The position numbers were made by a program, and so were the translations under genes. The notes beneath the pieces are model-generated. The model ran no database searches, had not been told where the DNA came from, and was given only the letters and a program-made list of their open reading frames with translations. Below, one piece after another: positions 1-36,461 of a DNA stretch of 36,461 bases. Within the stretch, counting starts at the first letter, position 1. Every line of letters begins with the position of its first letter. The DNA is from Myxococcales bacterium (lineage in GTDB: Bacteria > Myxococcota_A > Polyangia > Polyangiales > Polyangiaceae). The stretch spans positions 1 through 36,461 of the forward strand of contig JAAZAA010000160.1 in NCBI GenBank assembly GCA_012514535.1. Reading direction: 5' to 3'.

Positions 1-277
1 CGGGGCCCAATTCTCAGGGGAAGGGGCGCTGCGCTCCGGTGCTCAAGTACCCACGTACGTTCACTGCGCCTGCGGCGCTCCCTCGCCAGGGGCGAGGTCC
101 GTAGGCACCTCGGTTCCATGGGGGCTCCGCTCCGGTGCTCGCGAAAGCCTCGCCGCTGGCTATCAGGGGAGCGGCGGAGCTTGACGGGCGGCGCCCGCGC
201 CTAAGGTTTCGGGGATGGCGCTTGCGCTCGAGCTTAGACAGGTAAGCGTCCGGCGAAGAGCAGCGAGTTGCCCTGAT
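1..277. other. Left-edge intergenic DNA with short direct repeats
   Basis: I see no supportable coding region here. A 13-bp direct repeat (cgctccggtgctc) occurs at 32-44 and again at 128-140, and the 8-mer tcagggga occurs at 14-21 and 163-170. The stretch is rich in short inverted GC motifs and contains a self-complementary acgtacgt near 53-60. It lies downstream of the minus-strand methyltransferase stop, so it may hold the 3' end or terminator of that transcript, but no clear hairpin plus T-run is visible. Confidence 0.4.
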
Positions 278-1081
278 CTAAATGGGCAAGCGGCTGGCGA
301 GGCCTGAGCGCCTTCGGGCGCGGCTGGGATCAGAGGTCAGTTTCAAGCCGTCGCCGTCCTGCTCGATCCAGGGCTGCAGTTCGTAGGTTTTTTCGATCTG
401 TACAGCCAAGGAGTTGCCGTGGGATCCGGCTAATGTATTGAATGAGTCGCTGGCCAACTTGCCGACGCGTGATGGCCATTGGCGATCACCGCCGCCAGGA
501 AGGGCGCGGCTGAGTAGGCGACGTACGTGCTCCTGAATGGACCACTCTCGTCGGGCTCTGATTCTTGGTTTGTGAGCTGGGTCTAGCGACCGGACGAGTT
601 TCTCGACCTCTCGCAAGGTCCAGCGATAGACGTGGTTGGGGATGGGCTTGTCGTCGACTCCGCCACCAAGGCCGCCCGCGGAGAGATTGCGGTTGACCTC
701 GTACTCGCCGGCGAGGTTGAGGGCCGCCGCCAAGCGCATCGCGAGAGAATCTTGAGACTCGAAGAAGATGACGGACTTTCGCGCGACTCTGTACATTTCG
801 CACAGTGCCTGGTGCGGCCTGGAGGTGTGATGGAGTCCGGCATGAGCGACCACGTGGTCGTAGGACTCGTCCGGGAACGGTAGGTTTTTTGCGTCGATGA
901 TTTGAGTTCCGGGAAGCTGCGTCGGTTCGAGGTTCGTGAAGTGAGCGTTGGTGAAACCCAACGCGGAGAACACTTCCTTGTCCGTGGTGCCCGCGAAGAC
1001 CACAAGAAACCGATCGTTCTGATCGATTTTGGCGTCAGTGCGTAGTTCGTTCAGGAACCGATAGTAGAGCGTTCGATGCAT
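278..1081 (-). CDS. Class I SAM-dependent methyltransferase
   Basis: The product of about 267 aa has a class I (Methyltransf_11-like) fold: a first strand and loop around [12 protein letters not shown] in the SAM-binding position, followed by [20 protein letters not shown], which matches the motif II/III pattern, and a His-rich segment [12 protein letters not shown]. The acceptor cannot be told from sequence; next to gmd a sugar or glycan substrate is plausible (inference). The reading frame stays open upstream to 1402, but residues above the ATG at 1081 are Arg/Pro-rich antisense gmd sequence, so I chose ATG 1081; a GTG at 1108 is an alternative. It overlaps the 3' end of gmd by 31 nt. GC content, especially over 880-1100, is visibly lower (about 50-60%) than in gmd, which suggests a different origin. 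Confidence 0.75.
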
Positions 1082-2103
1082 GTTGATTCGTGGTTGGTTT
1101 GCCGACACTCCCGCACCGCGAGCTCCTCCCTTGCTAGGCGCAGGTCGCTGTCGACCATCATCTTGATGAGCTCCTCGAAGCCGACCTTCGGCTCCCAGCC
1201 GAGCTCGCGGCGGGCTTTGGTGGCGTCGCCGAGGAGGAGGTCGACCTCGGCGGGGCGATCGTAGCGGGGGTCGTGTTCGACGTACTTTTTGTAGTCGAGG
1301 TCGAGGAGGGCGAAGGTCTTCTCGAGGAACTCGCGGACGCTGTGGGTCTCGCCCGTGGCGATGACGAAGTCGTCGGGCACGTCGGCCTGGAGCATCCGCC
1401 ACATCGCCTCGACGTAGTCGCCTGCGAAGCCCCAGTCGCGCTTGGCGTCGAGGTTGCCGAGGTAGAGCTTGTCCTGGAGGCCCAGCTTGATGCGCGTGGC
1501 GGCCCGCGTGATCTTGCGGGTCACGAAGGTCTCGCCGCGGCGGGGGCTCTCGTGGTTGAAGAGGATGCCGTTCGTCGCGAACATCCCGTAGGCCTCGCGG
1601 TAGTTCTGCGTGATGTAGAACGAGTAGGCCTTCGCGGCGGCGTAGGGGCTGCGCGGATGAAAGGGCGTGAGCTCGGTCTGCGGGACCTCGCGGACCTTGC
1701 CGTAGAGCTCGCTCGAGGAGGCCTGATAGAAGCGCGCCTTCAGGTTCAAGCGACGGATCGCCTCGAGCAGGCGGATCGTGCCGAGACCGGTCACCTCGGC
1801 GGTGTACTCGGGGATGTCGAAGCTCACCCGGACGTGGCTCTGAGCGCCGAGATTGTAGATCTCGTCGGGGCGGACCTCCTCGAGGACCGTCGCGAGCGAG
1901 GAAGCGTCGTTCAGGTCCCCGTAGACCAGGCGGAGCCGCACCTCGGGCTCGTGAGGGTCCTGGTACAGATGATCGATGCGCTCGGTGTTGAAGCTCGAGG
2001 AGCGGCGCACGATGCCCCAGACCTGATAGCCCTTCGAGAGCAGGAGCTCCGCGAGGTACGATCCGTCCTGACCCGTGATGCCTGTGATGAGCGCGCGCGG
2101 CAT
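1051..2103 (-). CDS. gmd: GDP-mannose 4,6-dehydratase
   Basis: This 350-aa cytosolic short-chain dehydrogenase converts GDP-mannose to GDP-4-keto-6-deoxymannose, the precursor of GDP-fucose, GDP-rhamnose and related sugars of surface glycans. The family signature is complete: NADP-binding [12 protein letters not shown] at the N-terminus, [14 protein letters not shown] with the catalytic Ser/Thr region, SPYAAAK carrying the YxxxK pair, [17 protein letters not shown], and [13 protein letters not shown]. The ATG at 2103 gives the GxxGxxG motif at the usual distance. The C-terminus carries about 20 residues (after LAREEL) that do not resemble the usual family ending and lie in lower-GC DNA overlapping the next gene. 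Its reductase partner is not in the window. Confidence 0.95.
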
Positions 2104-2426
2104 GGGCGGGAACTTAGCCCAGGCCGTCGGGCGAGAACACCGGCGCGCGCCCGTCTGGCGAGGGCACGGCCCCGATCGTTCGAGGACAAGAGCCGCAGAG
2201 GCGAAGAAGAGAGGCCGCCGTAGAGAGCCGCGCGGGATGACCGGAGGCCCCTCGAGGGACGGTGGCTGGTGTGGGTGAGGCGAGGATTAGGCTTCGCGGC
2301 CGGGGGGCGCCGGAGCTGTCGACGAGCAGCCAGCGAGGGGCGCCTGCGGGGCGCGGGGGGGCCCGGGGACGGGCGGCGGGTAGCCGTGACCCCCTCACGA
2401 AATGAGCGTGGTGCGCCGAGCCTGCC
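2104..2426. other. Intergenic region between gmd and the DUF2249 operon
   Basis: This 323-bp gap lies upstream of gmd and downstream of the 2427-7502 minus-strand operon, so it should contain a terminator for the latter and a promoter for gmd. I see GC-rich runs (around 2296-2390) and the short palindrome ccctcgaggg near 2254, but no convincing terminator hairpin, promoter or ORF with protein-like composition. Confidence 0.4.
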
Positions 2427-3338
2427 TCAGAGTCGCTTCACCTCCGCGTGCCACACTTCTGGGCCGTCGCCGATCTTGCGGAAGTCGAAGGTGCCGGGCG
2501 GCTCGCTCTCGTCGAGGGCGTAGTACATGCAGCTCGGGTCGTGATCGAGGGTGATGTGCAGGGTGGCGCCGCGGGGCAGGACGCGGAAGGCCCCGAGGAT
2601 GGTGCCGAGGCGATCCTTCGGTTCGACGTCGCGGACGTCGAGCTCCATCTCGCCCGTCGCGCGGGCGGATCCGCAGCCGACGACGTTCTTGGATGTGAGC
2701 CATTTGTGCCAGCGGGGCAGCTCTTCGGGGCGGCTCGGGGTGAGGACGATGGGGCCGCCATAGCCGCTGAGGGCGAGGTCGACGAACAGGGGGCCCACGC
2801 CGCGGCCGTCCTGATCGCGCTGTTCGGGGCCGCCGCCGTACAGGCGCACCAGGCCGAGGCGCTCGCGCGCCGTGAGGAGCACCGCCCCGGAGACGCCGAG
2901 ATCCTCGCTGCTGGGACGCAGCTCCCAGGCGAGGCCCACGTCGGGGGGCGCGTTCGTCTCTCGGAGGGCCGTGGTCACGGCGAGGACCTGATCGAGGTCC
3001 GTCGCGAAGCCGAGCAGGAGGGTGCCGCCGGCCTCGGTGAAGGTCCGCGCCAGGTCGGTGAGGGAGACGCCCGCGACGATCCCGAGGGGGAGCGACAGGG
3101 GCAGGGACAGGGCGCCGGATAGACGCGCGAGGTCGGCGAGAGGGATCCCGTCCAGGGTTTCGACGCGCAGAGCGACGACCCGGACCCTGGCCGCGGCGAG
3201 GCGCGCGGCCAGGGTGGGGACGTCATCGCCGGGTCCGATGACGAGCTCGATGCCCTCGAGCCCACGGGCTCGACACGCTTCGTCGAAGGTGTCGAGCTCG
3301 CCGCCCGGGGCTGCCGCGGTGCTCAGGGACAGCTTCAT
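2427..3338 (-). CDS. TIM-barrel (sugar isomerase/epimerase-like) protein fused to a DUF2249 domain
   Basis: The 303-aa product has two parts. Residues 1 to about 225 resemble a xylose-isomerase-like/AP-endonuclease-2 TIM barrel: it opens MKLSLST, has alternating hydrophobic strands (GIELVIG, VRVVALRVETLDG, GGTLLLGF, GPIVLTP) and lacks membrane segments. Residues from about 230 to the end (ELDVRDVEPKDR to WHAEVKRL) are a DUF2249 domain with the family's typical LDVRxxxPxxR opening, a central HDP, and the terminal WxxxVxR strand. The ATG at 3338 forms an ATGA overlap with the stop of the upstream DUF2249 gene, implying translational coupling. It is the last gene of the operon led by the sigma54 activator at 7502. 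The reaction is unknown; the fusion partner suggests DUF2249 may serve a small-molecule or redox enzyme, which is inference only. Confidence 0.8.
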   Translation of the reverse strand: MKLSLSTAAAPGGELDTFDEACRARGLEGIELVIGPGDDVPTLAARLAAARVRVVALRVETLDGIPLADLARLSGALSLPLSLPLGIVAGVSLTDLARTFTEAGGTLLLGFATDLDQVLAVTTALRETNAPPDVGLAWELRPSSEDLGVSGAVLLTARERLGLVRLYGGGPEQRDQDGRGVGPLFVDLALSGYGGPIVLTPSRPEELPRWHKWLTSKNVVGCGSARATGEMELDVRDVEPKDRLGTILGAFRVLPRGATLHITLDHDPSCMYYALDESEPPGTFDFRKIGDGPEVWHAEVKRL

Positions 3339-3568
3339 GCCTTGCTCTTCTCGATGAGGACGCGCCAGACGGTGGGACCTTCCTCGACGTAGGTCCACTG
3401 GAACTGCCCGGGGCGGGTCGCCTCGAACTGGCGCCGCAGCGGGAAGGGATCGTGATCGTTGATCAAGGTGAAGCCCTCGCCGGCGCCGAGGGCGTCGAAG
3501 GTGCGGAAGATGGCGGGGTGCTTCTCGCGCGGGGGGACGATGCGGATGTCGAGTTCCAAGTTGGCCAT
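3335..3568 (-). CDS. Stand-alone DUF2249 domain protein
   Basis: This 77-aa protein consists of one DUF2249 domain and nothing else: LELDIRIVPPREKHPAIF, a central LINDHDPFPLRRQFEA, and a terminal WTYVEEGPTVWRVLIEK. The central His-Asp-Pro is shared with the other DUF2249 copies downstream and is the best candidate functional residue cluster. DUF2249 proteins commonly accompany nor genes and hemerythrin-like or MIP18 proteins in other bacteria, but their biochemical role is not established. The gene starts 5 nt after the DUF1858/DUF2249 gene stop, with a purine-rich GGAGAGAG upstream, and its stop overlaps the next start. Confidence 0.9.
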   Translation of the reverse strand: MANLELDIRIVPPREKHPAIFRTFDALGAGEGFTLINDHDPFPLRRQFEATRPGQFQWTYVEEGPTVWRVLIEKSKA

Positions 3569-3573
3569 GGTGG

Positions 3574-4449
3574 CTATCTCTCTCCTTGTCGATCGGGTCG
3601 ATGGCGAATGAACAGCCGAACGAGATCGGTCGACTGCTCGCGGATTTCGTAGACGAAGCCGCGCTCCTCGAGGTGGGGGAGCAAGAACTGCGGCACGCGG
3701 ACGTTGAGCTGCAGGAGCGTCTTGCCGCGGGGCATCGTCTCGAGGAGCTCGAGGGTGCGGACCATCGGCTCGGGGGGCTCGAGGCCGCGCACGTCGAGGA
3801 CGAGGACGTCTTCCGTGTCGTCGTCGCTCTGCGGAGCCTCGAGCGTGTGAGATGATCGGGGGGTGTCGGCGGTGGTCGGGGCCGGCGCCGCGCTGTCCGC
3901 TGCGGCCGTGCCCTCGGCGCGGAAGAACCAGACGCGCCAGTCGTCGGCGGCGATGCGCTCCGTGAAGTGGTCGAAGCCCTTCTTGCGGAACACGCCGTAG
4001 AGCGGCACCGGCTCGAAGATGGCCCGGATCCGCAGCACCACTCCCGGGGAGAGGGAACGCGCCGCCCCCATGATCCGCGCGAAGGGCTCGATGCCCGCGC
4101 GCAGATCTTCGCGTACGTCGACGTCGAGCAGACGCTCCGCCGGGATCGCCGCCAAGGCGGCCGGGAGCGCGGCGGGCTGGGCAGCGGACTCCTCGTGCTC
4201 TGGCGCGGGGCGGGGCGCAGGCGAGGCGGCGGGGAGATCCGCCAGGGCCCCGTTGAGGCGGGCGACGAGGATCGCCGCTTCCAGCCCCGCCATCTGGGCG
4301 GCCTGCTCCACGGTGACCCGGGGGGCCATGTTCTTGCGCAGACCGGGGCTGCGCAGCGCCTCGAAGTTCGGGGTGGCGGCGACGAGGACGTCGAGGAGAC
4401 GTTCGTCGCGCGCCAGCACCGTCGACAGCTTGTCTTCCGCGCGGATCAC
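3574..4449 (-). CDS. DUF1858 plus tandem DUF2249 protein
   Basis: I start this 291-aa protein at GTG 4449, not the longer in-frame start at 4494, because GTG overlaps the TGA of the upstream MIP18 gene by four bases (GTGA), matching the coupling seen between other genes of this operon. Residues 1 to about 65 are a DUF1858-like helical domain ([20 protein letters not shown], later [12 protein letters not shown]). An Ala/Pro linker follows, then two DUF2249 domains: about 100-175 ([20 protein letters not shown] to WRVWFFR) and about 210-285 ([20 protein letters not shown] to DLVRLFIRH), separated by an acidic Ser/Thr-rich linker. DUF1858 is often linked to DUF2249 in nitrogen-oxide gene clusters. 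The function is unknown. Confidence 0.85.
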
Positions 4450-4742
4450 AGCGCCCCCTTTCGGACCACGCCCGGGTGCCAGCGGGGATCCCACACGAGG
4501 CTCGGGATCACCTCGCGGACCCCTGGGACGTTGCGGACCGCGTTCACGATCCCATCGGTGATGATGCGCTCCATGGGGCAGCCGGGCGTCGTGAGGGTGA
4601 AGGTCACGTCGACGTCACCGTCCTGGATTTCGACGTCGTAGACGAGGCCGAGGGTCACGATGTCCAGGCCGATCTCCGGATCGATGACCTCGCTCAGGGC
4701 AGCGTAGATCGGGCCGGTGGTGGACAGATCGGTGTCGTTCAT
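4446..4742 (-). CDS. MIP18 family (DUF59) metal-sulfur cluster assembly factor
   Basis: This 98-aa protein matches the MIP18/PaaD/SufT family: [20 protein letters not shown] near the N-terminus, [15 protein letters not shown] with the family's conserved Cys in TPGCP, and a C-terminal [14 protein letters not shown]. Members help load Fe-S clusters into target proteins. Here it sits between the heme-copper-oxidase-like membrane protein and the DUF1858/DUF2249 gene, so a role in metallocentre assembly for the NO-reductase island is the likely reading (inference). ATG 4742 overlaps the preceding stop as ATGA; the longer in-frame start at 4790 would extend into the neighbouring gene. Confidence 0.9.
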
Positions 4743-6061
4743 GCGGGCTTCCTCGCGGCGATGCGTGCGATGACGATGACCTGGAGCCACGCGCCCGCCG
4801 CGAACACGATCGCGGCGACGCGCGCGAGCAGCTCCGCGCCGAGGGCCGTGGCGACGGCCACACCGGCGAGACCGGAGACGAGCAGGGCGGCGTCGACGTT
4901 CGCCACCCGCTCCGAGAACAGCTCAGAGACCTTCGGCACCCGCTGCTTGCCGAGCAGCGGCCCGTACCGATGGTTCCACACCAGGAACGGGACGATCTTG
5001 TAGTAGTGACCGGCGACGAAGAGGGTGAAGGAGCCGAGCAGCACGACGAAGTACGTCGTGAGCAGGCGGGGCGCGCTCAGGCCGCGGCTGAGGGCGAAGG
5101 GCGCCAGCAGCAGCGCCACGATGAGCCCGAGGACGCCGGCCGCCGCGAGCCGCATCCCCGGGTCGAGGGCGCGGCGCTGGCGATGCTTGAAGAACGACGC
5201 GGCCTGCACGACGAAGGCGATCACGCCGGCTCCGCCGAGCGCCCCCGCCACCGGCACCGCGATGGCCCCGGCGCTCGAGCCGCCCCAGGCGCCGGGCGGC
5301 ACGGCGAGGATCGTGGCGGCGGCGAAGGTGGAGCCGAGGGCGAGCCAGGCGGCGCGCTCGTCCACGCCGTGGCTGAGCAAGAACATCGGCAGGAGCCGGT
5401 GGGCCACCCCGATGACCACCAGGAAGACGACGCCGAGCAGGGCGATGTGCGCGTGGTGGCCGACCGTGGCGAAGCGATCGGTGATGCCGTCGTGGAGACC
5501 GAGGGCGAGCACGAACCCGTAGGCGGGCGTGACCAGCAGGAAGACTGCGGCTCCCGCGAGCGCCCAGTAGGTGAGGCTGCGCTCACGGACCGCCACCAAG
5601 GTCGCGGCGAGGTTCAGCGCGAAGGTGACGAAGGCGACGGTGAGGAGGAGCGCGCCGAGCAGCAGGAGCGATCGGTTCGTCGCGAGGAGCGCTGCGACGA
5701 AGAGGGCGAGGCCGAGGCTCTGCGCCCCGAAGGAGACGTGGGCCAAGGGGAGGAAGCGCAGCGAGCGCCCCACGGCCACCGGCAGGAACTGGCAGAGCAC
5801 CCCGAAGATCGACAGGACGATCCAGCCCAGGGTGAAGAAGTGGACCAGCGCGATGACCCGCGGCACGAAGAACCACCCGCGCGCGAGGTCCGGGGCGAAG
5901 ACGACCAGCCCGAGGGCGCCGAGCCCGTAGCAGACGAGCGCGGCGGCGAAGTGCTGCCCCGCGAGCCAGGGGGGCACCAGCACCGAGGAGGAGAGGCTGG
6001 GGAGGGCGGGCGCCCCGCGAGGGGCGGGCGCGCTCCCGACGCCGAGGGGGAGGGGAAGCAT
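4739..6061 (-). CDS. 12-TM heme-copper-oxidase-subunit-I-like / NnrS-like membrane protein
   Basis: The 440-aa product is almost entirely hydrophobic, with about 12 predicted membrane helices. It has helix-embedded histidines in a pattern like CcoN/NorB relatives and Nnr[10 protein letters not shown] (H37), LVHFFTLGW (H74), [10 protein letters not shown] (H202, H203, H205), VAHRLLPMF (H221) and [16 protein letters not shown] near residue 365. Two of these segments look like internal repeats (LVHFFTLGW...FGVLCQFLP and HHAHIALLG...GVAHRLLP). It lacks the full catalytic set of NorB, so it may bind heme or copper without being a reductase. The gene begins 40 bp after the activator gene with a GAGGTGG ribosome site just upstream of ATG 6061, so it is probably cotranscribed. 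It could be an NO-tolerance or NOR-maturation protein; the exact role is unknown. Confidence 0.75.
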
Positions 6062-6101
6062 TCCACCTCACGCCCTTGCACGTAGGATGCCAGGTCGAAG
6101 G

Positions 6102-7502
6102 TCAGGCTCGTCGCCGTGCCTCGTCGAGCTTCCGGTAGAGGGTGCGCTCGGAGATCCCGAGGGCCCGCGCGAGGCTCGCGCGATCCGCGGCGCGCGCCTC
6201 GGCCCAGCGCAGATAGTCCGCCTCGAGCTGCGCGAGCGGGAGGAGCTCCGCGACGGAGAAGGCGCCGTCGTCGGTGCCGCCGCGGCGAGCGCCGTTCGGG
6301 GAAGCGCCCACGGTGAAGGCGCCCTCTGCGAGGGCCCCCTCTTTGAGCGTGTCGGGGCGTCCGGGGATTCGGGAGTCGCTCGTGAGTTCGACGGGGAGGT
6401 GCTCGACGCCGAGCTCGTCGCCGTCCGCGAGCAGGGCCATGCGGTCCACCACGTTGCGGAGCTCGCGCACGTTGCCGGGCCAGTGGTGACGGGTGAGGCG
6501 CGCGAGGGCGTCGCTGGTGAGGCGTTTGCCGGGGTGCTTCTTGGTGAGGAAGCTCTCACAGAGCGCCCCGATGTCGCTGCTCCGTTCGCGGAGGGGCGGG
6601 AGGACCACCGGGAAGGCGTTGATGCGGTAGTAGAGATCCTGGCGGAAGGTGCCCGCCTCCACCATCGCCGCGAGGTCCCGGTGTGTCGCGCAGACGAGGC
6701 GAAAATCCGCGCGGTGAGACTCCGTGCCGCCCACCCTGCGGTACGTCCCCGACTCCAGCAGCCGGAGCAGCTTCACCTGGACGGGCAGAGGCACGTCGCC
6801 GATCTCGTCGAGGAACAACGTCCCGCCCGCGGTCGCGCCCACCAGGCCGCGCTTGGCCTTGTTCGCGCCGGTGAACGCGCCCTGTTCGTAGCCGAAGAGC
6901 TCCGACTCGAAGAGGTTCTCGGGGAGCCCGCTGCACTCCACGGGCATGAACGGCCGGTGGCGGCGTGGGCTCATGCGATGCAGCGCCCGCGCCGCGAGCT
7001 CCTTTCCGGTGCCCGACTCCCCGAGGAGCAGCACCGGCACCTCGCTCGGCGCGGCGCGCTGCAGGAGGCCGAGGGCGCGGAGGAAGCTCGTCGCTCGCCC
7101 CACGAGCTCGCCCTCGTACTCGCGGGCCTCGTCGACCTCCAGGATCCGCTCGAGGAAGTACGCGACGCGGCCCCGATCATCGAGGATCGGCTCGACCTCG
7201 ACGTCGACGTACCGGGGCCCCGTGGCGCCGTGGTGGATGTGGAAGACCCGCTGCCGGCGCCCCGATTCCATCGTCGCCCGCAGCGGGCAGGGCTCGCCGT
7301 TCTGATCGCAGGGCGAGTCGAACTCCCGCGAGGCCGCGTAGCAGGACCTCCCGACGTCCCCGTACTTCTCGCGGTAGGCCGCGTTCGCCGCGAGGATCTC
7401 GTGGTTCATGGCGATGAGGATCGCGGGCTCGGCGACGCGGTCGAGCATCGCCCGCAGGTTGTCGCCGATGGGCGGGGGCTTCTTTCGGACCTGGAGGAGC
7501 AT
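6102..7502 (-). CDS. Sigma54-dependent activator with Cys-containing PAS domain (NorR-like role)
   Basis: This 466-aa protein is an enhancer-binding activator. An N-terminal PAS-like sensor (about 10-130) carries three cysteines, C54, C65 and C72, in a CY...PC...PCPL arrangement. The central AAA+ domain has Walker A GESGTGKE, the sigma54-contacting GAFTGA loop, Walker [12 protein letters not shown] and LRERSSDI. The C-terminal Fis-type helix-turn-helix is [21 protein letters not shown] low-complexity linker (about 375-410) joins AAA+ and HTH. Classical NorR senses NO with a GAF domain and non-heme iron; this one has a PAS instead, so the signal is uncertain, although its place between the two halves of the nor island makes it their likely regulator. 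It heads the operon down to 2427 and is divergent from a sigma54 promoter at 7611-7627. Confidence 0.92.
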
Positions 7503-7513
7503 CGCCTCGGATA

Positions 7514-7559
7514 TGCCACATCTGACAGGATTGGCATACCGGATGTGTCAGAATTGGCA
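7514..7559. promoter_or_regulatory. Candidate upstream activating sequence (repeated half-sites)
   Basis: Two inverted 14-bp arms are visible, tgccacatctgaca (7514-7527) and tgtcagaattggca (7546-7559), identical in their outer five and inner seven positions when one is reversed. A third copy, tgacaggattggca (7523-7536), is a direct repeat of the right arm at 23-bp spacing, about two helical turns. The array lies about 80-125 bp upstream of the expected start site of the sigma54 promoter at 7611-7627, the usual place for an enhancer bound by a sigma54 activator, and abuts the activator gene's start. Binding by that activator is inference. Confidence 0.65.
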
Positions 7560-7610
7560 GGTGGAGCCCGGAAGGGCGGCCTCCGGGGCCCTCGGACGCC
7601 TTCGCATCAC

Positions 7611-7627
7611 TTGGCACGCGCCTGGCT
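7611..7627 (+). promoter_or_regulatory. Sigma54 (-24/-12) promoter
   Basis: The sequence ttggcacgcgcctggct matches the sigma54 consensus YTGGCACGN4TTGCW with one mismatch in the -12 box (tggct for ttgct). The invariant GG (7613-7614) and GC (7625-7626) are separated by exactly ten bases. Transcription would begin near 7638, about 60 bp before the A-type/rhodanese gene at 7699. The neighbouring sigma54 activator gene and repeated upstream half-sites support function. Confidence 0.8.
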
Positions 7628-7698
7628 AGGCACCTGGGCATGGCCTCTCCAGGGACCGAGGTGTGTTGCGACCGAGATCAGCGCGGGGAGGGCGCGCC

Positions 7699-8298
7699 AT
7701 GAGGGCGCCGCGGGTGACCGTCAGCGAGGGAGCGCTGCGGGCGTTTCGCGAAGCGGCGCACCAGATGAGCGAGGGGGACGTGCTGCGGTTGTCGATCGAC
7801 GCGAAGTTCCACAACGACCTCTTCTTCGCGCCCGTCGAGCCCAAGGACGTCGTGGTCGTCGTCGACGGGCTCCGGATCGCGATGAACCCGCGCACGGCCC
7901 AGCGCGCGGACGGTCTGCACATCGACTACGTCGAGGGGCCGAGCGCCACCGGGTTCAAGCTCGACAACCCGAACGCCTCCAGTCGCATCCAAGGCGTGCG
8001 CCCGGTGGAGGTGGTCCGCATGCTCGAGGCCGGGGAGAGCTTCGAGTTCATCGACGCGCGCCCGGCCGCGGAGCGCGCGAAGGTGAGCATCGTCATGGCG
8101 CGCGCCCTCGACGAGGTCTACGCGGCGGAGCTCGAAGCCGCTCCGCGGGAGAGGAAGCTCGTCCTGCTGGGGCATCACAGCACCGATGGGCGCACCGCCG
8201 CTCGGCCCTTCGAGCAGAAGGGCTTCAAGGAGGTCTGGTACGTGGTCGGGGGCATCGACGCCTGGTCGACGATGGACCCGAGCGTGCCGCGGTACTGA
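7699..8298 (+). CDS. A-type (HesB/IscA-like) domain fused to rhodanese-like domain, both without cysteines
   Basis: The 199-aa protein starts at ATG 7699 behind a ggggaggg ribosome site. Residues about 5-93 form an A-type Fe-S carrier fold of the degenerate kind seen at the N-terminus of NfuA: VTVSEGALRAFREAA, then LHIDYVEGPSATGFKLDNPN, where IscA would have its CxC. Residues about 100-195 are rhodanese-like: FEFIDARPAAER, VLLGHHSTDGRTAA, FKEVWYVVGGIDAW. In active relatives the loop reads CHHGxRS; here Cys is replaced by Gly158 (GHHSTDGR). There is no cysteine anywhere in the protein, so neither cluster binding through the usual thiols nor sulfur transfer is expected. It is the first gene behind the sigma54 promoter, so a scaffold or binding role linked to nitrosative stress is possible (inference). 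Confidence 0.88.
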   Translation: MRAPRVTVSEGALRAFREAAHQMSEGDVLRLSIDAKFHNDLFFAPVEPKDVVVVVDGLRIAMNPRTAQRADGLHIDYVEGPSATGFKLDNPNASSRIQGVRPVEVVRMLEAGESFEFIDARPAAERAKVSIVMARALDEVYAAELEAAPRERKLVLLGHHSTDGRTAARPFEQKGFKEVWYVVGGIDAWSTMDPSVPRY

Positions 8299-8350
8299 CG
8301 CGCCTCCCCAAAGAGCTCCGACCGCAGCTGTCACCGAAAGGGAGTTTCTC

Positions 8351-9163
8351 ATGGCCGTTCGACAAGAATCTCACGCCCTCCCCGGCGCTCACCTCGACTG
8401 GGAGAAGATGCCAGGTCACTGGCTCCTGGCGCGGTTGGGCAAACGTGTCCTCCGCCCCGGCGGGCTCGAGCTCACCCGAGCGATGCTCGACGGGCTCGAC
8501 ATCTCTCCTCGAGACACCGTCGTCGAGCTCGCGCCGGGGCTCGGGACCACGGCGCGCCTCGCCCTGGCGCGCGCCCCGGCCTCCTACGTCGGGGTGGAGC
8601 GGGACGAGGCGGCGGTCGCGTCGACGAGGCGGTATCTGCGCCCCGGCCGCGACGATTGTCGGCGGGGCGTGGCCGCGAACACGGAGCTCCCCGACGCCTT
8701 CGCGTCCGTCCTCTACGGCGAGGCGATGTTGACCATGCAGACGACTCCGCAGAAGGAGGCGATCGTGCGGGAGGCGCGGCGCGTCCTGCGCTCCGGGGGA
8801 CGCTATGGGATCCACGAGCTCGCCATCGCCCCCGACGACCTGGCCGTGGCGGAGAAGGAGGCCATCCAGCGGGAGCTCTCCGACGCCATCCACGTGGGCG
8901 CGCGTCCGCTCACCGTCGGCGAGTGGCGTGAGCTCCTCGAGGGGGCGGGGTTCCGGATCCTGCAGACGACGACCGCGCCGATGCACCTGCTCCACCCGAC
9001 GCGGATCCTGGCGGACGAGGGGCTCGCGGGGGCGCTGCGCTTCGCCGCGAACGTCGCGCGGACGCCAGCGGCTTGGAGGCGCCTGGGAGAGATGCGCTCG
9101 ATGTTTCGGAAGCACGAGGCGCGGCTCTGCGCGGTGATGTTCGTCGCCGAGGCGGTGAGCTGA
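8351..9163 (+). CDS. SAM-dependent class I methyltransferase in the nor island
   Basis: The 270-aa protein has a clear Rossmann methyltransferase core: motif I VVELAPGLGTTARLALAR (about 57-74), an acidic ribose-binding residue in YVGVERDEAAV, ANTELPDAFASVLYGEAMLTMQ as motifs II/III, and REARRVLRSGGRYGIHEL downstream. ATG 8351 follows an aaagggag ribosome site by about 7 nt and lies 52 bp after the A-type/rhodanese gene, so both probably share the sigma54 promoter. The substrate is unknown. Methyltransferases of this kind appear next to denitrification genes in other genomes, but I cannot assign a reaction. It is followed by a strong hairpin. Confidence 0.85.
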   Translation: MAVRQESHALPGAHLDWEKMPGHWLLARLGKRVLRPGGLELTRAMLDGLDISPRDTVVELAPGLGTTARLALARAPASYVGVERDEAAVASTRRYLRPGRDDCRRGVAANTELPDAFASVLYGEAMLTMQTTPQKEAIVREARRVLRSGGRYGIHELAIAPDDLAVAEKEAIQRELSDAIHVGARPLTVGEWRELLEGAGFRILQTTTAPMHLLHPTRILADEGLAGALRFAANVARTPAAWRRLGEMRSMFRKHEARLCAVMFVAEAVS

Positions 9164-9223
9164 TCCCCGCGAGCGCTCGGCTTCCGCGTCGGAGCTTCGA
9201 TCCGGCGACGAGCTCGAAAACAG

Positions 9224-9247
9224 GCGCCCGGCCTTGGGGCCGGGCGC
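9224..9247 (+). terminator. GC-rich hairpin after the methyltransferase gene
   Basis: A perfect 10-bp inverted repeat, gcgcccggcc / ggccgggcgc, encloses a 4-nt ttgg loop 61 bp after the methyltransferase stop. No T-run follows, so it is either a Rho-independent terminator of the GC-rich type common in such genomes or an mRNA-stabilising hairpin. Confidence 0.65.
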
Positions 9248-9278
9248 TCCCGACTCCCTGGAGGAGGAGTGAGGCTTT

Positions 9279-9320
9279 GGGAACCCCGCTTCGGGAACCC
9301 CGCTTCGGGAACCCTGCGGG
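9279..9320. repeat. 14-bp tandem repeat, three copies
   Basis: The unit gggaaccccgcttc occurs exactly at 9279-9292 and 9293-9306 and degenerates in a third copy at 9307-9320 (gggaaccctgcggg). It is noncoding and lies between the hairpin and the norC promoter region. No function is evident. Confidence 0.85.
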
Positions 9321-9637
9321 AAAGGAGAGGAGCTCGACGGAGGGAGTGCCTGCCGGCTTTGGGGCCAGGCAAATGAATCCTGCTTCCATCATTCAATCCT
9401 CGTCCTCTGGGGGACGCGGCCCCCGCGTTCGTCGTGGCGGCGCGGGCGAAGGCGACAGTGTGAGAGATTGAAGAGCGACCGATGTCGCGCACGATTTGCG
9501 CGAAGGCTCGAGTGGTCGAGCGCGCTCCTGTGACGGGCTCGTGAGAGTGCACGAATGTCCCAAGAGTCTAGACGTCGACATTTGCGAACAGTACCCTGGG
9601 TGAAATTCGTGAGCAGTTGCTGACACGGTCCTGGCCT

Positions 9638-9805
9638 ATGACGACCTCCGCACCCATCAAGCCATCGCCTCCCGCCGCGGGAGGAGTGAACCCACTCTAT
9701 GTCGTCTTCCGAGTCTTCGCCTTCGTCGTGCTGATTTCGATGCTCGCGACGATGATCTACTCCGGCTGGGTCGCTCTCGAGAACTGGGGCGCGATCCGCG
9801 TCTGA
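9638..9805 (+). CDS. Small single-pass membrane protein preceding norC
   Basis: This 55-aa ORF encodes a Pro/Ala-rich N-terminus of about 22 residues and one strong membrane helix, about YVVFRVFAFVVLISMLATMI, followed by a short polar tail ending WGAIRV. ATG 9638 lies 50 bp before norC on the same strand, so cotranscription is likely. It could be an accessory or structural small subunit of the NorCB complex, like the small extra helices found with some heme-copper oxidases, but I recognise no family. No strong ribosome site is seen, so the gene call rests on composition and position. Confidence 0.65.
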   Translation: MTTSAPIKPSPPAAGGVNPLYVVFRVFAFVVLISMLATMIYSGWVALENWGAIRV

Positions 9806-9855
9806 ACGAGATCGTCCCACAGCGCGTGCCCTCTCCCTCGTAGCTCCTATCCGCC

Positions 9856-10677
9856 ATGACGAAGCGCCATACACGCCTGTTTTTCCTCGGAGGGACCATC
9901 CTCTTCGCCCTCATCTTCGCGGGCATGACCATCGACACGCACCGTCACTTCGACCGGCTCACCAACGCGGACAAGCTGACGGACGAGGTCATCGCGGGGA
10001 ACCACGTCTGGCACCGGAACAACTGCATCAACTGCCATACCTTGTTCGGTGAAGGCGCCTACTATGCGCCGGATCTCACCAAGATCGCCCAGCAGCGCGG
10101 CGCCGCCTATCTCGCGGCCTTCCTCCGAGATCCGTCACAATTCTATTCAGAGAAGGTGCATCGGCGCTTGATGCCGAACCCCAACCTGAGCGAGACGGAG
10201 ATCGCCAACGTCATCACCTTCCTCGAGTGGGTGTCGAACATCGACAACCAAGGGTGGCCTCCGCGCCCCATCGTCGTGACGAGCGGGCAGTTCACCCAAG
10301 TGAGCAACACCCCAGAACCCGCCCAGGCGGTCTCGGACAACCCGGTCGACCTGGGCAACGCGCTCTTCTTCTCCGCGGAGCTGGCCTGTCAGGCGTGCCA
10401 CTCGACGCGAGCGGACGTCACCCTGGCGGGCCCCTCCTTGGCAGGCATCAAGGCGCGCGCCGAGGAGATCCTGAAGGATCCTTCCTATACCGGTTCGGCC
10501 AAGGACGTGGAGGGCTTCATCCGTGAGTCCATCGTGGAGCCCAGCGTGTACCTCAACCCCGGCCCGAACTTCTCGACCGGCCCTGGGGGTGTCTCGCTGA
10601 TGCCGGCCGACTACAAGACGCGCCTCGAGGCCGAGCAGATCGACCACCTCGTCGCCTATCTCATGACCCTGCGTTGA
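9856..10677 (+). CDS. norC: Nitric oxide reductase cytochrome c subunit with a second cytochrome c domain
   Basis: The 273-aa protein has an N-terminal membrane anchor (about 8-25, LFFLGGTILFALIFAGM) and then a NorC domain with heme motif CINCH at 57-61, the family's NCINCHTLFGEGAYYAPDL signature and a likely Met ligand in RRLMPN (M105). A second CxxCH, CQACH at 178-182, begins another cytochrome c domain with GPSLAGI and a Met in SLMPADY. Canonical NorC is about 150 aa with one heme, so this is an extended diheme form. NorC passes electrons from periplasmic donors to NorB. Its TGA lies 6 bp before the norB ATG. Confidence 0.95.
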   Translation: MTKRHTRLFFLGGTILFALIFAGMTIDTHRHFDRLTNADKLTDEVIAGNHVWHRNNCINCHTLFGEGAYYAPDLTKIAQQRGAAYLAAFLRDPSQFYSEKVHRRLMPNPNLSETEIANVITFLEWVSNIDNQGWPPRPIVVTSGQFTQVSNTPEPAQAVSDNPVDLGNALFFSAELACQACHSTRADVTLAGPSLAGIKARAEEILKDPSYTGSAKDVEGFIRESIVEPSVYLNPGPNFSTGPGGVSLMPADYKTRLEAEQIDHLVAYLMTLR

Positions 10678-10683
10678 GTTCCG

Positions 10684-12075
10684 ATGCGTTACCGTACCCA
10701 ATCCATCGCCTACTGGTACTTCGCCTTCGCAGTGTGCCTGTTCGGGCTGCAGATGGTCTTCGGGCTGCTCTCCGCGGTGAAGTACCTCGGCCCGGATCCG
10801 CTCATCGACATCATCCCGTTCGATCGCTCGAAGGCGGTTCACACGAACCTCCTCATCGTCTGGGTCCTGACCGGCTTCATGGGCGCGAGCTATTACGTGG
10901 TGCCCGAGGAGTCGCGCGCCGAGATCTACAGCCCGAAGCTCGCTTACTTCCAGCTCGGGCTCTGGGCCACTGGCGGCGTGACCGCCGTGGTGGGGTATCT
11001 CTTCGGCTGGACCACGGGGCACAAGCTGCTCGAGCAGCCGTATCCCGTGAAGCTCACGATCGTCATCGTGATGTTGATGTTCCTCTACAACATCCTGATG
11101 ACCATCCGGAAGGCGGGGCGCTGGACCACCACCGAGGGGGTGTTGATCGCCGGGCTCGGCCTGGCCGCCTTGCTCTATCTGCCGGCGCTGATCTCCTTCG
11201 ACAACTACACGATCAGCATCTTCTATCGCTGGTGGACGATCCACCTGTGGGTCGAGGGCGTCTGGGAGATGGTCCAGGCGGGCCTGCTCGCGTATCTGCT
11301 GATCCGCCTGTCCGGCGCCGATCGGGAGGTGATGGAGAAATGGCTCTACGTCATCGTCGGCCTGGTCTTCATCGCCGGCATCATCGGCACGGCGCACCAC
11401 TACTACTGGGTGGGGGTGCCCGCATACTGGCTCCCCATCGGTGGGCTGTTCAGCGCCCTCGAGCCCCTCGCCCTGTTCGTGATGGTGGCCTACGCCTACG
11501 TGGCGATGCGTCGCTCGGGGCTCAAGCACCCCAACAGCCTCGCCTTGCACTGGACGATCGGGAGCGCCATCTTCACCGCCTTCGGCGCGGGCCTGCTCGG
11601 GCTCGCCCACACCTGGCCCGCGGTGAACAAGTGGACCCACGGCACCCTGATCACGCCGATGCACGGGCACTCCGCCTTCTTCGGCGCCTACGTGATGATC
11701 AACCTCGCCATCATCACCTTCGCCCTGCCGACGCTCACCGACCGTCGTGAGGGCGAGGACCAGAAGCTCGGGTACTGGGCGTTCTGGCTCATGTCGGCGG
11801 GGATGTTCGGCATGACTCTGGCCTTCGCCGCGGCGGGCGTGGGGCAGGTGTACCTCGAGCGGATCATGGGCCTCGGCTACCTCGAGACCCAGCTCAAGCT
11901 GCAGGTCCACATGATCATGCTCACCGCGACGGGGGTGCTGTTCAGCATCGGCGTCGGGCTCTTCGTCTACGACTTCTTCCGGGCGCGCCCCCGCTTCATC
12001 ACGCAAGGGGACGGGGCGCCGCGGGGAGACGAGGAGGCCGCTCCCGACGACGGCGCGGCGGCGGAGCCTGCATGA
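10684..12075 (+). CDS. norB: Nitric oxide reductase catalytic subunit NorB (cNOR type)
   Basis: This 463-aa heme-copper-oxidase family protein reduces two NO to N2O in the cytoplasmic membrane. It has about 12 helices and all expected metal ligands: H53 and H329 for heme b, H327 for heme b3 (MHGHSAFFGAY), H187, H238 and H239 for the non-heme iron FeB (TIHLWVEGVWEM; GTAHHYYWVG), and the conserved glutamates E191 and E195. Its length matches NorB of the two-subunit NorCB enzyme, with no N-terminal quinol-oxidase extension of the qNOR type. The C-terminal tail is acidic and Ala-rich. It follows norC directly. Confidence 0.97.
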   Translation: MRYRTQSIAYWYFAFAVCLFGLQMVFGLLSAVKYLGPDPLIDIIPFDRSKAVHTNLLIVWVLTGFMGASYYVVPEESRAEIYSPKLAYFQLGLWATGGVTAVVGYLFGWTTGHKLLEQPYPVKLTIVIVMLMFLYNILMTIRKAGRWTTTEGVLIAGLGLAALLYLPALISFDNYTISIFYRWWTIHLWVEGVWEMVQAGLLAYLLIRLSGADREVMEKWLYVIVGLVFIAGIIGTAHHYYWVGVPAYWLPIGGLFSALEPLALFVMVAYAYVAMRRSGLKHPNSLALHWTIGSAIFTAFGAGLLGLAHTWPAVNKWTHGTLITPMHGHSAFFGAYVMINLAIITFALPTLTDRREGEDQKLGYWAFWLMSAGMFGMTLAFAAAGVGQVYLERIMGLGYLETQLKLQVHMIMLTATGVLFSIGVGLFVYDFFRARPRFITQGDGAPRGDEEAAPDDGAAAEPA

Positions 12076-12145
12076 GCTGGCGCGGGCTCGTCCCCGGGCG
12101 CGGCGCTGTACGTGCCCCGCGGGACGGGCCACCCTCTGACTCGGC

Positions 12146-12973
12146 ATGACCACATCAGGGAGCTCGAGCTCGACCGAGGGCGTGCGCCGGCTGCGCGAGG
12201 AGCCGTACTACCTCGCGACCGGCGACGAGGTGAGGATCTTCCAGCAGTGCCACGAGCGGCGCCTGGCGGTGATGCTCAAGGGGCCGACGGGGTGCGGCAA
12301 GACGCGCTTCGTCGAGCACATGGCGTGGCGGCTGGGGCGTCCCTTGATCACCGTGTCCTGCCACGACGATCTGTCCGCGAGCGACCTCACGGGGCGCTAC
12401 CTGGTCCGGGGCGGGGAGACGATCTGGCAGGACGGGCCGCTCACCCAGGCGGTGCGCATGGGCGCCTTGTGTTACCTCGACGAGGTGGTGGAGGCGCGGC
12501 AGGACACGGTCGTCGTCATCCACCCGCTGACGGACCATCGTCGCCTGCTGCCCATCGAGAAGACCGGGGAGCTCATCGAGGCGGCCGAGGGGTTTCAGCT
12601 CGTCGTCTCCTACAACCCCGGCTACCAGCACGTGCTCAAGGACCTCAAACCGAGCACGCGCCAGCGCTTCGTGGCCCTGGAGTTCGACTTCCCGCCGCCG
12701 GAGCGGGAGATCGAGATCGTCCAGCACGAGAGCTCCGTGGAGCGCGCCGTCGCCCACGAGCTGGTGGCCCTGGGAGGGCGGCTGCGTCACCTCCGCGATC
12801 GCGGCCTGGCGGAGGTGCCGAGCACGCGCCTGCTCGTGGCCGCGGCGCGGCTCATCGCCGGCGGCATCGACGCGAAGACGGCCTGCCGCGTGGGCCTGGT
12901 GGCGCCGCTGTCCGACGACGCGGAGCTGGTCGAGGCGATGCACGATCTGATCGATCTGACGATCGGCCGCTGA
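12146..12973 (+). CDS. norQ: NorQ MoxR-type AAA+ ATPase
   Basis: The 275-aa ATPase belongs to the MoxR/CbbQ/NorQ group, which works with a von Willebrand A partner (NorD) to insert FeB into NorB. Visible motifs are Walker A GPTGCGKT (46-53), Walker B ALCYLDEVVEAR (about 107-118) and sensor 1 VVSYNPGYQ. The CbbQ/NorQ C-terminal segment contains VPSTRLLVAAARLI. It begins 70 bp after norB and ends 19 bp before norD. Confidence 0.95.
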   Translation: MTTSGSSSSTEGVRRLREEPYYLATGDEVRIFQQCHERRLAVMLKGPTGCGKTRFVEHMAWRLGRPLITVSCHDDLSASDLTGRYLVRGGETIWQDGPLTQAVRMGALCYLDEVVEARQDTVVVIHPLTDHRRLLPIEKTGELIEAAEGFQLVVSYNPGYQHVLKDLKPSTRQRFVALEFDFPPPEREIEIVQHESSVERAVAHELVALGGRLRHLRDRGLAEVPSTRLLVAAARLIAGGIDAKTACRVGLVAPLSDDAELVEAMHDLIDLTIGR

Positions 12974-12992
12974 GGGCGGCTGGAGCCGGGCC

Positions 12993-14987
12993 ATGGCAGA
13001 ACCCGAAGAGCTCCTCCTCGACGGAGCCCACCACGCGACGCAGTTCGTCCGGCGCCTCTGGCGGCGCGGCGCGGAGGGGGCGGACCCGGCGGTGTTGCAG
13101 CTGGTCGACGTGCGCGCGCGGCTCGAGCTCTTCGTGCGGGCCGCCTTCGGGCTCTCGATGACGATCCGCGCCGCGGAGCCGCCCGCGGTGCCCTCCTGGT
13201 TCACGCGCCTCGGGCGGCGCATCCCCGCGCACCTCGTCGAGCGCGCGTGCGCGCCGGGCACCGACGGAGTCGTGCTGCGCCTCCCACCGGAGCTGCCCGT
13301 GGACGCGCGCGGGGGCGGTGGGCTCGCCACCTATCGTCTCTACGCGGCGGAGCAGGCGGCGCGGGCTCTGCGGGAGACGCCCCGCTTCCTCCCCGCGGAT
13401 CCTCTGGAGCGCGCGCTGTACCTCGTCCGAGAGGGGGCGGCCGTCGAGCGGCTGCTCGTGGACGAACTGCCGGGTCTCGGCGACGCCGTGCGAGAGGCCC
13501 GACGCGCGGCCCTGGCGAAGCGACCCGCCCGAGAGCGGCTGTCGGCGCAGGAGGCCGCCGTCGAGGCGGAGCTGCTGGCCGTGCTCGGCGACGATCCGAC
13601 GAGAGGCCCGCGGACGGGGCCGGAGGAGTCTCTGGCGTGGGCGGCGGAGCAGGCGACGCGGATTCGGGGCGTGCGGGGGCCGTTCCGCGGCGTCCCGCGC
13701 GTCATCCCGTGGGGCGAGGTGACCGCGCCGAGCGGGGGCGGGGAGCGGCTCGTCCGGGGCGCCGCGGACGAGCCGGAGGGCGACGCTCCGAAGCCCCGGG
13801 TCGCCAAGATGATCCGGCGACCCCGGGTGCGCAGCGCCGCGGACGACGAGGACGACCAGAACATGGGGATGTGGATGGTCCAGCTCGACGATCCGCAGGA
13901 GCACGTGGAGGACCCCATGGGCTTGCAGCGCCCCGCAGACCGCGACGGCGACGCGGATCCCGAGGGCCTCGCCGACTCCCTCTCGGAGCTGGAGGAGGCG
14001 CGCTTGGTGAAGACACCGGAGCGTCCCCGGGAGGTGCTCACCAGCGACGAACCCGTGCCCGTCGGTGCGGCGCAGGTGCGGCGCGAGGCGACCACTCCGG
14101 GCCTCGTGTACCCCGAGTGGGATTACCGCCGGCGCGCCTACCGCGAGCGCGGCGCCGTCGTGCGGGAGCGGGTGCCCGCCCTGGGGGATCCGCGCTGGGC
14201 GGAGCAGGTGCTCGCGCGCCGGGCGGCCCTTTTGCACGAGGTGCGCCGACGCTTCGAGCGCCTGCGGCCGCGCCGGGTCCGCCTCGGGCGGCAGCGCGAT
14301 GGGGTCGAGGTGGATCTGGCGGCGTACGTGGCGGCCCACGCGGACCGACGCGCCGGGCTCCCCGCCGACGATCGACTCTACGAGGCGGTCCGGTGCACCC
14401 GCCGGGACGTCGCCATCGCGCTGTTGGTCGACGTGAGCGCGTCGACGGACAGCTGGATCACGGGGGACCTCCGCGTGGTGGACGTGGAGAAGGAGGCGCT
14501 GCTCGTCGTCTGCGACGCCCTCGACGCGCTCGGCGATCCCTACACGATCCTGGCCTTCTCGGGGGAGGGGCCCGAGGCGGTGTCCGTGCGCCGGTTGAAG
14601 TCCTTCGAGGAGCAGATCGGGCCCCTCGTGCGGCGCCGGATCGCGGGCCTCGAGCCCGAGCGCTACACCCGCATGGGCGCGGCGCTGCGCCACGCCACGG
14701 CGCTCCTCGTCCGCAAGCCCGCCCGGCACCGCCTGCTGCTCGTCCTCTCCGACGGCAAGCCGAACGACGTGGATCAATACGAGGGGCGCTACGGCGTCGA
14801 GGACACGCGCCAGGCGGTCTGCGAAGCACGTCTGCAGGGGCTGCACCCCTTCTGCGTGACCGTCGACCGCCTGGCGCCCGCGTACATGCCGCGGATCTTC
14901 GGGAGCGGCGGGTACGCCGCCTTGCATCACCCCGAGCACCTGCCGTCGGTGCTGGTGGATGTGCTGCGGCGCCTCGTGAAGGCCTGA
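12993..14987 (+). CDS. norD: NorD von Willebrand factor A domain protein
   Basis: The 664-aa product is the NorQ partner needed to activate NO reductase. The N-terminal two thirds are helical and charged, with an acidic central segment (about 270-360). The C-terminal VWA domain carries the metal-ion-dependent adhesion site: DVSAST (from residue 480), a Thr in RYTRMGAAL, and LSDGKPND (from about 585). Length and order (norCBQD) match the family. A 7-bp inverted repeat overlapping the stop codon may end the transcript. Confidence 0.95.
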   Translation: MAEPEELLLDGAHHATQFVRRLWRRGAEGADPAVLQLVDVRARLELFVRAAFGLSMTIRAAEPPAVPSWFTRLGRRIPAHLVERACAPGTDGVVLRLPPELPVDARGGGGLATYRLYAAEQAARALRETPRFLPADPLERALYLVREGAAVERLLVDELPGLGDAVREARRAALAKRPARERLSAQEAAVEAELLAVLGDDPTRGPRTGPEESLAWAAEQATRIRGVRGPFRGVPRVIPWGEVTAPSGGGERLVRGAADEPEGDAPKPRVAKMIRRPRVRSAADDEDDQNMGMWMVQLDDPQEHVEDPMGLQRPADRDGDADPEGLADSLSELEEARLVKTPERPREVLTSDEPVPVGAAQVRREATTPGLVYPEWDYRRRAYRERGAVVRERVPALGDPRWAEQVLARRAALLHEVRRRFERLRPRRVRLGRQRDGVEVDLAAYVAAHADRRAGLPADDRLYEAVRCTRRDVAIALLVDVSASTDSWITGDLRVVDVEKEALLVVCDALDALGDPYTILAFSGEGPEAVSVRRLKSFEEQIGPLVRRRIAGLEPERYTRMGAALRHATALLVRKPARHRLLLVLSDGKPNDVDQYEGRYGVEDTRQAVCEARLQGLHPFCVTVDRLAPAYMPRIFGSGGYAALHHPEHLPSVLVDVLRRLVKA

Positions 14988-15005
14988 GCTGGGCCGAGTC
15001 AGGCC
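14981..15005 (+). terminator. Inverted repeat at the end of norD
   Basis: The arms ggcctga (14981-14987, including the norD stop codon) and tcaggcc (14999-15005) are perfectly complementary with an 11-nt loop. It lies between the convergent norD and gcdH genes. There is no T-run, so terminator function is only likely. Confidence 0.5.
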
Positions 15006-15081
15006 GCGGTGATGCGATCGTGAGAGGGCACGCCGTTCGGGCGCCGTCCGGGACCGGCGCTGGGCGTCGACCGGCGCGGGC

Positions 15082-16293
15082 TCAGAAGGCGCTCTCGCCC
15101 GTCAGCGCCTTGCCCAGCACGAGGGTGTGGATCTCGTGGGTGCCCTCGTAGGTGAAGACGCTCTCGAGGTTCAGGAGGTGACGCACCGGGGGGTAGTCGA
15201 GCAAGATGCCGTTGGCGCCGAGCAGCGCGCGGCTCTGACGGGCCGCGTCCAGGGCCACGGCGACGTTGGTGCGCTTGCAGAGGGAGACCTGCTCCGGGCG
15301 CAGGCGTCCGTGACGATCCTTCGCGCGCGCGTAATGCAGCGCCATGATCTCGCCCTGCACGATGCCGCTCGCCATCGTCACCAGGCGCTCCTGCACGAGC
15401 TGCTTGCGGGCGAGGGGACCGTCGAACTGTCGCCGCTCGCGCACGTAGTCGACGGCGCTCTCGTAGCAGGCCTTGGCGGCGCCGAGGGCACCCCAGGCGA
15501 TGCCGAAGCGCGCCTGGTTGAGGCAGGCGAGGGGAGCGCCGAGCCCGGGCTTGGAGGGCAGGAGGTTCGCGGCGGGGATCCGACACTCGTCCAGCACCAG
15601 CTCGCCCGTCTCGCTGGCGCGCAGGCTCATCTTGCCCCGGGTGCGCGGCGTCTCGAACCCGCGGGTGCCCCGCTCGACCAGGAAGCCGCGGATGGTGGAG
15701 GCGCCCCGATCGGGGGCTGCCCCGGAGGCGTCGTCGTCCGCGACCTTGGCCCAGACCACCGCCACCTGCGCGATGGGCGCGTTGGTGATCCACATCTTCG
15801 TCCCGTTGAGCACCCAGTCGCTCCCGGAGCGGCGCGCGTAGGTGCGCATGGATCCGGGATCCGAGCCGCTGTCGGGCTCCGTCAGGCCGAAGCAACCGAT
15901 GACCTCGCCGCGAGCCATCGCCGGCAGGAAGCGCGCGCGCTGCTCTTCGCTGCCGTGGGCGTAGATCGCGTACATGGCCAGGGATCCCTGCACGCTGACG
16001 AAGCTCCTGAGGGCGCTGTCGCCGTACTCGAGCTCCTGGAGCACCAGCCCGTACTCGACGGAGTTCATGCCCGCGCACTCGTAGCCGGGGATCGACGCCC
16101 CGAGCACGCCGAGCCGGGCGAGCTCCGGGACGAGCTCCAGGGGGAAGCGCTCCGTCTCGAACAGCTCTGCGGCCTGGGGCAGATACTCGCTGCGCACGAA
16201 GCGACGGACCGAGGCACGGATCAGACGCTCCTGCTCCGTGAGGTGCTCGTCCAACGCCGAGAGCTGCTCGAGGCCGAGAGGCGGAGTCGACAT
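15082..16293 (-). CDS. gcdH: Glutaryl-CoA dehydrogenase (acyl-CoA dehydrogenase family)
   Basis: This 403-aa flavoenzyme of the lysine, tryptophan and benzoate degradation routes oxidises and decarboxylates glutaryl-CoA to crotonyl-CoA. Family signatures are CFGLTEPDSGSDPGSMRTYA (FAD/substrate loop), WVLNGTKMWITNAP, RRQFDGPLARKQLVQERL and the C-terminal FTYEGTHEIHTLVLG containing the catalytic Glu. The YEGTH motif and length fit GcdH better than short-chain acyl-CoA dehydrogenases. ATG 16293 is preceded by GGGAGAGG at good spacing; the longer open frame upstream is Arg/Pro-rich and unlike protein. It stands alone here. Confidence 0.92.
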   Translation of the reverse strand: MSTPPLGLEQLSALDEHLTEQERLIRASVRRFVRSEYLPQAAELFETERFPLELVPELARLGVLGASIPGYECAGMNSVEYGLVLQELEYGDSALRSFVSVQGSLAMYAIYAHGSEEQRARFLPAMARGEVIGCFGLTEPDSGSDPGSMRTYARRSGSDWVLNGTKMWITNAPIAQVAVVWAKVADDDASGAAPDRGASTIRGFLVERGTRGFETPRTRGKMSLRASETGELVLDECRIPAANLLPSKPGLGAPLACLNQARFGIAWGALGAAKACYESAVDYVRERRQFDGPLARKQLVQERLVTMASGIVQGEIMALHYARAKDRHGRLRPEQVSLCKRTNVAVALDAARQSRALLGANGILLDYPPVRHLLNLESVFTYEGTHEIHTLVLGKALTGESAF

Positions 16294-16501
16294 GCCTCTC
16301 CCAGGGTACTCTCGCCCCGTGGAGGGAGCCACCGGGGTGCCAGCACAGCGGACGTGCAGCCAGGGCTTAGGACCTGCACGGTGCGGTGTCGGGGTGCGCC
16401 GCTTCGGCGGGTTGCGTCGGCGGGGTGGGGCTTGCCGACGAGCCCGGGACGTCGCGGGGATGGCGCGCGAGGGTCCTCGGGTGAGGCCTCGGGCGGCCCG
16501 G
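16294..16501. other. Intergenic region with hairpins
   Basis: This stretch separates the REC-EAL gene stop from the gcdH start, both minus. It should hold the terminator of the former and the promoter of the latter. Besides the 7-bp stem at 16415-16440, a CGCCG/CGGCG hairpin lies at 16397-16409. No clear promoter is visible. Confidence 0.4.
16415..16440 (-). terminator. Candidate terminator of the REC-EAL gene
   Basis: Perfect 7-bp arms cgtcggc (16415-16421) and gccgacg (16434-16440) enclose a 12-nt loop about 60 bp downstream of the REC-EAL stop on the minus strand. A second small hairpin follows at 16397-16409. There is no T-run. Confidence 0.45.
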
Positions 16502-17674
16502 TCACCAGGAGGGCTGGACGAAGGGGCGCTCGGGGCGCCCGAACCGATACCCCTGCAGGAGGTCACAGCCGAGATCGATCAGCACGTCACGCTCCCCCTC
16601 CGTCTCCACGCCTTCGCCGACCACCGAATAGCCGAGGTCCTTGCAGACCTCCGTGAGGGAGCGGATGAGCCGTTGCTTCACGGGGCTGGAGTCGGCGTCG
16701 CGCACCAGGGACGTGTCGAGCTTGACCACGTCGGGTTCGAGCTGGACGAAGCTGGAGAGCCCCGCGTAGCCCGCGCCGAGATCGTCCACGGCGATCCGGC
16801 AGCCCGCCTCGCGCAGGGAGGCGATGCGCTCGCGTGCCGCAGGGACCTGCTCGAGGGAGGCGCGCTCGGTCACCTCGAGGACCAGCCGCGGCAGGTGCTC
16901 ATGGTGCTCGAGGAGATCGTCGAGGAGCGTGTCGTCCGCGAGATCCTGGGGGTGGAGGTTCAGGAACAGGATCCACTCCTGATCCGCGGTGAGCGTCGCG
17001 AGGGCACGTCGGCGGATGCAGCTGCCGAGGTCCCCGAGGCGGCCCAAACGCTCGGCGGCGTCCAGGAGGCTCCCGGGGTGGGGGAGGGTCGGCTCTTCGC
17101 TGCGGAGCAGCGCCTCGTAGCCGTAGAGCTTCCCGCCGTCCTTGGACACGATGGGCTGGAACGCGACCCACAAGCTCTCGAGGGCGAGCTCGAAGCTGGC
17201 CTCGAGGGAAGCCCGGCCGCCTTCTCCCGTGTGGGTACCGAGCTCCTGGAGCGCGAGGCGCTTCGCCGCCGCCAGGCGGTTGAGCTGGACCGCGCGGCGC
17301 ACCGAGGAGGTGAGCTGGTCCGGAGGCACGGGCTTCATGAGGTACTGCAGGGCGCCGTAGTTCACGGCCTCCGCCGCGCTCTCGATGGCGGGCGCGCCCG
17401 TGAGCAGGATGACGGGGACGTCCCGATCGTACTCGCGGAGCGCACGCAGGAGCTCCACGCCGCTCATTTCGGGCATGTTGATGTCCGTGACGACCGCGTC
17501 GAAGTCCTCCTGGGACGCCAGCGCGAGGGCCTCCTCGGCGCTGAGCACGGGCACCGCGTCGAACCCTTGGCGCGTGAGCCACGTCGCGTGGGCGTTCGCC
17601 ACCGCGCCTTCGTCGTCGACCAGCAGGACGCGTCCCTCGTGGAGGCTCGGGCGTGAGGGCGGGTTCGATGACAC
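16502..17674 (-). CDS. REC-EAL response regulator (cyclic-di-GMP phosphodiesterase-like)
   Basis: The 390-aa protein has a receiver domain (about 12-125) with LLVDDEG, the phospho-acceptor Asp in VVTDINMPEMSG, ILLTGAP and YLMKPV. An EAL domain follows (about 145-385) with EALLR, NLHP, LEVTE, VDDLGAGYAGL, VKLD, VGEGVET and LQGYRFGRP. All metal and general-base positions of active EAL phosphodiesterases appear present, so hydrolysis of c-di-GMP is likely. I chose GTG 17674 because GAGGAA lies about 8 nt upstream; residues encoded above it (to 17818) are basic and unlike a receiver N-terminus. No histidine kinase lies nearby. In a myxobacterium such proteins could affect motility or polysaccharide output (inference). 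Confidence 0.92.
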   Translation of the reverse strand: MSSNPPSRPSLHEGRVLLVDDEGAVANAHATWLTRQGFDAVPVLSAEEALALASQEDFDAVVTDINMPEMSGVELLRALREYDRDVPVILLTGAPAIESAAEAVNYGALQYLMKPVPPDQLTSSVRRAVQLNRLAAAKRLALQELGTHTGEGGRASLEASFELALESLWVAFQPIVSKDGGKLYGYEALLRSEEPTLPHPGSLLDAAERLGRLGDLGSCIRRRALATLTADQEWILFLNLHPQDLADDTLLDDLLEHHEHLPRLVLEVTERASLEQVPAARERIASLREAGCRIAVDDLGAGYAGLSSFVQLEPDVVKLDTSLVRDADSSPVKQRLIRSLTEVCKDLGYSVVGEGVETEGERDVLIDLGCDLLQGYRFGRPERPFVQPSW

Positions 17675-18050
17675 TTGGCTTTTCCTCGCGACGGCCTGAA
17701 TGCCTCGCCCTGCAAGATGCTCATACCCGGGGGGGAGCGTCAATTGATGGATGTGAAGATCTCGCGGTCGAAAGCGGCGACGTCGGTGCGTCCAGCGCTT
17801 CGTGAGTCGAGTGTTCACGCTGACTTCAGCCGGATGAGATAGGTGCCATCGGGTCGAACGAAGAGCTCACGGGTCCCGCCGATTCGTGGGAGAGGGGCGC
17901 ACCCATGCGCACCTCCTGCTCCGTCTTCTCGTTCCGTCGTCGCTCGCGGTGTTGAGGCGAGCGGACGATGAGGTGTCGCTCCAGGTTTCTTCGCGGGGGA
18001 CGCGGTCGTGCGCGTGCGGGAGGAGGTCGACCCGGCGCGATGCGATGTCG

Positions 18051-18094
18051 CTCGGGTCTCGCTCGGGTCCCCCTCGGGTCTCGCTCGGGTCCCC
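18051..18094. repeat. 22-bp perfect tandem repeat, two copies
   Basis: The unit ctcgggtctcgctcgggtcccc occupies 18051-18072 and 18073-18094 exactly, followed by cctcccggggg. Each unit itself contains two ctcgggtc half-copies. It is noncoding, just upstream of the first Fur-box-like site. Confidence 0.85.
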
Positions 18095-18134
18095 CTCCCG
18101 GGGGCGCCGTCGGGTCGTCATGGCTCCCGGAACG

Positions 18135-18153
18135 GATAATGATTTTCATCATT
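18135..18153. promoter_or_regulatory. Fur-box-like operator 1
   Basis: gataatgattttcatcatt matches 15 of 19 positions of the Fur consensus GATAATGATAATCATTATC and stands out as AT-rich in GC-rich DNA. It lies about 250 bp upstream of the TonB receptor start, so it may control a distal promoter or a leader RNA. Confidence 0.75.
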
Positions 18154-18342
18154 GACAGGGGAGCTCCTCCTCAAGGACTCCAGGATGCAGCACGTTTCCT
18201 GGCGTCGGAGGGCCTCCGTTCCGGGGCTTTGTGTCCAAATAAACATAATTAAATTCAGTGTTTGTGTGGCGCTGCGGGGCTCCGCCTCGCCCGGTCCCGA
18301 GCTTCGGCCGCGTGGCCGCGAGAAAGTTCGATCTGGTGGTGC

Positions 18343-18365
18343 AAATGAAAATCGCTTTCATTATC
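18343..18365. promoter_or_regulatory. Fur-box-like operator 2
   Basis: The palindrome atgaaa-atcgc-tttcat sits within aaatgaaaatcgctttcatt; on the other strand the site begins gataatgaaagcgatttt and matches the 19-bp Fur consensus at 14 positions. It ends 38 bp before the receptor ATG, where a repressor would cover a proximal promoter. Confidence 0.72.
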
Positions 18366-18402
18366 GTGGGGCACAACCCGACGGGTGCTGCCGGGTCCCC
18401 CC

Positions 18403-21249
18403 ATGGAGTCTTTCCCTTTCCTTCCTTCGAATCGCCGGGCGTCCGTCGCGACGGCCGCGGCGCTGCTCCTCCTGTCGGTGCCCCGTGAGGCCCGCTCCGA
18501 GGTGCCGAGCGATCGATCCCCCATGGAGGAGACCGACGTCGCAGAGCGCGAAGCGGAGCGGGGCGCCGCTGAGCGAGGCGCCGCAAAGCGCGGCGCAGAG
18601 CGCGAAGCGGACCACGGCGCTGCGGAGCGAGGCGCCGGACGGCGAGACACCGCGCCCGACGCGGCGGAACACGACGCCGACGGGCGCGCCGTGGAGCGAG
18701 ACGCCAACGAGACCAGCGACGCCCCGAACGGCGACCCTGACGGAGCCACCGACGACGGCTCCTCTTCGGTCCCTCCGGGCGGCGTCGTCCCGCCGAAGCT
18801 CGTCGACGTGGGGGATCTCACCCTCTCGGAGGAGGCGCGGGCGGAGGCCCGCCGCACCCCGATCGAGCTCGAGCTGATCGTCGGCGCCGACGGGGCCGTG
18901 CGCGACGCGGTGATCCGATCCGGGCCCCCAGGGGGCGCGGCGGAGGTCGTGCGCGACGCGGCCCTCGGCTTTCGTTTCGAGCCCGCTCGGCGGGATGGGA
19001 GGGCGGTCGCCGCTCGCGTGCTGTATCGCTACGAGCCCCCCGCGGCTCCCGCGGGTCCTTCGTCTTCTGCGGCTCCCGCGGGCGTCGCTCCGACCGGCCC
19101 CGCGCCGGTCTCATCGCCCGCCGAGCCCCCGCCGACCTCTGCGCCGCCGCTCGTCGACGGAGCACCCCTCCCCGACGCCGACGCCGCCCCTGCTCCACCG
19201 GAGGAGGTGATCGTCCGGGGACGTCGCCCTGCGGACGCCCTGCGTCGCTCCGCGAACGCGGTGGTGGTCCTGGAGGTCGAGGACGCCCGGCGGCACGCGG
19301 CGGACCTCGGGGAGGTCCTGCAGCGGACGAGCAGCGTGAACGTCCGCCGGCAGGGAGGGCTCGGCTCGGCCGCGCGCGTGTCCATGGCCGGCCTCGGCGG
19401 GGACCAGCTGCGCTTCTTCCTCGACGGGATCCCCCTCGAGTACGCGGGCTTCCCCTTCGGCGTGGCCAACGTCCCGGTGAACGTCGTCCAGCGCGTCGAG
19501 GTGTACCAGGGGGTGGTGCCGGCGCGCTTCGGCGCCGACGCCTTGGGGGGCGCGGTGCACCTGGTCACCGACGAAGGGGTGCGCCGGGATCGCGCGTCGG
19601 CCTCCTACCAGCTGGGCTCCTTCGAGACGCACCGCGTGACCGCCAGCGCGCAGAAGTACGACGCCGCCTCGGGCGCCTTCGGGCGCGTGCTCGGGTTCTT
19701 CGACACGGCCGAGAACGACTACCCCGTGGACGTCGAGCAGGTCGACGCCTCGGGCCGGCTCGTCCCCACCACCGCGCGGCGCTTCCACGACGGGTACACG
19801 GCTGGCGGAGGGCAGCTGTCCGTGGGGCTCGTCGACCAGAGCTTCGCGGATCGGATCGTCGCCACCGCCTTCGTCACCGCCTTCGAGCGGGACATCCAGC
19901 ACGACCCGGCGATGCAGGTGCCCTACGGGGAGGTCACCTTCGGCAAGCGCAGCGCGGGCGGTCACCTGCGCTACGCCCACGCGCTCTCGACGCACCTCGA
20001 GATCGACGCGACCGCCGGCTACGGCCACGTGGCCACGAGCTTCGTCGACGTGGGCAGCTGCCGCTACGACTGGCGCGGAGGGTGCCTCGTCGACCTCGCC
20101 CCGATCCGCGGCGAGATCAACCAGATCCCGGTGGATCGGCGGGTCAGTGATCACACCGGGTACGCGCGCGCGGAGCTGCGCTGGTTCGCGAGCCCCGACG
20201 ATGAGATCCGGCTGGCGCTGGCGCCGACGGTCTTCCGGCGCTGGGGGGACGATCGGGAGATCTCCGGCGAACGCTACGACGCGCTGAACGCGACCCAGGA
20301 GCTCGACAGCGCCGTGCTCGGCCTCGAGTGGGAGCGGCGCTTCCTCGACGGCCGCATCGCCAACATCGCCTTCGGCAAGGCCTACGGCCAGCTGATGCGC
20401 AGCGAGCAGCTGCTCGCCACGGGGATCTTGGATCGCCCCGAGCGCGTCACCTTCGAGGGCGGCGGGGGCAACGCGCTGCGGGTGCTGCTGACCGACGAGA
20501 CCTACCTCAAGGCGTCCTACGAGTACGCGACGCGGCTCCCGAACCCCGAAGAGGTGTTCGGCAACGGGGGCCTGGTGGTGCGCAACCTCGGCCTTTTGCC
20601 GGAGCGGAGCCACAACCTCAACCTCGGCGCCTTCGCCGACGCCCACCCGACGCGGATCGGTGAGCTTCGCGGCTCCGTGAACTTGTTCGGGCGACTCTCC
20701 GACGACCTGATCCGCCTGGTCAACGGGGGCAACTACCTCGTCTACGAGAACGTGCTCACGGCGCGCACGTGGGGTGTCCTCGGCTCCTTCGGCTGGGAGG
20801 CGCCCCGGCGCGTGGCCGGGCTCGCCGGGAACGTGAGCTGGCAGGACGTCCGCAACCTCTCCCGCTCGGGGCCGGCGGCGCCCTTCGAGGGGGATCGCAT
20901 CCCGAACCTCCCCTATCTGCAGGGCAGCGCCGAGGGCCGCTTGCGCGCCTTCGACGTCCTCGCCGCGCGGGACTCCCTGGAGCTGCTCTGGACGACCTCC
21001 TTCGTGCGCCGCTTCTTCCTCGCCTGGGAGAGCGCCGGCGATCCGAACCTCAAGCTCACGGTTCCCGATCAACTCACCCACGGGTTGGCCCTCACCTACC
21101 TGCGGCAGCACGGCCCCGAGCCCCGGTCGTCCACCCTCGCGACGACCCTCGAGGTCCAGAACCTCACCAACGCAAAGGTCTTCGACTTCTACGGCGTCCA
21201 GCGCCCGGGGAGGTCGGTGTTCGTCAAGATCGCGCTCGACGTGAACTGA
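18403..21249 (+). CDS. TonB-dependent receptor with N-terminal TonB-like domain (XusA-like)
   Basis: The 948-aa outer-membrane receptor likely imports an iron chelate. After a signal peptide (basic start, then SVATAAALLLLSV) comes a charged 18-residue tandem repeat region (about 45-82) and an acidic linker. A TonB C-terminal-like domain follows (about 125-205; GGVVPPKLVDVG to LGFRFEPARRDGRAVAARVL), then a Pro/Ala linker, a plug domain (about 268-395; EEVIVRGRR, LGEVLQRTSSVNVRRQGGLG, RVEVYQGVVPARFGADALGG) and a 22-strand-type barrel ending RSVFVKIALDVN. ATG 18403 is chosen over a GTG at 18385 because it gives a conventional signal peptide. Fur-like sites upstream indicate iron repression. The next gene starts 23 bp downstream. 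The substrate is unknown. Confidence 0.93.
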   Translation: MESFPFLPSNRRASVATAAALLLLSVPREARSEVPSDRSPMEETDVAEREAERGAAERGAAKRGAEREADHGAAERGAGRRDTAPDAAEHDADGRAVERDANETSDAPNGDPDGATDDGSSSVPPGGVVPPKLVDVGDLTLSEEARAEARRTPIELELIVGADGAVRDAVIRSGPPGGAAEVVRDAALGFRFEPARRDGRAVAARVLYRYEPPAAPAGPSSSAAPAGVAPTGPAPVSSPAEPPPTSAPPLVDGAPLPDADAAPAPPEEVIVRGRRPADALRRSANAVVVLEVEDARRHAADLGEVLQRTSSVNVRRQGGLGSAARVSMAGLGGDQLRFFLDGIPLEYAGFPFGVANVPVNVVQRVEVYQGVVPARFGADALGGAVHLVTDEGVRRDRASASYQLGSFETHRVTASAQKYDAASGAFGRVLGFFDTAENDYPVDVEQVDASGRLVPTTARRFHDGYTAGGGQLSVGLVDQSFADRIVATAFVTAFERDIQHDPAMQVPYGEVTFGKRSAGGHLRYAHALSTHLEIDATAGYGHVATSFVDVGSCRYDWRGGCLVDLAPIRGEINQIPVDRRVSDHTGYARAELRWFASPDDEIRLALAPTVFRRWGDDREISGERYDALNATQELDSAVLGLEWERRFLDGRIANIAFGKAYGQLMRSEQLLATGILDRPERVTFEGGGGNALRVLLTDETYLKASYEYATRLPNPEEVFGNGGLVVRNLGLLPERSHNLNLGAFADAHPTRIGELRGSVNLFGRLSDDLIRLVNGGNYLVYENVLTARTWGVLGSFGWEAPRRVAGLAGNVSWQDVRNLSRSGPAAPFEGDRIPNLPYLQGSAEGRLRAFDVLAARDSLELLWTTSFVRRFFLAWESAGDPNLKLTVPDQLTHGLALTYLRQHGPEPRSSTLATTLEVQNLTNAKVFDFYGVQRPGRSVFVKIALDVN
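18541..18648. repeat. 54-bp imperfect tandem duplication inside the receptor gene
   Basis: A 17-mer, gcagagcgcgaagcgga, recurs at 18541-18557 and 18595-18611, and gagcgaggcgccg recurs at 18571-18583 and 18625-18637, both at 54 bp. The unit encodes 18 residues, AEREAERGAAERGAAKRG then AEREADHGAAERGAGRRD, a charged periplasmic linker. Confidence 0.85.
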
Positions 21250-21271
21250 GCGCCCGCAAAGGAAAACGCAC

Positions 21272-22564
21272 ATGAAATCGACTTGGAAGTACGCACTCGT
21301 CGCGCTGTTGGGCGGGCCCCTCGTGGGTCTGGTGGCCTGCAGCGACGACTCGAGCTCGAGCAACCCTGGTGGATCCACGGGAGGCGATCGGTCGACGGGG
21401 GGTGGGTCTTCGGGCGGGGGCGGAGCAGGCGGCGAGGGCGGCGAGGGCAGCGGCGGGGAAGACGCCGTCTACGCCGTCGTCACCCAGGTCTTCGGCGAGA
21501 GCGACAACACGAGCTACATCGTCACCACGCAGGATCTGTCGGGGAGCGAGCTGTCCCTGGCGAGCGGCATCGAGATCAATGGTCGCGCCATCGCCGCCGG
21601 CCCCACGAACGGCGGCCGGCTCTTCGTCGGCACGGACCTGGGCGCCACGGTGACCCGCTACGATCTGACCGCCGACGGGGACCTCGAGCGGGCGGGGCAG
21701 GTCAGCTTCGCGGGCGCCGGTCTCACCTCCCTGGGGGAGTACGCCGGGCAGTTCCAGTTCGTGGCCGAGGACAAGGCGTACTTCTTCGACGGCAGCACGG
21801 CCCAGGTGATCGTCTGGAACCCGGAGGAGATGACGTACACCAAGTCCCTCGATCTGTCGTCGCTCGTGTTCGACGGTGAGCTCCTGACCTTCGGCGGCGT
21901 GCCGCTGCGCGTTGGCGGTGAGCTGCTCGCCTTCGCGGGGTGGCGCACCAACGACAACGCCCAGGTCCCCGATCGAGCCGCCGTCATCCTGGTCGACACG
22001 GAGACGGACGCGGTCACGATCGCCACGGACGAGCGCTGCGGCTACGTGCGCGACGGCGTGCTCGCGGAGGATGGCTTCGTCTACCTCGCGACAGAGGCCT
22101 TCGGCGCGGCCGTGCACCACATGAACGAAGAGAACGCCTCGCCGCCGTGCCTGCTGCGCTTCGATCCGGAGGCGGGTGAGTTCGACGAGTCCTTCCACGT
22201 CGACCTCACGACCCTCTTCGACGACGCGGTCGCGGGCACGCTGCTCATCGGGCCTGGCAATCAGCCGTACCTCCTCGCCCTCGACGCGGCGGAGTACGAG
22301 GGGCCGCCGGTGCCCCGCGTCCTCGCCAGCAGCCCCGTGTGGCGGCTCGCGAAGCTGACCACCGGTGACGCGCCGAGCGTGGAGCTCCTCGACGGCGACC
22401 CGTTGCCCGGGAGCATCCTGCCCGCCGCCTTCGGCGACGACGTCTACCTGCCCGTGTTCGCGGGGCGGGAGTCGACGGAGATCGTGGAACTCGAGGCCGC
22501 GGGCCTCGGTGCGGTCGCCGCCTCCACCCCGGGCCTCGCGTTCTCGTTCGTGAAGCTGCGCTGA
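21272..22564 (+). CDS. Beta-propeller-like lipoprotein (XusB/DUF4374-like), TonB-receptor partner
   Basis: The 430-aa protein has a lipoprotein signal with lipobox LVAC (Cys23) followed by Ser, which fits outer-membrane retention, then a Ser/Gly-rich linker of about 40 residues. The rest is beta-rich with repeated blade-like segments (AVVTQVFGESDNTSYIV, GRLFVGTDLGATVTRYDL, KAYFFDGSTAQVIVWNPEEM, DGVLAEDGFVYLATEAFG). Composition, length and position between a TonB receptor and a PepSY protein match DUF4374 lipoproteins such as XusB, which binds ferric siderophore at the cell surface in Bacteroides. An aaagga ribosome site precedes ATG 21272. I assign a ferric-chelate-binding role by context; the domain match needs a profile search. 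Confidence 0.75.
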   Translation: MKSTWKYALVALLGGPLVGLVACSDDSSSSNPGGSTGGDRSTGGGSSGGGGAGGEGGEGSGGEDAVYAVVTQVFGESDNTSYIVTTQDLSGSELSLASGIEINGRAIAAGPTNGGRLFVGTDLGATVTRYDLTADGDLERAGQVSFAGAGLTSLGEYAGQFQFVAEDKAYFFDGSTAQVIVWNPEEMTYTKSLDLSSLVFDGELLTFGGVPLRVGGELLAFAGWRTNDNAQVPDRAAVILVDTETDAVTIATDERCGYVRDGVLAEDGFVYLATEAFGAAVHHMNEENASPPCLLRFDPEAGEFDESFHVDLTTLFDDAVAGTLLIGPGNQPYLLALDAAEYEGPPVPRVLASSPVWRLAKLTTGDAPSVELLDGDPLPGSILPAAFGDDVYLPVFAGRESTEIVELEAAGLGAVAASTPGLAFSFVKLR

Positions 22565-22572
22565 CCTGAGCC

Positions 22573-23745
22573 ATGAAGCCCATCCCCGTCCCCCGCTCGG
22601 TCGAGCCCCGCCCCGCGCAGCAGCCGAAATGGTGGCTGCGCTCTCTGCGGCTGATCCGCCGCGTGCACCTGTACCTGGGCCTGTTGCTCATGCCGTGGGT
22701 GCTGCTGTTCGCGATCACGGCCCTGTCCTTCAACCACCCCGGCATGTGGCGCGATTTGCAGGGCAGCACCCTGTCTCCCGAGCGCGTCCGCGAGCTCGTC
22801 GGGTTCCAACCCTGGGACGCCGACGTCCTCGCCGAGCGGGTGGCGACGGCGATGGGCGCGACGCCGAGCGACGCCGTGCCATCGAGCGACGCCGTGCCAT
22901 CGAGCGACGCTGCGACGCCGAGCGACGCTGCGGGGACGGGCACGGAAGCCGGCGGCGTCGTGGCCTCGCCCGCGGCGTCGTCACCGGCTCCGAACGCCCC
23001 GCCCGCGGAGCGCGGCGGCTACGAGGTGGTGCCGGGCTCGGCGTCCTTCCACGGCTGGGCTCTGTTCGCTCGCCCCGCGCCGGAGGGGCAGCGGGTCGTC
23101 ATCCTGGCCCTCGATCGGGGCGAGGCGTTCCTGTCGACCCGCCCTCCGACGAGCGAGAGCGCGAAGCCGCCCTTCTTCGGGGAGCGGGTGAGCCTCCCGG
23201 AGCACAACACGGAGGCCCTGGCGAAGGTGCTCGAGCCGATCCACGCGGACGATCTGGGCGCGGACGCGGCGCCGCTGCGCCCGCACCCCAGGATCCGCCC
23301 GGAGCTGCGCTTCCAGGTGCGCGACGATCGGGGAGACTCCTGGAACGTCGTCTACGACCTCGGAACGGGCCTGCTCGATGGGCGCCCCACCCAGGAGGTC
23401 TCCAGCACGCCCACGATCGAGCTGCTCGAGTCGTTGCACAAACAGCACCACTATCCCCCGAGCTTCGCGGCGAGCAGCGTCTGGGCGCTGTTCGCCGATC
23501 TCACGGCGATCACCTTGCTGTTCTGGTGCCTGAGCGGCCTGCTCATGTGGTGGCAGATGAAGAAGCTGCGCTGGGTCGGGGCGAGCCTGTTGGTGCTCGC
23601 CGTCGTGGTCGCCACCCTGGTCATGACCAGCACCGCCGCCGAGATCACCTTCCCGCCGGAGCGCGCCGAGGGATCGACGGCCCCGGGCGGCGCGCCCCCG
23701 GGAGCCTTCGCTCAGGGGCTCGTCGAAGCCTCCCGGGGCGTCTGA
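22573..23745 (+). CDS. PepSY-associated membrane protein (XusC-like, putative ferric reductase)
   Basis: The 390-aa protein begins with a basic segment and the PepSY-TM signature RRVHLYLGLLLMPWVLLF with its conserved His. A large periplasmic part with a PepSY-like region follows (FQVRDDRGDSWNVVYDLGTG), then LLESLHKQHHYP and C-terminal helices (FADLTAITLLFWCLSGLLMW; ASLLVLAVVVATLVM). Conserved histidines suggest b-type heme and transmembrane electron transfer, as in proteins that reduce ferric chelates. It starts 8 bp after the lipoprotein gene, completing a receptor-lipoprotein-PepSY operon. An insert of four 18-bp repeats (22867-22938; SDAVPS-type) forms part of a low-complexity Ala/Ser/Pro segment in the periplasmic loop. 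Confidence 0.88.
   Translation: MKPIPVPRSVEPRPAQQPKWWLRSLRLIRRVHLYLGLLLMPWVLLFAITALSFNHPGMWRDLQGSTLSPERVRELVGFQPWDADVLAERVATAMGATPSDAVPSSDAVPSSDAATPSDAAGTGTEAGGVVASPAASSPAPNAPPAERGGYEVVPGSASFHGWALFARPAPEGQRVVILALDRGEAFLSTRPPTSESAKPPFFGERVSLPEHNTEALAKVLEPIHADDLGADAAPLRPHPRIRPELRFQVRDDRGDSWNVVYDLGTGLLDGRPTQEVSSTPTIELLESLHKQHHYPPSFAASSVWALFADLTAITLLFWCLSGLLMWWQMKKLRWVGASLLVLAVVVATLVMTSTAAEITFPPERAEGSTAPGGAPPGAFAQGLVEASRGV
22867..22938. repeat. Four 18-bp tandem repeats in the PepSY gene
   Basis: The unit agcgacgccgtgccatcg is exact at 22867-22884 and 22885-22902 and diverges at 22903-22920 and 22921-22938. It keeps frame (SDAVPS, SDAVPS, SDAATP, SDAAGT). Copy-number change would lengthen or shorten the loop without frameshift. 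Confidence 0.9.
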
Positions 23746-23763
23746 GACCGTCTTCGCCGAGCT

Positions 23764-23777
23764 GGGCCGGCGGGCCC
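23764..23777. terminator. Hairpin between convergent PepSY and fpr genes
   Basis: gggcc (23764-23768) and ggccc (23773-23777) pair around a ggcg loop in the 36-bp gap between two convergent genes; nearby gctg and cagc could extend the stem with a bulge. This is a plausible bidirectional terminator. Confidence 0.45.
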
Positions 23778-23781
23778 TTCC

Positions 23782-24555
23782 TCAGCGCTCCACGAAGGCG
23801 CGCTCGATGGCGAAGTCCGCTGGCGCGTGCCCGGCGCCCTCCACGAAGCCGCGGGCCTCGAGCAGGCTCGTGAGATCCGTGAGCATGTTCGGGCTCCCGC
23901 ACACCATGAGGCGATCGTGAGCGGGGTCGAGGTCGGGCAGGGCCAGGTCCGCGGCGAGGCGGCCGCTCTCGAGCAGGGTCGTGATGCGGCCCTGGTGCTC
24001 GAAGGGCTCCCGGGTCACGGTGGGGTAGTAGCGCAGCTGGCTCTGCACCTGCTCTCCGAGGTACTCGTGCTGCGGGAGTTCGTTCTGGAGGTAGTCCCGG
24101 TAACCGAGCTCGCTGACGAAGCGCACCCCGTGCACGAGCACGATCGTCTCGAAGCGCTCGTAGGCCTCCGGGTCGCGGACGATGCTCAAGAAGGGCGCGA
24201 GGCCCGTCCCGGTCGCCAACAGGTAGAGGCGCTTGCCGGGGCGGAGGTGGCTCAGCAGCAGCGAGCCCGCGGGACGGCGACTCACGAGGACCTCATCGCC
24301 CTCCTTCAGGTGCTGGAGGCGCGAGGTGAGGGGGCCGTCGGGCACCTTGATGCTGTAGAACTCGAGGTGCTCCTCGTAGTGGGCGCTGGCGAGGCTGTAG
24401 GCGCGGAGCAGGGGGCGCCCCTCGCTCTCCAGCCCCAACATGAGGAAGTGACCGCTCCGGAAACGGAGCCCGCGATCGCGGGTGGTCGTGAAGCTGAAAA
24501 GCGTGTCATTCCAATGGTGTACGCTGAGGACGCGCTCCGTGCCGAGGTGGGCCAT
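23782..24555 (-). CDS. fpr: Ferredoxin/flavodoxin-NADP reductase
   Basis: The 257-aa FAD enzyme transfers electrons between NADPH and ferredoxin or flavodoxin. Visible signatures are the FAD-binding RAYSLAS, the family's HYEEHLEFYSIKVPDGPLTS, the NADP-binding LLATGTGLAPFLSI, MVCGSPNML, and the C-terminal AIERAFVER typical of bacterial (Azotobacter/Pseudomonas-type) Fpr, whose terminus covers the FAD. ATG 24555 fits the family's length. It is divergent from a LysR gene across 72 bp containing two palindromes, the arrangement of fpr/finR in Pseudomonas, where the enzyme responds to superoxide. It may supply reductant for iron release near the Xus-like operon (inference). Confidence 0.94.
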   Translation of the reverse strand: MAHLGTERVLSVHHWNDTLFSFTTTRDRGLRFRSGHFLMLGLESEGRPLLRAYSLASAHYEEHLEFYSIKVPDGPLTSRLQHLKEGDEVLVSRRPAGSLLLSHLRPGKRLYLLATGTGLAPFLSIVRDPEAYERFETIVLVHGVRFVSELGYRDYLQNELPQHEYLGEQVQSQLRYYPTVTREPFEHQGRITTLLESGRLAADLALPDLDPAHDRLMVCGSPNMLTDLTSLLEARGFVEGAGHAPADFAIERAFVER

Positions 24556-24581
24556 GGGAGAGGTGTAGCGCGTCCATTTGT

Positions 24582-24596
24582 ATCGGCAAAACCGAA
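24582..24596. promoter_or_regulatory. LysR-type operator 1 (fpr side)
   Basis: atcgg-caaaa-ccgaa is a near-perfect inverted repeat, closely related to a second site at 24613-24627 (31 bp apart, about three helical turns). It lies 27 bp upstream of the fpr ATG in a conspicuously AT-rich spacer. Confidence 0.75.
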
Positions 24597-24612
24597 TATT
24601 TCTATTATTGTT

Positions 24613-24627
24613 ATCGGTAGAACCGAT
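24613..24627. promoter_or_regulatory. LysR-type operator 2 (abutting the LysR start codon)
   Basis: atcgg-tagaa-ccgat is a perfect 5-bp inverted repeat with 5-bp spacer, ending at the base before the LysR ATG. Such placement suits autorepression. Sharing of half-sites with operator 1 suggests one tetrameric LysR protein binds both. Confidence 0.8.
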
Positions 24628-25641
24628 ATGCGCTTCACCTTGCGACAGATCGAGGTGTTCCTCGCCGTGGCGCGTCACGAGAGCGTGAGCCGCGCGGCGG
24701 AGGAGCTCGGCATGTCTCAGTCCGCGGCGAGCGGCGCGCTCGGGGAGTTGGAGCGCCAGTTCGACGTGCAGCTGTTCGATCGGATCGGCAAGCGGCTGCG
24801 CCTCGCCTCCCTGGGGCGCGATCTCCGGGCGCGCGCGGAGAGCCTGTACGACCAGGCGAAGGCCATGGAGCGGGCGCTGGCGGAGCCGAAAACCCTCGGC
24901 GCCCTCACGGTGGGGGCGACCCTGACCATCGGCAACTACCTGGCGCCCCGGCTCCTGGCGCGGTTCGCCGAAGTGCATGAGGGCACCCGGGTGACCCTGA
25001 CCCTCGGCAACACCCGGGACATCGCCCACCGGGTGGAGAACTTCGAGATCGACGTGGGCCTGGTGGAGGGGGAGCTGACCAGTGACTCGTTGGTGGCGAC
25101 CCCCTGGTACCGGGACGAGCTGGTCGTGTTCTGTGCCCCCGACCACCCCTGGGCGCGCCTCACCGGGGGGCTGCGCGGGGCAGGCAGGGAGCGCGGCGCG
25201 CGGAGGAGCGCGGCGCGCGGACGTCGTGGGCGCCCTTTGGAGGATGTGGATCTGGTCCGCGGCGCCTGGATCGTGCGGGAGGCGGGCTCGGGCACGCGTC
25301 AGACCTTCGAGCGGGCCATGAGCGGGCTGCTGCCCTACCTCGATCTGGCCCTGGAGCTCGAGCACAACGAGGCCATCAAAGGGGCGGTGGCCGCGGGGCT
25401 CGGCGTGGGGTGCCTGTCGAAGATCACCCTCGAGCAGGAGTTCGCGCAGGGGACGCTGGTGCCGTGTCCGGTGGCCTGCCGCAGCTTCGAGCGGGAGTTC
25501 TACTGCGTCGTCCACGAGCGGAAGTACATGACGACGGCGCTCCAGGACTGGCTCGAGCTGTGCCGGCACTACCGGGACGATCGTCGCGGGGGAGGTGGAG
25601 ACGTTGGCGCTCCTCCGCTCGTCCGTTCCCCCAATCGTTGA
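24628..25641 (+). CDS. LysR-family regulator (FinR-like) divergent from fpr
   Basis: The 337-aa regulator has an N-terminal winged HTH (about 1-60; FTLRQIEVFLAVARHESVSR, then AAEELGMSQSAASGALGELE) and a periplasmic-binding-like effector domain (about 90-310) with GALTVGATLTIGNYLAPRLL, DVGLVEG, WIVREAGSGTRQTFE and GLGVGCLSK. The effector domain contains an unusual Arg/Gly/Ala-rich insert (about residues 184-200) created by a 17-bp-period DNA duplication (25189-25221), and the C-terminus has an extra Gly-rich tail of about 25 residues. ATG 24628 abuts a palindromic operator; little room remains for a ribosome site, so translation may be leaderless or start slightly further in. The fpr neighbour suggests redox control. 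Confidence 0.9.
   Translation: MRFTLRQIEVFLAVARHESVSRAAEELGMSQSAASGALGELERQFDVQLFDRIGKRLRLASLGRDLRARAESLYDQAKAMERALAEPKTLGALTVGATLTIGNYLAPRLLARFAEVHEGTRVTLTLGNTRDIAHRVENFEIDVGLVEGELTSDSLVATPWYRDELVVFCAPDHPWARLTGGLRGAGRERGARRSAARGRRGRPLEDVDLVRGAWIVREAGSGTRQTFERAMSGLLPYLDLALELEHNEAIKGAVAAGLGVGCLSKITLEQEFAQGTLVPCPVACRSFEREFYCVVHERKYMTTALQDWLELCRHYRDDRRGGGGDVGAPPLVRSPNR
25189..25221. repeat. 16-bp tandem duplication in the LysR gene
   Basis: gagcgcggcgcgcgga occurs at 25189-25204 and 25206-25221, 17 bp apart. The period is not a multiple of three, so the two copies are read in different frames, yet the gene frame stays open and gives an Arg-rich insert. Confidence 0.85.
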
Positions 25642-25739
25642 CGCTCGATGGAGGGGCTGCGGGTCGACGTTGCGGGCCGAGGTCTCGAGCAGGTCTCGAG
25701 CTCACCCGCGGGCCCTCATCGGTGGACGCCAGCGACCCG

Positions 25740-28502
25740 TCAGGGAGCGCTCGGCGCGGAGCCGGACCGGCTCGCCCGCTCCATGATCTCCCGTCGCCGA
25801 GCCTCCACGTGCCGCGCCGCCCGCTCGTCCTCGGCGTCGACGCGCGTCTCCGCGCGCCGCAAGGCCGCGAGAGCGCGGCCATGAGCTCCCTGGCGACTCG
25901 CCGCGTCCGCCACGCGCAGCCACGCCGCCGCGGTCTCGAGGGCGCCGGCTGCGCCGGCGTAGTGGGCCAGGGCGGGCCCCCACAGCTGGCGGCGCGCGTG
26001 GAGATCGCCGATCCACAGCCGCGCGTCGCCGCAGGCGGCCTGCGTGCGACAGGCCGCCGCCAGGTACGCCTGGCTCGGGGCGTCGAGGGGGAGATCGTCC
26101 GTTGCCGCGCTGAGCTCCACGGCGCGGCGCAGACAGGTGGAGTCCCGCCGGGGGCAGCGCTCGAGCAGGAACGCGATGGCCGCCTGCTGCTCTCCCCGCG
26201 CCGCCAGGAGCGAACCTTCGAGCTCGACGGCGTGGACGTTCCCGGGATCCGTGGCGCGGAGCCGCGCGAGGTGCTCCGCCGCCGCCTCCGTCGCCCCCTC
26301 CCGCAGCAGATCGCGGATCAGGGTCACCCGCGCGCTCCCGAGGGTCGGATCCCGAGTGAGGGCGTCCTCGAGGAAACGGCGCCGCCAGGGGCCTCTCTCC
26401 GGATCCTTGGGCGACAGGGTGACCGCGAGCCGGGACAGCAACACCGCGCCTCCCTGGTGCTCGGGCACGGCCCGCTCCACGTCATCGAGATCCTTCGCCC
26501 ACGCCAGGGCCAGCCGGGCCACGGAGGGAGCGAGGCCCGGCTCGTGCTCCGTGGCGAGGCGCAGGTGCAGGAGCGCCTGGGAGCGGGCGCCGCGTCGGGC
26601 GAGGGTCTCCGCGAGCAACAGGTGCATGCGTCCGCTCCTCGGGTCGCGCTCGAGGACACGACCGATCCACGGGAGCGGCGTCGCGCCGGGCGTGTGCCGC
26701 GCCGCCAGAGCGCCGAGGCGAGGGAAGAAGGCCTCTCCGGGGTGACGTGCCATCGCGCCGCGGAGCTGGGCGTAGAATGCGTCGCGGGCGCGGGGATCCG
26801 TGAGCTCGGCGGCGTCGTAGGCACGCGCCAGCTCCCGCCGATCGGCGTGGGCGCTGCGGAGGCCCCCGAAGATCACGAGGACACAGCTCAGCGCGCCGGC
26901 CCCCACGAGCAGCCACGCCGTCCTGGGGGCGGAGGCGCGCGCGGGAGGGTCGACGCTCCCATCCCGGGCGCCCCAGAGACCGCCGAGGGCCGCGGCGACG
27001 GCGATGAAGACGCCGGGCAACGCGAAGGCGAGATCGACGAGGTTCTGCAGGCACACCACGGCGACGCCGATCGCGAGGGTGGCGGCGAGGCGGCTGCGGT
27101 GGGCTCCGAGCCGGCGCGGGCGAAACGTCCAGAGCAGGGCGAGCAGAGTCCCGAGCCCCACGGGGACGCCCCACTCGGCGACCCACGCGAGGGCGAAGTT
27201 CTCCGGGTGCGCCCACAGGGAGCCGCCTTCGGGGCGGTACCTGGGGGAGGCCGCTTCGAAGGCGCCGGCGCCGACGCCGAACCAGAGGTGATCGGCGACG
27301 AGCGGAGTGACCCACTCGATGACGGCGAGCTTCTCCAGCCCCTCCTGGCGGAGGTCGTCCCAGGTCGTCCGCTGGGCGCCCACGAGCGCGAGGAGCACGC
27401 CCCCCGCGAGCGCGCAGGCGACGGGCCAGCTCCAGATCCGGCGGCGACGCTCCCGAGGATCCCCCACCCGCGGAACGAGCAGGGCCACGAGGGTCCAACC
27501 GCCGAAGAGCGCGAGCAGGCCCCCGCGCGACGCGGCGAGCACCGTCTGTCCCATCAGGAGCGCCGTGCCGAGGGCCACCGCCCAGCGCGCGACGGAGGAG
27601 CGACCTCGGCGCGAGCCCGTCCACGTCGACGATCCCGTCCAGCTCGACACGTCGAAGCTGTCCGTCTCTGGACCGGACGCTCCTGAACCGGGCGCGTCCT
27701 CCACGCTGGACCAGGCGCTGCCAGGCCCGGTCACAGCAGCCCCGGTCATTGCAGCCCCGGACGCGCGGGACCACGACGTGCGGGACGACAGCAGCAGACC
27801 CAGGCCCGCGAAGGTCCCGAGGTTGAGGTAGCCCGCGAGGTTGTTGGGGTTGAGGAGCGGCGAGGTCACCCAGCGCGTCGGCGTGAAGGTCGGCTCGTAG
27901 ATCCCGAACACCCGGGAGGCGTCGAGCAACCCGTGGGCGAGCGTGACGAGCGCCAGCACCACGGCGCTCGAGAAGACGAGGGTCGCCACCGCGGGCGCGC
28001 CGTGCTCCCGCCCTACGCTCGCTGCCAGCCCGAAGGTCGCCGCGTAGGTGATCCACTCGAGGGCTTCGGCGAGGGAGGCGCCGCGGTCGATGGACAGGCT
28101 GCCCCAGGTCACCTCCTCGCCGAAGGGCAGCAGCGCGCGGGCCCACACGTCGGCGCTCGCGGGAGCCAGCGCGCGGAGCAGCTCGATGGGCAGCGGGGCG
28201 CTCTGCACCAGGCAGTACGCAGCGACCCCGAAGGCCAGAGAGACCGCGGGCATCGACCTCCAACGGTCGGCGGCCCGGGCCCAGGCGACGCCCGCGCAGG
28301 CGAACACCGCCACCACGAGTAAAGTGAGGCGGTGCACCGTGCCGATCGCCAGCACGGAGCCGAGCAGCAGCGCGCCGAGGTGCGCCGTCAGCAGGGGCCC
28401 GGTGGCGGTGCGTCGCGCGCGCGGGCGACTGCGTCGAGCTCTGCGTCGCCGAGGGCGTGCGGGCGAGCGCTCCGCGAGCGCTCGGGTCGAGTCCATCTCC
28501 AT
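25740..28502 (-). CDS. O-antigen ligase/Wzy polymerase-like membrane protein with C-terminal TPR region
   Basis: The 920-aa protein has a basic N-terminus, then about 12 hydrophobic helices (about 35-570) with Wzy_C/O-antigen-ligase features: NPNNLAGYLNLGTFAGLGLL and AHPENFALAWVAEWGVPVGL. A hydrophilic Ser/Gly/Thr-rich insert (about 240-300, with SSWTGSSTWTGS) interrupts the membrane region. The C-terminal 330 residues are helical TPR-like repeats (ETLARRGARSQALLHLRLAT; AEHLARLRATDPGNVHAVEL). Such proteins polymerise or ligate lipid-linked repeat units in the periplasm. It lies 16 bp downstream of the Wzz/BY-kinase gene, so both form an exopolysaccharide assembly operon. The substrate is unknown. 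No glycosyltransferases occur nearby. Confidence 0.88.
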   Translation of the reverse strand: MEMDSTRALAERSPARPRRRRARRSRPRARRTATGPLLTAHLGALLLGSVLAIGTVHRLTLLVVAVFACAGVAWARAADRWRSMPAVSLAFGVAAYCLVQSAPLPIELLRALAPASADVWARALLPFGEEVTWGSLSIDRGASLAEALEWITYAATFGLAASVGREHGAPAVATLVFSSAVVLALVTLAHGLLDASRVFGIYEPTFTPTRWVTSPLLNPNNLAGYLNLGTFAGLGLLLSSRTSWSRASGAAMTGAAVTGPGSAWSSVEDAPGSGASGPETDSFDVSSWTGSSTWTGSRRGRSSVARWAVALGTALLMGQTVLAASRGGLLALFGGWTLVALLVPRVGDPRERRRRIWSWPVACALAGGVLLALVGAQRTTWDDLRQEGLEKLAVIEWVTPLVADHLWFGVGAGAFEAASPRYRPEGGSLWAHPENFALAWVAEWGVPVGLGTLLALLWTFRPRRLGAHRSRLAATLAIGVAVVCLQNLVDLAFALPGVFIAVAAALGGLWGARDGSVDPPARASAPRTAWLLVGAGALSCVLVIFGGLRSAHADRRELARAYDAAELTDPRARDAFYAQLRGAMARHPGEAFFPRLGALAARHTPGATPLPWIGRVLERDPRSGRMHLLLAETLARRGARSQALLHLRLATEHEPGLAPSVARLALAWAKDLDDVERAVPEHQGGAVLLSRLAVTLSPKDPERGPWRRRFLEDALTRDPTLGSARVTLIRDLLREGATEAAAEHLARLRATDPGNVHAVELEGSLLAARGEQQAAIAFLLERCPRRDSTCLRRAVELSAATDDLPLDAPSQAYLAAACRTQAACGDARLWIGDLHARRQLWGPALAHYAGAAGALETAAAWLRVADAASRQGAHGRALAALRRAETRVDAEDERAARHVEARRREIMERASRSGSAPSAP

Positions 28503-28518
28503 CCCAGAACGGCGAGGG

Positions 28519-30744
28519 TCAGGCGGCGGACTCGTCGGCGCCGTAGCCCTCCTTCTTGTAGGCGTAGTACTGGTAGTAGCCGTACTCGCTGCGCCCGAAA
28601 TCGACGTCGTTCAGGACCGCCCCGGCGATGCGCGCGTTGACGTCCCGCAGGGAGCGCACGGCCTGCTTGGCGAGATCCTTGCGGGTCTGGAAGGCGCGCA
28701 CCACGACCACCGTGGCGTCCACGAGGCTCGACAGGATGGCGGCGTCCGTGACGGGCACCAGAGGCGGGCTGTCGATGACGATCTGATCGAAGCGCTCCGA
28801 GAGCGTGTCGAGGAGCCTCTGGAAGCTCGCGCTGTGCAGGAGCTCGGCGGGGTTGGGGGCGATGGGGCCCGTGGGCAGCACGCTGAGGTTCGGGACCTCC
28901 GTCGGCGTGATGGCGCCGTCGAGGAGGCTCGGATCGAGCAGCGCCGTGGTCACCCCGCCCCGGGCGCCGCTGGTCCCGAACACCTTGTGGAGCCGCGGGC
29001 GCCGCAGATCGGCGTCCAGGAGGAGCACCGATTTGCCCGACTGGGCGAGGGCCGTGGCGAGGCAGCACGCGACCGTCGTCTTGCCCTCCGAAGGGCCCGC
29101 GCTGGTGACGAGGAGGCGCCGGAACGGCTCGTCCGGCGACATGAAGACGATGTTCGTGCGCAGGGCGCGCACCGCCTCCGCCACGCCGCTGGTGGGGTGG
29201 GCGTGGACGTAGAGCTCCTGGGGCCCTTCCGTCGCTTTGCCGCGGTGACGGCGGCGGCGTGAGGGGAGAGGAGCGGCGTCGGCGCTCTTCGGAGCGGCCT
29301 CGATCTGAGGCAAGAGGCCGAGGCAGGTCAGCTGCAGGTGCTGCTCGATGTCCGTGGGCACCTTCACCCGGCGATCGAGGAGCTCTCGCGCCATGACCAC
29401 GCCCAGCCCGAGACCGAGCCCGCCGAACATGCCCAGCGCCAGGCTCAGGCCCACGCGGGGTCGGATCGGCAAGCGAGGCAGGAGCGGAGCGTCGACGACG
29501 CTCACGTTGTTGAAGCGCATCTGGCTCGTGACGTCGCTCTGCTTGGCTCGCTCCAGGACGAGCGAATACATCCGCTCGGTGTTCTCCTTGTTGCGGGCGA
29601 GCCGGTTGAACTCGATCTCCAGCAGGTTCAAATCCAAGGCGCGCTGCTTCGCCGCCTCGTAGAGCTTGGCGAGCCCGGCGGCTTCCTTCTCGACCGCGAG
29701 GAGATCGCGGCGGTAGGCCTCCTGGATGTTCTTGACCTCGTCGAGGAGGGCCTTGCGGGCCGTCGCCATGGTGGCGTTGGTGCTCAGCACGTCCGGGTGA
29801 TTCTCGCCCTTGCCGGCCTTCTCGAGGCTGTCCCGCGTCGTGCGCGCGAGGAGGTAGTTGCTGCGGAGCTCTCGCAAGACGGCGCTGTTGAGGAGCTCGG
29901 CCGCGGGCAGCGAGTCGGGATCGTTGGGATCGACCCGGTCGAGCTGGGACACCCGCGCCGCCAGCTGCTCCCGACGCGCTCGCGCCGCGGTGAGCTCCCG
30001 GTGCAGCTGCTGCATCTCGTCCCGCAGCATGTTCGACTGGTCGTCGAGGGACACCGACAGCAGCTGGTTCTTCTTTTTGTATTCGTGGAGGTCGAGCTCG
30101 CTGGCCTCGAGCTCCTCCTTGAGCTTGACGAGCTGCGCGTTCAGCCAGTCCCCGGCGGTCCCCATGTTCGTCAGGGACTGCTCGAGGTTCTGCTGGATGT
30201 AGGTGTCCGCCAACGTCGCCAGGACGCGCCGCGCCCGCTCCGGATCCGCGTCGTCGAACTTGAGCTCCACGAGCCGGCTGTTCTTGACCGGCTCCACGCC
30301 GAGGCGCTTCTGCAGCATGCCCGCGGTCTCCTCGATGGTGTACTCCCGCTCGAGCTCCACCTCCGCGTCCGCGGGCCGCATGAGCACGAAGCTGGCGTCC
30401 CGATGCAGGCTCAGGATCCGTACGGTCTCCTCGGCCACCTTGCGGCTCTGGATGATCTTGTACTGGGTCTCGTAATACTCTTTGTTCGTCCAGTAGTAGT
30501 CCGACGACTCACCGGGCGCCTGGACCTCTTTGCCCAGGGGACGGATCGCCGCGGGCTCGATCTTCAAGGTCATCGCCGCCTGGTAGATCTTCGTCTGCCC
30601 CCGGACGACGAACCCGACGAGCACGGTCACCCCGGCCATGATCATCAGCACGAGGCGCCAGTGCTTGCGCAGCACCGCCCACAGCGAGGCGAGCTGAAGC
30701 TCCGAGGTCTCCCCCAGGGTCTCGGCGTGTGGCGACTCCGTCAC
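28519..30744 (-). CDS. Wzz chain-length determinant fused to BY-kinase (CpsD-type)
   Basis: The 741-aa protein controls polysaccharide chain length and export. An N-terminal Wzz domain has a first helix (about 27-48; WRLVLMIMAGVTVLVGFVV), an extended coiled-coil periplasmic part, and a second helix near 430-455 (GLSLALGMFGGLGLGLGVV). The cytoplasmic BY-kinase has Walker A GPSEGKTT (about 550-557), Walker A' LLLDADLRRPRL and Walker B IVIDSPPLVPV. The C-terminus bears seven tyrosines in SEYGYYQYYAYKKEGYG, the autophosphorylation cluster. I start at GTG 30744, which has AGGGG upstream; the open frame above it (to 30978) is Arg/Pro-rich. It is followed by the Wzy-like gene. Confidence 0.93.
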   Translation of the reverse strand: MTESPHAETLGETSELQLASLWAVLRKHWRLVLMIMAGVTVLVGFVVRGQTKIYQAAMTLKIEPAAIRPLGKEVQAPGESSDYYWTNKEYYETQYKIIQSRKVAEETVRILSLHRDASFVLMRPADAEVELEREYTIEETAGMLQKRLGVEPVKNSRLVELKFDDADPERARRVLATLADTYIQQNLEQSLTNMGTAGDWLNAQLVKLKEELEASELDLHEYKKKNQLLSVSLDDQSNMLRDEMQQLHRELTAARARREQLAARVSQLDRVDPNDPDSLPAAELLNSAVLRELRSNYLLARTTRDSLEKAGKGENHPDVLSTNATMATARKALLDEVKNIQEAYRRDLLAVEKEAAGLAKLYEAAKQRALDLNLLEIEFNRLARNKENTERMYSLVLERAKQSDVTSQMRFNNVSVVDAPLLPRLPIRPRVGLSLALGMFGGLGLGLGVVMARELLDRRVKVPTDIEQHLQLTCLGLLPQIEAAPKSADAAPLPSRRRRHRGKATEGPQELYVHAHPTSGVAEAVRALRTNIVFMSPDEPFRRLLVTSAGPSEGKTTVACCLATALAQSGKSVLLLDADLRRPRLHKVFGTSGARGGVTTALLDPSLLDGAITPTEVPNLSVLPTGPIAPNPAELLHSASFQRLLDTLSERFDQIVIDSPPLVPVTDAAILSSLVDATVVVVRAFQTRKDLAKQAVRSLRDVNARIAGAVLNDVDFGRSEYGYYQYYAYKKEGYGADESAA

Positions 30745-31200
30745 GTCGCCCCTGTCTTCCCCCGACGACCCCCGTGGATGCAAGCGGGGCCGCGAAGATC
30801 CGGTGAGAGTGGCCGAATGGGCGCCTCTCGTAAGGCCCTGGCCGCGGCCTGAGGAGCGGGCTGGTCGGCTCCTGTCGCACATTGTGGGCCCGGGCGGGGT
30901 CCGCGGGCCTCTCGTCTCGGGGCCGTGCTTCGCGCCCATGTTTCGAGTCCGTGTCCGCGCGCGTCGTGTTGCGTCCACGTTGCCTCGCGAGCCCTCTCCT
31001 CACGGGTCGTGCTGCTCCTGCGACGCCCCGGCCGGGCTGCCCTCGGGGCCGGCCCAGAAAAGTCCTGCAGCAATGGTTTGGATACATACCGGTCACACAA
31101 GGTGGGCATGGTGGGGGCCATGTGGAGCTGCGGAGTGAGCGACCCGCCCTTCGGGGCGTCGCGTGTCGCGGCTCGAGCCAACACGGCGAGGAGCACCGGG
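30745..31200. other. Divergent intergenic region between wzz/kinase and urtA
   Basis: This 456-bp gap must contain promoters for two divergent operons. It is GC-rich apart from an AT-richer patch (about 31070-31100; gtttggatacatac) that could hold the urt promoter. A hairpin lies at 31139-31162. I see no clear NtrC or sigma54 site and no supportable ORF. Confidence 0.4.
31139..31162 (+). promoter_or_regulatory. UUCG-capped hairpin in the urtA leader
   Basis: gcgac (31139-31143) pairs with gtcgc (31158-31162) and gccc (31146-31149) with gggc (31154-31157) around a ttcg tetraloop, with a 2-nt cc bulge. It lies 38 bp before the urtA start, outside the ribosome site. It may stabilise or attenuate the urt mRNA; the role is unproven. 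Confidence 0.5.
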
Positions 31201-32565
31201 ATGAAATTGTGGAAGTCATTGTTGTCGTTGTCCCTTCTGGCCCTGGGCGCGGGCTGTAAGGGCAAAGGAGCCGACGAGACGCCTGCGGTCGGCAGCGTCG
31301 CGGCGGCCACCGCGGAGGCGGCGCCGAGCAAGGGCAAGGAGACGGGGCCCATCAAGGTGGGCATCCTGCACTCGCTCTCGGGCACGATGGCGATCAGCGA
31401 GACGTCCTTGAAGGACGTGGCGCTCATGACCATCGACGCGATCAACGCGAAGGGTGGGCTGCTCGGGCGCAAGCTCGAGCCGATCGTCGTCGATCCCGCC
31501 TCGGATTGGCCTCTCTTCGCCGAGAAGGCCAGGGAGCTCATCCAGAAGGAGGGCGTCGCGGTCGTGTTCGGCTGCTGGACGTCCGTCTCCCGCAAGAGCG
31601 TCCTGCCCGTCTTCGAGGAGCTCAACGGCCTCCTGTTCTATCCGGTCCAGTACGAGGGCGAGGAGTCCTCCTACAACGTCTTCTACACGGGCGCGGCTCC
31701 GAACCAGCAGGCCATCCCCGCGGTGGAGTACCTGATGAGCGAGGCCGGCGGCGGTGCCAAGCGCTGGGTGCTGCTCGGCACCGACTACGTCTATCCGCGC
31801 ACGACCAACAAGATCCTGCGGTACTTCCTGCAGGAGCACGGCGTCGCCGAGAAGGACATCCTCGAGACCTACACGCCCTTCGGTCACAGCGACTATCAGA
31901 CGATCGTCGCGGACATCAAGAAGTTCGCCGCGGGCACGCCGACGGCTGTCGTCTCGACGATCAACGGCGACTCGAACGTGCCCTTCTACAAGGAGCTCGC
32001 CAACCAGGGCTTGAAGGCTTCGGACATCCCGGTGGTGGCGTTCTCCGTGGGCGAGGAGGAGCTGCGCGGCATCGACACGAAGCCCCTCAAGGGTCACCTG
32101 GCGGCGTGGAACTACTTCATGTCCATCGACACGCCGGAGAACAAGGAGTTCATCGATCTCTGGAAGGCCTACGTGAAGGAGAAGAACCTCCCGGACGGTG
32201 ACAAGCGCGTCACGAACGATCCGATGGAGGCCACCTACCTCGGCATCAAGATGTGGGCGGGCGCGGTGCTGCAAGCGGGCACCACCGACGTCGACGCGGT
32301 CCGCCAGGCGATGGGCTCGCAGGTCGTCAAGTCGCCCTCCGGCTTCGACATCACGATGGATGGCAAGAACCACCACCTCCACAAGCCCGTCTACATCGGC
32401 GAGATCGAGGAGAGCGGTCAGTTCAAGATCGTGTGGAAGACCGAGGGGCCCGTGCGCGCCGAGCCCTGGAGCAAGTACGTGCCCGACAGCAAGGAGAAGG
32501 TCGCCGACTGGAGCTTCCCCTGGGTCTGCGGCAACTGCACCAAGGCGAAGTACGAGGCGTTCTGA
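31201..32565 (+). CDS. urtA: Urea ABC transporter substrate-binding lipoprotein
   Basis: The 454-aa protein is the urea receptor. It has a lipoprotein signal with LGAGC (Cys19), a short Ala/Lys linker, and a periplasmic-binding fold typical of UrtA: IKVGILHSLSGTMAISETSL at the start, VVFGCWTSVSRKSVLPVFEE, LFYPVQYEGEESSYNVFYTG, LLGTDYVYPRTTNKILRYF and a C-terminal WVCGNCTKAKYEAF. The length is within the family's range. ATG 31201 follows gaggag at good spacing. In proteobacteria the urt operon is induced by nitrogen limitation; no urease genes lie inside the window. Confidence 0.97.
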   Translation: MKLWKSLLSLSLLALGAGCKGKGADETPAVGSVAAATAEAAPSKGKETGPIKVGILHSLSGTMAISETSLKDVALMTIDAINAKGGLLGRKLEPIVVDPASDWPLFAEKARELIQKEGVAVVFGCWTSVSRKSVLPVFEELNGLLFYPVQYEGEESSYNVFYTGAAPNQQAIPAVEYLMSEAGGGAKRWVLLGTDYVYPRTTNKILRYFLQEHGVAEKDILETYTPFGHSDYQTIVADIKKFAAGTPTAVVSTINGDSNVPFYKELANQGLKASDIPVVAFSVGEEELRGIDTKPLKGHLAAWNYFMSIDTPENKEFIDLWKAYVKEKNLPDGDKRVTNDPMEATYLGIKMWAGAVLQAGTTDVDAVRQAMGSQVVKSPSGFDITMDGKNHHLHKPVYIGEIEESGQFKIVWKTEGPVRAEPWSKYVPDSKEKVADWSFPWVCGNCTKAKYEAF

Positions 32566-32689
32566 GCGGATCCGCGCCCGTGGGAACGTGGGACGCGCCC
32601 GACGCGGAGCGTGAGGTGGGGGCCGTCTGGCCGTCGCGGTGGGGGGCCGCGACGGACCCGGCGGCGCTCGAGAAGGAGAAGAAGAGAAG

Positions 32690-34300
32690 ATGCGAAACGC
32701 GGTCTTGACCCTGCTGTTCGCCCTCGTGGTGGCGCTCTGCCCCCGGGCGGTGCGCGCCGGGGAGCTCGAGCAGGCACTGGACGACCTCGGGAGCGACGAC
32801 TTCGGACGGGTGGCGGCGGCGGTGGTGTCCATCGCCGGCTCGGGCCACCCGCGGGCGCTGCCGGTGCTGCAGGCGCTGGAGGATCAGAAGCTCTCCTTCG
32901 ACGCGTCGGGGGCGCTGTTGATCGACACCGGTGAGGGCTTCGTGATGGCCATCAGCGGTGAGCCCCGCGCCCCGAACGGCGCGCTCCGGGCGATCGCCGC
33001 CAACAACCGCGTGCGGCGCGCCCTCGGCCCCGCCGTGTCCCGGCTCCGCCTCTCCGCGCCGGACCGCGCGGCGCGGCGCGAGGCGGCCCTCGAGCTCTTC
33101 AAGCGCCCGGACGCCGCCACCCTGGACGTGATGCGCCGCGCCCTGGAGCGCGAGAGCGACTCGGAGGTGAGGGATCTCTTGAGCCTCGGCATCGCGCGGC
33201 TCGAGCTCCACTCGGAGGACGCCGAACGACGCCTGGCGGCGGTGACCACGATGCGCCGCCTCGTCGACGTGAGCCTGCGCGAGGACCTCGAGAGGCTCGT
33301 CGCCGCCCGTCCCGACGGCAGCCTGGTGGAGACCGACCGGCGCATCCGCAAGAAGGCGCACGCGGCGCTGCGCGCCATCGAGACGAAGACCACCCTCATC
33401 AACCTGGTGGCGAACACCTTCTACGGCCTGAGCCTGGGCAGCGTCCTGCTGCTCGCCTCCCTGGGCCTCGGCATCACCTTCGGGCTGATGCGCGTCATCA
33501 ACATGGCCCACGGGGAGATGTTGATGATCGGCGCCTACACGACCTTCGTCGTCCAGAACCTCTTCCTCGGCTTCGCGCCGGGCGCGCTGGACTGGTACCT
33601 GCTGGCGGCGCTCCCTGCGGCCTTCCTCGTCTGCGGCGGGGTGGGCATCGCCCTGGAGCGGCTCGTCGTCCGGCACCTGTACGGGCGCCCGCTGGAGACC
33701 CTGCTCGCCACATGGGGCATCAGCCTGATGCTCATCCAGACCGTGCGCCTGCTGTTCGGAGCGCAGAACGTGACCGTCGCGAACCCAAGCTGGTTGTCGG
33801 GCGGCTTCGAGCTGATGCCGAACCTGGTGATGCCCTACAGCCGCCTCGCGATCGTCGCCTTCACCGTCGGCGTCGTGGTCCTCGTGGGGCTGCTCCTCTA
33901 TCGCACGAGCTTCGGGCTGCAGATCCGCGCCGTGACCCAGAACCGAGGCATGGCCGCCAGCATGGGGATCCCTGCCAAGCGCGTCGACGCGTTGACGTTC
34001 GGGTTGGGCTCCGGGGTGGCGGGCCTCGGCGGGGTCGCGCTGTCGCAGCTCGGCAACGTGGGTCCGGAGCTCGGCCAGAGCTACATCGTCGACTCCTTCA
34101 TGGTGGTCGTGCTCGGCGGCGTCGGCGATCTCCTCGGCGCGGTGCTCGGCGCCATGGGCCTCGGGCTGCTGAACAAGTACGTGGAGCCGATGGTCGGCGC
34201 CGTGCTCGGCAAGATCATCATCCTCACGTTGATCGTCCTCTTCATTCAGAAGCGACCTCAGGGGCTCTTTGCCCTTCGAGGGCGCGCGGCGGAGGTTTGA
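32690..34300 (+). CDS. urtB: Urea ABC transporter permease UrtB with periplasmic N-terminal domain
   Basis: The 536-aa permease begins with a signal-like segment (AVLTLLFALVVALCPRAVRA), then a helical periplasmic part of about 220 residues rich in Arg/Leu repeats (HEAT-like appearance), and a LivH-type permease domain (about 245-530) with LASLGLGITFGLMRVINMAHGEM and the conserved AASMGIPAKRVDALTFGLGS coupling loop. Long UrtB forms with such an N-terminal extension are known in proteobacteria; cyanobacterial forms lack it. An aaggagaagaagag ribosome site precedes ATG 32690. Its stop overlaps the urtC start. Confidence 0.96.
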   Translation: MRNAVLTLLFALVVALCPRAVRAGELEQALDDLGSDDFGRVAAAVVSIAGSGHPRALPVLQALEDQKLSFDASGALLIDTGEGFVMAISGEPRAPNGALRAIAANNRVRRALGPAVSRLRLSAPDRAARREAALELFKRPDAATLDVMRRALERESDSEVRDLLSLGIARLELHSEDAERRLAAVTTMRRLVDVSLREDLERLVAARPDGSLVETDRRIRKKAHAALRAIETKTTLINLVANTFYGLSLGSVLLLASLGLGITFGLMRVINMAHGEMLMIGAYTTFVVQNLFLGFAPGALDWYLLAALPAAFLVCGGVGIALERLVVRHLYGRPLETLLATWGISLMLIQTVRLLFGAQNVTVANPSWLSGGFELMPNLVMPYSRLAIVAFTVGVVVLVGLLLYRTSFGLQIRAVTQNRGMAASMGIPAKRVDALTFGLGSGVAGLGGVALSQLGNVGPELGQSYIVDSFMVVVLGGVGDLLGAVLGAMGLGLLNKYVEPMVGAVLGKIIILTLIVLFIQKRPQGLFALRGRAAEV

Positions 34301-35466
34301 TGGACACGTCGATTCTCGCTCGCTTCGTCCGGCTGCACGATCGGCGCGGCTGGACCGCCTTCGGGGCCTGCGCCGTGCTGCTCCTCTTGGTGCTGCCGCT
34401 GACGCTCCCGGACTACCTCGTGCCCCTGCTGGGGAAGTTCCTCTGCTTCGCCATCGCGGCCATCGCGATCGATCTGATCTGGGGCTTCACCGGCATCCTG
34501 TCCCTCGGACACGGCGTCTTCTTCGCCCTCGGCGGCTACGCCATCGGGATGTATCTCATGCTGGAGATCGGGACGGCGGGCGTCTACCGCAGCAACTTGC
34601 CCGACTTCATGGTGTTTCTGGATTGGAAGGAGCTGCCCTGGTTCTGGCGCGGCTTCGACAACTTCGGGTTCGCCGTGCTCATGGCGCTGCTGGTGCCCGG
34701 CGTGATCGCCTTCGTCTTCGGCTACTTCGCCTTCCGCTCGCGGATCCGCGGCGTGTACTTCTCGATCATCACGCAGGCGCTCACATACGCGGCGATGCTG
34801 CTCTTCTTCCGAAACGAGACGGGCTTCGGCGGGAACAACGGGCTCACGGACTTCAAGCACATCTACGGCTACTCGTTGTCCGACCCCGCGACGAAGACGG
34901 GGCTGTTCGTGATCTCCGGCGCGGCCCTCCTGCTCGTGTATCTGGGGAGCCGCTACCTGGTTTGCAGCAAGCTGGGGCGGGTGCTCCGCGCGGTGCGCGA
35001 CGACGAGGCCAAGGTCCGGTTCATGGGCTACGACCCGCTCCGCTACAAGCTCTTCGTCTGGACGTTGTCGGCGGTGCTGTGCGGCCTCGCGGGCGCCCTG
35101 TACGTCCCCCAGGTGGGCATCATCAATCCCGGGGAGATGCAGCCCGCGGCGTCCATCGAGATGGCGATTTGGGTGGCCGTGGGCGGCCGAGGCACCCTGT
35201 TCGGTGCGGCCGCCGGGGCGCTCGTGGTCAACGGCGCGAAGAGCGTCTTCACCGGGCTGGCGCCGGAGCTGTGGCTCTACGTGCTGGGCGCGACGTTCGT
35301 GCTGATCCCGGTGCTGGCGCCGCGGGGTATCGCCGCATACGGCGGTGTGCTGGCGCAGCTGCTGCGTGGACGGCGCGCGGTGGCGGACACGCCGCGGCCG
35401 CCGGAGCCTGATCGGGAGGCGGAGGAGAGCGTGGTGACCGAAGGCTCGGCGGAGGTGCGGCCATGA
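34300..35466 (+). CDS. urtC: Urea ABC transporter permease UrtC
   Basis: The 388-aa LivM-type permease has about ten helices, with FTGILSLGHGVFFALGGYAI near residue 65, the loop RVLRAVRDDEAKVRFMGYDP that contacts the ATPases, and [20 protein letters not shown] near the end. The C-terminal 35 residues are hydrophilic and Pro/Glu-rich. ATG 34300 shares its A with the urtB stop codon (TGATG) and follows a ggagg box, so translation is coupled. The urtD ATG overlaps its stop. Confidence 0.96.
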   Translation: MDTSILARFVRLHDRRGWTAFGACAVLLLLVLPLTLPDYLVPLLGKFLCFAIAAIAIDLIWGFTGILSLGHGVFFALGGYAIGMYLMLEIGTAGVYRSNLPDFMVFLDWKELPWFWRGFDNFGFAVLMALLVPGVIAFVFGYFAFRSRIRGVYFSIITQALTYAAMLLFFRNETGFGGNNGLTDFKHIYGYSLSDPATKTGLFVISGAALLLVYLGSRYLVCSKLGRVLRAVRDDEAKVRFMGYDPLRYKLFVWTLSAVLCGLAGALYVPQVGIINPGEMQPAASIEMAIWVAVGGRGTLFGAAAGALVVNGAKSVFTGLAPELWLYVLGATFVLIPVLAPRGIAAYGGVLAQLLRGRRAVADTPRPPEPDREAEESVVTEGSAEVRP

Positions 35467-36299
35467 CGACACCCAGGAAGACCCAGCGGGGATCGGCGCG
35501 GCAGCAGGTCTCCCGCACGGTGGATCCGGCGCGCTACGACGACGTCCGCTCCCGGGGCGTGCTGCTGTGCGTGGACAACGTCTCCGTCAGCTTCGACGGC
35601 TTCAAGGCCCTGAACAACCTGTCGCTGCTCCTCGAAGAGGGCGAGCTGCGCTGCTTGATCGGGCCGAACGGCGCCGGCAAGACGACGCTCCAGGACGTCA
35701 TCACGGGCAAGACCCGTCCGGACAGCGGCAGCGTGTTCCTGGTGGGCGATCCGCGGGAGCTGACGCTGCTCTCGGAGCACGAGATCGCGCGGCTCGGGAT
35801 CGGGCGGAAGTTCCAGAAGCCCACCGTGTTCGCGGAGCACACGGTGCTCGAGAACCTCGAGCTCGCCTTGGCGGGCGGCAAGGGCGTCTTCGGGAGCTTG
35901 TGGCGGGCCCTGCGCGGGGAGCAGCGGGAGCGCATCGACGAGGTGCTCCGGATCATCGGGCTCGTCGAGCACGCCTCGCGCCCGGCGGGAGCGCTCTCCC
36001 ACGGGCAGAAGCAGTGGCTCGAGATCGGGATGCTCCTGGCCCAGGATCCGCGGGTCCTCCTCATCGACGAGCCGGTCGCGGGCATGACCCACCAAGAGAT
36101 GGAGCGCACGGCGGAGCTCCTCGACGGGCTCGCCGGGAAACACACGGTCGTCGTGGTCGAGCACGACATGGACTTCGTCCGGAGCATCGCCCGGCGGGTC
36201 ACGGTGCTCCACGAGGGCAGCGTGCTCGCCGAAGGCTCGATGGACCAGGTGCAGCGGGATCCGCGCGTCGTGGAGGTCTACCTGGGGGAGTCATGCTGA
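35463..36299 (+). CDS. urtD: Urea ABC transporter ATPase UrtD
   Basis: The 278-aa LivG-type ATPase has Walker A IGPNGAGKTT, Q-loop GRKFQKPTVF, signature LSHGQKQWLEIGMLLAQDPR typical of UrtD, Walker B VLLIDEPVAGM and the switch His in VVVEHDMDFV. An extra basic N-terminal tail of about 30 residues precedes the core. Its ATGA start overlaps the urtC stop and its stop overlaps the urtE start, so the whole operon is coupled. Confidence 0.97.
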   Translation: MTTPRKTQRGSARQQVSRTVDPARYDDVRSRGVLLCVDNVSVSFDGFKALNNLSLLLEEGELRCLIGPNGAGKTTLQDVITGKTRPDSGSVFLVGDPRELTLLSEHEIARLGIGRKFQKPTVFAEHTVLENLELALAGGKGVFGSLWRALRGEQRERIDEVLRIIGLVEHASRPAGALSHGQKQWLEIGMLLAQDPRVLLIDEPVAGMTHQEMERTAELLDGLAGKHTVVVVEHDMDFVRSIARRVTVLHEGSVLAEGSMDQVQRDPRVVEVYLGESC

Positions 36300-36461
36300 A
36301 GGTCGCGAAGCTGGATCAGTACTACGGAGGGAGCCACACGCTGTGGGAGGTGGACCTCGACGTGCGCGCGGGCGAGTGCACCTGCCTGATGGGGCGCAAC
36401 GGCGTGGGCAAGACGACCTTGCTGCGGGCCATCATGGGGCTCGTGCCGAGCGCGGGCGGGC
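36293..36461 (+). CDS. urtE: Urea ABC transporter ATPase UrtE, partial at window end
   Basis: Only the first 56 codons lie in the window. They read as a LivF-type ATPase: MLKVAKLDQYYGGSHTLWEV, then MGRNGVGKTTLLRAIMG (Walker A) and LVPSAGG. A gggggag ribosome site lies 2 nt upstream of ATG 36293, inside urtD, whose stop codon overlaps this start by a few bases. It completes the urtABCDE order. Confidence 0.93.
   Translation, partial: MLKVAKLDQYYGGSHTLWEVDLDVRAGECTCLMGRNGVGKTTLLRAIMGLVPSAGG

Follow-up and report, generated by a model that had tools for sequence, protein, structure and literature searches.

A conserved A-type/rhodanese fusion protein that has lost its rhodanese cysteine loop, encoded beside a putative sigma-54-controlled cassette linked to nitrogen-oxide respiration

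Proteins composed of a CGFS glutaredoxin, a middle domain and a rhodanese domain were described in 2009 as 'frataxin-rhodanese-GRX' proteins (PMC2679010), and we infer that they are the same family as the Grx-A-type-rhodanese proteins discussed below. The assignment of the middle domain to frataxin in that description was considered and rejected, as no frataxin chain is found among the matches listed, and both the profile and the fold match IscA-type proteins. The protein reported here resembles the A-type-rhodanese half of this family, in which the A-type domain is also Cys-free, but differs in having neither the glutaredoxin domain nor the rhodanese Cys loop. It shares the A-type fold of the IscA/SufA/ErpA carriers but lacks their three Cys ligands and scores under the sequence cut-offs, and it shares the fold of active rhodaneses and passes PF00581, but lacks the catalytic Cys and its loop (CHHGxRS in relatives). 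DsrR, a Cys-free regulator of dsr expression in the dsr sulfur-oxidation setting, has the same A-type fold (2k4z, Z 13.1) but consists of a single domain.

NfuA is targeted to apo-proteins by its degenerate A-type domain, in which a ligand Cys is missing (PMC8593673). The A-type fold of the protein reported here is likewise devoid of ligating Cys, but the Nfu domain of NfuA binds [4Fe-4S], whereas the partner domain in the present protein is a seemingly inactive rhodanese; a C-terminal Nfu domain is absent, and the rhodanese found there has no Cys. Rhodanese domains can be binding platforms, for example in TBC1D23 (PMC7274447); TBC1D23 and USP8 (PMC12057046) use the rhodanese fold for binding and not for catalysis, but are eukaryotic trafficking proteins, and TBC1D23 keeps its Cys. 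After damage by NO, RIC proteins (RIC/YtfE/ScdA) return aconitase and fumarase to activity (PMC9268430), and they supply the iron from which clusters are assembled (PMC8117158). These di-iron proteins are unrelated to the present protein and have no sequence kinship to it, but two sister cassettes have them in the same divergent place next to a sigma-54 activator. In Thermus, DrpB affects nitrate-respiration gene expression and nitrate reductase activity (PMC6282519), and DUF2249 genes are induced by denitrification in a haloarchaeon (PMC11218638). Our search of the open-licence literature found no published Cys-less A-type-rhodanese fusion.

The window, i.e. the whole stretch of DNA analyzed here, comprises 36,461 nucleotides from a Myxococcales bacterium, and its features are listed in Table 1 together with those of related loci. 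Translation of the focal gene gives a Cys-free protein of 199 aa in which residues 158-165 read GHHSTDGR; the ATG at 7699 fits the starts of the orthologs. Pfam rhodanese PF00581 scores 32.8 bits on the protein (above the cut-off of 22.2), while Fe-S_biosyn PF01521 (22.3 bits, cut-off 26.3) and NCBIfam TIGR00049 (E=3.4e-8, 33.6 bits, cut-off 58.8) score under their cut-offs. An AlphaFold2 model was computed from a 69-row alignment (A2; mean pLDDT 96.1, pTM 0.74). Residues 4-95 of the model match E. coli IscA 1r94 (Z 13.2, rmsd 2.1, 92 residues aligned), and residues 94-199 match the GlpE rhodanese 1gmx (Z 15.9, rmsd 3.1, 105 residues aligned). Foldseek with this model again returned the IscA and rhodanese families, and the family profile finds IscA and rhodanese chains by sequence alone. 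The match of the predicted fold to IscA and GlpE shows that both domains are real. In the A-type domain the three Cys are absent and GFKLDNPN is kept. An earlier note on this DNA had described a Cys-free A-type/rhodanese fusion with this very loop, a description that the translation and the fold bear out. At a Cys base rate of 0.69% (from 18 chosen window genes, focal gene excluded), 199 residues would contain no Cys with P=0.25, so that Cys-freeness by itself, expected by chance in ∼25% of cases, is weak evidence.

Table 1. Coordinates of the features in the window and, where a locus is named, in related loci
Feature	Position	Strand	Basis or remark
Focal gene, degenerate A-type/rhodanese protein, 199 aa	7699..8298	+	translation, family profiles, fold
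A-type (IscA-like) domain, residues 4-95	7708..7983	+	fold match; IscA 1x0g alignment
Rhodanese domain, residues 96-199	7984..8295	+	Pfam; fold match GlpE 1gmx Z 15.9
Former rhodanese active-site loop, residues 158-165, GHHSTDGR (relatives CHHGxRS)	8170..8193	+	translation and alignment
Sigma-54-type (-24/-12) promoter element TGGCACGCGCCTGGCT, towards focal gene	7612..7627	+	pattern scan
Second palindrome TGTCAGAATTGGCA	7546..7559	.	pattern scan
Palindrome TGCCACATCTGACA, candidate binding site of sigma-54 activator	7514..7527	.	pattern scan
PAS and sigma-54 activator, divergent neighbor	6102..7502	-	Sigma54_activat 215 bits; PAS_4 32.2 bits
Multi-pass COX1-like membrane protein	4739..6061	-	COX1 19.3 bits, under cut-off; conserved in cassette
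MIP18/SufT-type protein (FeS_assembly_P)	4446..4742	-	78.7 bits
DUF1858 and DUF2249 protein, domains as Thermus DrpB	3574..4449	-	Pfam; PMC6282519
DUF2249 protein, last gene of divergent cassette	2427..3338	-	Pfam; orthologous neighborhoods
norC-norB-norQ-norD-like genes downstream of focal gene	9856..14987	+	window only, not conserved beside short form
RIC gene, L124	3984-4709		TIGR03652
RIC gene, L127	12529-13236		TIGR03652
acnA-linked degenerate A-type/rhodanese locus, L223	606-3901
acnA-linked degenerate A-type/rhodanese locus, L222	6773-10056

The genome of the window (G000) also encodes a paralog (C309) that is 41% identical to the focal protein across the A-type-rhodanese half (E 4.8e-39). 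It contains an N-terminal CGFS glutaredoxin, an A-type domain without ligand Cys (its single Cys lies outside the ligand positions) and a rhodanese domain with an intact CHHGHRS loop. The N-terminal CGFS glutaredoxin is absent from the focal protein, and the open frame extends just 23 codons upstream of its ATG. The order set consists of 183 genomes, largely draft assemblies in which the absence of a gene can mean an assembly gap. Of these, 116 match the profile of the six glutaredoxin-less short forms at E<=1e-35; the short forms themselves score 294-367 bits, and the next protein, which bears a glutaredoxin, scores 263 bits. In a wider collection of genome contigs, a first scan (with P0001) found no named relatives, and a second (with A1) found 80 loci. 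The order genomes and the best places in the wider collection were combined into a census of 176 loci, of which L096 gave no match, leaving 175 usable rows (six short forms and 169 others). L048 and L025 were dropped as duplicates of L037, and since some genomes are still present twice (e.g. L057/L149), the counts refer to loci and not to genomes.

The rhodanese-position Cys is present in 166 of the 169 non-short loci; two have Ala (the acnA-linked copies described below), and one (L092) ends before this domain, its sequence stopping after the A-type domain. In the six short forms the residue is Gly in three and Ala in three. At the three IscA-ligand columns, which align loosely, none of the 175 family rows has a Cys, and the CxC tail is missing. 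The absence of the A-type cluster-binding Cys, to which the earlier note had drawn attention, is thus confirmed but extends to the whole parent family. This loss is therefore ancestral, and the one conserved Cys lost here is the rhodanese nucleophile. In alignment A2, all 63 relatives have C158, G161 and S164, and 98% of them have R163; the short forms have replaced C158, R163 and S164 in all six cases and G161 in five. Judged from this alignment, the nucleophile and most of the surrounding rhodanese loop are gone in the short forms. His159 is invariant in all 69 rows and His160 nearly so, Arg occupies position 165 in five of the six short forms, and Trp180 and Tyr181 are new short-form residues, each present in five of six. 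Grx-A-type-rhodanese proteins with Cys-free A-type domains and the rhodanese Cys also occur in Lysobacter, Xanthomonas and relatives (loci L062-L089), and G145 contains a divergent long-type paralog (L131 5236-6129) that has an N-terminal part without CGFS and the rhodanese loop CKNGTRS.

Short forms occur in six of the 183 order genomes, and all six lack both the glutaredoxin and the rhodanese Cys. The five other than the focal protein are intact and 44-61% identical to it. Four of the six are entirely Cys-free, and L034 and L035 each have one Cys elsewhere, so Cys-freeness is no fixed property of the short forms. In a quick tree of 71 of the 175 census rows, the six short forms, with L037 on a long branch, constitute one clade (support 97), which joins two glutaredoxin-bearing proteins of family f8 (G007, G034; support 99). 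This grouping led us to reject a recent copy of the genome's own long paralog as the origin of the focal gene. The short forms are not nearest to the long forms of their own families, which points to an old duplication or a transfer with the cassette. Third codon positions are the most diverged in 14 of 15 short-form pairs (with a tie with first positions in L036-L037, and a small contrast in the pairs with L037), the pattern of a gene that is maintained for the protein it encodes. The earlier note would have read homologs that retain the Cys in the same context as a sign of drift in one strain; none was found among the six orthologs, all of which have lost the rhodanese Cys. As the loss of the Cys loop is conserved in six proteins of one clade at the same place beside the cassette, it is not drift. 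By sequence and conservation, the focal protein is predicted to be a pseudo-rhodanese that branched off from the Grx-(Cys-free A-type)-rhodanese family and has no glutaredoxin domain.

All six short forms are encoded divergently beside one cassette, which consists of genes for the activator, the COX1-like protein, the MIP18 protein, the DUF1858/DUF2249 protein and the DUF2249 protein. In L036, the sigma-54 element is separated from the short form by an inserted ArsA-type ATPase gene (10321-12339). The cassette, as recognized by its DUF1858/DUF2249 protein, is present in 12 of the 183 genomes, six with and six without the short form (one of the latter being cut off by its contig), so the cassette does not require the short form. 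Of the five cassettes that lack the short form and are not truncated, just two clearly contain MIP18, which is at most a slight hint.

The pattern TGGCAYGNNNNTKGCW, which was loosened to fit the loci and chosen after seeing them, has its sole match in the 36-kb window at the element listed in Table 1, with 0.01 matches expected from shuffled window sequence. A -24/-12 element directed towards the short form is present in all six loci, ∼98-110 bases from the activator start, and was not found on that side in two cassettes without the short form scanned alongside (L123, L125). A weaker -24/-12-like stretch (∼6077-6092, minus strand) was read by eye before the COX1-like gene. Palindromes of the form TGYCA-N4-TGNCA cluster beside the activator, with six matches in the window versus 0.27 expected, overlapping and two-strand matches being counted separately. 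The form TGNCA-N4-TGNCA is matched at four of the other five loci with a short form, as well as at L123 and L125, whereas L036, L124 and L127 gave no match. The conserved -24/-12 element and the palindromes suggest that the focal gene very probably belongs to the regulon of the activator.

At a threshold of E<=1e-60, norB is found in 33 of the 183 order genomes: in two of the six carriers of the short form (G000, G064) and in 31 of the 177 others (p=0.30). The short form was thus not found to track with nor, a check that the earlier note had proposed. Its suggestion that the gene is induced with NO metabolism holds to the extent that the gene is probably co-induced with the cassette via the sigma-54 promoter, but its presence is unlinked to norB. 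Among the carriers, narG is found in two of six and nirK in three of six. At least one of narG, nirK and norB is present in five of the six carriers versus 48 of 177 others (p=0.008), and in ten of the 12 cassette genomes versus 43 of 171 others (p=8.5e-5), p-values that are optimistic because related genomes are not independent. One carrier (G127, 84% complete) gave no match to narG, nirK or norB with the thresholds applied here. The cassette of G057 is flanked on one side by narHJI-like genes with an Rrf2 regulator and on the other by a nirK gene located ∼1.6 kb downstream of the short form (narI and Rrf2 were identified by family search, the other nar genes by eye). To judge from gene content, the setting of the short form is nitrogen-oxide respiration in general and not nor in particular.

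In two of the cassettes without the short form (L124 and L127), a RIC iron-center repair gene is divergent to the sigma-54 activator (TIGR03652 scores of 230.9 and 183.9 bits against a cut-off of 204.7, which the second does not reach). The activators beside RIC are shorter, 42-45% identical to that of the window and without palindromes, so RIC shares the position but not the regulatory unit or promoter. Another glutaredoxin-less copy is present in two genomes of one f5 genus (G019, G077), directly behind the aconitase gene acnA, which it overlaps by 4 bp in L223 (G077). The acnA-linked copies have the loop AQHRERAW, with Ala at the rhodanese position, and two Cys each elsewhere in the aligned part. 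A long form was not found in G019 or G077 at the thresholds used, and a regulator like the cassette's activator is absent beside the acnA-linked copy. Near long forms, the search for acnA gave just a 27%-identity stretch in L050. The quick tree requires two separate Cys losses, in the cassette clade and in the acnA copies; a tree with all eight Cys-loop-less copies as one clade scored higher and was not rejected (p-AU 0.56).

We put at roughly 0.5 the probability that the focal protein is a pseudo-rhodanese capable of neither A-type cluster binding nor sulfur transfer, and that it serves as an adaptor within a cassette that is controlled by sigma-54 and protects Fe-S proteins from nitrogen oxides. 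The binding or scaffold role suggested in the earlier note remains the best reading of the sequences. Under nitrogen-oxide respiration or stress, the neighboring sigma-54 activator would turn on the focal gene together with the COX1-like/MIP18/DUF2249 operon. The focal protein would then act as a passive adaptor, its degenerate A-type domain docking on Fe-S clients or carriers in the manner of the corresponding domain of NfuA, and its degenerate rhodanese domain binding another partner, for which the MIP18 protein is a plausible candidate. The adaptor and this partner may help to maintain or restore Fe-S proteins under NO damage, and in the two sister cassettes the position of the short form is taken by the di-iron repair protein RIC.

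The main rival to the adaptor is a regulator of the cassette. On this view the inactive protein would bind either the PAS/sigma-54 activator or its alternative partner, the DUF1858/DUF2249 protein, and adjust how active that protein is, forming a feedback loop. This is possible but doubtful. The fold match to DsrR is in its favor, as is the divergent position beside the activator in all six loci (with one gene between in L036), but such adjacency is equally expected from co-regulation. DrpB of Thermus, which has the same domains as the cassette protein and affects nitrate-respiration gene expression (PMC6282519), fits regulation as well; however, six cassettes have no short form, and no such regulator lies beside the acnA-linked relative. 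Alternatively, the remodeled pocket could be a ligand site, for an oxyanion such as nitrite or for a metal on His159-His160, making the protein a small-molecule sensor or carrier. The conserved His pair, Arg165, Trp180 and Tyr181 would all suit a ligand site, but the two His are already present in active relatives, where their retention may be structural, and the anion-binding Arg163 and Ser164 are gone, which leaves this reading unlikely.

The earlier note had instead attributed the missing Cys to selection against NO-reactive thiols. Replacement of the rhodanese Cys in six of six short forms, four of them entirely Cys-free, agrees with such thiol removal in an NO-rich cell, and so does the DUF1858/DUF2249 neighbor, which has no Cys in six of six (window and matched part of five orthologs). 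However, two orthologs gained a Cys, Cys persists in the activator (6-8 residues) and in MIP18 (1-2 residues) of the short-form cassettes, and the A-type Cys loss predates the setting and is shared with relatives outside it. The short form is not tied to norB, and a Cys-free chain is readily expected by chance. Moreover, the non-thiol residues R163, S164 and G161 were also lost, which thiol avoidance does not predict; it is therefore unsupported, and we reject it as the main cause and regard it as quite improbable. Least credible of all is a decaying remnant of a duplicated Grx-A-type-rhodanese gene: one domain and the active site have been lost and L037 lies on a long branch, but the five intact orthologs, the excess of third-position divergence and the conserved promoter and place all speak for a maintained gene.

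A tentative extension, which we consider less likely than not, is that A-type/rhodanese proteins lacking the rhodanese Cys form a family that carries no cluster and serves Fe-S repair as client adaptors. Six of them are attached to nitrogen-oxide cassettes (in the slot also used by RIC), and two would be translationally coupled to the aconitase AcnA, a link known from two genomes of a single genus. A pseudo-enzyme that combines two thiol-dependent folds and is kept across families would indicate that these folds are useful apart from their chemistry. The gene context (sigma-54 promoter, MIP18, RIC in sister cassettes and acnA overlap) names concrete partners, so that the way in which degenerate A-type domains pick their Fe-S clients becomes testable on a small protein. 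With the short form, a further component joins the DUF2249/DrpB-type accessory genes of nitrate/NO respiration, which are poorly understood.

Two minor observations concern the genes flanking the focal gene. Directly 3' of it, at the window locus only, lies a gene for a class I methyltransferase (8351-9163). The PAS region of the activator contains a C-x10-C-x6-C cluster, noted by eye and also seen in L033 and L036, which may be a metal or Fe-S sensing site.

Follow-up and report, generated by a model that had tools for sequence, protein, structure and literature searches.

The receptor, lipoprotein and PepSY operon

Three genes follow one another on the forward strand of the window, the 36,461-nucleotide stretch of DNA analysed here, and encode a TonB-dependent receptor, a lipoprotein and a short PepSY_TM membrane protein (Table 1). 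They are separated by 22 bp (receptor/lipoprotein) and 8 bp (lipoprotein/PepSY), and codon-position profiles favour their reading frames over those of overlapping ORFs. An earlier note on this DNA had described the same three reading frames in the same order, all of which we recover, and had given their spacing as 23 bp and 8 bp; the second value stands and the first is corrected to 22 bp. The trio is a genuine operon with a Xus-like arrangement. Its 5' neighbour is a gene for an EAL-domain response regulator on the opposite strand (16502-17818), and on its 3' side lies a convergent ferredoxin-NADP reductase-like gene. Elsewhere in the window, a row of cytochrome c, COX1-type, NorQ-type AAA and VWA genes (9856-14987) resembles a nitric oxide reductase cluster, and O-antigen-ligase-like and polysaccharide tyrosine autokinase genes occupy positions 25740-30978.

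The 584-bp gap preceding the receptor gene contains both of the Fur-box-like sites that the earlier note had placed in front of the operon. They are the best and second-best consensus matches across the whole 36-kb window, with 16 and 14 of 19 positions matching; when this gap was resampled 2000 times under a first-order Markov model, the top score was 14. Judging from these sites, expression of the operon would be expected to respond to iron. Fur-box-like sites 5' of the receptors at other loci are patchy, and are strong only at C48 (see below) and L054.

Table 1. Genes, protein domains and candidate regulatory sites of the operon, in window coordinates.
Feature	Position	Strand	Evidence
Fur-box-like site 1	18135..18153	.	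16/19 against the GATAATGATAATCATTATC consensus, better strand
Fur-box-like site 2	18347..18365	.	14/19; about 38 bp 5' of the receptor start
TonB-dependent receptor, MxcH/XusA type (P0001, 948 aa)	18403..21249	+	NF038079; 9gbc_A; Pfam Plug and barrel
N-terminal TonB_C-like domain, residues 142-207	18826..19023	+	Pfam TonB_C, 15.5 bits, below cut-off; region matched by the first part of the MxcH model
Plug domain, residues 281-384	19243..19554	+	Pfam PF07715, 58.1 bits
XusB-like lipoprotein (P0002, 430 aa)	21272..22564	+	Profile of 15 relatives; hhalign; Foldseek/VIA
Lipobox Cys23, invariant across the 15-member family	21338..21340	+	Alignment
Ser/Gly-rich linker between lipid anchor and predicted propeller	21341..21463	+	Translation
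Predicted beta-propeller, about 366 residues	21464..22561	+	AlphaFold2 model; VIA Z 17.0 to B. fragilis XusB
Short PepSY_TM membrane protein in XusC-like position (P0003, 390 aa)	22573..23745	+	PF03929, 43.7 bits; PF16357, 31.7 bits

The receptor is of the MxcH family

Against the NCBIfam model of MxcH (NF038079), the TonB-dependent receptor for the siderophore myxochelin, the receptor scores 958.5 bits, above the curated equivalog cut-off of 925 (958.9 bits in the whole-genome search). Among solved receptors, a PDB search places XusA nearest (9gbc_A; 207 bits, E 4.7e-60, residues 269-944), the entry 9GBC being the XusAB complex of Bacteroides thetaiotaomicron (PMC13142918), and BtuB second (46 bits, E 1.5e-11), so that XusA leads by 160 bits. 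In the receptor tree the window protein groups, with support of 96/97, with receptors from the myxochelin cluster of genus g18 and with two others from genomes in which no DHB-AMP ligase was matched; this clade stands apart from the Bacteroidota receptors. The N-terminal TonB_C domain is over the Pfam cut-off in the two relatives' receptors tested (49 and 59 bits); a Spirosoma receptor carries a carboxypeptidase-like domain at the same place.

A tblastn search of 72,556 plasmids with the receptor returned nine records, every one from Bacteroidota. Among those of the nine whose gene order was looked at, the receptor is followed by a DUF4374 gene and then a PepSY gene on Spirosoma plasmid unnamed1 and in Bacteroides finegoldii, by a hypothetical gene and then a PepSY gene on Aureibacter pAT1, and by a DUF4374 gene on Aureibacter pAT2.

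The window genome also encodes a second MxcH receptor (L013, G000:C48:460-4765; 1061 bits), which is associated with a 16/19 Fur-box-like site and with a convergent XusB-like lipoprotein gene (34% identical). On contigs C132, C275, C190, C19 and C149 of this genome (G000), several other long ORFs match the first, TonB_C-bearing part of the MxcH model, the C132 protein being a fusion of TonB_C, carboxypeptidase-like, Plug and barrel domains. Receptors that include a TonB_C domain of their own seem to be common in the window genome.

The lipoprotein is XusB-like

As a single sequence, the lipoprotein scores 11.8 bits against Pfam DUF4374 (PF14298), under the gathering score of 25, and because of this shortfall we name it XusB-like rather than a DUF4374 member. 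A PDB search with the same single sequence gave mostly artefacts of the Gly/Ser linker. We describe its relationships through a family alignment of 15 relatives found next to MxcH-type receptors, from which one lipoprotein (L052:14425-15657) was excluded as a non-member. The top five PDB matches of the family profile are all XusB structures: that of B. fragilis gives the strongest match (full-length, E 2.8e-8), with B. theta XusB next, and BtuG-type proteins follow (E ~3e-5). Seven of the 15 family members match DUF4374 (best E 1.5e-7), and hhalign joins the family end to end, over 371 columns and at 99.5%, with a Bacteroidota XusB-like set of six proteins of equivalent gene position (E 3e-23, a value that refers to this one pairwise comparison).

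The fold is predicted to be a propeller in two structure models, both of low confidence and each built from a two-sequence alignment (mean pLDDT 49 and 59). For the first, the best Foldseek match is B. fragilis XusB; for the second, an AlphaFold2 model with pTM 0.64, Foldseek places a BtuG-type protein first and VIA-align places XusB first (Z 17.0), with other, unrelated propellers close behind (Z 15-16). Since the best Foldseek match switches from XusB to BtuG between the two models, fold alone cannot separate XusB from BtuG, and it is sequence comparison that carries the XusB assignment. The relationship to XusB/DUF4374 that the earlier note had supposed for this protein thus survived a check by profile and structure, through the family profile, the DUF4374 matches among relatives, the hhalign comparison and the VIA-align result.

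Acidic residues follow the lipobox cysteine (CSDDSS), as they also do in other lipoproteins of these genomes; exposure of the protein at the cell surface is putative. It is 50-53% identical to the lipoproteins of the g18 myxochelin clusters. The residue of B. theta XusB that contacts ferric enterobactin, Arg167, aligns with Arg255 of the window lipoprotein, and an Arg is found at this position in 12 of the 15 relatives; because B. fragilis XusB also seems to carry it, Arg255 does not decide the ligand class.

Two further observations concern this family more widely. In genus g33, a long PepSY gene and a single receptor of MxcH type have at least two XusB-like lipoprotein genes near them (L044:3122-6977 and L045:13303-15848), which suggests several ligands for one receptor. 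In a Phocaeicola DUF4374 protein (L114:7062-8450), residues 153-459 match residues 38-348 of B. theta XusB and residues 43-149 match residues 353-465; the structure 9gar is collinear with the Phocaeicola protein, unlike B. theta XusB (PDB 9gcy/9gbc_B/8gex). This alignment suggests that B. theta XusB is circularly permuted relative to its family, which may explain why its hook lies in blade 2 rather than in blade 4; the term “permutation” is absent from the main text of the Xus paper (PMC13142918).

A reduced PepSY protein

P0003 passes the cut-offs of both PepSY_TM (PF03929) and PepSY_TM_like_2 (PF16357). It is a reduced form, short of the usual length, and its 390 residues include a low-complexity insert. 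Identity to the g18 PepSY protein is 38%, and His32, His55 and the HxxHH motif of P0003 are common to the PepSY proteins of the g18 myxochelin clusters. By analogy with FoxB-like proteins such as HiuB (PMC12424826), P0003 may act as a reductase.

Relatives carry the trio in siderophore clusters

We searched 379 sampled genomes of the phylum with NF038079 and, separately, with the lipoprotein profile, and both searches returned the identical 20 genomes; these represent 14 genera, so they are not independent, and the lipoprotein profile itself derives from neighbours of receptors. In the 359 genomes that lack the receptor, the profile search found no lipoprotein. Repetition of the receptor–lipoprotein pair in the same 20 genomes places the Xus-like arrangement far beyond chance. 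Within the 20, receptor and lipoprotein lie at most 4 kb apart in 18, and on different contigs in G362 and G223. Two genomes of the window genome's own genus are without the lipoprotein. The placing of the window in Myxococcota follows from its family-level kinship with carriers of the myxochelin cluster, together with the established occurrence of that cluster.

These results bear out the extension of a Xus-type system beyond Bacteroidota, into Myxococcota, that had been put forward in the earlier note, and its likeness to XusABC is upheld by the proximity of the receptor to XusA, the match of the lipoprotein profile to XusB, the PepSY_TM protein and the same gene order on Bacteroidota plasmids. 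Two points were lacking from that account: the MxcH-family identity of the receptor, and the presence of orthologous trios in clusters for 2,3-dihydroxybenzoate (DHB) siderophores.

In producing relatives, the trio or parts of it lie inside such clusters. Genus g18 has the trio within a true myxochelin cluster, which at L040 includes isochorismate synthase and DHB dehydrogenase besides MxcG (2559 bits); the MxcK exporter was found at L038, the corresponding cluster of another g18 genome. At five further loci from four other genera (L051, L121, L122, L123 and L124) the lipoprotein gene lies inside a cluster with DHB-type biosynthesis genes; it adjoins a short PepSY gene in L121, L122 and L123 and a long one in L051, no PepSY gene was detected in L124, and the stretch covered at L123 contains no receptor. 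Orthologous trios in DHB-siderophore clusters, together with an MxcH-family receptor, indicate catecholate ligands, and with the identities of the window lipoprotein and PepSY protein to those of g18 they suggest a myxochelin-type catecholate.

Siderophore synthesis in the window genome

A DHB-AMP ligase is found at E<=1e-100 in 7 of the 20 genomes, in four of them over the curated cut-off. The same search of the window genome, a draft rated 98.76% complete whose 442 contigs may have missed a cluster, returned NRPS-like matches only (at 119 bits, with the cut-off at 723.55), and no myxochelin biosynthesis genes lie within the window. Given the absence of the DHB-AMP ligase, import of foreign siderophores is likely, and the window genome most likely takes up the catecholate siderophores of others, for which prey are not necessarily the source. 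An isochorismate synthase over cut-off was considered as a sign of DHB synthesis and rejected, as a MenD-like gene adjoins it and indicates menaquinone. Another locus of this genome (L105, G000:C170:26000-39600) contains two NRPS-like ORFs of ~2300 aa each, whose product is possibly another siderophore.

Proposed mechanism and alternatives

In our judgement the trio is probably a Fur-controlled, Xus-type ferric-siderophore uptake operon with an MxcH-family receptor, which takes up foreign siderophores of the catecholate (myxochelin) type. The direct basis for this reading is the gene order, the family homology of all three proteins, the co-occurrence, the cluster context, the Fur-box-like sites and the absence of a DHB-AMP ligase. 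Under low iron, Fur repression of the operon would be relieved. The beta-propeller lipoprotein, held at the outer membrane by its flexible Ser/Gly tether, would then bind a ferric siderophore that is, like myxochelin, a catecholate of the 2,3-dihydroxybenzoyl type and, in complex with the receptor as its lid-like partner, would hand the siderophore over; the receptor would carry it through the outer membrane in a TonB-powered step, and reduction by the inner-membrane PepSY_TM protein would release the iron. Relatives whose trios lie in DHB-siderophore clusters would use this route to take back their own product, and the window genome, with the uptake part and without the biosynthesis part, would use it for the siderophores of its neighbours.

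The mechanism might operate unchanged on another ligand, a hydroxamate of the ferrichrome type. B. fragilis XusB, which binds ferrichrome, is short and is without the hook that is linked to catecholates, and short hookless forms are associated with hydroxamates in Bacteroides (PMC13142918). It is with this very protein that the lipoprotein profile aligns full-length and most strongly, and the window propeller is itself short and apparently hookless. Against a hydroxamate, the nearest relatives of all three genes sit in 2,3-dihydroxybenzoate clusters and the receptor falls inside a supported clade that holds myxochelin-cluster receptors; we therefore regard this ligand as unlikely, if worth keeping in view.

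Other substrates altogether are far less plausible. That the operon serves vitamin B12 uptake in the manner of BtuB-BtuG could be argued from the BtuG-type lipoproteins, which match both the lipoprotein profile and the structure model, and from BtuB as the solved receptor that comes after XusA. The lead of XusA over BtuB and the passing of the MxcH cut-off speak against it, as do the siderophore-cluster context and the regulatory sequences: the whole window is without a match to a cobalamin riboswitch or to any other Rfam family at gathering score, and has Fur-box-like sites instead. We consider B12 uptake very improbable. Slighter still is the chance that the receptor and PepSY protein handle another metal, such as copper, a role reported for some pairs of this kind. 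PepSY_TM proteins are tied also to copper and oxidase function (PMC12914433, PMC13038864), and the nitric oxide reductase-like gene cluster lies 5' of the operon; MxcH membership, the Fur-box-like sites and the linkage of relatives to siderophore synthesis all run counter to such a role.

Implications of a Xus-type module in Myxococcota

Lipoprotein-assisted siderophore uptake has so far been seen as iron piracy by Bacteroides, a member of a phylum with no known siderophore production. Here the same type of module occurs in siderophore-producing clusters of another phylum, as well as in apparent non-producers without such clusters. Lipoprotein-assisted siderophore uptake reaches past Bacteroidota, and it would serve siderophore producers too. 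This suggests what a lipoprotein and a PepSY gene, both unnamed, may do in myxochelin-type clusters, offers a clear comparison between producers and non-producers, and runs counter to the proposal that catecholate binding is tied to the XusB hook. A broader reading, for and against which we see the balance as even, is that Xus-type lipoprotein-assisted uptake is an ancient module common to Bacteroidota and Myxococcota, which in Myxococcota would form part of catecholate clusters for self-uptake and would have been retained without biosynthesis by many non-producers living on the siderophores of others; on this reading catecholates would be bound by a XusB that is short and apparently without a hook, contrary to the hook rule. 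The literature searched contains no description of XusB-like proteins from Myxococcota, though an earlier one may exist, for instance in the original papers on the myxochelin cluster.

Comparison with known systems

The hiuABC system of Caulobacter crescentus, a species with no known siderophore production, likewise pairs a Fur-regulated receptor with a PepSY protein for the uptake of xenosiderophores; it differs from the window operon in that no lipoprotein is described for it and in that its ligands are hydroxamates (PMC12424826). BtuB-BtuG, the B12 uptake system of Bacteroides, resembles the window operon in pairing a TonB-dependent receptor with a propeller lipoprotein, whose place at the surface is putative in the window operon, and in its similar predicted fold. 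Both window proteins are less similar to it in sequence, and the cobalamin riboswitch is absent.

With XusABC of B. thetaiotaomicron the window operon has in common its gene order and tight spacing, a homologous receptor, a distantly homologous lipoprotein with a predicted propeller, and a PepSY_TM protein. It departs from XusABC in a lipoprotein that falls below the DUF4374 cut-off and is short like the hookless type, in the receptor N-terminus (TonB_C in Myxococcota relatives as against the domain seen in Spirosoma, where tested) and in the reduced PepSY protein; some of its relatives, moreover, make their own siderophore. With the MxcH/myxochelin cluster (NF038079; NF038078, MxcG; NF038077, MxcK) it is linked by a receptor over the MxcH cut-off and by the g18 trio within that cluster. 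The window trio stands alone, in a genome without a DHB-AMP ligase, and no NCBIfam model at or above cut-off names its lipoprotein or its PepSY protein. By its family match, the window receptor is an MxcH-type receptor without the cluster, for which transport of ferric myxochelin is a putative function.
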